From Asterella californica (lineage: Eukaryota; Streptophyta; Marchantiopsida; Marchantiales; Aytoniaceae): a stretch of DNA of 64,000 bases. A program made the translations under genes and the position numbers. Below, in pieces: positions 1 through 64,000 of the stretch (positions within the stretch are counted from its first letter, which is position 1; the number at the start of each line of letters is the position of its first letter). The stretch covers positions 27,936,001-28,000,000 of the forward strand of contig JAYKYS010000006.1 of the NCBI GenBank assembly GCA_036924285.1, in the 5' to 3' direction. The notes beneath the pieces are model-generated. The model worked only from the letters and a program-made list of their open reading frames with translations, was not told where the DNA came from and searched no databases.

Positions 1-1648
1 ATTTACAGGTCAGACTATATACTCCAATAAATGTCTATTTTTATTTCTCTTCCATGTCAGCTTTCCAGTTTTCGTATATCGATGCCAAATGTCTATTCCT
101 TCTGAATAGAGCTAACAGCTCCAATAGCAAACAAAGACCCGGAGGAATCTGCATTATCAATCTAGGCCTTGGAGCGAACCAAAGGCGGACCTATACTACA
201 ACTGTCTGAAGCCAGTTGTAGTATATGTCCAATCCCGACTTCCAGCGAAGAGGTCGCAGCAAGAGTGGAGGGATGGAGGGATGGAGAGTAGTATGTCTGG
301 ATGTAGGACTGGTTAGCAAAGAGAACTAAGCATAAGTGTTGATCGACGGCCAGTCTCGAGATTAGCAAAGAGAACTGAACGTAAGCGAAGTGTGAGTGGT
401 TTACTGATGAATTGTATTGTGGTGGGGTAGTGGGGATATATATGACTAGGGGGAGGTAGCCAATTGTAGGAGACTAAGGGGTGGTAATGAGTGAAGAAGA
501 TACCACATAAAGGAGGTGTGATGAGTAAAGTTAACGAAGTCTAATCTATAATTATGATAAGAGGGTACTTCGTATACGGTCATCATGTTAGCACGATCGG
601 AGTAGTACAATCCTACTTTCTTGTAAGTGACCACGCATAATGTACAGCTGAAGTACATAAGAAGTATGCATAAAACGTAGAAAAATAAAAAAATGCAAGC
701 TTATGTAGAACTATATCATCAACCGTTAATGTGCATCTCAAGAAATCATGTTTATAACTTTTTAGAACAAAAAGTTAATTTTCTATATCATAATAACAAG
801 AATAACCAATTGCATAACTAATAACATAATGATATCTTCTGTTCAAGGAAATTATGAATAACTGTAGACATGATTACTTAAGATACACATTAACGTTTAA
901 GGATGTGATTTACATACGATTACATTCTCCACTTCCGTCAAGTCTTTCGCGTACTTAAACACTCACTTACTTTCGCGTTATGATGGATTAGCTTATGCGT
1001 GATGGACTTATGTGAGTTTTACCCCTCCGAGGAGACCGCAAAGTGTTATCTTTCACCAGACCATATCTCGGTTCCATCCGGAGAGGGCATAAAGGTAAAT
1101 TCAAATGACAGCCGTTTCTGTGTTCCCCTCACGATAAAGGCTAAGATGGTCCGCGTGTGCTTTGAGGCTTACTTTATGGACAGCAGGAGTACCGGAAGAT
1201 TTTACTCTAAACCCCGAAGCTCCCGAGCACTGCTAGTATAACCCATTCCTTTGCAAACGTTCTCGCGGCGTAAAAGTATATTTGAAAAAGGTTCTAAAAC
1301 TGTTATCCAAATCCACACAAGCGCTTCCGTAGAGACGTAAGTGTTTGATCGAGAAATCCTGAAATTTAAGGACGAATCACATGGACAGCAAGAGCGAGTC
1401 TTCTTTTGTAAAACTCTTAAAGGAGCCCTAATTGAAGCGTAAGTTGCAGGACGTTCAGTAGCGTGAGCAAACTTACATTGTTTGTTTCTGGAGCTGAAAA
1501 CTTGACACATCGTAATCAGCTCTGAGACTACATGCAGGCCCTGCAATACTGCTTGGAGATGCACGTTGAAAATTGCCGTTGCTGAAAACTAATTACTAAT
1601 AACCCGTTTCTAATACGATGTGATTTCATACTCCAGATTATCTGCCCG
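1..1648. other. Intergenic, no gene seen
   Basis: No reading frame here resembles a known protein and none is bounded by convincing splice sites. A short motif (ttagcaaagagaact) occurs twice, near 313-330 and 363-380. The stretch lies downstream (3') of the DUF952 gene and may hold its terminator, but I see no clear polyadenylation signal to name. Confidence 0.5.
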
Positions 1649-2038
1649 CTAAGAAACTATCGGTTGGAGATTCGGCAGAGAATGCTGGTCCCCTACAAGC
1701 TGAAGCTTAGTGGATCCTACTACGGCCTGGAGGGGCAAAGGAGCAAACGTTCCCGATGGACCGTAGAAATGAGGAAAGCGATCTCCATCAGCCGATTCCC
1801 ACTTCAAATCTCCTGCTCCGCCGAGCTCGCTTACAGCGATTTTCAGTAGGAACAGGTCGATCCGATCATGATAAAACCTCTTCAGTGTACGAGCTACCTG
1901 CGATGCCGTGCTAAGGTGTATGAATCTGTCGTCAATCTTCCCCCCGTAATACGCCCCTCTGCTGCGTGCTACCTCCCACTCTTCCTCCGGCGCAATCCTG
2001 TACACAAATTCAACTCCCATTGGCTCGGACTCCGCCAT
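1649..2038 (-). CDS. DUF952 family protein
   Basis: Single-exon gene of 129 codons from ATG at 2038 to the stop at 1649. Residues about 9-115 follow the DUF952 pattern: FVYRIAPEEEWEVAR at the start, DRFIHLSTASQVA in the middle (the conserved FIHxST block), a DLxLLxI strand, then FPHFYG and LPLQAVV at the end. The family is about 100-120 residues long and common in bacteria and plants, so the gene looks full length. Its biochemical function is not established. There is no signal or transit peptide and no membrane segment. The next gene upstream on the same strand is the CysRS gene, whose stop lies 3.1 kb away, so the two are separate transcription units. Confidence 0.85.
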   Translation of the reverse strand: MAESEPMGVEFVYRIAPEEEWEVARSRGAYYGGKIDDRFIHLSTASQVARTLKRFYHDRIDLFLLKIAVSELGGAGDLKWESADGDRFPHFYGPSGTFAPLPLQAVVGSTKLQLVGDQHSLPNLQPIVS

Positions 2039-3206
2039 TCGACCACAGCGGTCGAAGTAGAGATCACCAGTGGATGGAAGGTTGTTGGTCCGCCCGTTCG
2101 GTGGAGTTCTTCCTTCAGCTCTCTTCGATTCTTACGTGACTTCCTTTCAGACCTTGATGTTCCTCGACCTCTGGCTCACCTCCTTAGGACGAGTACGGGC
2201 AAAGGAGATGGAATCCTGATTTTTCATTAGTACAATGATCGTTAACATCGATGGACGATGCAGTCTTTCTACACGGTAAAGACTTACTTTACGAACTCTG
2301 CGCGTTCTACACTCATCATAACCAGTCGAAAAAACAGGAGTAAGAAAACGGAAGACAGAAGTCCGCGAGCCAGATAAGGGTTCCATTGTGCGAGCAATTG
2401 AGTCTTCAGTTCCGATAAATAAGACATATCTCTTCGGCTTGTTCTGAACCACCTTCGAGGAGCCACGCGCTCATCATTTGACTGCGTGAACAAACTAACC
2501 AAACGACACCTTTAAAGATTGTAAACGTTGTTTCCTCCCAGATATGAAGTTATCTGTAGGATAAATTTAGAAGTCATGATTCCCATATCGAGTTTTGAAT
2601 AGTGAAACACTCCGCTAACACTGTTAATGTGTTATGTATTTAACCGTGTTTACGCCGAACTCAGTCGATTGGTTTCGATCTATCTATTCCTTTCTCGCTT
2701 TGTGTTGACGCTTTCATTCTCTATTCTGCCAAACACACCGTATCTGTTTACGTGCCTAAATACATACAATCTCTCCAAAATAGATGAATTCAAAATCTAA
2801 GAATCGAGTGAACTTGTCAAGGAGGAAGCAGCGAGTTAGAACTTAGAATGAACTCTCAACAAAAACTAGTGACGTGAAAGGTTCCACCATGTCATGTCAC
2901 TTACGCGGTTCCTGCCGATAATGAGGAAATGGGACTTCAGAATGAGAAGAAAATTAATTACGCCATTCACTGCCGGTCATTAGAAATTGGACATCACAAT
3001 GAAAATGATGTTACAAATTTTCATCCATAAACGTGAACAGTAAATTCTATTCCCTCGTCAGGTTGCGTGCATTTTCACCCTCTTCTTGAGTCTTCCAAGT
3101 TCGGAAGATGGCAATCTGAATGCACTTTAATTTATTTCCTAACCTTTCCTCTCGAAAATGGCAAATATGCTCAAGGACCACTCTCTAGTATAGGGGTGTA
3201 GGGGTA
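2039..3206. other. Intergenic, upstream of the DUF952 gene
   Basis: This stretch must contain the promoter of the minus-strand DUF952 gene, but I see no unambiguous TATA box or telo-box. Open frames on both strands lack family signatures. Confidence 0.4.
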
Positions 3207-3234
3207 CTTGGCTGGGCTAATTAGCCCAGCCAAG
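3207..3234. repeat. Perfect 28-bp palindrome
   Basis: Positions 3207-3220 (CTTGGCTGGGCTAA) are followed at once by their exact reverse complement at 3221-3234, with no spacer. It stands alone in a gene-free stretch. Confidence 0.9.
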
Positions 3235-3326
3235 AACACAGTGAAAATCGATTAGGGGCCGAATGTGAGCTAACGATGCCGCGCGGAGTTAGCGAATTGT
3301 TATATAACCTTTAGGTGTGCCGACAG

Positions 3327-3936
3327 AAATGTGTAGTGCGAAGCACATTTCCAGAATAGGTTCCCCTAGGTATGTCTCGAATTCGAGTAGACAATGACAA
3401 GAGAACAAATGCAGTATGCCCCCATGCAGTGACGAATACAAACTAGATTTGTCGACTGTAATGTTGAAAGAAGCGAAGGTTTTCAAGTCAAAACGTAGAT
3501 AGCGCTGAATCATAGAATCCATTGCAAAAAACGAAGGTTATCCAAGCAAAACATAGATACAGATAACCATAGAATCTAATGCAGGAGTTGATCTAATGCA
3601 GGAGTTGAAGAGCACGAATTTAGAGAGTGAATAGAGGAGATGGCAGACAGAGGTAGTAAAAGAGGAGCCTGTATTTGCCCATCCATCACTGATGCACTTA
3701 CGTACTGAGTAGGTGTACACCCAAGAACCTAATTACCACAATAAGCACTCGGAGCATGCAGCAGAACACACTCCCGTCGCATGCACCTCAACCTGCTCTC
3801 GGACTTTATCAGCACCAACAGAGAGGTGTAGGCTGTAGATGAGTTGGAAAAGTGGTCAATCACATGAAGACTTAACCGACTCATCAGGGCCTTCTCGGTC
3901 GAGGAGTTTCTGTTCAGTTCCGGGACATCTGAAGGC
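3327..3936 (+). repeat. Degenerate direct repeat, copy a
   Basis: Several blocks recur in the same order at 4161-4703: AAATGTGTAG...AAGCACA, a CTGTAATGT block, CTCCCGTCGCATGCACC, and a long final block containing GTTTCTGTTCAGTTCCGG and GACATCTGA. The two copies are about 0.8 kb apart and clearly diverged. No coding content is recognised; a dead mobile element is possible. Confidence 0.7.
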
Positions 3937-4160
3937 AAACTCCCAGTCTTTGTGCAGTGGTAGATCAGTGAGGTTGGCAGAGGAACTGCAAACAGCGATG
4001 TAGCGTAGGAGAGAACGAAAGAGGAGCGAAAGAACTGAAAGTGCCCTACTGGAAAGTAGCCTGTGAGTGAGCCCCACCTAGAGGTCGAGGGATGCTCCTA
4101 TACGCTCCTATTGGTTTGAGAAGTTAGTGAATGTATAGAACCGAGGTCGGGACCAAGGGG

Positions 4161-4703
4161 AAATGTGTAGGAGAAGCACAATTCCTAGATGGTACCCCCA
4201 GGTAGGGAAGTTGCACGAGAGATGGCAAGTACAAAATGCGTTCCTGACGATCTAAGCAAAAAGCATCTATGACTGTAATGTAGGGCGGGAAGCGAAAGTA
4301 AACGAAGAGAGAGTTATCTAGATGATGACAAGCATGAACATACAGAGAACAATATGCATCGTCATGGAAAAGCAAGCATCAAGCAACCGTGAAGAATCGA
4401 AGCAGCATTAGTCAAGAGAGTATGCGAACAATTCTGTGCACGAAAATCACTGACACAGCTGTACGTAATGGGTACGTTTACATTCAATAACCTAACTACC
4501 ACAAGAGACGCGCTGTGCATGCAACATAACACTCCCCCGTCGCATGCACCTTCAACCTGCTCTCTCACTTCATAAGCACACAACAGAGAGGGTTAGGCTG
4601 TAGATGAGTAGGAGAAGTGGTTAAGCGAATTTGAAGACTTATCCGACCCACAAGGGCCTTGTCGGTCTACGAGTTTCTGTTCAGTTCCGGGACATCTGAG
4701 GGC
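4161..4703 (+). repeat. Degenerate direct repeat, copy b
   Basis: Second copy of the unit at 3327-3936, with many indels. The best-kept part is the last 190 bases, from the CATGCAACATAACACTCCCC block to GACATCTGAGGGC. Confidence 0.7.
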
Positions 4704-4924
4704 ATACAAGTTGTACATACTAAGAAGCATACTAAGTCTCTGTCGATATCTCTACCTATATCTCACATCATTACTAAACGGCTCAAGTCAGGAATTGAAC
4801 GAACTCGAGCCAGCAAAGGCTATCAATATCTAAAAACTGGGCTGAAATTACCAACTTGATGCTTCTGTAATGATAAAGTTACAGTGGAATAAAATTGACC
4901 TAAACATCTTTAGCCTGTAATGAC

Positions 4925-4946
4925 AGGGCTGCCGATTAGCAGCCCT
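4925..4946. repeat. 8-bp stem hairpin downstream of CysRS
   Basis: AGGGCTGC and GCAGCCCT flank a six-base loop, about 225 bases past the CysRS stop codon. It could fold in the 3' UTR; no function is implied. Confidence 0.4.
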
Positions 4947-5172
4947 TATTTGCACTAAGACTCTCAACGGGACCATCGGGCAAAACCTTGTGGCATTTTT
5001 GAGAAAGCGGGTGTTTCTTTTTGCGCATCAACCTCCTCAACCACGCCACGAGCCAGAGCTGCTTTGCAATCTGGTTGACATTGCTGATCCGGTTCCATGG
5101 AAATGATGACCTACTAAGACCTCTGAAAAAGAATGGAAGTGGGGACAAAAGGCTATACTGTGAAGATAAACC

Positions 5173-8100
5173 TCAAGAAGTATTCAGGGCATTTATTTTC
5201 TCCTCAAGTTCCCTAAGGTCGCTTCTCAACCCTTCCAAAAAGTTTGGATCGGTAGCCAACTTTGACTTCAAATTTTCATGAGCTTTCTTTGCTGCATCCA
5301 TGTCCTTCTTCAGTTTCTGCATAATGGTTAACCATGCAGGTCAGAAAGGTAACTGGCTGAAGCTTTCATCTGCGGGGCTTATACGTCAAGCAAAACCGCT
5401 ATCGTATTTTACTCCCCGAAGAGTAGATCCAACAGAAGAGCATCTAAAGTACTGAACTTTGATATGCCTGCAATGCAACTGGAATGAATTCATCTCGCCT
5501 CTATACTGCAAAGACCAAGGAAATTGGCCTTAACGCGCTTTTGCCCAGACAAGGTACTGATCGGCATGACTAGACTTGGTTCAGAAATTTGACCTTTCTC
5601 GAACTCGCTGTGATTTCAACCCCTTTGACATCGTGGGTTGGCATACCATCATCGCCAAAGGCAGTAAACTCACTTGTTCTTCCCTTAAACAAGTCTCTTG
5701 GATCTTTGGCTGCCGCCTCCCATTTGTCTAAATCCTTGACCTGATAAATGCGGGAAGGCTGTTGAGATGATTCGCCTTCTCCTCACAGCGCAACTAATAC
5801 CTAAGCACATCTGCTTAAATTGCGAATGAAGTACTGTGCTATGATGTTTGAAACTTTACGGCCTCTGCATGTCAGCTGACAGAAAACTTAAGACTGATAA
5901 TTTTCAATATTCTACACACCTGGCGGTCTCTGCTTCTTTCGAGCTTCAGGAGTTTCTCCTCAATGGCCTTTCTTAACTTTTCATCACGCTCCGCTCTCAA
6001 AATATTCGGATCGTCTAACTTCCAAGTAGAACCATCCACTCGATCTTCCAACCTTATACCAAGGTCAACCATAGTGTAATCTCTAAAAGTGTCTGCAAGT
6101 GACAAGATCTTGTCCTGTTCATTCAAACACAAACTAGAGCTTTAAGACTTCTTCATGACAGAAGTTACAACTGTAAGGAAAGGACATCAGAACCGAAGAG
6201 AACCTGCAGCCATCAACATCTTAACGGAGAAAAAGAATATGTAGATAACGCAACACCTGCTTCGCCTCCCTAGCTCCTGCTCTCACTTGGTCTCTAAACG
6301 ATGCTATAGCATCCAGGTACGGACCCTGCCAACCGAAAACAAGGGAACACTTAAAACAAGCGGGATCAAAATCATTATCAAACCTCAAATTACGCGGAAT
6401 CATTACATATTGACCGACAAACACACAGTAGGCATAACATCAGATGATACGATCTGGGCAATCTCGTGAGAACACAAGCTGCCTTCATTAGAAAGTCACA
6501 CTGCCGAGGGTACGTTTTCCCCTCGTGGCAACATAATTTGAAGATTGTCAGAGATAACAAAATAGTTCTCAGTACGTACCACGACGGTTTCTAAATTGCC
6601 ATTTTGTATCCCTGCATTGCCAGGAAGGGATCCCCAGCCAATTTCACCCTTTCCAGCGTCTGATAAACCTGGATTAGATCGATGAAACGCGTCGAACAAA
6701 ACAGAAGTTAATGGTAGAAACGAGAATTCAACGAAACCAAGGTTAACGATGATGCTAGCAGCTGTTGATAGACAAGAACAGATCCCACGCAAAGATGTTT
6801 CTCGCGCTTATTCAGGGCCAGTCCATATGCGCACACTCCAACTCATGACACAAATTACAAGCGTGCCAGCAAAAATCCGCACTGACGCTCAGAAACAGCT
6901 GAATGTCGCGTGATACTAACCAAATATACAGAGAATCTTAGTCACGAACTGCGCAATTTCACTCACGAGATGTGTATTAAGATCCGCCCGAGCCTGTACA
7001 ATTCTCAGCAAATGAAAGTTCGTCATGCTTTTAAGCAGAAGCTTACACTCAGACAGAATTTCAAACTCTGCCAGGTCGCTCTAAGAGGTAGAAGACATCT
7101 CTTGTGCTCCCGAACATCGACACTCAACTTGATGATACCAAGACTTCAATTAGTCAAGATGCAGATCCTTCCCACAAAGTGGGATTAAAGAAAGTACAAA
7201 TGCAAAAAAATTTGTGGCCATCTAATAAGACAGGTTTCGGAACTAGATTACCAACCTGCTTGTCCCGATAGATGTACACTTCACTGACGAGATCGAGAAG
7301 CACATTCAATGCTCCTGGAGTATCAAAATTGTCTTCAAGCCGCTCTCTCACCTATAAAACAGGATGTAATTGATTACCAAAGCATATGCAAGTGAAACGA
7401 ATCGAGCTGAAAACAAAAGTGAATTTTTACATGTCCGGAAACACGGAAGCCAACTTCCATGCAACTCAGACGTCAAGAAATCTTGCGTTATAACGGGATG
7501 CTACCTGGTCTTGCCCTTCTAGAAGTTTCTTACTCAGTATCTTCTCCTCTTCGGCCCATCTCTGGTTGTGGTCGACGTCCTGAGCCAGTGGTGACAGAAT
7601 AAAGCGTTCGTTCAGTTTATGTGTTCGTCCATAGGTTTTCTCTTTAACAATGCGGCCAGTTGGAAGCTGCTTACTCAGACAGACGACGATGTTTACAACA
7701 ATGAAAGAAGCATCTTATCCTATGTGGAACAAGGCGACTGAGCTACATGTCTCCTTTCTCCTACAAACGAGTGGGGAATTGACCTCTCGCGAGCCTTTAC
7801 CTTAGGAATGACGTAACGCAAATCATAAACTCATGCCTGACTGCCATGACTAAACGCTACAGTACTACTAACGGAAAGAACCAAACTCGAAGGAGAACAT
7901 ATCAACCGTACTGGTGGGAGAAGTACGGATCCTTGACACTCAGGGTTCTAGACTGTACCATTTGTCTCAGCAAAATCTGCACCTCCTGGAAAAAGGTCTT
8001 CAGTTTCTGTTCTCTTGCCAAAGCAATATCCATCACTTCTTTGCTGAAGGTCATGGGCTGCAAATATTATCAATATAAGCAGTTAAATATACAGAGACTG

Positions 8101-11100
8101 ATAAGGAGTGAATGAATTTTCAAGTGAGGATTATCGTCAGGCACCCAACATCTATTATTCTTCTAGTAGCCAAACAAATAGGCGATCTCCACAATCAGCT
8201 TCATATTACGTTACGCCGTTTTTACTAGTCCAAAGCAGTCGGTGTTTAACATCTGTAAACTCCACTACTTCGAAGAGAGTTAAGTAAAAGCTCTTCAAGC
8301 GAAAGATTCACGACATGCAATCAGGAGAAACCAAACTTCTTATGGCCCCAATAGTTCACTGGTTCAAGATCTCTGCATACTTACTTTATCCCACAATTGA
8401 ATTACAAACAAGAATCGCAGTTGCCTGGCAGTGTACATTTCGAGACCCTGATTATACAGAGTTGGAAAATGGTTAGAACAAAAGCCTTAAGAAACTCGGA
8501 ACACCGTGAAAACCAAAACATGGGAGACTTTACTTTAACTTTAGCACAGCTGAGTCCTCAATTTACATATAGGGTGGTAAAATGAAAATACGATGGGAGT
8601 TCTTGTTTAGATCACGACGATTTAGGATCATAGTATACCTGCTTGATAGTGATGAAGTTTTTCAGCGACTTGGACATTTTCAAGCCATCAATGGCCAAAT
8701 GACCAGAGTGAAAGAAATAGTTTACCCACTGCAAACCCAGAAAAAGCAGGCAATCTCTTTCAGAACTTGTCTATCCACCTGATCCAGCAAGTAGGGAAGA
8801 GTGGCCAAGTAAGCTTTCTAAAACCAAAGGTATGAATTTCTGTCCGCAAGACTGTGGTAACCGAGGCCAGCGAAATGCAATAGTTGATCACGTACTTGAG
8901 AGCAGCCATAATACGCTTCTGCTTGGGCCAACTCGTTATCATGGTGTGGAAACTGCAGATCACTGCAACAAATAGATTCCATCAGCTCGACTTCATTGGT
9001 CAAGAGGAGGTCCAAGAAAAGTAGGCAACCCACCACCAAAACCACATAACTCTGCACCTAAGACATTCAGACTCGCAGATTAGAACTTACTTTCCACCGG
9101 AGTGTATATCCATTGTCCGACCGATGACATCACTTGCCATAGCAGAGCACTCAATATGCCAACCAGGACGTCCCAATCCCCACGGTGATTCCCAGAAAGG
9201 CTCGCCACATTTGCTGGCCTGCATATTGATTCTAGACTCAAATCTCAAGCGTTCACTCATGTACAGATTAAGTCTGACAACACGGATTAGTATACTGCGT
9301 ATGATGCGAACCAAAGAGATTCTGAGAGGGGAACACCAGCAGGGAACGAACTTTAGTGGTGCAAAGACAACACATGTAAAGGAGTAGAAAAGATAATATA
9401 CAGGACTTAGTAGAGGGAAGGACATTCTGCGTCAATTGTCTGGACAGCAAGCGCGGGTCAAGAGAACTAAACAAAAACGTTGCAGAAGTCTCAGCACACC
9501 ATAACTTCATTTCAAGAATCGCTGGCTCTAGGTACATACTTCAAAGCAATCCACACCAAGTAGGCAGTCTGAAGCATAATAACGCGCATGAAAATGAGCT
9601 TAAAGAGTTCTCTTCCAGATATAAGAAGTCCACCAGCTAATGAACCAAACATAACGCTCCACGGAAAGATTGAGAAGGGAACTGAGGAGTCTCGAATATC
9701 AAAAAAGAGCAAAGCCTGTAGATGTACTGATTTGCTGATGCCTATCAATGTCCTTGTTAAGCAGGCTTAGCGAGTTCAAAGGAGCGAACCTTCCAGAGTG
9801 CAAAATCTGATTTATTCTTCTTTTCTGTCGTTTCGAAATTGGCTTCGCTTTCACTTGCAAGTCCAGCACTCCCTATAGCCCACGGGTTCAACTTTCCATA
9901 AGTGTGGCCTGCATCGCTGTCAAGAACAAGAAAACGACAGGGATTATCATCGACTTATCTTCTGTGGAGGCCCTCTGCCTCAACCGATCTATCTTGCAAT
10001 AACGGTGGTGTCCGCAGCATATACTCTTTCAACTTCGTATAAATCTTCAACCAAATGCTACAGAGGCGTCCTAGAGAACAGTTGTAGCGTCAAGACACGG
10101 AAATTTCTAAAACGTCAGATGAAGTAGGGAGATAGTTCTTACATGAAAGATTTAGTGTCAAAATACACACTCCCATTTGCAGCGTAGGCCAAACCCCGAC
10201 TAATAATGTTCTCCACGTACGCAATGATTTTATCCACATATCTGCACGTTATAGCAACATAACAGGCTAATCGTTAGCACGTATAGGTATTATCATCGAA
10301 AAGACAAGTTACTAGTCATTCTGACTAGTACCATGGCACAAAAGTTCTCTTACTTCATTTTTCTTGACCCCAAGTTGCGGACAACCTCCTCTAATTCCAA
10401 CCAGCGTACTACGGAATGCCACGATCAACGCTATATTTCTGAAGAGAACATACTAACCATCGCGATGGTCCATTTCTCACTGCGGGGGAACAACTGCACT
10501 AACAAAGTTGAGAAACACAGGAAATAAGAGGAAAATGAGAAGGGTTTACGCCACCGCACCCGGTTACTCTTGTCAAGTACGTCGGCGGTCTAACGCCAAG
10601 ACTGGCCATATCCTCGAAAAAGTCTTTCTCGTACCTGCATTCGCGAGACGTGGAATAAGAGAAACATACACGTTCTGCTTCTGCGCATCCTCGTCAAAGA
10701 AAAGTCTTCCGAGTGCAGCCCAGCCATGTAGATACCGGGACTGGGAAGTAAAGGTGTCAAACCTAATATCCAGAAAAAGCTATACCGAGAATGGTTAAAT
10801 AGGCGGAAACATGCGTGCATTTAGGTGGAATGATTACTGGGATGCACAACTCACTTCGTAGCGTGAGAGCGAAAGATTGCGTGATCGGTAACCTCGGCCC
10901 CTCCCTCCGCATCAAGTCGAGAGGTCAGAACATCAGTAGCACCAGGTGATAGAAGTACACTAATACCTTCTCTGCCCCCAAGAGCTTTCGCTTCAGGGAC
11001 CTTTTCCAACATTATCTTAGACGCTCCTTCCAACTTGGAGAGCTTGAGCTGTTCTTGTTTCACTCTCTGTCACAACGTCCGCGCATACTAATCAGACGGA

Positions 11101-12348
11101 ATGAATCAAGTGGCAGGTTACGAGCATTTGACAATTTCCAGCATCAAATCTCGAAACACTTGACGAATATCCTGGTTATGTCCGTATTGAACAGCTGCTG
11201 GATGCTTCATATAGAGCAGAGAATTTATTGACAGAAAACAGAAAGAGTTAAACAACGACTTACTTCTTCGAACACTTTCTTTTGCTGACCAGACGTCGAG
11301 TTAGACAGCTCTCCCTCTGCTTCTCCCAGCTGCGTGTACCAAGATAATGAGTAATTTTGGCGAAAAAGACATCTCAGTAACAAGCTACATAGAAAATTAT
11401 ATACCTAGGGTGTGATCATCACAGACAATCCTCGTTGTACATATCAAGGTATGTACGTTGACGGCACCGCAGATTTAATATAACCGCTCACCTTCTTCCG
11501 CTGCTTCGCAATCTCAACGGGGAAGTGTGACTCTAGACCTCGCTGGACCTGAATTTAAAGCAAAAGAATGTAAATCAGGATGACAATTTCCATTTTCAAT
11601 TCATGCATCACGTCTGTATACAACACTCCTGCACTCCAGGTGTGACCTTCACGAAACACAAAGAGCATTGGATGAAGAAATCCGATGATGCAAACCTTTT
11701 CAAGATCATTTCCCACAGCACCGAGATACTCATTCAGAAGATAATTGCGTCGGGCTCGGTTTATGATCTTGTCATCTATATCTGTAATATTCATGACATA
11801 CCGAATTTCGTAGCCAAAGTAGTCCTGCATTCAGTAGCAGGTGAGAAACTTTGTCCATTTTAATTATTCAGCACAATGATAATTTTCTCAGACTAGCTTC
11901 AGACTAAACTGGCCCTCCATCGTCCATGAGAGTTCTACACACTCTCAACCTAGCAATATAATTATCTGCATCGAAAATGGAACTGAAATATACCTCCATA
12001 ATCCGACGAATAATGTCAAAGGTCAAGTAATTCCGTGCGTGGCCAATGTGTGCTGAATCGTACACAGTAGGGCCGCAATTGTACCAAGTAACTGCAGGCG
12101 TAAAGCATTCCCAATTAGCGTTTCTAGCATGAGGACTTCAGTCTTGCAAATGCAAGTGAGCACGATCCTGAAACCTCACCTTTCCGAGTCCCATCGTTGG
12201 TTTGAAACGGAACTTTGCTGCCACTAAGGCTGTTGTATACTCTGAGTCCATCTAGAGGCTTGGATGGGGGACCAGGCGGATTCCAGCACTTTTGCACTTT
12301 CAATGAACCTTGCTGCAGGTCCCCCGCTCCATTCTCCTTGGTCTCCAT
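5173..12348 (-). CDS. CARS1: Cysteine--tRNA ligase, cytosolic (CARS1 type), 22 exons
   Basis: Charges tRNA-Cys with cysteine in the cytosol. Exons, 5' to 3': 12348-12180, 12091-11994, 11824-11696, 11548-11492, 11329-11264, 11066-10855, 10634-10560, 10241-10143, 9916-9790, 9218-9091, 8962-8896, 8728-8639, 8447-8385, 8057-7959, 7579-7505, 7351-7256, 6993-6921, 6668-6580, 6325-6257, 6114-5920, 5740-5594, 5316-5173. All introns are GT-AG and the exons total 2367 nt, which is 788 codons plus TGA. Class I motifs are intact: HIGH at residues 71-74 and KMSKS at 426-430. By alignment with the bacterial enzyme the zinc ligands are Cys62, Cys368 (WHIECSAM), His393 and Glu397 (PHHDNE). The [19 protein letters not shown] and MPTHD blocks and the lysine-rich C-terminus match the long animal/fungal CARS1 form (about 750 aa), not the short bacterial-type enzyme of Arabidopsis. 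There is no transit peptide. Less certain boundaries are the donors of exons 7 (a Gly codon is formed where Glu is usual) and 14. Confidence 0.93.
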
Positions 12349-12549
12349 TCACGCAAGCTGATCCACGCACCAGCTCAACCAAAACACAAATTCAAATTAT
12401 TATGCCCTGCGAGCAAGAACGTGATCCATCCAATGCCCAAACTCGCAGAGCTCGTCCACTAGAGCACAGCCTTCAAACACAGTAAACTTGTCCTCTACGT
12501 CATCTTAGTCAACTTCTCGTTAGAAATCCAAACTGGACCAATCCTCATG

Positions 12550-12559
12550 TTTAGGGTTT
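12550..12559 (-). promoter_or_regulatory. Telo-box upstream of CysRS
   Basis: On the minus strand this reads AAACCCTAAA, 202 bases upstream of the CysRS ATG. Telo-boxes of this sequence are typical of land-plant promoters of translation and ribosome genes, so position and gene class agree. The transcription start was not located. Confidence 0.6.
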
Positions 12560-15046
12560 AAGAAACTGGACACCATGGAGAACGTAAGTATTAAGTTTCA
12601 TGAATATATCTGACGACATCCACCCGCTCGTCATGTGCTCTCACAGCTGCTTCAGTTTTCACTTTGCACAGAATCCCCACCACATTTGTTTCAATCCCCA
12701 TGAGCCGGCTGCCCCTAATTTGGTCACTTAGGGCCTGTTCACACGTGAACGTGCAAATGGCCATTCACCGTAATGAGGTCATCAAACATTTTAATTGTCA
12801 TCATTTTTAGCAGCCGCTCCCTCTAAAAACATTCGATCTACAAGAATCAGGGGATGCATGCAAGTATTCACGTCCTTCTGTTACCGACACGACCGGTCAT
12901 CATCTACCTTGAGGACTGCGTACAAGTAACCTGTCATTCGAATGTCCGAGAGTTTCCCTATCCCTGTAGGAGGCGCGTAAAGAGCTGGAAAGGAAAAACA
13001 AAAAGGAAAAGGGGCTAACGCTGTGCAATGTCATACATGCTACGTGCGGTGGTGATAACACCAAGTACGAGTAAAAAGAAACGTAACGATAATTATAATC
13101 ACAAATTCACAGATACTTGACCACACCCAAATATGTTTCTCAGACTTGACTCTACCCTTCCTAAGATTGTATTATTTGATAGCAATGTGACACTGCAAGA
13201 CAAGTATGAGATCGTCCAGACTAATAATTTATTATAAACATATTTTGAACTAAATTATTCATGTAGATATATGACTGGCTGATGACTTACACGTCTCTCA
13301 TTCAAATGAAATAGCATTTTGATCTGTTGAGCTTGCTGTTGCAAATCCAAGATTGTCATCAAATAGCATTTTGATCGGTTGAACTTGCTGTTGCAAATCC
13401 ACGATTGTCATCAAGTAATGTTAAGAGTAGTGAGAGAAAATCCTAAATAAGTATTAGAGTTACGGTCAAGTAAATTTATTCGAGCAATTACATCAGAAAC
13501 ACCGCAAAAGCGAGATAGAACAGAGTGTACGTAGTCAATTATCAGCGTACACTTATATTTGCTGTTACATTAAATTCTATGTAAATCAGTTGTAATGGGA
13601 CTCATCAGATTTAATCCATTAATAAGTGTTCCTGAAAGCTGAACACAAACTAATCATTGTAATAAAAAACCTGATTATTAGTACATTTTTATTGGTTCAG
13701 ATGAATTTAACATCCAAATTAAGTTATATATTTTGACGTGCGGTTATCATATTAGTAAAAAGTATGTTCCAGCCAAAGATCTGATGGTGCATGTTTTCTA
13801 ACACATACACCATCAAATCCTAAGTTTGGTACCTAAAGGTACCATACTTTTAGTTCTCAACAAATTCTGTAATGGTTTTTTGGTTATAAATTTGATAAAT
13901 ATGGTTCCAGTATTATAAATAAATGATTGCTTAGAAAATGATAAAGTCGCCTTTTTAGAATAGAACGATAATGTTCGAGACATTAATACATTCTGATTAG
14001 TGCAAGAGGGTGATCATAATCAACCACAGACATTGATTTGAAGATTAAAAGAAAATTTAATTTCTTCCTTTCAAAGTGACATTTTAGGTTAATATCTAAA
14101 ATGTATAAGTTATACAATAAAAAACTTAACTTTGTTCTAACTTATAAATTATAATTCATAAAATATTGTTGTACATGGTGAACTTTGTTTTTTCATTATG
14201 TTCAAACCTCTGTAACAATGTCTATTACTTAACAGATAAATTTGATTCCAACTGCATAAGAAACTGATAAATTTACCTTTAAAAAATAAATTTTACAAAC
14301 AGTAATTATGTATGAACTTCTGTACCATTCTGATTGTCAATCGTTGACATCGATTTGAAGACTTAAAGAAGCTTTCTAGCCTAAGTGAAGTTTTAAAATC
14401 TTATAATTCATAACTCACAAACTAGTATAATAAAATAACTTGACTTATGTACTAGCTTATTGTTGATCATTCCTAAATTTTGTGTAAATATTATTGTTCT
14501 TGATTATCTTTGTGTTTTGGTCATATTTTATCTTACGTAAAACTAATATTCACATCTAATTTATCTTTTCAAATGAATGTTAGAAATAAGTATTGATTAA
14601 TGAGAAAAAGGAATTAGTTCAAATATAGACGTAGATCCATTGTAAATCAGACAATCATATATTTCAAATAAGTAGATTGTGGATAACTAGAGGATTGTTT
14701 CACTGATGTTGTAGTTATCTTCCAAGAATCTCAGTCGGGTAAAACATATCAAGCATTTATGAGTGTGCGTTATACATAGAGTATTAAAAACTACTCAAAT
14801 TTTTCCTGTGAGGTTCTCTTAAATATGCATCCAAACTGCACTTCTAAGAAAAAAGAGAAAAAAATAAATATTTAACAGATAACCAAAATAATCACCGATA
14901 ATTGGTTAATCTATTACGAGTTGCATAGAGTCATTTTGTGAAATGTTAACGTTAACTTTCTATAATAAACTTTACCATCCGGCTTTTGGTCGGAGAGCGT
15001 TCGTTTACCTGACATTTAGGTGAAATGGTGTACGGCATGACCTCGT
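12560..15046. other. AT-rich stretch without genes
   Basis: No frame of interest on either strand and many homopolymer-like AT runs. It contains the 52-bp tandem duplication listed separately. A diverged non-coding pair near 13990-14160 and 14325-14470 shares the blocks ACATYGATTTGAAGA and TTATAATTCATAA. Confidence 0.5.
13309..13412 (+). repeat. 52-bp tandem duplication, two copies
   Basis: 13309-13360 and 13361-13412 are head-to-tail copies beginning AAATAGCATTTTGATC and ending GATTGTCATC, with three mismatches (T/G, G/A, A/C). Confidence 0.9.
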
Positions 15047-15136
15047 GTGAATGCCAAATCTATAGAAATTGTGTGTTCTATGAGCACCCAAGGATACAAC
15101 GGGACCACGGACCTTCCGCTTAAACCACAGGTGGGG

Positions 15137-15144
15137 TATAAAAA
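15137..15144 (+). promoter_or_regulatory. TATA box of a possible truncated host gene
   Basis: TATAAAAA in a GC-richer stretch. An ATG follows at 15194 (AGATCATGGCC), with a 15-codon frame ending in TAG at 15239-15241. A GTAAGAGG sequence resembling a 5' splice site follows at about 15251. The retroelement boundary lies only 150 bases further on, so whatever gene began here may be split. This is inference; only the TATA-like sequence is plain. Confidence 0.3.
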
Positions 15145-15401
15145 CCTCCACATGCCATGTCATTCACCTTCGTCCACAGTAGCGAGCGAGATCATGGCCG
15201 GACTGGGTTTCGGGAGCAGGGAACTCTTTTCAGTCTCTTAGGATTTTCAAGTAAGAGGCAGTCGAGAAGGAGGTTTTCGTGAACGTGTGAGTTCTATCGC
15301 CGCAACACTGATTGTGTAATCGGGGAGGCTTAGTTTACACGACTGGAACGGACTGAGATCTGTTTGTGTTGACGCTTGTCTTGACGTTTCTGCTTACAGA
15401 T

Positions 15402-15660
15402 AAAAGGAGATAAAGGATATTTTCCACCTCCTTTCTACCTTTTAGACAAGATGACAAGATAGTAATGCTCACTCTATAGCAAATATCTGATTTCTGGCCA
15501 AAAGTACAGCTAAGTTTAACCATAACTAATTTTAGCTAGTCATGACTAACTTGATATATCCTTAAAGTACTTGGGCAGCAAATAAACATTCTCTACACTT
15601 AGCTATAACTAAACACCTTACTAATATACAAACTTCCTATGTGTAACATAGGTCGTTACA
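15402..15660 (-). mobile_element. LTR X (3' LTR of element D), truncated
   Basis: On the minus strand this begins TGTAACGACCTATG directly after a polypurine tract and matches the first 259 bases of the 911-bp LTR at 43805-44715. Homology stops after TCTCCTTTT at 15402, so about 650 bp of the LTR, including its TATA box, and any target duplication are missing. Confidence 0.85.
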
Positions 15661-15675
15661 TTTTACCCCCGGACT
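15661..15675 (-). other. Polypurine tract of element D
   Basis: The minus strand reads GTCCGGGGGTAAAA immediately before the LTR start TGTAACG. This is the expected plus-strand primer position for an LTR retrotransposon. Confidence 0.6.
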
Positions 15676-16860
15676 AAATTTTCACTCCGTCCTCGGAGTG
15701 AAGAGAGAACTTTCGTCTATGAAACAACTTCAACTTGTCATGGTTGACACGATCAAATCTCCTTCCTCCCAGTTCCTGAAGGTCATATGTGAAGTTGCTC
15801 CTCACCTTATCTACAACAAAAGGACCAAAATGTCTAGGAAGAAACTTCTTCCTAGCCCTCTTGAATCTGATAGCATCATACAACATTATCCAATCTCCGA
15901 CTTGAAAAGGTTTAACCTCCCTCTTGCTCAATCGTTTGTCGTAACTCTTCTTTTAATACGCCTGAGCTCGTTCCATCCGGATCACTCTTCCAACTCCATG
16001 AGTTGCTCTCTTCTTGATCTGACCACGTCTTCTCCTCTCGACCTCTTCAACGTTCGAATAGTTTGAAAAGTATCCAATTCGAAGTGGATCGGCAACTTGG
16101 ACTCCACTCCATAAATTAGTCGAAATGGAGAGTATCCAGTAGAAGTCTTTGTTGTCGTTCGATACTCCCATAAGATGACATGTAGCCTCTTATCCCAAGT
16201 ATGTTTCGTAGTCTTAACACCAGCATTGTTGACGAGCATCATAAAAGTGTAAGATTGATCTTCTCCGCAAGACCATTAGCATTTGGTTTGTATGAGGTCG
16301 TTACTCGTGGCTTGATAGAAAAGTGTTGTAACATCGCAGTAGTCATGCTCCCTACAAACTCTCCTCCTTTATTTGAGACCAACTCTAACAGACATCCAAA
16401 TCTTGTGATGATCCTCTCCCATAAGAATCTACCGACTTTTGTTTCATTAGTCTCTCTCAAAGGTCTAGCCTCTATCCACTTGGTACAATAGTCAGTGGCG
16501 ACTACAATGTATCTATTGCCTCGAGGTGTCTTATTAAGAGGACCTACAAAGTCAATACCCCACTTCTCAAATGATCCTAACACGAGAATTGATCTTAACG
16601 GAGCTGTTCTAGTAGACTTCAGAGCAAATGCTTGACATAGTCGCAAGTTTTGTAATAATCTAAACACTCTTTGAAAATCCCTCTCTAGTGATAACCCGCA
16701 TCCAAAATCTTGAAGGTTGTCGCCTCCTTCTGACCAACTGCTCTCCTTAGTAACCCATCGGCTCCTTGATGAAACAAAATTCTCTCCACCATGGTGTAAG
16801 GTTTGCATCTCTTGATCAACGCATTACGTTCTCGGGTATGCATACCTTCTGGAAAAGAAC
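15674..16860 (-). pseudogene. Element D integrase, broken
   Basis: Ty3-type integrase in several frames. The zinc-binding part (about 16640-16860) is badly eroded. The catalytic core (16239-16700) has GIDFVGP with its first Asp. The second motif reads VSNKGGEF instead of SDQGGEF, so the second catalytic Asp has become Asn. The third motif, NGLAEKIN, keeps Glu. The C-terminal part (15674-15931) has KPFQVGDWIMLYD and HFGPFVV, a GPY/F module. No chromodomain follows. Frame changes and the active-site loss make this a dead gene. Confidence 0.85.
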
Positions 16861-16885
16861 CATCTGCAAGGAAACTCCAGATTTC

Positions 16886-17360
16886 CTAGTACTCGTCCGG
16901 TATCTCCTCAATGCTTGTGATGGTTATCAGATGCTCGTCTGAAAATGAATCATCAAACGGTTCTTCTCCCTCATCATCATAAGCCCTCGACAAAAGATCA
17001 GCATTCACATGCTTTTTTCCTGGTCTATCTTCGATCACGTAATCGTATTCTGTTAGAAGGATCTTCCAACGAGCAATACGACCTTTGGCATTAGGCTTAT
17101 TAAAGATATACTTTAAAGTCTTGTGATCTGTGACTATGGAAAATTTCCCTCCTAGCAAGTAGTGTTGAAATTTCTTCAATCCAAAGATCACCGCTAATCC
17201 TTCTCGTTCAATCACGAGTAATTCTTCTCCGCTAGAACCATCTGCCTACTAGCATAAGCTATAGGATGATCATGCACATCTTCGTCTAACTGACTTAATG
17301 TTCATCCGATTACTACATTGGAGGCATCCGTATACAGAATAAATGCTTTACTCCACTCAG
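16886..17360 (-). pseudogene. Element D RNase H domain, broken
   Basis: Carries LYTDASNVVIG, IAYASRQM, EREGLAVIFGLKKFQHYL, IVTDHKTLKYIF and HVNADLLSRAYDD, the usual order of a Ty3 RNase H. A stop (TGA at about 17300) and a frameshift near 17215 interrupt it. It follows RT and precedes integrase, the normal Ty3/gypsy order. Confidence 0.85.
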
Positions 17361-18170
17361 GTTTAGCAAGTATAGGAGCTGTCACCAATGCTTTTTTCAA
17401 CTCCTCAAATGTTTCATTTGCCTTCTGATCATGCACTATCAAGTCAAAATCAACTCCATTCTTCATGTACATAGTCAAAGCTATTGCTTTGTTTGAGAAA
17501 GAAAAGACAAACCTACGATAATATCCAACCATGTCAAGAAACTGTCTCAACTTTGTCAAGTTGATCAAAAATGAAAGATCCACAATCTTCTTCACCTTCT
17601 CAAGATCTACCGCAATCTCATTCTTGGAAATGATGTGTCCTAACAACAGACCTTCTTTGCAACCAAAGATGCACTTCTCTGGATTTAGAGAAGCGGTGGC
17701 TTGCTCCAACCGCTGCAAAACTTTGATCACATGATCAAAGTGATCCTCCTTTCTTCCATATACACAAAAATCGTCAATGAAATCACGAACAAACTTCCCT
17801 ATGAATGGTTCAAACACCTTGTTCATGAACATCTGAAACGTGACCGGAGCATTACACAGTCCGAATGACATCATCCGAAATGCAAATGTTCTCCAAGGAG
17901 TAGTGAAAGTAGTCAACCGTTGATACTCCTGTGCTATCTTGATCTGGTTATATCACTATAACCATCACCAAAGCTGTACCACTCATGACCAGCAACTTCT
18001 TCAAAAATCTTATCTATAAATGATAGAGGATAATAATCCTTCTTGGTAACTGCATTCAGCTTCTTATAGTCTATGCACACTCGCAACTTACCATTCTTCT
18101 TCTTGACAATCACAATGGGTGAAACCCATTCTGAGTTCTCCACCTCGTAGATGAAACTTGCCTCCTTCAA
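17302..18170 (-). pseudogene. Element D reverse transcriptase, broken
   Basis: Copies element RNA into DNA. The minus strand shows SEWVSPIVIVKKKNGKLRVCIDYKKLN, the catalytic-core start FGDGYS, MMSFGLCNAPVTFQMFMN and the active site FVRDFIDDF (xxDD retained), then GYYRRFV. A frame change lies near 17917-17934. The KKLN-x-TKKDYYPL block and the Asp-type primer site of the same family suggest the Tat/Athila side of plant Ty3, clearly different from families A and C. Confidence 0.88.
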
Positions 18171-18357
18171 CTGCTATCTCCTCTTTGACCATCATTGCCG
18201 TTGTAAGATTGGCTCTTCTCTGCTTCTGTCGAACTGGTCTTGTGTTCTCCTCCAATTAGATCTGATGAGTCTCTAGAGTCACCTCCTTCAAATCCTTGTA
18301 ACTGAAAGCAAACATATGGATATATTTTCGAAATATATCTAGGAATCTACTTTTCTC

Positions 18358-19062
18358 TCATTGAGTGACATTGATCCCAAACTTCAGGGTAGAAAGTCTT
18401 CTCACAATCTCTGCCTCACTCAACTCTTCTTTGTCAGGATCTTTCTCCATTGCTGGTCGAGGTAACAAGTCAATAGCACTAAGCTGATGTAATGATTCAT
18501 CTCGACCAAATCTTTCGTCCTCAGACGAGGATTCTTGATCATAAGAATCTCCCGTATCTACTTTTGAAACACTCTGATCATCCTCCGTATCAGATTCCCA
18601 GTAGTCACTAGTGGATCTATCAGAGTCAGAAGTCACAACTCCAACACCCGAGAGAGGTACTATCACTCTGTGATCTCTAGGTCCAATCTGTAAATATCCT
18701 TTGTGCCACATATCAATGGTGCGTACAACTCTCAACCAAGGTCTATCTAGGAGCAAATCATAACTAGAGTCCTTTAACACTTGAAAGGACATCAATGTTT
18801 GAACTCCCATCACAAACACAACCACCTTCTCTAACACACCAAGAGGTCTTACCCGTTGCTTGTTAGTCATTCCCACGACAATGCTAGCCGGGCGAGTTGG
18901 TTCTATCCCCAACTTCTTCATCAACCTCTCCGATATGGCATTTACAGCCGACCCTCCATCCACCAATACGTCAGAGACGTAGTGATCATTAAATCGGACT
19001 TCAATCTTTGAAGCCCTAGTGCATATCTCTGAAGCATGCAAATCCACCGCACCAACTCCCAT
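18358..19062 (-). pseudogene. Element D aspartic protease region
   Basis: Open for 234 codons. VSDVLVDGGSAVNAIS (Asp near 18960) is the aspartic protease site in the D-G-G form seen in some plant Ty3 elements, and YDLLLDRPWLR is the second conserved block. An acidic Ser/Asp-rich tail follows (18470-18650). The frame differs from the preceding gag frame, with which it overlaps at 18942-19062. In this decayed copy that is probably a frameshift mutation rather than a programmed shift. Confidence 0.75.
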
Positions 19063-20765
19063 AGATTTTGATGTCTTACTCTTGGGTTCTTCTTCTTGTT
19101 TCTCTTAGAACTCAGTCCTCTTTTGAGTTCTCTTCGTAAACTAGGGTTGAGTGCAATCAGTTGCCTAATCGTGATGTTGGCTTTCTGAGCACCCACATCT
19201 TCAACCACTTCATATCCCGCTTGGGAAGATGAAATGGTGAAATCCGCCATCCCCAGCTTCCTTCTTGACTCCCTTGGTGTACTCGAAACATTACTCGAAC
19301 GAATACTTCTACTTGCTGACTCCTCCATGAAAACCGATTCATCAGAAAATTGAGTTCTTTTTCTTTCTTGAACTAAAAGCTCCACCGGTGCATGAGAAGA
19401 GTTTGAACTCTCTCCTTTCTCGTAGATGGTATCTCGCACTACATCGATAGTAGCCACTCCTTTGTCTCGTCTTTGTGATGGATTTCCTCCACCCACATTT
19501 ATTTTGACAGCTTCGGCATCTCTTGCTCCGTTGTTAGGATAGTTTCGCTGGAAATGAGAACCTCCACACGTCCAACAAGTGATTCTTCCAAAGATACCTT
19601 GGTTGCCTCCAAAGTTATCTTGATTTCCTCGGTTAGGATTGTTGTCGTAACCTCTTTGACCTCCTCCTCCACCTTTGTTTCTCCATTCTCGTAACTGCAC
19701 CACATTTATCTTGAGATCCGCAAGAGTGTCGGTGATGCTCTTCAACTCAGCATGGAAATCAGAGGTGGCAGTAGACATCGCTGTAGGGACAAATGGTCTT
19801 GGCACCACCGTTGGAGTAGGAGCTGATGTTGAAGCGATCACCAATTGTGATGGTGCAGATGCTACGTTGTGGTTAAACCAAGAGTCGGAGTCGACACCAA
19901 AGCGGCATGATGAGGTTGGATGATATCCCTTTCATCCAAACTCTCTTCCATATTTGTCGTGATCTTGATAGTCTCCGCTTTGGTTGCTGGCTTCTCGTAC
20001 CTCACTTGGGTTCGAATTGAAGGTCTCAATCCTCCCACCAAGTTCTTGGTCAGCACTGCTCCAATCCCCGTCATCGTTAGTTCCCCGTTGTCTCCACTCT
20101 TTCATAGAACCGTCTGAAACTGTTACTCCAACTTATCCACCTTTTCGACATACTGTCGAACTTTCTCGTCATCCCGTTGCTTCAAATGAGTAAGCTCCAC
20201 CATGAGCTTCTCATTACTCTCTTCTGGAAGAAACTCTTTGATGAGTGCGTTACTCAACGTTTCTCATGTGTCCTCAACTGCACCAGGTGTCTTGTTCTTC
20301 AAGTGATCTTCATACCACGTAAGAGCAAAATCTTCTAAAAACTCTAGTAGTAATAACACTCATTCTTCCTTCCTTCTCACGTTGTTTCCGATGCAACCTC
20401 TTTTGAAGTCTCGTACAAATGGTTCTACATCTCATTGTCCTTCTCATGAACACTGATAACTTCCCCATCTTGTAACTACTCTTTCTACCCTTCTAATTTT
20501 CGTACAATAACTACTCGCTAAAAGAGTACGAACATCACCAATTCCATTCGAGAATAATCTACCATAGGTAAAATGAAAAGAAATGGTTGTAATAACACCT
20601 CTTGTGTCATTTCGTCTCCCAAGGTAATCACGAACTTGAGTCACATCATCGCCTTCTCCACCATCCGAATGACGATCTCCATCACAAATTTTGAAGTCGA
20701 CAACTTCTTCGTGTCAGCTCTTTGAGTCTCGTCCAACTTCTCGACTACTGACGTAAGTAGGACGG
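18942..20765 (-). pseudogene. Element D gag, broken
   Basis: Several frames in order. The best part (18942-19844, 300 codons) has a Gly/Asn-rich linker, then CWTCGGSHFQRNYP at about 19540-19577. This is a CX2CX3HX4C zinc knuckle whose last Cys has become Tyr. Upstream (20444-20765) the frames have stops. The sequence ends abruptly at 20765 where LTR L2 of element C begins. The remaining 5' part of D is at 44716-46435 on the other strand. Confidence 0.7.
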
Positions 20766-22891
20766 TATCGTATAACATGTTTTTCTGTCTAGAAATACAT
20801 GGACTATATGGCTATGTAGAGGTAGGTGACTTGAACAGGTTGGCTTTGAACCTTGATCCTTCAACCCTAATGCTCTCTATCTACTCTTCTCGGACAAGTG
20901 ACCTTGTATCTCTCGACTCAAGGTTAAAGGTTGCTACGGTCCAATGATACGTATAAGCTGTACAAATTTGTGTTACATACAAATCTTTTTGTACTCTATC
21001 TGAAATACTCAGCTCTGTACTATATGCATGCAATTAACTCTAAATCACTAGAAGCATGATTTAACAACTTCTCAACGACGCTAGCTACCCATCAGTTTGA
21101 CCGTCACAACTCTATTTGATACAACCGAAAAATACTATAAGATCGCTCGACCAACTTGATCGACTCTAGATACAACTTGCTGTACACCCTAGCCTACAAA
21201 ACATTCCAGCAAGATAAAGCATGCATGCTCCAAGACACTACTCAGATCTCAATATAGCACCAACGGCGATAGTACTTGGCAGCTCCGAGAACCCAAACAA
21301 CGGCTTAAGATTCATGACGACTCCGTTCTCCTTCATCATCGAGAGTTGACGATCAAACTTCACAGGAAGCTTGATTGGACCCTTCACTCCTACCCTGAAC
21401 AATTTTCAGGTCGAAATCTTAAACCAATTCTCAAATATGGGTCAAACCGTAATCTGTGCTAACTTAAGAGCTTTACAGACCCAGGTACATTTGATCCAAG
21501 ATTTTGAACAAACTACTCGACCATTTGAGGTCAAACTTCCCAAGTATCTTACTGATAAGACATGCTTCAATCTTGGAAGTTTCACTCAGAAATTCGACTC
21601 AGAACTTAAGCAATAGCAAACTATCCATGACTATCAAGTTCGCTGTTCCCGCTTTATCACGTCTGCACTTCTCAATTTCAATCGGTCGGTTCAGAATCCA
21701 AATCGATCAAGAACTTGATCAAAAATTGATATCAAAATGACCAGCACGTCGTCAACTCTCCAACCCAATAGACAGCTCCTCAAAACTCCTCACGAGTCTC
21801 TCGGAACAACAAGAAACGTAGTGGTAGGTATGAATTGCACCCCCTCCACTCAATCGATCATAACGCCCTCATCCTTTCATCAAATCGTTCGATTCTTCAG
21901 CTCAGATTGTAGCCCCGGTTGAGAGCTTTCCAACCATACCCTTCGTTTTGCGAATGGACCTCCGAAGCCTCCAGAAACCACAGAAACGTCGCGAGGACCA
22001 GCTAGAACACCATTGGTCCAAAAGTGGACCAATAAGAGCAAAAAGATTTTTACTTTTGTCTTTTCTCCACTCAACTTTTTCCCCTAGAACGAGTTTTTAC
22101 TCTCCAAGAGACACAAGACATCAACAAGACTCTAAGACCTCAGAGTCTTGGAGTCAAAAGGACAAGTCTTAGAGTCCTTTTGTCGTTTCTCACGACAAAA
22201 GGAAACGGTGAAGCTATCACTCGATTGTAATATTCTTGCCCGAAGTTTCTCACGATCCAAGCCCCATGATTGATCTTTGGTCTGCAATGACACCGAACAT
22301 CGACCCAAAGGTTGAAAGAAACGTTCGATGGATAGTTGAGATCCATTGTTCCTCACAACAAAATGTACACCGTCATATCCCAAGTCTCTCCGTATGTTAC
22401 GATCGGAAGGATCACCGAAAGCTGTAACTCCATCATTCTTCCCATGAACTTCATCGTCAAAGTATGCAACTAATCACAATCGAAATTGATCACGGTGGAT
22501 GCAATGAAGCTTGATGTGAAACATATTTGAGAAAAGAAGATCCGGAGCTGATAACAAACCTCCGTCCATAACCACCACTCCTGCAGTTCTTCACTCCTCC
22601 ATACAGACCACCGAGAACCCTCACGAATCACCCGCTGAGAGAGAATGCCGTATGAACCCTCGACTCATCATTTTATACACAAATGCGGCGACAAGGACCA
22701 CTGAAGTGAACGCGCACAGATTGATGACTTGGCACGTTCCTCTATCGTGTGATCACTTAAACAGATAATCACAAACGTGACACTCATCACACCGTTCGAC
22801 GAGTTACGCGATACAGTTCACGAAACACAAAAAAGAAACACAACCTACGTTCCACGAGAATTTCACACATGAGCCGAACCACAACACGACA
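20766..22891 (-). mobile_element. LTR L2, 3' LTR of element C
   Basis: On the minus strand this runs from TGTCGTGTTGTGG to TATACGATA (2126 bp). It matches the 2207-bp LTR at 46436-48642 in inverted orientation, with indels; the other copy carries about 100 extra bp near 47150. The C pol tail and a polypurine tract lie immediately upstream, so this is a 3' LTR. The four bases after it (CCGT on the minus strand) nearly match CCAT before the 5' LTR. Confidence 0.85.
22132..22383 (-). other. Short frame conserved inside LTR L2
   Basis: An 83-codon frame (MGYDGVHFVVRNNGSQLS...) lies in the LTR. The other LTR has the same frame at 46943-47293, with the first 60 or so residues largely alike. I do not recognise it. 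It could be a captured gene fragment or chance. Confidence 0.25.
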
Positions 22892-22903
22892 TCCACCCCT
22901 TCT
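22892..22903 (-). other. Polypurine tract of element C
   Basis: The minus strand reads AGAAGGGGTGGA directly before the LTR start TGTCGTG. It corresponds to GGAGGGGGTGAA before the 3' LTRs of A and A2. Confidence 0.65.
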
Positions 22904-22954
22904 AAACCTGCGCATCCTTTGGTATGCGCCAAGACTCACAAGTTGTGATTGGCA

Positions 22955-23097
22955 TCACACTATATCTTCGTCATCTTGATTGATGTTGTCGTTAGCAATA
23001 TTTTCGTCATTCAAATCTTCTCCGTCATCATCCAAGAGATCAAACTCTGCTCCGACTTCCTCCATGCTTATCTCTTCATCTCGCTTCGTGAAGAGTT
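22955..23097 (-). pseudogene. Element C pol, last 47 codons
   Basis: Reads KLFTKRDEEISMEE and an acidic Asp/Asn-rich tail to TGA at 22955. It aligns with the end of the family A pol protein (KLFKKRGE followed by an acidic tail). Its N-terminal side is cut exactly where element B begins. The rest of the gene continues at 42652 with ...ASKRVKL, sharing the 4-bp duplication AGTT. Confidence 0.8.
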
Positions 23098-23599
23098 TGT
23101 CGTGCGCATACACATCGCTATACAACATACATCGCTGTCAAAGGAACACCACACATACACATAACACATGGACGATGTCATACACATACACAAGTGTACC
23201 ACAATAAGATAACAAGGTATGTACTCACTCCACCATGCCAACATGCACTAGACAATCACTACAGTCGAGCCAAATCCACTCTGTGCTCGCAGAGAATCCA
23301 GATCTCACTCACAAGACTACCCACCATAGCCAGGAGCTTGAAGGCTCAACTTGAAGAACTGAGGTCTCCAAGCCCCTACTTGCGAAGTATACCCCTTGTG
23401 GGCACTCTCACCAACTTGCTCTAACGGCCTTACCGGGGTCCGTCACTTCGCACTCAGTCAACCTAGCCGAGTTACCAAACTGACGTGACAGCTGTCGTGC
23501 GCATACACATCGCTACACAACATACATCGCTGTCAAAAGACACCACACATACACATAACACATGGACGATATCATACACATACACAAGTGTACCACAAT
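23098..23599 (-). repeat. 3' end of element B: R-S-R repeat structure
   Basis: A 106-108-bp repeat R occurs at 23098-23205 and 23494-23599 in direct orientation. It flanks a 283-bp segment S (23209-23491) that matches 42369-42651, the start of the 5' LTR. R has no match in the 5' LTR. A standard 3' LTR would repeat the whole 941-bp 5' LTR, so this end is rearranged. Confidence 0.75.
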
Positions 23600-23923
23600 C
23601 GCCTCCCTAACTGGCGGTTAGGTCCCTCTAACTCAAGATAGCTCCATATCTCAACTACGTGATATACACCTTCATGGGTGCAAGGATCAAGAGGCCGGGT
23701 GCTACATTGCCCTATCGTTAGTCGCCTGTCTGCAATCCATACCACGCAAAGATCTAATCAGCTATCCATACTATATATATCGAGGATAAACTCACCGTCC
23801 AATAAGAATGACAGTGAGAGGTGGAGTCAAACATGACATGTGCCAACCTCTCGAACAACCATCACACACCAACATACGGGCTGCTCCACCAGCAGACCCA
23901 CACAACATACACCTCAAGCCTGC
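23600..23923 (-). other. 3' non-coding end of element B
   Basis: No coding content. A purine-rich AGTTAGGGAGGCGA (minus strand, 23600-23613) directly precedes R and is the likely polypurine tract. Confidence 0.45.
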
Positions 23924-25198
23924 TCATACAACTGCCAAGCTTGGGTCAACGATACCATCGATGTTGGGAAGATGACATGGTGCACAATTACGCACATGGT
24001 CCTTCCAAACAACACCATCACGGCCCTCTAACATGAGTACTCCAGAAGGTAACACCTCACGCACTCGTAAAATAGTGCGTCCTGCGGTCACGTCCAACGT
24101 CGTTGGTGCAGTCTGCTGTAGATAGATATAATCGCCAGGATGAAACCTGCGAATCGATGATCGATAACCTCCTCCTCGGATAGTTGCATATCGCAACGTG
24201 TCTCTATGCTGAGCAATCGCTAGATTCTCAAAAGCCATGGGCATAACTCTCCGAAATGTCTCCACTCGTTGAGAACATGCTCTCACCCACATATCCGAGT
24301 CATCAAGGTTCAGCACCTCAGCAGAATCACGACGAATGGCCGAAGGTAGATCTGGATCTCGACCGTATAATAGAAAACACGGTGAGAAGGAAGCCAAAGA
24401 CGCTTGTCGGCTAAAACGGTAACCTATAGTCAACCATGGTAACTACACATCCCAATCTCTCAAGTGGCCCTTCTGCAAGCCATACTTACGCAATCCTCTC
24501 TCCATCGTCTGAACTACCCTCTCCGCCAAATCATCCGTCTCAGGATGATCTCGAGACGTAGTTCGATGATCAATCAACGCCTGATCACACAAGGCCTGAA
24601 ACTCACCAAGGAACTCTGTACCTTGGTCTGTCAGCACTTCAGCTGGTGCTCCAAAACGACTCAGCACTCGATCTAAGAACGCGTACGCCGTCTCTTCACT
24701 CGTCTTGTCTGATAATGCCACCAACTCAATCCACTTAGAGAAGTGCTCCACCATCACCAACACATATCGGTGGTGACGTACGGTCAACGATAAGAGTCTC
24801 GCAAAATCCAAACTCCAATGGTAACCCAACCTCATAATCGATAAGGGGTGTAATTGTGGAGTAAGAGCATTAAACGATGCTCGTACTCGATCACAAATCA
24901 CACATAGTGCGACAAACTGTTGCACATCGACGTGCATACCACGCCACCAATACTGTCCTTGGAGTAAGCTATGCATACGCTTCACTCCAAAATGTCCCAA
25001 CTCCTCATGAGCATGTCGTACTAACTGTGCTCTTTGGGACGTATGTGGAACTATCCGTACTCTCTCATCATCCCACACTCGAAGTACCTGTCGTCCTTCT
25101 CGTCGAAATCTCTTCGCTCGTTGAAGGACACGATCTCGCTCCTTGGCACTTACTGTGCCTACCACCACGCCAGTACGTAGATACTCCATCACGGTCAC
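23924..25198 (-). pseudogene. Element B integrase
   Basis: Two nearly contiguous frames (25198-24443 and 24433-23924). The zinc-binding part has HEELGHFG with HH and CVICD with CC. The core has SLDFARLL (first Asp), LTDQGTEFLG (second Asp) and DDLAERVVQTMERGLRKYG (Glu), so the catalytic triad is present. The C-terminal frame has FLLYGRDPDLP and FHPGDYIYLQQ, the family's basic tail, and ends with TAA/TAG-bounded sequence at 23924. A stop and frame change at about 24440 interrupt the protein. No chromodomain is evident. Confidence 0.85.
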
Positions 25199-25546
25199 AT
25201 TGTCATGGATATCTCGCTGGTTTGGAACACCATCTCCACCCTCAAGATCTGGAGACTCGTCATCTACTCACTCACTTGAGAAAGATACGACTTGGCCCTC
25301 CATACTAGAGTTCATGGCTAACACACAAAGAAAGGCAGATGCATGCCATCTTGGCACTATCTCCTCATCAACCTCGTCATGTCATTGAGCCCCAGTCTGA
25401 TCCTGCTGACTCATGCATGAGTTACGACTCAACCCATCAGCATCTAGGTTTGCAACTCCCGGTCTATGCACTACTTGGAAGTCATACTCTTGTAAGATCA
25501 GAGCCTATCGTGCAAGTTTCCCTGTAAGCTTGTCGGACTCCATCAA

Positions 25547-26776
25547 TCACTTGAGCGACTGGTGATCAGTGATGAGAGTAAAAGGGTTCTCAAACAAGTA
25601 ACATCGGAAGTGTGCAACAGCCCACACTGCAGCTAAACACTCCCCTTCGTACGAACTATATCTTGCCTCCGCCGAATTGTTGGAGCGACTGGCATAAGCC
25701 ACCACAAACTCCTTTTTCTCATCATCATGCTGAGTCAACACTGCTACAAGTCCCAACATACTCCAATCAGTGTGCAGTTGGAAAGGACGTCCCCTAACGA
25801 GTCTCCTTAAGATGGGAGCAGATGTCAACCTATCCTTCAGCTCCACGAAAGCTCGCTCTTGCTCATCTCCCCACTGCCACTCCTGGTCCACCTTCATCAA
25901 CTTGGTCAATGGCTTCGCAATTGCACTAAATTCTTTCACGTATCGACGATAAAAGTTCGCCAAATCAACAAATGCTCGAACTCGACTCACATCTGTGGGG
26001 CGTGGAATACGTGTAATGGCCTCGACCTTCGTCTGTTGAACACCCAACCCACCTGGGTAGATGGTGTGACCCAGATGCTCTACCAACTCCTGGAAGAACT
26101 TGCACTTTCCAAGATGTAACTTCAACCCATGAGCTCTCAACCGCTTGAACCCATCCTGCAAGTGTCTCTCGTGCTCCTCCACTGTAGCACTATAGACTAA
26201 GATGTGATCAATATAGTATTTGGTAAAATCCAATCCTGTTAGGATCTTGTCCATCACTCTTTGGAATTCAGCAGGGGCGTTCTTCAACCCAAATGGTAAG
26301 AACCGCCATTGATACAAACAATCTTTGCCGTGAGAGTCAATCCCTCAGAATGCTGTCTTGGGCTTATCTTCTTCTCTCACCGGCAACTGATGATACCCTG
26401 CTCGAAGATCCAAAGTACTGAAGACCTTCACATGTCTTACTACATCAAAGATCTCTTCAAGTGTCGGCATGGCATACTTATCGGACTTCGTCTGTCGATT
26501 GATAGGACGATAGTCTTCACACATGCGTCTATTCGTGTAGTTGGCATACATATCCTTCTTTGCTGGCATAACTGTGACAGATGCATACTCTCCATGCGAC
26601 ATCTTCACCAACCCAGCTTCCACCAAGTCTTGAGTCTTACTCTGGATCAAAGTTCTCTTCATGTCACTGTATTTGTAAGGACGTCGAAAGATTGGCGTGT
26701 CATTAGCCAAGTCGATCCGTATACCCGGTCCCTTCAAGGTACCCAAATCCTTCGTACTAAAGGTAAAACAATTCAT
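25547..26776 (-). pseudogene. Element B reverse transcriptase / RNase H, active site lost
   Basis: Two frames joined over a stop at about 26345: the RT start (FSTLDLRAGYHQLPV) and the RT core plus RNase H (25547-26317). The catalytic block reads YYIDHILVYS. His at 26204-26206 replaces the second Asp of the usual YIDD, which should abolish polymerisation. The RNase H part has FQLHTDWSMLGLVAVL, VVAYASRSNNSAEARYSSYEGECLAAVWAV and LITDHQSLK. This is a chromovirus-like RT sequence, distinct from D, A and C. Confidence 0.88.
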
Positions 26777-27119
26777 GTAGCTCTTCAGAAATCTTTGAAC
26801 TTTTCATCTCTCCTCTTCTATAAGCTTGGGTCCAATCTCCGGCTCCCAAGTATCTTCTGTCACCATGCTAGAGGTAGAAGACGAAGTTGTTGACTGCTAT
26901 CTTGCAGCCTCTGGAGCAATTTCCTTCTGCTCACCACCAACAACCTCCACCGCTACTATGCGAAAAACTTCTGCAGTTCTAGTTGCAAACTCCACACTCT
27001 CTCTTACGACATTCCATGATGTCCAAAGATGACGAACTTCACGTGCCTCGCCCCCAGCCTTTGCCTCCACTGACCCGATAGGCAAAGAGCTCAGGAGTGT
27101 CCGAGCAGTAACATCCGTC
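26777..27119 (-). pseudogene. Element B linker between methyltransferase and RT
   Basis: Continues the frame that carries the methyltransferase C-terminus (to about 26897), then a short stretch with a stop near 26810 before RT motifs start. No domain recognised. Confidence 0.4.
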
Positions 27120-28220
27120 AATCGCATCCGACGCTGCTCAGCCAATCCAAGACTAACAATCCATGTCAAGCAGTTCAAGTCCATTGCTTGACCCAACACT
27201 TGACGACGTGAAGCCTCCGACACTGAAGCCACTGCCGTTGTACTCGTAGGAAAACCGATCGCTCTTTCTCTCTCGTCGGCATTGGGCTCCACCAACTGTT
27301 GTAATCAAGCATCCCACACAAGCCCAGGTCCTCCATCTTTGTAAGCATGTGACGCTGGAAAGCTCACCAAAGTGGGTAATGCTGCCATAGATCGTCCCAC
27401 TAGGTTCACAACTGCCATGGGTGACCTATCAACGACTCTCACTACTTGAGATCGTCGTCCTGCATCCAAGATGCCATCAACTGTGAGGTGTGTTGGTCGT
27501 CTCACTGCATCGTGTGCGCGCTTGAGCACCTCCCTCGGTAACAAGTTCGTCCACCACAACCGTGGATGATGTGCACGAGATCCCACTCTCGCTGCATCTA
27601 ACAAGACTGCTGGTCCAACCGAAGATCGCACTTGGTGCACACTCGTCATCATATGCGCACGAGCATCACCCAACAAAAGAACGTTCTCCAAGATGTATGC
27701 TGGAGAATCCACTTGATGCATCTGGAGATGTCGTAAGATCCGTAACATCTCCCAGAACATCCTAGATCGCGGATCATGTAAACCTTGACCTCTCCCAGCA
27801 CGCGTGTGACCTTGACATGACCACCCGGCTATCACCAAGTGAATGGTGCCAACAGACGTGAGATCATGTGCCCCCAGCAGCGAAATATTTGACGGTAATG
27901 CTTGCTGGTATCCTCTAACAACTGATATAAGCAACAACTCAGGATATCTCCGCACCAAACGTGCCACGTGACGCAATGAGACACGTCTTGTGATCTCATC
28001 TCTCTCCACATACAAGTATCGCTGTACTTGTATGCTTGCCTGCAATACCGCAGCCAAACCTGTGCTGATCCCATCCAAACAGCTCTAGCACACATACACC
28101 TTCTTTTGGATACTGCCATGCAATGGGAGTCGTATCCAATGGTGTTAAGGTCACATGACCAGTAAAAGGAACACCCCGATGTTCCTCTACTGGCGGTACA
28201 AAGGCTTCACTCCAAGCCTG
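27120..28220 (-). pseudogene. C5 cytosine DNA methyltransferase (DNMT3-like) domain of element B
   Basis: Transfers a methyl group from S-adenosylmethionine to cytosine C5. Visible motifs in order: motif I ELFG + GISTGLAAVLQA (28120-28040), motif IV VIAGWSCQGHT with catalytic Cys at about 27815-27817, GLHDPRSRMFWEMLRIL, motif VI PAYILENV, then VLLDAARVGSRAHHPRLWWTNL, which resembles the DNMT3 block DAKEVSAAHRARYFWGNL. The C-terminal RAIGFPTS...SEASRRQVLGQAMDL (27270-27150) matches motifs IX-X. Three defects: TAG at the junction with the protease frame (28221), an extra base splitting motif I (about 28079), and TGA at 27302-27304. Motif IV has Ser where Pro is nearly invariant. It sits between protease and RT in the same strand and order as the retroelement genes, so it is part of the element and not a host exon. 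Confidence 0.88.
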
Positions 28221-29519
28221 CTATATCAACCGATCAGCATACTGCTGCAACTCTCCACTCGAACTCCAGAGTGGAACATCTAAAGCAGATGGTACTAATG
28301 TAGACATGATAGGCATGTCCTCCACCTCCTCAAAAACTGGAGTATTCTCCGCATGGACATTGCCCTCTAACAACTCCTGAGGCCAAGTGATGACCGAACT
28401 GAACCCTACAACGGATGCCATCGTCCCTGATGTAAGCTCCGTTGTCCCAATTCTAGCACTGAACCGCACTGGTAAGCGGCTCACTCGTCTCTCATCGGAC
28501 TGCCAACCCGGTTTGTAAGATGATGTCTCCGCCCAATAGTCGACCACGAATCCCATAAGATATAATACAGCACCTCCAACCAATACATCATAAGACTCCG
28601 TGGCCGTAACGATAGCCTTGGCCCTCACCGTAGAACCATCCGTGGGATGATCTGGTCTAACTCTCACCGTCAGCAACTCGCATGTCATGTGTAGAGTTGT
28701 ACCTCCTGATCTCCCTAGAGATGTCTGTAGCTGGAATGGACATCTCTCTACTTCGGACTTCCTTAGACCCAAACTGATACACGCCGCCTTCTCCAACATC
28801 AACGATTGGACTCCAGAGTCTAACAACACTTTTTGTGGTCGATACACTTTCTCTGAAGGTGCCACCAAACAGAAGATACCACTTCTGTTGTCCAGCAACA
28901 CCACACCTGGTGCCAATCCAGCACGGTCAATTGCCGGCCTAGTTGGTAACTCATCTAGTCTGGCAGTCGCCGCTTGCCAAGTACCACTAGTAGCTGTCCT
29001 GATCTTCGATTCCATGGACACATCTACCGCCTCTTGCTGAACCACCTCAGCACTAGAGGTAACCACATCCTCGCTCTCACTGAGCGTGGTTGCCAACTGG
29101 AACACTGGAGCCAAGCTGACTCCCAATGCCCTCATATCCGTGGCTGAAAATAGTGAGGCTCGCAAAACTACTGTAGCCGCCTCCAACATCGGGTTCGACA
29201 TCGCATCCACAAACGTCGAGGGTTGACTCGCATTATCCCCACTCTTGGATGTCGATGCCTCGAACTCCACTGCACCATCGGTAGGCCGTTTAGGAACCAT
29301 AGAAGTGATCCTCAATGCCTCTGATAGCGTGAACGATTGAGGAAGTCTGGTCTGTCTACCAACCTCTCCGCGTTGTGGATCCAACTCCACTGACGCACCT
29401 CGTGGCTCAGAGATACGTACTGCACTCCGAGTCACTGCCGCAGATGCCTCAATCTGCGTCACACCAGCCATCGAAGTCACCTCCTTCTCCTCCATAAGAC
29501 GTGGAAGCTTCTGTTCCAC
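28221..29519 (-). pseudogene. Element B aspartic protease region
   Basis: Open for 432 codons. A long Ser/Thr/Ala-rich N-terminal half is followed by QKVLLDSGVQSLMLEKAACISLGL (about 28800-28840). This is an aspartic protease active site (D-S-G), with ILVGGAVLYLMGF-like sequence near 28560 as the second conserved block. The frame ends in TAG right before the methyltransferase part, which continues in the same frame. The stop could be a mutation or a read-through codon. Confidence 0.7.
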
Positions 29520-30923
29520 CAGATCTCCGTTGAGCCATAGCCATACTAGCTATCCTCTGCTCCAACTGCTCAATCCGAGCAGCCATACCTGCTTTTGACG
29601 TCGTAGCAAGCGGTGGACCAACTGATCCTCTCTCAGGGGCTGGACCTCTATCTCCAGCTCGACCACCACGGCCTCCATGGGCTCCTCCGTCTCGTCCACG
29701 ATCAGCCTTCTCTTGCCGTAGCTCTGGATGGAGATCAAAACAACGGTCACTATTGTGACCTGGTCGTCCGCAATGATCACACTGCCTAGGCACTGCTTGA
29801 GACGTCCCAGATGTCTCATAACCACCTCTCCTTTATGGACAGTCCTTCTGTTGATGAGGACCATCACAGGTCCAGCAAGGACTTGCTTGTTGTTGACTAG
29901 AGAAGGACGGCATGGGCTTCTGCCCACTAGATCCTCCAACACCTCCATGGGATTGTGAGTGCTCAGCACGATCCTTACCACCACCACCACCACGCTGTTG
30001 CGTAGCCTGTGATCCTCGAGAAAAGAAGGTCGCCCCATGTGATGCGTCTCTGCTGAACCCAACAGTCACCACCCTCTCTTCTATCATGTTGAGCTCAATC
30101 CGCTCAGCCAAACCAAAGACAACCGCCAATGTCGGAGCGGTGTCTCTAAGGAGAGTGGCATCTCTAACTCTCCTACGCAGCTCCCGATCTAGTATCCCAT
30201 ACCAGAACTAGAATGCTTGTGCTTCCGTCACTCCTTGAGTAACGCTGATCAACCGCCTCATGCGAGTAAACGCCTCGCGTAGGCTCTCTCCAGTCTTCCG
30301 CTGGAACTCCTGCAGACTCTTCAACTTGTCGGTCCGCACACCTTGATAATTTTTCCTCAAACAGTGGAAGAATTGAACCACAGGGTTAAACCCTGGTGGT
30401 ATCCCGCTCGCACTATCACCTGCTCCACTACTAGTGGACGCACCGCTAGTAGCAGGTACTCCGCCACCCGTGGATGTACCACTGCTACTGACACCCAAAG
30501 TCGTAAATGCTACACCTCCCAAAATTGCACCAGTAGTGATAGAACGTAGTTGAGAGACCAATGTTGTCTCCACAACTCAATCTCAACACTGTAGTCTCGC
30601 CTGAACTCGTGGTAATCGTCCATCGGCGGTCCCTCCAAGTGCTGAAACAAACCCTTCCACGCCATGAAAGATGTGAACAATTGTGGATTCCGCATCTGTT
30701 GCAGATCGCACCAACTGTCAAACTCTTGGATGAAGTCATCCAGCTCAATGATACTCACCGTACCCGAATAACGTCGAGGTCCCTTCGTGGTCCCATAGAT
30801 CTCGTCCACGTCCCACAACAACGATGTGACGACACTAGACTCACCACCAGAAAACGCATTGTCTGCGTCTGACTCGTCCTCTGGAACAACCAACGGCAAT
30901 GGTGTAGGTAGTCGGTACCTCAC
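29449..30923 (-). pseudogene. Element B gag with two zinc knuckles
   Basis: The N-terminal part starts at ATG 30923 (MRYRLPTPLPLVVPEDES) and shows the retrotransposon gag fold signature FVQF..., with LKSLQEFQRKTGESLREAFTRMRRLI in the next frame (30208-30573). Two CX2CX3-4HX4C knuckles follow: CWTCDGPHQQKDC (about 29850) and CDHCGRPGHNSDRC (about 29770). They are separated by a stop at 29830 and by Gly/Arg-rich linkers. At least one frameshift (about 30540) and two stops break it. Confidence 0.8.
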
Positions 30924-31640
30924 CCCACTCCGTGTATATCCACTGTTCGAGAAGTCTCCACCAGAACCTCTCGAGAACTCCGTGGTGATAGAATCTCACG
31001 GACGCACTCTCTAACCAGAATGTCGAAATCCTCGTCACCACCGTAACTACAACTTGCCTATCCCCGCTCCTACTGAGCTCACTTATCCTCTACTAGGATA
31101 GTCAAGGTAAGGGCAACCTGTACCTGCCATCACCGCAAGCAGCCTCTCACGGTCTGTTGGTCGTCACTCCAACTGCACCGTGAGAGAAACAAAGGTAGTC
31201 TGACTGGTCATCATTCCAGCCTCACTACCGACAGCACACTAGAGTGAACTCACTCTAGAAATCAAGCGCCAACACAAGCAAACGTGACGCACAAACAGGA
31301 AGCAAAATATGGAGAGGTTCCAACCACAAGAAGTCCAAACGATAACCCTCCACACTCAAACATTCACATAAAGAGAAACCCAGCCCCGCCCGGACTGACC
31401 CGTCTTCTTCGGTGACCACATGCACAATATATGATCACCGACTGTTATAACCTATGCCTCATGTCACTAACTAGATGTCCATACCTCTAGTAGCTCCAAA
31501 AATATCAACGTGATAGCTCTACTAGCTCATCCAAGACAATTGCCACCAATTGCCTCCATACGCGTCTTTACGATACAAGCAAACACTAACACAACAGCAG
31601 CTTCCCCCTAGTACTATGGGGTCGCCCTACCACTCCTCTA
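30924..31640 (-). other. Element B leader, upstream of gag
   Basis: Non-coding between the gag start and the pol III-like patch at 31720-31800. Frames here are short and without signatures. Confidence 0.4.
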
Positions 31641-31721
31641 GGAACGGGCGAGCAAGTCTCCTACTATCTTAAACCAGCTCCTAAGTACTTGCACGCATCC
31701 CTGTAGGACACCAAGAGCTAT

Positions 31722-31799
31722 TGGTCTTAGTGGTAAAGCCAAAGCTAAGACTACAGAGTTAGGAGTCCAGGTCCAGAAATAGTGTTGGGATGGGTGACC
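31722..31799 (+). repeat. Pol III promoter-like patch (tRNA/5S-like), possible SINE remnant
   Basis: TGGTCTTAGTGGTAAAGC (31722-31739) resembles a tRNA A box. GGATGGGTGACC (31788-31799) is identical to the box C region of plant 5S rRNA, and AATAGTGTTGG just before it resembles AGTAGTACTAG. The rest of 5S is absent, so it is not a 5S gene. It lies in the leader of element B, in the opposite orientation. Confidence 0.4.
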
Positions 31800-32496
31800 A
31801 ACTAGTTTTGCACTTCCCACACAACTGGAACTTGGATACCTATCTCACGCACGCCAGCAAGCTGGCTTGCGCGGACGCGGGCTCAGGCTCTGCTCCGCCT
31901 CCGCACTCTCGCACTCCGCTCTCACGCCTCCGCACTCACGCACCTCTGCTCCTCGAAGCCTCTAAACGCCTCCTAACACTCCCGCTCACTCTTCGCTCCG
32001 CTGTCGTGTTGTACATGGGTCTGTACAGTGAAAACTAGTTGCAAGGAGATCTTTTCTTTGTTGTGTAAAGGAAGCTGCCCTGCAGCTTAACAAGCTAGGC
32101 AGGAGCTAAGCTGGGGCCATGCTTGACAAGCTGCCCCCTAGCTTGGGTTGGAGTATCACCCCTAAGGGATTCGAAAGACACCAGGATGTAAAGCTCGACG
32201 AGGAGAGCGACCTCATGCTTCTAGTTTTGACAGAAAGTGTTTTAAGCAATAGTTAGTACGAGTTTTAGGCTATGAAATATGTGAAAGAGGGAAATTCGTC
32301 GATTCTGACTCGAGACTCGAACTCAGAATCTGATAGCGTGGGTGTGTAGGTGTTCCTGAATACTATAGTTTTGACTCCTTATTCATTAAAAACGGAGTTG
32401 TATAGAGAAGTTAGCACAGAAAAGGCTAGTAAAGACTTTACAGGAAAATTTCCTTAGTAAAGCATATGTACAAACTGTAAAAGCTGTTTGAACGGA

Positions 32497-32650
32497 ACTA
32501 GAGGCCATCCCAGTGATAGGGCGCCTGCCTAGGAGGGAAGTGGTCTCAGGATCAATCCCTCCTGGCCTCTGGTTCCTATTCTGGCATGTTGGCCTCCCGG
32601 ATGGGAGTCTATGTTGGGTATTCAACCATGTCCTATATACCTAGGGGCGG
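32497..32650 (+). repeat. tRNA-derived SINE-like module in the LTR
   Basis: CCAGTGATAGGGCGCCTGCC (A-box-like, from 32510) and GGTCTCAGGATCAATCCC (B-box-like, about 32542-32559) are spaced as in a tRNA gene. The same module is in the 3' LTR near 40342-40495 and, reversed, in the A2 LTR at about 56060-56215. It was therefore part of the ancestral family A LTR. Confidence 0.6.
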
Positions 32651-32698
32651 GAGACCGGTATCTCCCTTAATCGTGGGCTTCCTGACCTAAGCCTCCGC

Positions 32699-32829
32699 AT
32701 GCCATCCTGAATATACTATGGGAGATACCTGGTGCGCATATGGGGGGGTTGTAAGCCCTGTGGGGCAGCCTCATAAGTGTAGGGGCTTCGGCCTACATTG
32801 GATGGCTTGTAGTATATTCAGGATGGCAT
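32699..32829. repeat. Foldback pair in the LTR, 20-bp arms
   Basis: ATGCCATCCTGAATATACTA (32699-32718) is perfectly complementary to 32810-32829, 91 bases away. The same structure is at 40544-40674 in the 3' LTR and, slightly changed, near 55870-55995 in A2. It could be a small inverted-repeat (MITE-like) insertion or a hairpin of the element RNA. Confidence 0.85.
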
Positions 32830-33550
32830 CAAGATGGCATCAAGAGCACAGGAAACTTTTGCTAAATAGTTAAATAATCATCGAGGTTATGTGAACCTTT
32901 ATCAGTGTAGGGATAGAGTTTGTAGAGACAACTGCGAAACTTATATTAAAAAGGGGTCAACTTTGTAAAAAATGCTTTGTACGCATAAGGACAGCAGGGG
33001 GGCAGCTTAAGCTGGGGCCTTAACTTTTAGGTTTAATACCTGCGGCGGCTAGAGATCGGGGACACTTTTTCAAAGGAGTTTTCTGAGAGAACTGAGGCGG
33101 AAGGAGAAAAAAGGAGCAGAATTAGGGATTGAGGAGAGGAGACGCTGAGAAGCTTGGAGGCTGAGTGAGGATCGATTTTTCCAGAATTGAGTAGAATTGA
33201 ACGGACAGAGGTGGTTTACTGGAAGGAGATCATTTTTGACAAGGCTTTGGTTGTCGTAAGATCAAATTCCTTGGAATTTTCAGCTGAGAAGTACTTAGGA
33301 GAGGAGGAGAGAGATATTTTCTTAACAATGAAGCAGTTGACACTGAAATAAAGCCATTTCTACTCCGGAGAGATATATTTGTGTACTTGAGTGAGTGCTT
33401 GAGTGTTTGTTTGCAATTGGTGGGCACAAGAGACTGTGTTTTTTAGATTTCATCGTCTGCAGCGACCTATCTTCCTTTCTGGTCATTTCTCTCTGATCTA
33501 TCACAGTCAGGAGGTCCGCCCTCCCCAAGAAAGACTCCCGCCACGACATC

Positions 33551-33569
33551 TGGTGCTTCCACTGAGAGC
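33551..33569 (+). other. Primer binding site of element A
   Basis: TGGTGCTTCCACTGAGAGC, two bases after the LTR end. It begins with TGG, complementary to a tRNA CCA end. The identical site occurs in A2 at 62966-62984. The tRNA could not be named by eye. Confidence 0.7.
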
Positions 33570-33613
33570 AATTGGGGTGATCGATTTGGAGAATTGGCTA
33601 GATTGGGTGGAAA

Positions 33614-36202
33614 ATGGATCACAGTGCTGCTGTACAGGGTGCGGCTGCTGCTCAGGGTGCTCCTGTCCAAGGGACTCCTGGTCAGGATGGAATTGGCTCT
33701 CAAGGAGGACCTACGGCGATTCCAACAGCAGCAGCACAGCCTGCCATGGACACGTCTTAGGTTCTTCAGGCGTTGGCTGCCTTGATTCAACAACAACCTG
33801 CAATTGGAGGAGCTGAGCAGAAATCTACGAAGGCGTTACAAGCAATTGTTGGTCGATGTGGGCGATTTGATGGAAGAGATGTTACTAGGTACCTGCGGTA
33901 GTATGTAGGTGAAATGGAGTTGGTCAGGGCACCTGAAGTTGAGGTAATTCTAAGCTTTGAGTTGACTGTTGTCCCTGAATTGAGAGAGAAGGTTAGAAAT
34001 TTATAGAGAAGACATTTAGGTGGGTGGACTTTGTTTGAACGTGCACTGAGAGAAGAATTTCTAGAAGAGGACTCTGAAAGAGTCACCAGAAGAACTCTCA
34101 TGGATTGGATAGAGCGTCAGCTTGGACGTTCCATGGGATTGAATGAAGTGATCCGTGAATTTGAGAAGAGGTACTCTCAGCTTTTTGGTCTAGAGAGGTT
34201 GACGTTGGATGCTAGGAAGACAGAGTTGTTCTTAGGGGCTCTGGATGAGTTCACAGCAGATAGGCTTTGTTTCATGTTGGCTGATCGAGGGGCTGAAGGG
34301 GGAGTTACATCTGATTGGAGGAGAGTAGAAGAAGCAATATCCACCCTTGCTAGACAACGTCGTGGTAGGATGGTACTGCAGCCAGAGACCTTACCAGAGC
34401 AAAGAGTAGCTCCTCATGTTCCTGTAGCTCCTCCTGCAATACCTCAAGCACCTATTGTGATTCCTCAAGCACCTATAGTGGTTCCCCAAGTGGTTCATCA
34501 AGCGCCTGCAGTACCTATTCCAGCACAAAGAGGACCTAGACAGCAGCAGCGACCTGTTGAGAACCGAAATCAACATAACTTGATAGAAGAACTTACTCAA
34601 CAGTTGAGAGATTTGAGGGTTGAGATGGCAGACTTGAGGAGAGATCAACGACCTGTTGCACCAGGTGCCCGACTTGTAGGAGGAACCTTTACCAGGAGAT
34701 GTATTTGGTGCGATAGTCCAGATCATCTCAGAGGAGACTGTCAAGACTTGGCGGTTGCCTTGCGAGAGGGCGTAGTCAACTATCAGAACAACAGGTTGTA
34801 TCTAACCGCCACAGGGCAGCCTCTGAACACATATTTTGGAAGAGGAGGAATGAGGAGTTCTCTTCCAGCACTTACTGGTGCGAATACTACAGCGATGACT
34901 GCGGGTCCTGCGGAGGCTGATGTATATACTGGGAGAGTTGAGGTGCGCTCTAATCCAACTATGGTTGAGCAGGCTGTTGAGGTTCCGGTTGAAATGATGA
35001 AGAGAGGTGCTGAAAGCATTAGGAGAGCTACTGGATGGAGAGACCCAGTAGATGCAACTTCTATTCGAGCGTTTTTAGAGACGAGTGGTGAACAAGATGC
35101 CATGATCGAAGACAAAAGAAGACGAGACGCTTCCGATTTAGATGTAGGAGTACCAGAGGACAATGACCGTCGGAGGGTTACAAGGAGGAGAGCAGCGGAA
35201 CCATCACCATCTGTACCAGCTGGAAGATTTCCTGCTGCAGAGGATATACCTTCTACCTCTACAGCTCCACCACCTGCAGTAGATCCTATGGAAGGTGTAC
35301 AGGATTTGCCACAAGAGACTACTGCTACAGATAGGGTACGGGGAAAGAGGTTTACAGCACAGGAGAAGGGAAAAGCTCCAGCTTACAAGTTAGCGGCTGA
35401 CATCGAAACAACAACAGACTTGCGTGCTGTTCTAGAGCAACGCATTTTGGATGCTAGAGTTGAGTTTACTCTTCGTGAAGTGCTTGGTATCGCAAAGAGA
35501 GAGTTTCATGAGTTGATAATAGACATCATGAAGAGAAAGAGACAGGTATTGACTGAACAAGTAAGTAGTCAGATGGTTGGAGCAGTAGATGCTATTGGTG
35601 TTGATCAGTTCGGAGATGATAAGTATGAGGCATGGGTTGCTGGTCCTGTTGTTATTGAGAATGAAGATGAAGAGTATGAAGAGGATGGGTCAGGCGCAGA
35701 CAGCGATTTCAAGGAGAAGCACTGGGCAAGAGCGACAACAGAGACGCAAGTTCGGCTTGGAGGACTTTCTGAGCCAGTACCTGCACTTGTGGATCACGGG
35801 TCGGAGATCAACATCATTTCCAAGGAGGTGTATGAAAAGGGACAGTGGCCAATCGAAAGGAATCATGGTTGGGTGCTTAGAGCTGTAAATAACCAAAAGG
35901 GTGAGTTATACGGAGCTTGTCCCAATATGCGTGTAAGGATTGGGGATGTAGAGGTTGATCAACATTTCTTTGTACAGTCATCTGCCTCCTATCCTGTCAT
36001 ACTGGGCCAACCATACATCACCGCTGTTCGGATGGAGACAAAGGTGATGAACGATGGGTCTCATTATGCTAGAGTTCGGAGTCCTGATGACAAGTACTCA
36101 GTACAGTTTTTGACGGTTCGTTCAAGACATGAGCGGAACAGACAAACCCTTAGAGATTCTCAGACGAAGAGATGTAAGGTTTTTCGCAACCCACTCCTGT
36201 AG
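33614..36202 (+). pseudogene. Element A ORF1: gag-protease, three TAG codons in gag
   Basis: Reads from ATG at 33614 (MDHSAAVQG) in one frame to TAG at 36200-36202, 862 codons. In-frame TAGs at 33758, 33899 and 34004 correspond to Gln or Glu codons in the A2 copy; after 34006 the frame is open for 731 codons. The gag N-terminus is Gln/Ala-rich. The capsid-like part has VVPELREKV and NEVIREFEKRYSQL. A zinc knuckle CIWCDSPDHLRGDC is at 34700-34741. The aspartic protease has LVDHGSEINIIS (D-H-G at 35792-35800) and SYPVILGQPYI. A start downstream of the TAGs (ATG at 34031) would give only part of the capsid. ORF2 overlaps the end in the -1 frame. Confidence 0.88.
36178..36184 (+). promoter_or_regulatory. 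Putative -1 frameshift site of element A (GGTTTTT)
   Basis: In the ORF1 frame this reads AAG GTT TTT CGC, five codons before the ORF1 TAG. A -1 slip joins ORF1 to the ORF2 frame. The A2 copy has the canonical X-XXY-YYZ heptamer GGGTTTT at the same place, so this copy probably carries a one-base change that weakens the slip. Confidence 0.6.
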
Positions 36203-39200
36203 AGCGGGAAGACAGGGGTGTAGAACCTACTGTTGAGGTCCCGTCAGAGTTGGAAGCGAGACATGTACAAAGGTCTGGATACATGTGTGGTGTACAGAGT
36301 TGGCAGTCTGGATTGCTGATGTTTGAGACAGATGGGTGGAGTCGATTTACAAGAGTTGAAGATATGGAGGAAAATACAAAAAGATGGATGGTGAAACAAG
36401 TATCAGGGTTGTGGCGTGTAGGAGTTCTATCTGAAGACGAAGTGGTTTCTGGTTTGTTTGAAGAGTTTATGTCTGTACAGTCAGCTGTTGGTTGGTTAGA
36501 CAATGTGAGTAGATTGATGGAGGGGAAAAATAGTGTGGTGGTGATCCCTATCCACTCTCGATGCATATATAAGGAGATTGCTACATACTTGCAGTTCTTT
36601 CCTCATCCGATGCAGAATAATGAAGGGAGAGAAGCAAGTTGTTGGTGTGCACTCCCTCAGGAAGCAGACGTCCATGCGAAGTACAAATCTGTACTGAGAA
36701 AGGTAAGACCGGTAGCAGCTCAACTACCTGCTAACTCCCAGCAGCAAGTACAGTTAGTGGAGACTGAACCTATATTGCGTGATCATAGACGAGTAGGGCA
36801 CCAGTTTACTGAGGAGACATTGAAGGAGCTCCAGATAGGAGGGGGTGAATTCTTGACTGAGGTCGAGAAGACAGTGTTTGAACAGATGGTAGTAAAGCAT
36901 GGTAAAGCATTCTCTTTTTCAGCAGAGGAGATAGGTTGTGTGGACCTGCAGGTTATAGCACCTATGGTTATATTCACAATCCCTCATGTGTCTTGGGACC
37001 TAAAACCGATCCCAGTTCCTCGTGCTTTATTGCCTAAACTCATCGAGTTGTTGAAGGAGAAGGTACAGATGGGGATACTTGAGCCGTCTATGAGGCCATA
37101 TTCTAGCAGGTGGTTCACTGTACCCAAGAAGTCAGGAGCTTTGCGTTTTATTCAAGACCTACAGCCTGCGAATAACGTAACAATTCGTAACGTTGGGACG
37201 GGTCATGTGATTGAAGAGGTAGCAGAGGCATTTGCAGGGAGAGCTATCTATTCGATAGGAGATCTATATTCTGGTTATGATCAGTTCCAGCTGGCTGTGG
37301 AGAGTAGGGATTTAACTACTATGCGTACGCCCTTGGGATTGATGCGGATGTGTACTCTTCCACAAGGAGCAACGAACTCGGTGGCTCATATGCAAAATGC
37401 GATGCATAAGGTACTAAGGGAGTTTGTGCCTGATGTTACCATTCGGAATCTAGACGATATTCCCATAAAAGGTTGCGCGGTTGAAGACAAGGATGAAGCA
37501 GTACTTGTGAATGGATGCAGAAGGTTTGTTGCAGACCATATCAGGGATGTAGAACGTATCTTGACTCGCTTGGAGGAGGTACATCTCACCCTGTCAGGAG
37601 CTAAGTCCAAGTTTGGTGTGTCTGAGATTTTAGTGGTTGGACATTTGTGTGGAGCTTTTGGAAGACGACCAAACCCGGAGAAGGTTGAAGCCATAGCTAG
37701 GATGGCAGACTGTAGGAATATCACAGAGGTTCGATGTTTTCTAGGTGCTTGCGTATTTTATCGGTTATCCATTCCTCATTATGCTCATGTTGCTGAGCCT
37801 TTGTATGCATTATTGAGGAAGGGTAAGCGGTTTGTATGGACCTCAGTCCATCGAGAAGCTATGAATAGGTTGAAGGAGGCTCTACAGTCTCCGTCTGTTT
37901 TGAGAAGAATAGACTATGGATGTGGGAGACCTGTCATTGTCACAGTAGATACTAGCCCAAAGGCAATTGGCTGGGCGATAGGTCAAGATGATGCGGATGG
38001 ATTGCGGCTTACCTCTAGGTTTGGAGCTAGGATCTTGACAGACAGGCAACGAGATTATCCTCAGGTGAAGCGTGAGTTGTGGGGAGCGGTGACAGCAATG
38101 AAGACAGATCGTGAGTTTCTGATTGGTGCTCATGTAATCCTGGAAACGGATTGTCTACCTCTACTAGGCATGATATCCAACTGTACCACGCCAGACATAG
38201 CAATGTTACGTTGGATTGCCTATATTAGAAGCTTGAATCTAGAGCTGAAGCATATAAAGGGAAAGGAGAATATGGTTGCAGATATGTTGTCAAGGGCTCG
38301 ATTTGTGGATGAGGATGTCATGATTTCAGAAGCTGAGGAAGAAGAGAGAAAGGATGCTCAGTGTCAGGTTAATCGACGGGCTACAAACTTGGAGCCGTTG
38401 ATGTTTAGAGAGGAGCTTTACACAGGTAGACTTCGTGACATAAGATATTATCTGAGCTTGTTGGAGAGGCAGGAGAGATGGAGCAAAGTAGAGTTCAGGG
38501 AGATAAGAAAACAAGCTTACAACTATCTTCTGCATGATGGGTATCTTTGGAGACGACCACAGAGGAGAGATGGGATGTTCATGCGGGTAGTGGACGATCA
38601 AGAGACTAAGCAGCAACTAATGAAGGAGTTCCATGATACCTTATGGGCCGGACATCGAGGGATTTGGGCTACCTACACCAAGTTGAAGGAGAGGTACTGG
38701 TGGAAAGGTCTGTACCAGGATGTGGTGAACTACGTCAGCTCCTGTTTGCATTGTCAGTTCTACTCAAAGATCCGATACAGGGACGGTCTTGTGCCAACTT
38801 ATCCGCCTTGCATTCACTTCCAGTGGGTTCTCGACTTGATGGTAATGCCTCTGGGGTTATGGGGCATGCGATATTTGGTTTTGGCTCGTGAGGATCTCTC
38901 CAACTTTGTAGAAGGACGAGCTTTGAGAACGAAGACCACAGAAGGGATATGTAAGTTTGTTCTTGAGGATATTATCTGTAGATATGGGTCTGTAGGAAGG
39001 CTACGGGCAGATAGAGGAGAACTACGTGGTACAGAAGCGAAAGAGTTTTTTGCTCGATATGGTGTGAAGCTCAAGCTTACCACTGCGATGAATCCAGAGG
39101 GGATTGGCAAGAGTGAGCGAGGACATCCGTCAATAGTTCAAGCTTTGGTGAAGACGTGTGATGGTAAGCATAGAGAGTGGCCTAGATTACTCCCTTTTGC

Positions 39201-39801
39201 TTTATGGGCAGATAGAACAACTCATTGTTCTACTACAGGGTACATGCCTGTTGAGTTAATGTTAGGGCAGAAACCAATGATGTCAGCAGAAGAAGACTTT
39301 CCTACCTGGGCTACCTTGCCATGGGAGGACAATGTGGACCGTGTGCAACTTCTCTCACTAAGAATCAGACAGCTAGAATGTAGAGAGGAGGATCTCGCTG
39401 AAGCGCAGCGACGGCTGAAAGCGGCTCGACTTGGGAACAAGGAAAGGTTTGATAAGACTCATAGACTTCGGCCAAAACTGATACAAGTTGGGGATTGGGT
39501 GTTGGTATACGACAGCACATTGGAGAACCAACACTCTACAATCCGAAAGTTTTCGAGAAGGTGGTTTGGCCCGTACCTTGTCTCTGATGTACACCAGAAT
39601 GCTACTTATTCCTTACAAGAGCTAGATGGCACGTCTTTAAGACTTCCAGTTGTTGAGAAACGAGTTAAGTTATTCAAGAAGAGAGGGGAGGCTGTGGAGC
39701 TAGCTGAGTTCTTAGGTTCAGAGCAGACAGGAGCAAATGAAGACCTTTCTGAGACGGTCGAGGAGAGCCAAGACGATTTGGAAGACCACGACGATCGATG
39801 A
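36185..39801 (+). CDS. Element A ORF2: reverse transcriptase, RNase H, integrase
   Basis: Open to TGA at 39799-39801; 1183 codons if counted from the first ATG (36250), but expression is expected by frameshift from ORF1. RT: FTVPKKSGALRFIQDLQ, YSIGDLYSGYDQFQL, LPQGATNSVAHMQN, and active site RNLDDIPIKG (about residue 400). A2 has PFLDDIPIKG, so the residue before Leu-Asp-Asp has become Asn here. RNase H: VTVDTSPKAIGWAIGQ, KRELWGAV, LETDCLPLLG and MVADMLSR, with all acidic residues. Integrase: zinc-binding FHDTLWAGHRG and SCLHC, then LDLMVMPLG, RADRGELRG and NPEGIGKSERG as the D, D, E set. WFGPYLV is the GPY/F module and the C-terminus is acidic. No chromodomain. Confidence 0.92.
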
Positions 39802-39832
39802 CGGATTGGCACATACCAGAGGATGTGCAGGT

Positions 39833-39846
39833 TTGGAGGGGGTGAA
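39833..39846 (+). other. Polypurine tract of element A
   Basis: TTTGGAGGGGGTGAA directly before the 3' LTR start TGTCGTG. Confidence 0.75.
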
Positions 39847-41604
39847 TGTCGTGTTCTACATGGGTCTGTACAGTGAAAACTAGTTGCAAGGAGATCTTTT
39901 CTTTGTTGTGTAAAGGAAGCTGCCCTGCAGCTTAACAAGCTAGGCAGGAGCTAAGCTGGGGCTATGCTTGACAAGCTGCCCCCTAGCTTGGGTTGGAGTA
40001 TCACCCCTAAGGGAGTCGAAAGACACCAGGATGTAAAGCTCGACGAGGAGAGCGACCTCATGCTTCTAGTTTTGACAGAAAGTGTTTTAAGCAATAGTTA
40101 GTACGAGTTTTAGGCTATGAAATATGTGAAAGAGGGAAATTCGTCGATTCTGACTCGAGACTCGAACTCAGAATCTGATAGCGTGGGTGTGTAGGTGTTC
40201 TTGAATACTATAGTTTTGACTCCTTATTCATTAAAAACGGAGTTGTATAGAGAAGTTAACACAGAAAAGGCTAGTAAAGACTTTACAGGAAAATTTCCTT
40301 AGTAAAGCATATGTACAAACTGTAAAAGCTGTTTGAACGGAACTAGAGGCCATCCCAGTGATAGGGCACCTGCCTAGGAGGGAAGTGGTCTCAGGATCAA
40401 TCCCTCCTGGCCTCTGGTTCCTATTCTGGCATGTTGGCCTCCCGGATGGGAGTCTATGTTGGGTATTCAACCATGTCCTATATACCTAGGGGCGGGAGAC
40501 CGGTATCTCCCTTAATCGTGGGCTTCCTGACCTAAGCCTCCGCATGCCATCCTGAATATACTATGGGAGATACCTGGTGCGCATATGGGGGGGCTGTAAG
40601 CCCTGTGGGGCAGCCTCATAAGTGTAGGGGCTTCGGCCTACATTGGATGGCTTGTAGTATATTCAGGATGGCATCAAGATGACATCAAGAGCACAGGAAA
40701 CTTTTGCTAAATAGTTAAATAATCATCGAGGTTATGTGAACCTTTATCAGTGTAGGGATAGAGTTTGTAGAGACAACTGCGAAACTTATATTAAAAAGGG
40801 GTCAACTTTGTAAAAAATGCTTTGTACGCATAAGGACAGCAGGGGGGCAGCTTAAGCTGGGACCTTAACTTTTAGGTTTAATACCTACGGCGGCTAGAGA
40901 TCGGGGACACTTTTTCAAAGGAGTTTCTGAGAGAACTGAGGCGGAAGGAGAAAAAAGGAGCAGAATTAGGGATTGAGGAGAGGAGACGCTGAGAAGCTTG
41001 GAGGCTGAGTGGGGGATCGATTTTTCTGCCAGAATTGAGAGGATTGAGGAGAGGAGACGCTGAGAAGCTTGGAGGCTGAGTGGAGATCGATTTTTCTGAC
41101 AGATTTTGAGTGGATTGAGGAGAGGAGACGCTGAGAAGCTTGGAGGCTGAGTGGGGATCGATTTTTCTGACAGATTTGAGTGGATTGAGGAGAGGAGACG
41201 CTGAGAAGCTTGGAGGCTGAGTGAGGATCGATTTTTCCAGAATTGAGTAGAATTGAACGGACAGAGGTGGTTTACTGGAAGGAGATCATTTTTGACAAGG
41301 CTTTGGTTGTCGTAAGATCAAATTCCTTGGAATTTTCAGCTGAGAAGTACTTAGGAGAGGAGGAGAGAGATATTTTCTTAACAATGAAGCAGTTGACACT
41401 GAAATAAAGCCATTTCTACTCCGGAGAGATATATTTGTGTACCTGAGTGAGTGCTTGAGTGTTTGTTTGCAATTGGTGGGCACAAGAGACTGTGTTTTTG
41501 AGATTTCATCGTCTGCAGCGACCTATCTTCCTTTCTGGTCATTTCTCTCTGATCTATCACAGTCAGGAGGTCCGCCCTCCCCAAGAAAGACTCCCGCCAC
41601 GACA
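39847..41604 (+). repeat. 3' LTR of element A, with repeat expansion
   Basis: 1758 bp, TGTCGTG...CACGACA. It is nearly identical to the 5' LTR except for about 211 extra bases formed by three additional copies of a roughly 70-bp unit at 40970-41240. Confidence 0.92.
40970..41240 (+). repeat. About 70-bp unit, four tandem copies
   Basis: Copies start with GGATTGAGGAGAGGAGACGC at about 40970, 41041, 41113 and 41182. The 5' LTR has a single copy at about 33129-33190. Confidence 0.9.
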
Positions 41605-41710
41605 CCGCTCCGCTTGGAGAAGAGTAGAACTCGGGTCAAACACCACAAGAAGGACGAATACGACGAGAAAATACCCAAAACAGCAACTCGGGGTCGAAAT
41701 TGCACCAAAT
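41605..41710 (-). other. Element B leader and primer binding site
   Basis: The minus strand from 41707 reads TGGTGCAATTTCGACCCC, three bases after the LTR end TTTCGACA. It starts with TGG and fits a tRNA 3' end. Element A inserted about 100 bases downstream of it. Confidence 0.6.
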
Positions 41711-42651
41711 TGTCGAAATCAGTCAATTTGGAACTCGCAGACGGGATTTACGTCAGATTTTGGCCAACCCGTGATTTTCTTCGGCTTGTAACTTCGTCGA
41801 TCCTTCACCAAATCGAACGATTTTGGTTGCGTTGGAATCGTCTTCCCAGCGTGCATCTACTGCACTCCTCAGATCCAAAGATTATCGACCCACGCCAACC
41901 TGACACTAGCCGACGCACTTCTGTTGACCTAAAACCCGTCACAAAACTCGTCACCAGAAATTTCGACTTCTCATAACTCAAAAACGACTCGACCAAACTT
42001 CGTGAACCTTCGTGCACTAGGACCATCTTCCCAGCGCGCTTCCAACGAGCCCACATCGATCTGACATTGTCGACTATTTCGTCTGCCACGCCCAAATGCG
42101 CACTTCAGCCCGAAACAGGTCACTTCAACGCATTCCGTGAAGTTTCAGCAGCGCTTCCGCACTACCTCACCACCAAATCGACTGCAAACAAGTTCAGACG
42201 ACACCCATCCACACAGCGATCGATCACAACACCAAAACGAACCACTTCGCGCACGTGCGCACTCGCAAATCGAAGATACCAACGATCTGCCAACTCCAGA
42301 GATACCACCGGCAGCAATCTACGACCTGAAATCCCTAAACCAGACCTCGCAATCCGAGTTCTTCAAGTGATAACAAGGTATGTACTCACTCCACCATGCC
42401 AACATGCACTAGACAATCACTACAGTCGAGCCAAATCCACTCTGTGCTCGCAGAGAATCCAGATCTCACTCACAAGACTACCCACCATAGCTAGGAGCTT
42501 GAAGGCTCAACTTGAAGAACTGAGGTCTCCAAGCCCCTACCTGCGAAGTATACCCCTTGTGGGCACTCTCACCAACTTGCCCTAATGGCCTTACCGGGGT
42601 CCGTCACTTCGCACTCAGTCAACCTAGTCGAGTTACCAAACTGACGTGACA
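41711..42651 (-). repeat. 5' LTR of element B
   Basis: On the minus strand it runs from TGTCACGTCAG (42651) to GATTTCGACA (41711), 941 bp, followed by a TGG primer site. Its first 283 bp (42651-42369) match segment S at 23209-23491, with few differences. Confidence 0.7.
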
Positions 42652-43113
42652 AGTTTCACACGCTTGCTTGCAATGGGAACCTTGAGCTCTGCCCCATCAA
42701 GCTCTCTTAGTGAATATGTGGCATTGTCAAGCACGACAAGAATCACATATGGGCCAAACCATCGCTTAGAGAATTTTCTAAGCGCACTGTGTTGGTTGTC
42801 CAAGCTACTATCGTAGACCAACACCCAATCTCCTTCTTAAATCTCCTTCGGCATTAATCGATGACGCTTATCGAATCTGTCCTTGTTTCTCAAGCGCGCC
42901 TCTTTCAGCTTCTCTAATGCAATCTCTACATCTTCAGGTCTTCTCTCTAGTTGACGGAGATTCGGATTCGGACAGCAAGAAGATCTTCTGTAGACATACC
43001 ATCCTCCCAAGGTAGAACACTCCAAGTGGGTATGTGCTTCTCAATGGGCATGATAGGTTTCTGCCCATGCATCAACTCCGCCGGCATATATCCCGTAACT
43101 GAACTATGAGTCG
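42652..43113 (-). pseudogene. Element C integrase C-terminal part
   Basis: Two frames: HSSVTGYMPAELMHGQKPIMP and onward (43108 down), then GDWVLVYDSSLDNQHSALRKFSKRWFGPYV to ASKRVKL at 42655. They align with GYMPVELMLGQKPMM, DWVLVYDSTLENQHS, RRWFGPYLV and EKRVKL of element A. The fragment starts exactly where the plus-strand C copy stops (53958) and ends at the AGTT duplication of element B. Confidence 0.85.
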
Positions 43114-43139
43114 AACCCCCTAAACTAGGGGGTTCGACT
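43109..43139. repeat. Inverted repeat at the inversion junction
   Basis: AGTCGAACCCCCT (43109-43121) and its exact complement AGGGGGTTCGACT (43127-43139) flank a 5-base loop. The inner 16 bases GAACCCCCTAAACTAG recur at 43194-43209. Confidence 0.9.
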
Positions 43140-43351
43140 TAGGATGGTACAAACAATTGAAATGAGATCAGATGAGTACTTCTGGGAGGAGTTGAACCCC
43201 CTAAACTAGAACCGGTTCCAGCAGAAGTTCCTTCCTTCCTCACCATTGACACCTATTGTCAAGGTCCTGGGGAGGAGGAGGTCTATTGCCCACAAAAACA
43301 CAAAACGCACAGAGAACTATTGTCAAAAAAAACTCAGAGAAATACTGCAAA

Positions 43352-43774
43352 TCATGATACAAAACTTATGTGTGATTCTCCAAACGACTCCCAAGTGGTC
43401 TGAACCACTGACTGAAGATATTCTGGAAAGGCAATACGCTCAACACAACCAACTGCGAGTTGCTTATAAACAGAAAAGCATTTTCGCTTCATTTCAGTCT
43501 CTGCAAACGAATATGCTGCACAAAGTATTAGCTCCTTCACATCAAAGTCTTGCTCTACAGCAAACTTATCGCAAGCTGTGCAAAACTCATGAAACTTCAC
43601 TCGCAACTTATCCACAAAGACTAATTTCCACCTTTCTGATCCTCTCGCCATCCTCTTTCTAGACCACGAGAACTTCCACACGTCCTCAAGAAAAACTTCA
43701 AGACGCGGAGGATTCCACATGTCTTGTGAGGAGACTCTCTGTGACCTTGGACCTGATCGACTGCAGCTGGCCAT
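43352..43774 (-). CDS. Hypothetical protein, possible host exon
   Basis: A 140-codon frame from ATG at 43774 (CCACCATGG context, good for initiation), reading MASCSRSGPRSQRV, then KLRVKFHEFCTACDKFAVEQ and ELILCAAYSFAETEMKRK. I do not recognise a family. It contains no retroelement motif and lies outside the LTR that starts at 43805, so it may be flanking host sequence into which element D inserted just upstream of a start codon. Whether the TAG at 43352 is the true end or lies in an intron is unclear. Confidence 0.35.
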   Translation of the reverse strand: MASCSRSGPRSQRVSSQDMWNPPRLEVFLEDVWKFSWSRKRMARGSERWKLVFVDKLRVKFHEFCTACDKFAVEQDFDVKELILCAAYSFAETEMKRKCFSVYKQLAVGCVERIAFPEYLQSVVQTTWESFGESHISFVS

Positions 43775-43804
43775 GGTGGAAATGACAGAAACGAGAAGCA
43801 GTAC

Positions 43805-44715
43805 TGTAACGACCTATGTTACACATAGGAAGTTTGTATATTAGTAAAGTGTTCAGTTATAGCTAAGTGTGAAGAATGTTTATTTGCTGCCCAAGTACTT
43901 TAAGGAGATATCAAGTTAGTCATGATTAGCTAAAATTAGTTATGATTAAATTTAGCTGTACTTTGGGCAGAAATCAGATATTTGCTAAAGAGTGAGCACT
44001 AGTATCTTGTCATCTTGTCTAAAAGGTAGAAAGGAGGTGGAAAATATCCCTTATCTCCTTTTTGACTTGATATTAGTGGTTGGATTAAAGTTGTGGACTT
44101 TGTGGACATTAAAAATAAGAAGAGATTCCACATGTCTCTTTTTTAGTGGGTCCTAGTGTAGAGAGGGGTGGAAATTCGAGATTCCTTGAGAATATTCTAG
44201 ATCCTTCCAGATGTTGTTGACTTTGAAGGAATAAGCTCATGTGAAAAGATAAGAAACCCATGTGATTAATGCTTTTACCTTAAGTAATATCTTAGTAAAA
44301 CTCGGTAAAAATAGTTACGGCTGAGTTACCGAAGGGTAACAAAGTAAAAACATATAATGTATAAATAGAGGAGTAGAGAAGAGCTCATCATCCTTGTTTT
44401 CACATCGTTGTAATGACAACTTGAGTAATATAGAGAGTGTGTGATATTTTAGCATGTCAGAACTTGAGAGACGTCGTTAGAATGGAGGGATTTTAGTTGA
44501 TGAGTTTATGGAGAATTTTAGTTGATGAGTTTATGGGTGTATGAATGAGTGAACTTAGCATTTTTCTCTTCAAGTTCATGGTGTGCTTCCATCAAAGCCA
44601 TCAGAGGTGACCTCTGAGTGAGAGACAGGCCCGACATGTTGCAGATTCACCGATGACGATCGTGGAGGTTGAGAGATCGGGGGTAGTTGATCGATAAGAC
44701 CACGGAGGATTTACA
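43805..44715 (+). mobile_element. LTR X, 5' LTR of element D
   Basis: TGTAACGACC...GGATTTACA, 911 bp. It has a clear promoter TATAAATA at 44360-44367. The first 259 bp match the truncated minus-strand copy at 15402-15660. A primer site follows after four T residues. Confidence 0.85.
44360..44367 (+). promoter_or_regulatory. TATA box of LTR X
   Basis: TATAAATA followed by GAGGAG, about 555 bp into the LTR. This is the expected RNA polymerase II promoter of element D. Confidence 0.7.
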
Positions 44716-44719
44716 TTTT

Positions 44720-44738
44720 TGGTTTTGTTGCCGGGACC
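44720..44738 (+). other. Primer binding site of element D
   Basis: TGGTTTTGTTGCCGGGACC. It resembles the tRNA-Asp type site TGGCGCCGTTGCCGGGGA of plant Tat-like Ty3 elements, with changes in positions 4-8. Confidence 0.65.
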
Positions 44739-44989
44739 TCACTTGAAGAGATTGTTGAAAAATGTTTAGAGTTCAACTCTATATTCGACAAAAAGAGATC
44801 ATGAGAGAGCACACGGAGAGAACCTGAGGAGGAGAGAGAGCTAACACGATGTTAGCAACGCTAGAACCTTTCGTGTATCCCGTAGTGATCTATGACGCGT
44901 TCAAGGTCATTCTTTACATCTTGTTCACTTAGAAATTGTTTGAGAAGAGTTGAAAGGGAATGAAACAAGAGTTGTAGAGGAAAGGAGGA

Positions 44990-45440
44990 GAGAGAAGTTA
45001 CTAGAGGAGAAAAATTTCAGAGTTTAATAATTCAGCTCTCTGGAAAATTTGTACAGTCGCTGTTAGATTTTCTGTGTTTTTTATTTTCCTATGATACTTT
45101 CCAGTATTCTAGATTGGCTGATAACCTATCTAGGACAAAAGAAATCATGGGAAAAGGTGGTCTAGAGAGGGAGCTATGAATTTTCAAAGTTGAGGGGTTT
45201 TATTCGTGAGAGTTGAAGAATTCTACTTTCTGCAAATTCTTACAGTCATTGTCAGATTTTCTGTGAATTTTATTTTCCTGTGAAAATTTCTAGTGTTTCA
45301 GTTTGGCTGATAAGCTATTAGAAGAAACAAAAATCATGAGAAGATGATGTCTGGAGAGGGAGATAGAATTTTTCAAAGTGGAGGGGGTTGGCAACCATGA
45401 GGGAAGTGAAAATATACAAATTTCAGTTCTCTGAAAATTT
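44990..45440 (+). repeat. About 180-bp degenerate tandem repeats in the element D leader
   Basis: Blocks TTTCAG...CTCTCTGRAAATTTGTACAGTC, GATTTTCTGTG, GGCTGATAA and TCTRGAGAGGGAG recur at about 45001-45180 and 45181-45370, with a third, partial copy to 45440. Confidence 0.65.
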
Positions 45441-45603
45441 ATACAGTCAGCACCATCTCTTCTGATTAGAGAAATTTCTGTTGAAACTTCATGAGTTAGT
45501 AGCTTGGAGGTTGAGCTACTGGAGACCACAAATATCTTGAAGAGATCTCTTATCGACTAAGAGATATTCATTTCGGCATACAAGGAGATCTTGAAGATAC
45601 TTC

Positions 45604-46435
45604 ATGGGGAATCTAGTTCGAGTGCCGAGGTTGAAGAAGAGACGTTTGGGAGTTCGAACGGAGACGGAAAAGCCAAAGTTAAATATAGAGGAGTTACGAA
45701 CATGCATCTATTGCAGTTGGGGTGCCATTTCTGCTCTATATCAAGAAGCTTCTACGAGCATTGGCGCAGATATGAAGAAGATTGAGTTGAAAGCATCATT
45801 CACTATGGAGACCACGAATGCTCCTGGCGAAGTAGAGTGTGATCCTTACAAGAGTGACTTTAAGATGTCTGTTAGGATTAGTACAAACGATGGTCATGAT
45901 GATATTATCTTAGACTCTTAAATTGGATTTTATTTCGTGTATAGCATGTATAATACACGATTTTCAGTATAAAGCTCAAAAGAGTAAGAAAGTGATGTAG
46001 AATTATTTTCCTCAAAGATATTTTGTCCACTTAATGGTTGAGAAGGCGCAACATGAGTGGAAGTTCAAAAGATTGGAAAGTTAGACTTAGAAACCTTCCT
46101 CAAGGTTTAGATGTCATAGTAAATGTCGGAGAGAGCTCGAAAGAGATTATCGTTGAGTTTGAGAACACTAGTACAAAATCTCAAGTAGAATCTCTGAGAA
46201 GAAGAGTAGAAACAGACTTGTGGTGTTATTTCTATAGAGAGTTGGGACATAAAGTAGTGAATTGTCCAACTAGAATCAGAACCGAGAGAGCTAAAAGGAA
46301 ACGGGAGTTTACTGATTTAAGTCTTCGAGTGGGTCCATCGTCACCACCGCCGATTCATCTTCTAGGAGAAGATCCTTGTCCAAGTTGTGGAGTGAGTGAT
46401 CTATCAAGAGGACACAAGTGCGTCGATGTGACCAT
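45604..46435 (+). pseudogene. Element D 5' coding remnant with degenerate zinc knuckle
   Basis: Two frames, 45604-45921 and 46038-46435. The second has WCYFYRELGHKVVNCP, a CX2CX4HX4C knuckle with Tyr in place of the second Cys, then CPSCGVSDLSRGHKC, a possible second zinc site. It stops where LTR L2 of element C starts (46436). By position it is the start of D gag, whose remainder is at 18942-20765 on the other strand. A separate upstream ORF cannot be excluded. Confidence 0.5.
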
Positions 46436-48642
46436 TGTCGTGATGTGGTTCGGCTCATGTGTGAAATTCTCGTGAAACGTAGGTTGTGTTTCTTTTCTGT
46501 GTTTCGTGAACCGTATCGCGTAACTCGTCGAACGATGTGATGAGTGTCACGTTTGTGATTATCTGTTTAAGTGATCGCACGGTAGAGGAACGTGCCAAGT
46601 CATCGATATGTGCACGTTCACTTCTGTGGTCCTTGTCGCCGCATTTGTGTATAAAATAGTGAGTCGAGAGTTCATACGACATTCTCTCTCAGCGGGTGAT
46701 TCGTGAGGGTTCTCGGTGGTCTGCATGGAGGAGTGAAGAACTGCAAGAGTGGTGGTTATGGACGGAGGTTTGTTACCGGTTCCGAATCTTCTTTTCCCGA
46801 ATCTGTTTCACATCAAACTTCATTGCATCCACCACGATCACTTTCGACAGTGGTTAGTTGCATACTTTGGCGATGAATTCATGAGAAGAATGATGGAGTT
46901 ACAGCTTCCGGTGATCCTTCCGATCGTAACATACGGAGAGACTTGGGATATGACGATGTACATTTTGTTGTGAGGAACAATGGATCTCAACTATCCATCG
47001 AACGTTCCTTTCAACCTTTGGGTCGATGTTCGGTGTCATTGCAGACCGAAGATCAATCATGGGGCTTGGATCGTCAGAAACTTCAGGCTAGAATATTACA
47101 ATCGAGTGATAGCTTCACCGTTTTCTTTTGTCGTATCTTTTATTGTAGAACGTTTTCAGGTTGTAATATTGACGTTGTATTAGTCTGCGATTCAATCATT
47201 TCCATTTTGATTGAGCACTTCTATGTAGTTACGGCCCGCGAAGAATCCATCGACATATCTGAAGGATTTTCTGAGGTCTTAGAGTCTTGTTGATGTCTTG
47301 TGTCTCCTTGGAGGAGAAACTCGTTCTAGGGGAAAAAGTTGAGTGGAGAAAAGACAAAAGTAAAAATCTTTTTGTTCTTATTGGTCCACTTTCGGTGTTC
47401 TAGCTGATCCTCGCAACGTTTCTGTGGTTTCTGGAGGCTTCGGAGGTCCATTCGCAAAACGAAGAGTATGGTTGGAAAGCTCTCAACCGGGGCTACAATC
47501 TGAGCTGAAGAATCGATCGATTTGATGAAAGGATGAGGGCGTTATGATCGATTGAATGGAGGGGGGTGCAATTCATACCTATCGCTACGTTTCTTGTTGT
47601 TTCGAGAGACTCGTGAGGAGTTTTGAGGAGCTGTCTATTGGGTTGGAGAGCTGAGGACGTGCTGGTCATTTTGATATCAATTTTTGATCAAGTTCTTGAT
47701 CGATTTGGCTTCTGAACAGACCGATTGAAGTTGAGAAGTGCAGACGTGATAAGGCGGGAACAGCGAACTTGATAGTCATGGATAGTTTGCTATTGCTTAA
47801 GTTCTGAGTCGAATTTCTGAGTGAAACTTTCGAGGATTGAAGCATGTCTTATCAGCAAGATACTTGGGAAGTTTCATCTCAAATGACCAAGTAGTTTGTT
47901 TAGAATCTTGGATCAAATGTACCTGGGTCTGTAAAGCTCTTAAGTTGAACAGATTACGGTTTGACCCATCTCTGAGAATTGGTTTAAGATTTCGACTTGA
48001 AAATTGTTCAAGGTAGGAGTGAAGGGTCCAATCAAGCTTCCTGTGAAGTTTGATCATCAGTTCTCGGTGATGAAGGAGAACGGAGTCGTCATGAATCTTA
48101 AACCGCTGTTTGGGTTCTCGGAGCTGCCAAGTACTATCGCCGTTGGTGCTATATTGAGATCTGATAGTGTCTTGGAGCATGCATGCTTTACCTTGCTGGA
48201 ATGCTTCGTAGACCAGGATGTACAGCAAGTTGTATCTAGACTCGATCAAGTTGATCGAACGATCTTATAGTATTTTTCGGTTGTATCAAATAGAGTTGTG
48301 ATAGCCAAATTGATGGGTAGCTAGCGTCGTTGAGAAGTTGTTAAATCATGCTTCTAGTGATTTAGAGTTACTTGCATACAAATAGTACAGAGCTGAGTAT
48401 TTCAGATAGAGTACAAAAAAATTTGTATGTAACACAAATTTGTACAACTTATACGTATCATTGGATCGTAGTAACCTTTAACCTTGAGTCGAGAGATACA
48501 AAGTCACTTGTCCGAGAGATAAAGTAGATAGAGAGCATTAGGTTTGAAGGATCAAGGTTCAGATCCAACTTGTTCAAGTCACCTACCTCTACACAACCAT
48601 ATACCACGTGTATTTCTAGACATAAAAACACGTTATACGATA
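46436..48642 (+). mobile_element. LTR L2, 5' LTR of element C
   Basis: TGTCGTGATGTGG...TATACGATA, 2207 bp. It is an inverted copy of 20766-22891. The primer site TGGTGAACTCGACGTG (48645-48660) follows after two bases, which fixes the LTR end. The preceding four bases are CCAT. Confidence 0.88.
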
Positions 48643-48644
48643 GC

Positions 48645-48660
48645 TGGTGAACTCGACGTG
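48645..48660 (+). other. Primer binding site of element C
   Basis: TGGTGAACTCGACGTG, complementary to a tRNA ending in ...GTTCACCA, two bases after the LTR. Confidence 0.65.
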
Positions 48661-48675
48661 AAAGTCTAGGGTGAG

Positions 48676-51080
48676 ATGTACCTGCGTGGTTTTGTCACCA
48701 TGGACGTTGAAGGGTTGGGTCATTACATAGATGAGGCTTCTACATCTGGAGAGGCTCCAAAGGTGACCAAGCTTTCACGGTCTGATATGCGATTGCTTGA
48801 GGCATTCGAGTTGGTAATGCAACAACAGCAAGCCACTGAACGGAAAGAAGCAATGGCTACTAAAGCCTTACAATCTGTTGTGGGGTTGCTAGATCAGTTT
48901 GACGGGTAGAACATATCCAAGTACCTAAAGTACTATTCCCAAGAGATGGAGTTGAGTAAGGTGCCAGAAAGAGAGATGGTGAGTACATTTGAGCTTGCTG
49001 TCGTACCTGAGCTACGAGAGCATGTGAAGGACATCATCCGATCTCATGGTGCTACATGGGAAAGATTTACTCTTCAGCTCAAAGAAGAGTATTCTTTAGA
49101 GGATGCAGATCGAGTGACTAAGAAGTCATTCATGGAGTGGGTAAACAAACTCAACAATGGGCTTGTTGCCACAGAGCTATTTCGGGAGTTTGAGAGACAA
49201 TTCCTTCAGTTGTCTCGGATGGAGAAGCTCACATTGAAGAACGACAAGGTGGAGTTGTTTCTGCAAGCAGCCAACAATGAATTACAAAGGGAGTTGGAGC
49301 TGCTTTTGGAAGATAGGATGGAAGATAATGGACTCACAACTGACTGGAGAAAAATTTCTGAAGTAGTGAGTGTACTTGCCAAACGAGAGTACCGAAGAGG
49401 GAAGGTGGTGGTAAGACAAGAAGAGAGACCATCGTCGATCATAGTACCTCGTAAGCAACCAATGGTACCCAATGTGCAAGCACCTATTGTGCATATACCT
49501 CAAGTTCCACTTCCTACTATTCTTATCCCCGAAAGTTGTACCGCAAAGAGATGCTATGGAAGAGTTGGTAAAAGAGATGAGGGACTTGCAGATCAAGTTA
49601 GCAAGGTTGGAAGAGAAGGGAGGAGCACATGATACCAGACTTGCTCTTAAGCAAGATTATGTACAGAGATGCATTTGGGGTGATAGTTTTGATCATGCTC
49701 GAAGAGAGTGTGGTGATTTTGCCAAAACTCTACGAGATGGAGTAGTCTATTGGAAGGAAGGAAAGATTGCTTTGAAAGATAATGAAGAGACTCTTAGAAC
49801 CAACTTCGAGAAAGGAGGAATGAAGCAAGTACTGGAGGAATATATATCTCAACATGCTAGTGCGTCGATAGAAGCTGCTACTTATGGAGTTGAGGTAGTA
49901 CGAGAAAGAAGTGCTTCTAAGAAGCATGGAGATACTCTTGATATGTGGAATCACGCGTAAGCACGAACAAAAAGGAGAAAATGGCAAGGGAGGAGTTGCT
50001 CAAAACATCCACGGCAATCAAGGGTGCTACTGGATGGGATGATCCCGTGGATACAATGTCTGTACATGCTTATTTGACGAAGAGTCAACATGAGGCTCTC
50101 ATGGAAGAGAAGCGCAAACGAGATGAAGCAAGCCCTAGCAAGAGAGAACAGCTCTCAAGAGACAAACAAGAGGAGAAAAGTTCAGACCGGAGATTATGTC
50201 TCTACCAGAGGAGACTATGGAAGAGGTCATATCCTCTACTCCAGAGAAGTCAGAGAAGAGCAGAGATAAGGAGAAAGGTAAATCTCCTTCATACAAGCTT
50301 CAGTCTGATATTGAAGCTGCTACGGATCTGAAAGGAGTACTAGAAGAGAGAGTACTCAATGCCAAGATCGAGTTTATCTTGCGAGAAGTTCTTGGGATTG
50401 CTAAGAAGGAGTTTCATGATGTTATTATTGACACTATCAAACGAAAAAGACAATTGGCAGGAGAAATCAATGTGTCTAATGCATTAGACACAAGGATATC
50501 AAAAGAGGAAGAGTTAGAACTAGCTCAATGCTGCATCAACCGCAAGATTCGGTTTGAGGATGATAGCGATGACAAGGTCTCTAGTCATTACACAAGAGGA
50601 CATTGGGCTAGAGCTACTACCGAAGCCTTAGTGAAGATAGGAGAGATGACAAATCCGGTGGTTGCTCTCATTGATCATGGATCAGAGATCAATATTGTCT
50701 CTAAGGACATCTACAAGCAAGGTGGATGGCATGTTGACATAGATCATGGTTGGATGATCAGAACAACGAACAACACACAAGGAGAACTCTATGGAGCTTG
50801 TCCTGATGTGAAAGTGAAGGTTGGAGATGTAACTACTGAACAAAACTTCTTTGTTCAAGGTAGTACATCATACCCGATGATACTCGGTCAACCTTAGATT
50901 ACAACTGTGAGGATAGAGACCAAGGTTTTGGATGATGAATCTGCTTATGCACGGATCAGAAGTCAGGATGACAAGAGAACGGTACAATTTCTAACTGTAT
51001 CACCAAACCACGAGCGGAACAGAGATTATCTGAGGGATGACTCCTTGCCTAAGGTCACGGAGGAGTTCAAGGATTTTTGA
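48676..51080 (+). pseudogene. Element C ORF1: gag-protease, broken
   Basis: Starts near 48676 or 48700 and aligns with element A ORF1 (ELAVVPELREHVKDII, FREFERQFLQLSRMEKLTL). It has TAG at 48907, frameshifts near 49500-49600, 49950 and 50200, and TAG at 50896. The knuckle reads CIWGDSFDHARREC, so its second Cys has become Gly. The protease has LIDHGSEINIVS (again D-H-G) and SYPMILGQP. The frame ends TTC AAG GAT TTT TGA at 51066-51080. Confidence 0.85.
51071..51077 (+). promoter_or_regulatory. Putative -1 frameshift site of element C (GGATTTT)
   Basis: In ORF1 phase this reads AAG GAT TTT TGA. A -1 slip avoids the stop and gives TTG ACA AGT ACT GCT ATA GAG CGA, which aligns with the ORF2 start of element A (...TPVERED). 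It lies at the same alignment position as GGGTTTT in A2. GGATTT-type heptamers are known shift sites in retroviruses. Confidence 0.6.
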
Positions 51081-53958
51081 CAAGTACTGCTATAGAGCGA
51101 GGACATAGTGGTACACTGGAGAAGGTACTCTCGCTAGAGAAAGAAAGTGTTTTTTTACAAGAGTTGTGAGATTTTCTGGGAGTGGATTTGCTACACATAC
51201 ACGACTTGATGACTTGCAGAAGTGAGAGCAGAAGGTTGTGCAAAAAAATGAAAAAGACCTAAAGAGAGTAGGTGTGCTTGAAGAGGATGATAAGATAGAA
51301 GGTGTTTATTTGGAGTTAGGATTGGAAGATTTCATCGATGAGCTTGCTATGGATGAGCAAGAAGATGAGGATCATGTGATGGAAGTGCACTCTAGGGAGC
51401 TCTATACAAATGTAGAGTCATTCGTAGATCATGAAGTTGGAGTTGATACTAGGTACAAAACGGTAGACAAGAAGATAAAACTTGTTGCTCACCATTACCT
51501 AGTGATTCTAACAAGCGAGTCCAACTATCTTCGAAGGAGAAAAGCTTGAGAGATCTTAGCCGAGTCGGTCACAAGTTCACTGAAGCTACGCTCAAGGAGT
51601 TGAAGGTTGGTTCTGCAGATTTTCTTTTGCTTGTGGAGGAGAATAGGTTTAGGGAGATGTTAACTAGGCACGGGAAAGCTTTTGCTTTTGAAGCCTCAAA
51701 AATCGGATGTGTAGATCCTAACATTGTGACATCAATGATCAAATTCATAGTTCCACATGCTCCTTGGGACTTGAGGTCAATTCTTGTACCTAGAGCGCAT
51801 CTACCGAAACTCATAGAGCTCTTGAAGGAGAAGATGCAGATGAAGATCTTAGAACCATCGTTTGCACCATACTCTAGTCGTTGGTTTACAGTACCAAAGA
51901 AGAGTGGTGCATTACGGTTCATCCAAGATATGCAACTTGTGAACCAAATGACCATCAGAGATACAGGCATAGGACCTATCGTCGGAGAGTTTGCAAAAGC
52001 GTTTGCTGGGAGGGCTATTTACTCTATATGAGATCTTTACTCTTGATACGATCAGTTTCAACTTGCTGAACAGAGTAGAGATATCACCACCATGAGGACA
52101 TCGTTGGGGTTGGTCAGAATGTGCACGCTACCTCAAGGAGCAACAAACTCGGTAGCGCACATGATGAACGGGATGAATAAGGTTCTTCGTAAGTTTATTC
52201 CTGAGAAGACCATGCCTTTCTTGGATGACATTCCAATTAAGGGATGCGTTGAGGAGGAGAAATATGAGACAATGGATCAGAGGGGTGTAGAAACTTTGTT
52301 GCTGATCACATTTCAGATTGTGATAAAATCTTATCACGACTTGAAGAGGCGCACTTGACACTATCAGGTACTAAGTCTTCATTTGGAGTACGAGAAGTTG
52401 TGATTGTGGGGCACCTATGTGGATGGTTTGGATGCAAGCTTGATCATGATAAAGTGGATGCTATACGGCGGATGAAGGATACTTGTGGTTCAACAACAGA
52501 GGTGAGAAGGTTTCTTGGAGCTTGTGTCTTCTATCATGTGTAGATTCCACATTATGCACATGTGGCTGATCCTCTTTATGATCTGTTGAGAAAGCACAAG
52601 AGGTTTGCATGGAAGGAGAGGCATACTGAGGCGATTTAGAGATTGAAGCAGTTGTTATCTTCTCCACCTGTACTTCGTCGTGTGAGCTATGAGGATAGCA
52701 AACCAATGATACTTATTGTTGATACTAGTCCGATAGTCATTGGATGGGCAATAGGACAGGATGATGAAGAAGAGAATCGGTTTTGCAGTCAGATTTGGAG
52801 CAAAGGTGTTGAGTGAGCGACATAGAAACTATCCTCAAGTGAATAGAGAGTGAGCTGAAAAGGACTATTTGATTAGAGCACCAGTAATAGTAAAAACAGA
52901 TTGTTTACCACTATTCGGGATGATTACAAATTGTAACACTCCTGATATTGCTATGCTACGCTGGATTGCTTACATCAAGTCTTTAAATCCCGAGTTCCGA
53001 CACATAGTGGGGAAGAACAATCCAGTAGCTGATACGTTATCTCGTACGAGGTATGAGGATGAGGAAGAGATGATAGAAGATACAGAAGACGTTGGTACTA
53101 CTCTTTTCTGTAGAGCTCAAGGAGGTGAGAGTGAGCATTCGAAACCGTTCATGGAGGAGCTATATGAAAGAGAATGGATAGACATAGGACGCTATCTAAG
53201 CCTGTTGACTAGACAGCCAAGATGGAGTGATGCCCACTTTAAACAAATCAGGAGGAAGGCTTATAACTACTTGCTACAAGGTGGTTATTTGTGAAAACAT
53301 GCTAAGCAAGGTGGTAAGATGCCACAAAGGGTTGTGTGCAAGGTTGACATGCAGAAGTTACTCATGCAAGAGTTTCATGAGAGCTTGCGGGCAAGACATA
53401 GAGGTATTTATGTCACCTTTACAAAGTTGAAGGAGAGATATTGGTGGCGTAACATGTACAGAGATGTAGTTCAATTTGTGGAGACATGCCAAACTTGTCA
53501 AGAGTATTTAGGAATTCGACATCAAGATGAGTTACATCCTACTTATCCACTTGCAATGCATTATAAGTGGGTAGTAGATCTTGTTATTATGCCAGTTGGT
53601 ATATGGCAGATGCGATACTTAGTTTTGGCACGTGAGGATTTGTCCAACCAAGTGAAGGGCGAGCCTTACGGACAAAATCCACAGAAGGAGTCTGCAAATT
53701 CTTGTTGGAAGATGTGATTTGTAGATATGGTTGTGTTGGGAAGATCACGGTTGATCGAGGGGAGCTGAACAATGATGAGGCTAAAGCGTTCTTCAAGAGG
53801 TGTGGTGTGAAGTTAGCTCTCACCACAGCTTACAATCCGGAGGGTAATGCGAAGAGTGAACGTGGTCATCCTCCTATTGTGAAAGCTATTGTGAAAGCTT
53901 GCAAGGGGAGGGCAAGAGAATGACCAAGATTTCTTCCGTTTGCATTATGAGCTGATCG
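51078..53958 (+). pseudogene. Element C ORF2: RT, RNase H and integrase N-terminal part, broken
   Basis: Multiple stops and frame changes. RT: FTVPKKSGALRFIQDM (51881-51930), LPQGATNSVAHM and PFLDDIPIKG (52210-52240) with the catalytic aspartates kept. RNase H: LIVDTSPIVIGWAIGQ, KTDCLPLFGMI and PVADTLSRTR. Integrase: FHESLRARHRG, ETCQTC, VVDLVIMPVG, TVDRGELNN and NPEGNAKSERG. It aligns with element A throughout. Coding similarity stops at ...FAL-ADR (53958), and the next residues (THSSVTGYM) are found at 43111-43100 on the minus strand. Confidence 0.88.
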
Positions 53959-54093
53959 TCTCCAAAATGTCTCGATCTTGTCATGACTGCGATAATTTAG
54001 AAGAAGACGGCACCGATGATGGAACGAGGTTTCAAACCTGTTTCTCAACAGGTTTATACTTGTCGAGCAATAATATTGCAAAGCAACGAGCGG
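53959..54093. other. Spacer between the inversion breakpoint and element A2
   Basis: 135 bp with no similarity to the elements. It contains a 9-bp-stem hairpin (AAACCTGTT-TCTC-AACAGGTTT). Before the inversion it would have adjoined the host segment now at 43115-43804. Confidence 0.5.
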
Positions 54094-56689
54094 TGTCGAG
54101 TTGAGAGTCTTTCTTGGGGAGAGCGGACCTCCTGACTGTGATCGATCAGAGAAAAATGACCAGAAAAGAAAATAGATTGCTGCTGACGATGTGATCTCAA
54201 AACACTGCTCCTTGTGCTCACCAATTACAAAAACAAGCACTCAAACACACCCTGGGTACACACATAGGTCTCTCAAGATTCAATTAACTTTATTACAGTG
54301 TCGTCTGCGCCACCAATTTCTCCAACTGTACAGAAAATCTCTCTCTTCCTCTCCTGCGCACCTGTCTTCACCCGTCAAGCCAAAAGTCTACCCAGTACGT
54401 CTCAATCTGAACCTAATAGAGAAATTCGGACCCCTGAATCTTATTCCTCTCCTTGCCCCAACTGAAACTCTCAGAAATCTGATCCAACGTCGATCAAAAG
54501 TCCCATGTAGATTTCCAAACGATCTCTCAATAGAACTGTCTCCTGAGAGTAATTTCTCCCCAGAATAGTTTATTTAAACAACGTCCAAGCCTAAAACTCA
54601 TGCCTCTCTCTCTTACGATGCTCTCCCAATTCAATCTGTCAGCAATTTGATCTTCCCCCAGCTTCTTAGCTTCTCCTGCGTATTCCGCTTCCGCTCTCTC
54701 AGAAAACCTTCCTTTGCAAAAAAACTGTCCTCCCGATCCCAAGTCGCCGCAGGTATTTTACCTAAAAGTAAAGACCCCAGCTTAAGCTGCCCCCCTGCTG
54801 TCCTTATCAGCGTAGTCACTTATCAGAAGCAGGGCCTTAGCTAAGCTGCCCCCCCTCTTAAACTCTAATTCTCCTCCTTCCGCCTCCGCTGTAATCTTCC
54901 GCTTCAAGCTTCTGTTGTAATCTTCCGCTTCCGCTGTAGTTTTCCGTTTCCGCTGTAATATTCCGCTTCAAGCTTCCGCGGTAATCTTCCGCTTCCGCTG
55001 TAGTTTTCCGCTTCCGCTGTAATATTCCGCTTCAAGCTTCCGCGATAATCTTCCGCTTCCGCTGTAATATTCCGCTTCAAGCTTCCACGGTAATCTTCCG
55101 CTTCCGCTGTAATATTCCGCTTCAAGCTTCCGCGGTAATCTTCCGCTTCCGCTGTAGTTTCCGCTTCCGCTGTAATATTCCGCTTCAAGCTTCCGCGGTA
55201 AACTTCCGCTTCCGCTGTAGTTTTCCGCTTCCGCTGTAATATTCCGCTTCAAGCTTCCGCGGTAATCTTCCGCTTCCGCTGTAGTTTTCCGCTTCCGCTG
55301 TAATATTCCGCTTCAAGCTTCCGCGGTAATCTTCCGCTTCCGCTGTAGTTTTCCGCTTCCGCTGTAATATTCCGCTTCAAGCTTCCGCGGTAAACTTCCG
55401 CTTCCGCTGTAACATTCCGCTTCAAGCTTCCACGATAATCTTCCGCTTCCGCTGTAGTTTTCCGCTTCCGCTGTAATATTCCGCTTTAAGCTTCCGCGGT
55501 AATCTTCCGCGTCCGCTGTAGTTTTCCGCTTCCGCTGTAATATTCCGCTTCAAGCTTCCGCGGTAAACTTCCGCTTCCGCTGTAGTTTTCCGCTTCTGCT
55601 GTAATATTCCGCTTCAAGCTTCCGCGGTAATCTTCCGCTTCCGCTGTAGTTTTCCGCTTCCGCTGTAATATTCCGCTTCAAGCTTCCGTGGTAATCTTCC
55701 GCTTCCGCTGTAATCTTCCGCTTCAGTTTTCCGTTGTAATCTTCCGCTTCCACTGTAATCTTTCGCTTTAATTTTAAGGCCCCATCTAAAGCTGCTCCTC
55801 TGCTGTCCTTATGCGTACAAAATATTCAGCAAAAGTTTCCCGTGCCCTCGATGCCATCTTGATGCCACCCTGAATATACTACAAGCCATCCAATGTAGGC
55901 CGAAGCCCCAACACTTATGAGGCTGCCCCACATGGCTCACAGCCCCCCCATATGCGCACCAGGTATCTCCAATAGTATATTCAGGATGGCATGCGGAGGC
56001 TTAGGCCAGGAAGCCCACGATTAAGGGAGATACCGGTCTCCCGCCCCTAGATATGCAGGACGTGGCTGCATATCCAACATAGACTCCCTTCCAGGAGGCC
56101 AACATGCCGGAATAGGAACCAGAGGCCAGGGGGGATTGATCCTGAGACCACTTCCCTCCTAGGCAGGCGCCCTATCACTGGGATGGCCTTTGGTTCCGTT
56201 CAAGAAGGTAAAAACTTTTGTACCTATGTTTACTTGAAGAAATTTTTCTGTAAGATCTTTACTAGTCTTTCCTACACTAACTTCTCTATACAACTCCGTT
56301 TTTAATGAACAAGGAGTCAAAACTATAGTATTTGTGAACACCTACACGCTCACGCTATCCGATTCTGAGTTCGAGTCACGAACCAGAATCGACAGATTTC
56401 CCTCTTTCACATATTTCACAGCCTAAAACTCGTACTAACTATTGCTTAAAACACTTTCTGTCAAAACTAGAAGCATGAGGTCGCTCTCCTCGTCGAGCTT
56501 TGCATTCTGGTGTCTCTCGACTCCTTTAGGGGTGATATTCTAACCCAAGCTTGGGGGCAGCTTGTCAAGCATAGCCCCAGCTTAGCTCCTGCCTAGCTTG
56601 TTAAGCTGCAGGGCAGCTTCCTTTACACAATATAGAAAAAAGTCTCTCTGCAATACGTTTCACTGTATAGACCTATGTACAATACGACA
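54094..56689 (-). repeat. 3' LTR of A2, swollen by a minisatellite
   Basis: 2596 bp against 1547 bp for the 5' LTR of A. On the minus strand it starts TGTCGTATTG and ends CTCGACA. It shares with A the SINE-like module and the foldback pair, and has the minisatellite at 54878-55776 in addition. Confidence 0.9.
54878..55776 (+). repeat. Minisatellite in the A2 LTR, about 64-bp higher-order unit
   Basis: Built from short blocks TTCCGCTTCCGCTGTARTTT, TTCCGCTTCCGCTGTAATA and TTCCGCTTCAAGCTTCCGCGGTAA in about a 64-bp order, roughly 13 units over 0.9 kb. On the minus strand two frames read a Gly-Ser-Gly/Lys-Arg-rich repeat, which I take as a by-product. The same array begins at about 63771 in the 5' LTR. 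Confidence 0.9.
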
Positions 56690-56706
56690 TTCACCCCCTC
56701 CAAACC
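56690..56706 (-). other. Polypurine tract of A2
   Basis: The minus strand reads GGTTTGGAGGGGGTGAA directly before the LTR start TGTCGTATTG, as in element A. Confidence 0.75.
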
Positions 56707-56734
56707 TGCACATCCTCTGGTATGTGCCAATCCG

Positions 56735-59700
56735 TCACCGATCCTCGTGGTCCTCCAAATCGTCCTCGCTCTCTTCGACCGTCTCAGAAAAGTCTTCATT
56801 TGCTCCTGTCTGCTCTGAACCTAAGAACTCAGCTAGCTCCACAGTCTCCCCTCTCTTCTTGAATAACTTCACTCGTTTCTCTGCAACTGGAAGCCTTAAA
56901 GGCGTGCCATCTAGCTCTTGCAAGGAATAGGTAGCTTTCTGATGTACATCAGAGACAAGGTACGGGCCAAACCACCTTCTCGAAAACTTTCGAATTGTAG
57001 AGTGTTGGTTCTCCAATGTACTGTCGTATACCAACACCCAGTCTCCAACTTGTATCGGTTTTGGTCGAAGTCTATGAGTCTTATCAAACCTCTCCTTGTT
57101 CCCAAGTCGAGCCGCCTTCAGCCGTCGCTGCGCTTCAGCGAGATCCTCCTCTCTGCATTCTAGCTGTCTGATTCGTAGTGAGAGAAGCTGCACACGGTTC
57201 ACATTGTCCTCCCATGGCAAGATAGCCCAGGTAGGAAAGTCCTCTTCTGCTGGCATCATCGGTTTCTGTCCTAGCATTAACTCAACAGGCATGTACCCTG
57301 TAGTAGAACAATGAGTTGTTCTATCTGCCCATGAAGCAAAAGGGAGTAACCTAGGCCACTCTCTATGCTTACCATCACACGCTTTCACCAAAGCCTGAAC
57401 TATTGATGGATGTCCTCGTTCGCTCTTGCCAATCCCCTCTGGATTCATCGCAGTAGTAAGCTTGAGCTTCACACCATATCGAGCAAAAAACTCTTTAGCT
57501 TCCGTACCACGTAGTTCTCCCCTATCTGCACGTAGCCTTCCTACAGATCCATATCTACAAATAATATCTTCAAGAACAAACTTACATATTCCCTCTGTGG
57601 TCTTCGTCCTCAAGGCTCGCCCTTCTACAAAGTTGGAGAGATCCTCACGAGCCAGAACCAAATATCGCATGCCCCATAACCCCAGAGGCATTACCACCAA
57701 GTCGAGAACCCACTGGAAGTGAATGCAAGGCGGATAAGTTGGCACGAGACCGTCCCTATACCGGATCTTTGAGTAGAACTGACAATGCAAGCAAGAACTG
57801 ACGTAGTTCATCACATCCTGATACAGACCTTTCCACCAATATCTTTCCTTCAGCTTCACGTAGGTAGCCCAAATCCCTCGATGTCCGGCCCATAAGGTAT
57901 CATGGAACTCTTTCATTAGTTGCTTCTTAGTCTGCAGATCGTCCACTACTCGTATGAACATCCCATCTCTCCTCTGTGGCCGTCTCCAAAGATACCCATC
58001 ATGCAGAAGATAGTTGTAAGCTTGTTTCCTTATCTCTCTCAACTCTACTTTACTCCATCTCTCTTGCCTCTCCAACAAGCTCAGATAATACCCTATATCA
58101 CGAAGTCTACCTGTGTAAAGCTCCTCTCTAAACATCAACGGCTCCAAGTTCGTAGCCCGTCGATTAACCTGACACTGAGCATCCTTTCTCTCCTCTTCCT
58201 CAGCTTCTGAAATCATGACATCCTCGTCTACAAACCGAGCTCTTGATAACATGTCTGCGACCATATTCTCCTTTCATTTTATATGCTTCAGCTCTGGATT
58301 CAAACTTCTAATATAGGCAATCCAACGTAACATCGCTATGTCTGGCGTGCTACAGTTGGATATCATGCCTAGTAGAGGTAGACAATCCGTTTCTAGAACT
58401 ACATGAGCACCAATCAAAAACTCACGGTCTATCTTCATCGCTGTCACCGCTCCCCACAACTCACGCTTCACCTGAGGATAATCTCGTTGCCTGTCTGTCA
58501 AGATCTTAGCTCCAAACCTAGAGGTAAACCGCATACCATCCGCATCATCTTGACCTATTGCCCAGCCAATCGCCTTTGGACTAGTATCTACTGTGACCAT
58601 GACAAGTCTCTCACATCCGTAGTCTACTCTTCTTAGAACAGGTGGAGACTGTAGAGCCTCCTTCAGCCTATTCATAGCTTCTCGATGGACTGAGGTCCAT
58701 GCAAACCTCTTACCCTTCCTCAATAATGCATACAAAGGCTCAGCAACATGGGCATAATGAGGAATGGATAAACGATAAAATACACAAGCACCTAGAAAGC
58801 ATCGAACCTCCGTGATATTTTTACAATCTGCCATCCTAGCTATAGCTTCAACCTTCTCGGGTAGCTAGCTTCAACCTTCTCGGGGTTTGGTCGCCTTCCA
58901 AAAGCACCACACAGATGTCCAACCACTAAAATCTCAGACACACCAAACTTGGACTTAGCTCCTGACAGGGTGAGATGCACCTCCTCCAGTCGAGTCAAGA
59001 TACGTTCTACATCCCTGATATGGTCTGTAACAAACCTTCTACATCCATTCGCAAGTACTGCTTCATTCTTGTCTTCAACCGCGCAACCCTTTATAGGAAT
59101 ATCATCTAGAAACGGAATGGTAACATCAGGCACAAACTCCCTCAATACCTTATGCATCGCATTCTGCATATGAGCCACCGAGTTCGTCGCTCCTTGTGGA
59201 AGAGTACACATCCGCATCAATCCCAGGGGCGTACGCATAGTAGTTAAATCTCTACTCTCCACAGCCAGCTGGAACTGATCATAACCAGAATATAGATCTC
59301 CTATCGAATAAATAGCTCTCCCTGCAAATGCCTCTGCTACCTCTTCAATCACAGGACCCGTCCCAACGTTACGTATGGTTACGTTATTCGCAGACTGTAA
59401 GTCTTGAATAAAACGCAAAGCTCCTGACTTCTTGGGTACAGTGAACCACCTGCTAGAATATGGCCCCATAGACGGCTCAAGTATCCCCATCTGTACTTTC
59501 TCTTTCAACAACTCGATGAGCTTAGGCAACAAAGCACGAGGAACTGGGATCGGTTTCAAGTCCCAAGGCACATGAGGGATTGTGAATATAACCATAGGCG
59601 CTATAACCTTTGGGTCCACACAACCTATCTCCTCTGCTGAAAAAGAGAATGCTTTACCATGCTTCACTATCATCTGCTCAAACACGGTTTTCTCGTCCTC

Positions 59701-60374
59701 AGTCAAGAAATCACCCCCTCCTATCTGGAGCTCCTTCAATGTCTTCTCAGTAAACTGGTGTCCTACTCGTCTATGATCACGCAATATAGGCTCAATCCCC
59801 ACTAACTGTACTTGCTGTTGGGAGTTAGCAGGTAGTTGAGCTGCTACCGGTCTTACCTTTCTCAGTACAGATTTGTACTTCGCATGGACATCTGCTTCTT
59901 GAGGGAGTGCACACCAACAACTTGCTTCTCTCCCTTCATTATTCTGCATCGGATGAGGAAAGAACTGCATGTATGTAGCAATCTCCTCATATATGCATCG
60001 AGAGTGGATAGGGATCACCGCCACACTATTTTTCCCTTCCACCAATCCACTCACATTATCTAACCAACCGACAACTGACTGTACAGACATAAAATCTTCA
60101 AACAACCTAGAAACCACTTCGTCTTCAGGTAGAACTCCTACACGCCACAACTCTGATACCTGTTTCACCACCCATCTTTTTGTATTTTTCCTCATATCTT
60201 CAACTCTTGTAAATCGACTCCAGCCATCTGCCTCAAACATCAGCAATCCGGACTGCCAACTCTGTACACCACACCTGTCTCCAGACCTTTGTACATGTCT
60301 TGCTTCCAACTCCGACGGGACCTCAACAGTAGGTTCTACACCCTTGTCTTCCCGCTCTACAGGAGTGGACTGCG
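56735..60374 (-). pseudogene. A2 ORF2: RT, RNase H, integrase, broken
   Basis: Three open parts: 60374-58840, 58834-58274 and 58264-56735. A small tandem duplication of AGCTTCAACCTTCTCGGG (display strand, about 58853-58884) shifts the frame within RT. A TGA at about 58271 (GGA in element A) interrupts the RNase H end. The RT active site PFLDDIPIKG is intact, as are the RNase H acidic residues and the integrase set (LDLVVMPLG, RADRGELRG, KSERG). WFGPYLV is near the end. Confidence 0.9.
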
Positions 60375-62924
60375 AAAACCCTTACATCTCTTCGTCTGAG
60401 AATCTCTAAGGGTTTGTCGGTTCCGTTCATGTCTTGAACGAACCGTCAAAAATTGTACTGAGTACTTGTCATCAGGACTCCGAACTCTGGCATAATGAGA
60501 CCCATCGTTCATCACCTTTGTCTCCATTCGAACAGCGGTGATGTATGGTTGGCCCAGTATGACAGGATAGGAGGCAGACGACTGTACAAAGAAATGCTGA
60601 TCAACATCTACATCTCCAATCTTCACACGCATATTAGGACAAGCTCCGTATAACTCACCCTTCTGATTATTTGCCGCACGGAGTACCCAACCATGATTCC
60701 TTTCGATTGGCCACTGCCTCTTCTCATACACCTCCTTGGAAATGATGTTGATCTCCGACCCGTGATCCACAAGTGCAGGTACTGGCTCAGAAAGTCCCCC
60801 AAGTCGAACCTGCGTCTCAGTTGTCGCTCTTGCCCAGTGCTTTTCTTTGAAATCGCTGTCCGCGCTTGACATATCCTCCTCATACTCTTCATCTTCATTC
60901 TCAATAACAGCAGGACCAGCAACCCATGCCTCATACTTATCACCTCTGAACGGATCAACACCAATAGCATCTACTGCCCCAACCATCTGACTATTTACTT
61001 GTTCAGTCAATACTTGTCTCTTTCTCTTCATGATGTCTATTATCAACTCATGAAACTCTCTCTTTGCGATACCAAGCACTTCACGAAGAGTAAACTCAAC
61101 TCTAGCATCCAAAATGCGTTGCTCTAGAACAGCACGCAAGTCTGTTGTTGTTTCGATGTCTGCCGCTAACTTGTAAGCTGGAGCTTTCCCCTTCTCCTGC
61201 GCTGTAAACCTCTTTCCTCGTACTCTATCTGTAGCAGTAGTCTCCTGTGGCAAATCCTGCACACCTTCCATAGGGTCTACTGTAGGTGGTGGAGCTGTAG
61301 ATGTAGAAGGTATATCCTCTGCAGCAGGAAATCTACCAGCTGGTATAGATGGTGATAGTTCCGCTGCTCTCCTCCTCGTAACCCTCCGACGGTCACCATC
61401 CTCTGGTACCCCTGCATCTAAATCAGAAGCATCCCGTCTTCTTTTATCTTCCACCATGGCATCCTGCTCACTGCTCACTTCTAAAAATGCTCGAATAGAA
61501 GTTGCATCCACTGGGTCCCTCCATCCAGTAGCTCTCCTAATGCTTTCAGCACCTCTCTTCATCATTTCAACTGAGACCTCATTAGCCTGCTCAACCATAG
61601 TTGGATTAGCGCGCACCTCAACCTTCCCAGTATACACATCAGCCTCTGCAGAACCCGCAGTCATCGCTGTAGTATTCGCGCCAGTAAGTGCTGGAAGAGA
61701 ACTCCTCATTCCTCCTCTCCCAAAATATGTGTTCAGAGGCTGCCCCGTGGCGGTTAAATACAACCTGTTATTCTGATAGTTGACTACGCCCTCTCGCAAG
61801 GCAACCGCCAAGTCTTGACAGTCTCCTTTGAGATGATCTGGACTGTCGCACCAAATACATCTCCTGGTAAAGGTTCCTCCTATAGGTCGAGCACTTGGTG
61901 CAACTGGTCGTTGGTCTCTCCTCAGGTCTGCCATCTCAACCCTCAAATCTCTCAGCTGTTGAGTGAGTTCTTCTATCAAGTTATGTTGATTTCGATTCTC
62001 AACAGGTCGCTGCTGCTGTCTAGGTCCTCTCTGTGCTAGATTAGGTACTACAGGCGCTTGAGGTACCACTATAGGTGCTTGAGGAACCACTATAGGTGCC
62101 TGAGGTATTGTAGGAGGAGCTACATGAACTGGAGGAGCTACTCTCTGCTGCTCTGGTAAGGTTTCTAGCTGTAACACCATCCTACCACGACGTTGCCTAG
62201 CAAAGGTATATACTGCTTCTTCCACTCTCCTCCAATCAGATGTAACTCCCCCTTCAGTCCCTCGATCAGCCAACATGAAACAAAGCTATCTGCTGTGAAC
62301 TCATCCAGAGCCCCCAAGAACAACTCCGTCTTCCTAGCATCCAGCGTCAACTTCTCTAGACCAGAAAGCTGAGAGTATCTCTTCTCAAACTCACGAATTA
62401 CCTCATTCAATCCCAGGCTGACGCTCTATCCAGTCCATGAGAGTTCTTCTGGTGACTCTTTCAGAGTCCTCTTCTAGAAACTCTTCTCTCAATGCACGCT
62501 CAAACAAAGTCCACCCACCTAGATGTCTTCTCTGTAAATTTCTCACCTTCTCTCTCAGTTCAGGGACAACAGTCAACTCAAAGCTCAGAATTACCTCAAC
62601 TTCAGGTGCCCTGACCAACTCCATCTCACCCACATACTCCCGTAGGTACCTAGTAACATCTCTTCCATCAAATCGTCCACACCGACCAACAATTGCTTGT
62701 AATGCTCTTGTGGACTTCTGCTCAGCTCCCCCAATTGCAGGCTGCTGCTGAATCAAGGCAGCCAACGCCTGAAGAATCTGAGACGTGTCTACAGCAGGCT
62801 GTGTTGTTGCTGTTGGAACCGCTGTAGGCCCTCCTTGAGAGCCAATTCCATCTTGACCAGGAGTCCCTTGAACAGGAGCACCTTGAGCAGCAGCTACACC
62901 TTGTACGGCAGCACTGTGATCCAT
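60357..62924 (-). pseudogene. A2 ORF1: gag-protease, two frameshifts
   Basis: ATG at 62924 (MDHSAAVQGVAAAQG). Reads 62924-62403, then shifts because about 14 bases present in A are missing (after DWIERQ). Reads 62410-62165, then shifts by a one-base loss after FTAD. Then open to TAG at 60357. The three TAG positions of element A are Gln or Glu codons here (TSQILQ, YLREYVG, VRNLQRR). Zinc knuckle CIWCDSPDHLKGDC and protease LVDHGSEINIIS are present. Confidence 0.9.
60375..60381 (-). promoter_or_regulatory. Putative -1 frameshift site of A2 (GGGTTTT)
   Basis: In the ORF1 frame the minus strand reads AAG GGT TTT CGC, so G-GGT-TTT is a canonical X-XXY-YYZ heptamer. The ORF1 TAG follows five codons later and ORF2 is open in the -1 frame through this point. 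Confidence 0.7.
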
Positions 62925-62965
62925 CTTCTCAATTCAGTCAATTCTCCAAATCAATCACCCCAATA

Positions 62966-62984
62966 GCTCTCAGTGGAAGCACCA
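62966..62984 (-). other. Primer binding site of A2
   Basis: The minus strand reads TGGTGCTTCCACTGAGAGC, identical to element A, two bases after the LTR end. Confidence 0.75.
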
Positions 62985-62986
62985 GA

Positions 62987-64000
62987 TGTCGAGTTGAGAG
63001 TCTTTCTTGGGGAGGGCGGACCTCCTGACTGTGATCGATCAGAGAAAAATGACCAGAAAAGAAAATAGGTTGCTGCTGACGATGTGATCTCAAAACACTG
63101 CTCCTTGTGCTCACCAATTACAAAAACAAGCACTCAAACACACCCTGGGTACACACATAGGTCTCTCAAGATTCAATTAACTTTATTACAGTGTTGTCTG
63201 CGCCACCAATTTCTCCAACTGTACAGAAAATCTCTCTCTTCCTCTCCTGCGCACCTGTCTTCACCCGTCAAGCCAAAAGTCTACCCAATACGTCTCAATC
63301 TGAACCTAATAGAGAAATTCGGACCCCTGAATCTTATTCCTCTCCTTGCCCCAACTGAAACTCTCAGAAATCTGATCCAACGTCGATCAAAAGTCCCCTG
63401 TAGATTTCCAAACGATCTCTCAATAGAACTGTCTCCTGAGAGTAATTTCTCCCCAGAATAGTTTATTTAAACAACGTCCAAGCCTAAAACTCATGCCTCT
63501 CTCTCTTACGATGCTCTCCCAATTCAATCTGTCAGCAATTTGATCTTCCCCCAGCTTCTTAGCTTCTCCTGCGTATTCCGCTTCCGCTCTCTCAAAAAAC
63601 CTTCCTTTGCAAAAAAACTGTCCTCCTGATCCCAAGTCGCCGCAGGTATTTTACCTAAAAGTAAAGACCCCAGCTTAAGCTGCCCCCCTGCTGTCCTTAT
63701 CAGCGTAGTCACTTATCAGAAGCAGGGCCTTAGCTAAGCTGCCCCCCCTCTTAAACTCTAATTCTCCTCCTTCCGCCTCCGCTGTAATCTTCCGCTTCAA
63801 GCTTCTGTTGTAATCTTCCGCTTCCGCTGTAGTTTTCCGCTTCAAGCTTCCGCGGTAATCTTCCGCTTCCGCTGTAGTTTTCCGCTTCCGCTGTAGTTTT
63901 CCGCTTCCGCTGTAATATTCCGCTTCAAGCTTCCGCGGTAAACTTCCGCTTCCGCTGTAGTTTTCCGCTTCCGCTGTAATATTCCGCTTCAAGCTTCCGC
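62987..64000 (-). repeat. 5' LTR of A2, incomplete at window end
   Basis: Matches the 3' LTR from 54094 onward with few differences until the window ends inside the minisatellite (about 63771-64000). Confidence 0.9.

Follow-up and report, generated by a model that had tools for sequence, protein, structure and literature searches.

The window, the whole 64,000-nucleotide stretch of DNA analysed, contains a decayed member of a young and very successful Ty3/Gypsy retrotransposon family that carries a C5 cytosine DNA methyltransferase (DNMT), closest to DNMT3 among C5 enzymes as judged from PDB and host-gene comparisons. The combined explanation that we consider probable comprises (i) a leaky stop codon downstream of a Gag-DNMT product, (ii) integration of joined cDNA at a palindrome, (iii) methylation of the cDNA, and (iv) targeting by a PHD finger. 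The wider proposal, put forward tentatively and falling a little short of probable, concerns a Gypsy lineage spread across the streptophytes: it would package a DNMT3-like enzyme in the same proportion as Gag, methylate the cDNA that it produces, and integrate joined circles or concatemers via an internal palindrome, in place of linear cDNA ends.

The element preserves the Gag, protease, and RT-RNase H-integrase order of Ty3/Gypsy elements (RT, reverse transcriptase) but displays A-X-B-A-B split repeats instead of two plain terminal LTRs. The complete arrangement comprises A1, gag/protease/DNMT, UAG CAG UCA, RT/RNase H/integrase/PHD in the same frame, a polypurine tract, B1, GC, A2, and B2, with TG...CA ends. 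The window copy is organized as follows:

42652..42655, target-site duplication AGTT, high side
42369..42651, minus strand, A1, the 5' copy of repeat A, with the element start TGTCACG at 42651 (matched by the L011 element)
41988..42161, minus strand, leader piece upstream of the nested insertion (77% match to positions 494-667 of the L011 element)
31944..41987, plus strand, nested Gypsy element of about 10 kb without a DNMT, splitting the leader; boundaries approximate (alignment gap, ORFs, repeats)
29800..30809, minus strand, gag, in two frames, broken (86-93% in tblastn against the gag portion of L013 ORF1)
29686..29805, minus strand, zinc knuckle CDHCGRPGHNSDRC (tblastn 90%, ORF translation)
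28461..28940, minus strand, aspartic protease region, LLDSG (tblastn 87%)
27110..28115, minus strand, DNMT3-like C5 cytosine methyltransferase domain in broken frames, with GWSCQG at motif IV (PF00145; tblastn 91-93% to an open copy)
26897..26899, minus strand, TAG stop followed by CAGTCA, a TMV-type leaky-stop context (sequence)
25907..26716, minus strand, reverse transcriptase (RVT_1; tblastn 89%)
25457..25906, minus strand, RNase H (profile match; tblastn 94%)
23927..25096, minus strand, DDE integrase, H2C2 and rve (profile matches; tblastn 92%)
23774..23941, minus strand, PHD finger, end of pol (tblastn 86%)
23600..23613, minus strand, polypurine tract agttagggaggcga, directly before B1
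23493..23599, minus strand, B1 repeat
23491..23492, minus strand, GC spacer of the palindromic B1-GC-A2 joint GACAGCTGTC
23206..23490, minus strand, A2 repeat with the A2-B2 seam
23098..23205, minus strand, B2 repeat, with the element end ...GCACGACA at 23098
23094..23097, target-site duplication AGTT, low side

The preliminary description had rightly placed a DNMT between the protease (28940-28461) and the RT (26716-25907) of a single minus-strand Gypsy element; its outer boundary at 31640 has to be moved, as the element runs on to 42651 with AGTT on both outer flanks. The alignment with the L011 element ends at 31943 and restarts at 41988-42161, and the 283 nucleotides of A1 are 98.2% identical to 23208-23490 in a repeat comparison within the window. 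The region 23098-23600, rather than being a simple LTR, corresponds to B1-A2-B2 of the split-repeat structure.

The DNMT motif blocks first noticed in the letters are present in the window sequence, with motifs I, IV (Cys), VI (ENV), VIII, and IX-X in order and unrearranged. The profile search proposed at that stage matches ORF 27305-28084 (minus strand) to Pfam PF00145 (E 3.2e-6; 27.2 bits, cut-off 22), and the same ORF matches DNMT3A in the PDB (E 7.6e-7). In L013, motif I has the sequence LELFGGIS, which explains why the LDLF pattern occurs in 0 of 20 copies. Motif IV is GWSCQG in the window copy, with the catalytic Cys retained, versus GWPCQG in all 20 copies that were fetched and have the DNMT frame open. 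This Pro-to-Ser change is unsafe as proof of death because ten relatives lacking the Pro keep the Cys (P0151, P0152, P0155, P0157, P0163, P0165, P0166, P0168, P0170, and P0171); the window copy is nevertheless dead, as first described, and the frames of gag and DNMT are broken.

The suggested DNMT3-like character is borne out by profile and model-based PDB comparisons, both of which place DNMT3 first. A profile of 18 relatives finds DNMT3A best (E 2e-13), followed by HaeIII (2.7e-7), HhaI (8.4e-6), and 4onj (4.4e-5), the last listed as a DNA methyltransferase and presumably a DRM. The structure predicted for the DNMT of an intact copy (pLDDT 88.5) returns DNMT3 in all 50 PDB matches listed (best E 2.1e-19, TM 0.85 by target length). 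Against host genes, the joined DNMT3-like exons score 55.8 bits, compared with 41.8 for a phage enzyme and 36.5 and 29.4 for DRM-like sequences; this kinship leans on the joined exons, the first exon (exon A) alone scoring 39.3, below the phage enzyme. De novo methylation activity is plausible on the grounds of kinship only.

The charophyte host previously proposed gives way, by plastid matK, to a complex thalloid liverwort. The matK of the assembly is closest to Marchantiopsida liverworts, being 81-89% identical, over matches that cover 73-99% of the length, to Wiesnerella, Dumortiera, Riccia, Marchantia, Conocephalum, and a record labelled Fossombronia mylioides. Lunularia was rejected as host, its matK being only 76% identical. 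The 516.7 Mb assembly contains 586 exact matches of the 31-base junction, a pattern of 31 fixed bases, of which a few pairs are near enough to be one element; the reversed control gives 0. Among 147 copies scored from 3700 first-look candidates, 44 have an open frame of at least 1363 amino acids with no stop in the match (counted by hand). The intact relatives expected elsewhere in the genome are therefore present, many copies being open and recent, and other copies likewise carry the DNMT between protease and RT.

Annotated relatives occur in Marchantia, Riccia, Calypogeia, and Sphagnum, and L051 is a relative with a gag-protease-DNMT region 34% identical. In viral contigs, 30 pattern matches included two distant hits, both of phage type. 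DNMT and RT trees were built from L013, L051, a phage enzyme, and 29 selected relatives, leaving out sequences that were too short (P0150 and P0133 in the DNMT tree; P0150 and P0163 in the RT tree). Both trees separate class I (protease-DNMT-RT) from class II (RNase H-DNMT-integrase), the DNMT tree supporting class I at 98/96, with P0165 and P0177, and the RT tree supporting class II at 99/98 and class I at only 83/59. Because the two trees split the same classes, the enzyme and pol moved as a unit in each class; a single capture plus a move and two captures fit the trees equally. The DNMT of Closterium P0173 groups with the liverwort-element clade (the 98/96 node), and its RT with P0151 (100/97). 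No entry named Klebsormidium is found among the matches listed.

The gag-protease ORF has the DNMT as its last domain, after which UAG-CAG-UCA follows in frame. The stop before RT (TAG, 26899-26897) is a family-wide feature rather than a lesion: all 20 fetched copies have TAG CAG TCA, as does the window copy, and among the 100 listed of the 586 junction places, 98 have TAG. Because the scored copies resemble one another and are in many cases recent, descent by itself could account for the shared stop, and the one independent test of its conservation is L051, which reads TAG CAA TCA. Both UAG-CAG-UCA and UAG-CAA-UCA fit the TMV-type UAG-CARYYA readthrough consensus as defined in PMC3542737. The frame beyond the UAG is open (ORF2) in 13 of 20 fetched copies and in L051. 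These features suggest a TMV-type leaky readthrough site. Most ribosomes would terminate at the UAG, so that Gag-protease-DNMT would be in excess and the DNMT would enter the particle at Gag level, with leaky reading yielding some Pol fusion.

Wherever both flanks of a copy were read (10 of 10), a 4-bp target duplication is present, as it is for the window copy. The B1-GC-A2 joint GCACGACAGCTGTCACG is an invariant palindrome (20 of 20 copies and the window), and ACGACAGCTGTCACG and a G-rich tract also occur in L051. The A2-B2 joint is plain in 26 of the 32 read, scarred in five, and not classifiable in L072. The scars comprise (i) one extra nucleotide in L010, L017, and L063, the last read without its A1; (ii) 22 extra nucleotides with repeats in L014; and (iii) a retained polypurine tract in a single copy, L027. 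A set of 20 further stretches yielded 13 A2-B2 joints, the joint being missed by six. The L069 stretch shows A2 without B2; L060 and L062 have a flank in common, so that a single insertion may have been duplicated. A1 and A2 are identical in 11 of 19 compared copies.

The invariant palindromic joint together with the end-joining scars suggests an integrase that opens an end-joined circle or concatemer. Reverse transcription would give a linear DNA, B-A-X-B-A, whose left end is defined by the tract preceding B, and the ends would be joined into a circle or concatemer. The integrase would then cleave the palindrome GACA|GC|TGTC, internal to the repeat, with a stagger and insert A-X-B-A-B. The PHD finger, matched to PF00628 in L013 ORF2 (E 6.7e-11), would steer the integration complex to histone H3, and the DNMT most likely methylates the cDNA de novo, before or at insertion.

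Two rival readings concern expression and replication. The stop could be a plain ORF boundary, with reinitiation or a spliced message accounting for the translation of ORF2, as would suit the Met at the 11th codon after the stop in fetched copies and the Marchantia gene models P0124 and P0127, which fuse DNMT and RT in one protein as splicing would. We judge this rather improbable, since the frame is common to two families, UAG-CARYYA is kept at 34% protein identity, and L051 ORF2 has its first Met only inside the RT. Somewhat less improbable, though still unlikely, is that the element represents the published KnitGypsy-Dnmt3 system in another host, with DIRS-like split repeats, a DIRS-like circular template, and no novelty in expression or integration. 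The DIRS internal-template model does not predict a polypurine tract such as that directly before B1, retained in one A2-B2 joint; the DDE integrase, TG...CA ends, and 4-bp duplications also argue against it. The hallmark tyrosine recombinase of DIRS elements is absent from the liverwort element, which has an rve DDE integrase instead. In favor of this reading, the domain set and A-coding-B-A-B order are alike, and PMC5890265 likens the repeats to those of DIRS.

The role of methylation for the element can only be inferred. Among 19 copies chosen for open frames and of small divergence, dN/dS is 0.20 for the DNMT, 0.21 for gag, and 0.19 for protease, values low enough to indicate purifying selection on the DNMT like that on its neighbors. 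The CG-decay signature of self-methylation was not found between the window copy and L013, where transitions reach 14.2% at CHG, 10.5% at CG, 7.8% at CHH, and 4.3% at A/T; because the window Gypsy pair without a DNMT ranks the C contexts identically, host methylation explains the decay. The corresponding values are 8.3% (CG), 8.6% (CHG), 6.1% (CHH), and 5.3% (A/T) for L003 versus L013, and 9.5%, 8.1%, 5.9%, and 4.4% for L004; in both cases most of the divergence from L013 is at the subfamily level. L002 and L006, aligned in the wrong orientation, are excluded from the comparison.

RNA can serve as a substrate of C5 enzymes, as is also discussed for a LINE DNMT in PMC5890265, and the fusion could be drawn to chromatin by its PHD finger, so that either RNA or host chromatin might be the target in place of the element's own cDNA. 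We consider this improbable, as the predicted fold is that of DNMT3, a DNA enzyme, and retrotransposon DNMTs are reported in PMC5890265 to methylate CG de novo. The Discussion of the same source raises the possibility that the DNMT serves the host, slowing transposition or aiding silencing in a domestication-like truce. Such a truce has a low probability here, as strong self-restraint is at odds with a family of hundreds of copies in which A1 matches A2 exactly in 11 of the 19 compared, and the DNMT dN/dS resembles that of gag and protease.

Methylation is the mark by which plants silence transposons, and the element presents the paradox of keeping a DNMT under selection and yet thriving; the liverwort and Marchantia copies bring this paradox into culturable land plants. 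Joined cDNA is usually viewed as a dead end for retroviruses, whereas the seam scars suggest that it is the normal substrate of the liverwort element. If so, the A2-B2 seam of every insertion is a preserved record of joined cDNA ends.

The closest known element is KnitGypsy-Dnmt3 of Klebsormidium nitens (de Mendoza et al. 2018, PMC5890265), here compared by its published description. As had been proposed, the liverwort element belongs to the kind of the charophyte retroelement DNMTs, sharing the Gypsy domains, a Dnmt3-type DNMT in the polyprotein, and A-coding-B-A-B repeats, with a Ka/Ks below 0.2 for KnitGypsy-Dnmt3 versus a dN/dS of 0.20. KnitGypsy-Dnmt3 resides in a green alga, whereas the liverwort element occupies a land plant, with 586 exact junction matches. 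The accessible parts of PMC5890265 were not found to describe, for KnitGypsy-Dnmt3, a leaky stop with the DNMT on its gag-protease side, a PHD finger, TG...CA ends, 4-bp duplications, the palindromic joint, or joint scars. Such elements are mentioned in PMC12344493; by titles and abstracts, with subscription papers outside the scope, no report of DNMT-bearing retrotransposons was found beyond PMC5890265. SymbioDIRS-Dnmt3 of dinoflagellates likewise displays a Dnmt3-type DNMT in Pol and the A-coding-B-A-B order but belongs to another element class, with a tyrosine recombinase rather than a DDE integrase; according to the Discussion of PMC5890265, the SymbioDIRS DNMT is active and the SymbioLINE DNMT inactive. 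For the integration step, the foamy virus integrase cuts a palindrome in 2-LTR circles to give processed ends (PMC1180852); that palindrome is the LTR-LTR joint itself, whereas the liverwort palindrome is internal to the repeat, and the insertion retains the end joint.

The open reading frame at window positions 27305-28084(-) matches the Pfam DNA_methylase family (E 3.2e-6, 27.2 bits, cut-off 22) and, in the PDB, DNMT3A (E 7.6e-7); the methyltransferase (DNMT) motifs listed in the preliminary description are correct. By using the domains of L013, an open copy of the element, as queries, the domains of the decayed window copy were mapped at 86-94% identity, on the minus strand throughout and spread over several frames.

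Domains of the window copy, located with L013 domain queries
30809-29800, minus strand, gag
29805-29686, minus strand, zinc knuckle
28940-28461, minus strand, protease
28115-27110, minus strand, DNMT
26716-25907, minus strand, reverse transcriptase (RT)
25906-25457, minus strand, RNase H
25096-23927, minus strand, integrase
23941-23774, minus strand, PHD finger

The element extends well beyond the 23098..31640 originally assigned to it: the repeat at 23208-23490 recurs at 42369-42651 with 98.2% identity, and AGTT flanks the element at both ends, thereby fixing its true limits. The copy L011 aligns to the window in separate blocks (42651-42425, 42161-41988, 31943-24872 and 24673-23097), which places a plus-strand Gypsy inside the leader of the DNMT element. 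The window also comprises (i) two copies of a DNMT-less Gypsy family in opposite orientation (31944-41987 and 54094-63300), 92-94% alike over long arms, one of them nested in the DNMT element; (ii) dense arrays of tandem repeats, in steps of 45/19 nt, close to an end of that family (54813-55886 and 63737-64000); (iii) a third Gypsy remnant (16057-19931(-)), with RT, RNase H and integrase about 29-43% identical to the DNMT-element family; (iv) inverted repeats about 90-97% alike, outside the described elements (20766-22891 and 46436-48642); and (v) a 160-aa open frame (1649-2131(-)) resembling a small non-transposon protein, with a possible likeness to DUF952.

The host, previously supposed to be a charophyte, is a complex thalloid liverwort according to the assembly matK, whose best named relatives are Dumortiera (86%), Wiesnerella (83%), Riccia (82%), Conocephalum (82%), Marchantia (81%) and Lunularia (76%), with 89% over 75% of length to a record labelled Fossombronia mylioides. 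Two matK copies lie in opposite orientation on one contig (G000:C367) and further copies on several others, indicating that plastid contigs are present in the assembly. A protein search of the assembly (516.7 Mb, 773 contigs) scored 147 of 3700 candidates, both counts being lower bounds, every one with at least 89% identity. There are 586 occurrences of an exact junction pattern with 31 fixed bases, against 0 for its reversed control; this count misses decayed copies and includes a few pairs near enough to be a single element. Intact relatives were anticipated elsewhere in the genome, and 20 copies whose DNMT frame is open were indeed fetched from the 147; motif IV GWPCQG and LENV occur in all 20, and the exact motif VIII and IX-X strings in 19 each.

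Modelled with AlphaFold, L013 residues 941-1310 (pLDDT 88.5, pTM 0.88) retrieve DNMT3 structures in 50 of the 50 Foldseek matches listed (best E 2.1e-19), and a profile of 18 gag-protease-DNMT proteins ranks DNMT3 first, in agreement with the proposed DNMT3-like assignment. A PF00145 search of the assembly scored 123 of 1250 candidates, and host genes were examined at the three places where the match begins at the profile front: L055, a DNMT3-like gene (PDB best DNMT3C/B/A), and L056 and L057, DRM-like by motif order. Against the retroelement-DNMT profile, the joined host DNMT3-like exons score 55.8 bits, the first of these exons alone 39.3, a phage enzyme 41.8, and the DRM-like pieces 36.5 and 29.4; kinship to DNMT3 is thus clear by modelled fold, but modest relative to the host's own gene. 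The dN/dS ratios, from copies picked for open frames and of small divergence, are 0.204 for DNMT, 0.214 for gag, 0.194 for protease and 0.585 for the post-protease stretch (171 pairs, 19 copies, L009 excluded), and 0.054 for RT, 0.357 for RNase H, 0.212 for integrase and 0.050 for PHD (78 pairs, 13 copies); the tail after DNMT gives 2.4, resting on very few changes.

ORF1 (gag-protease-DNMT) spans 1369-1371 aa in 19 of the 20 fetched copies and 1266 aa in L009; the L013 frame has its first Met at residue 64, followed by the zinc knuckle (409), protease LLDSG (729) and DNMT (about 970-1288). It is closed by TAG, beyond which ORF2 (RT, RNase H, H2C2, rve, PHD) continues in the identical frame, open for 1038-1041 aa in 13/20. 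The context TAG CAG TCA is found in all 20 and in the window copy, and the stop codon is TAG in 98 of the 100 junction places listed of the 586 (AAG 1, GAG 1); the TMV-type readthrough consensus is UAG CAR YYA (PMC3542737). The same plan, with TAG CAA TCA and an in-frame ORF2 encoding RT-RNaseH-integrase-PHD, recurs in the distant relative L051, a 9.3-kb contig under a cyanobacterial genome record, evidently a eukaryotic element despite that filing. As the sequence 3' of the hexamer is not alike between L051 and the liverwort family, the hexamer after UAG looks to be under selection. If readthrough is the route, DNMT would be produced alongside Gag and not with Pol alone. The L051 contig (CADCWO010000201.1) has ends overlapping by 127 nt, like a repeat-collapsed circle, and the relative protein P0169 is similarly filed, under a Minisyncoccia record.

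The split repeats follow the order A1-coding-B1-GC-A2-B2, the element beginning with TGTCACG (A1) and terminating with GCACGACA (B2). In 11 of 19 compared copies (L020, with a disrupted A2, set aside), A1 matches A2 over 294 nt without a single difference, and a 4-bp target duplication accompanies all 10 copies having both flanks read (nine others lack the 3' flank; L020 again set aside). The left cDNA end of retroelements is set by the polypurine tract; here the tract, agttaggggggcga, lies immediately 5' of B1, so the cDNA is expected to begin with B, whereas A comes first in the insertions. The B1-GC-A2 joint, GCACGACAGCTGTCACG, is invariant in the 20 copies and the window copy, and ACGACAGCTGTCACG also occurs in L051, where a G-rich tract and a ~106-nt B precede it (by eye). 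The sequence GACAGCTGTC forms a perfect palindrome: staggered cleavage 3' of GACA in each strand would leave CA-3' ends with 2-nt overhangs, as expected of integrase processing; the GC spacer is absent from either end of the insertion.

On this model, the A2-B2 joint would represent joined cDNA ends. Among 32 such joints (19/20 fetched copies and 13/20 further stretches), 26 are plain, five scarred and one unclassifiable (L072, which has a different A variant). Scarred joints show +1 (L010, L017, L063), +22 with GCTCGAT repeats (L014) and, in L027, GTTAGGGGGGCGA, the polypurine tract itself. Retention of this tract where ends have been joined is known from 2-LTR circles. The window seam differs by a few bases from its own A1 end. 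The A1-leader and B1-A2 joints show no variation among the 20 fetched copies. These seams point to integration of end-joined cDNA, for which a concatemer would leave seams identical to those of a circle; a palindrome in 2-LTR circles is cleaved by foamy virus integrase (PMC1180852). L069, with A2 and no B2, is unaccounted for by this scheme, and a single insertion, later duplicated, may account for both L060 and L062.

Where an organism is named, the matches come from the bryophytes Marchantia, Riccia, Calypogeia and Sphagnum and from a single Closterium; the one bacterial genome record is taken as contamination. Vascular plants are absent from the best 120 of 136 and the 57 matches listed, most without organism name. 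The DNMT and RT trees of 29 chosen relatives share two classes: (i) protease-DNMT-RT, with the liverworts, L051, P0151, Closterium and others; and (ii) RNaseH-DNMT-integrase, with P0152-P0155, P0157-P0159, P0162, P0163, P0166, P0168, P0170 and P0171. In the latter, P0154, P0158, P0163 and P0166 display DPW and TSPW/LSPW-like motifs after the PHD finger (by eye), perhaps a second, amino-methyltransferase; no Pfam match of that kind is listed for P0158.

CG-specific decay was sought in the window copy against L013 and none was found: transitions reach 14.2% in CHG, 10.5% in CG, 7.8% in CHH and 4.3% at A/T, and the Gypsy pair without DNMT ranks the C contexts in identical order, a pattern that fits host methylation and gives no support for self-methylation. 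PMC5890265 describes retrotransposon DNMTs that methylate CG sites de novo, and discusses cDNA methylation as a self-mark or protection, roles that it might also have in the liverwort element. The terms 'readthrough' and 'split direct' have 0 occurrences in the main text of that paper. The element is real and of a known kind, as the preliminary description had proposed, namely that of KnitGypsy-Dnmt3, the Gypsy element with Dnmt3 from Klebsormidium nitens; it differs in its host, and displays (i) a putative leaky stop after DNMT, (ii) a PHD finger, and (iii) seams suggesting integration of end-joined cDNA, features that the consulted parts of PMC5890265 do not mention for KnitGypsy-Dnmt3.
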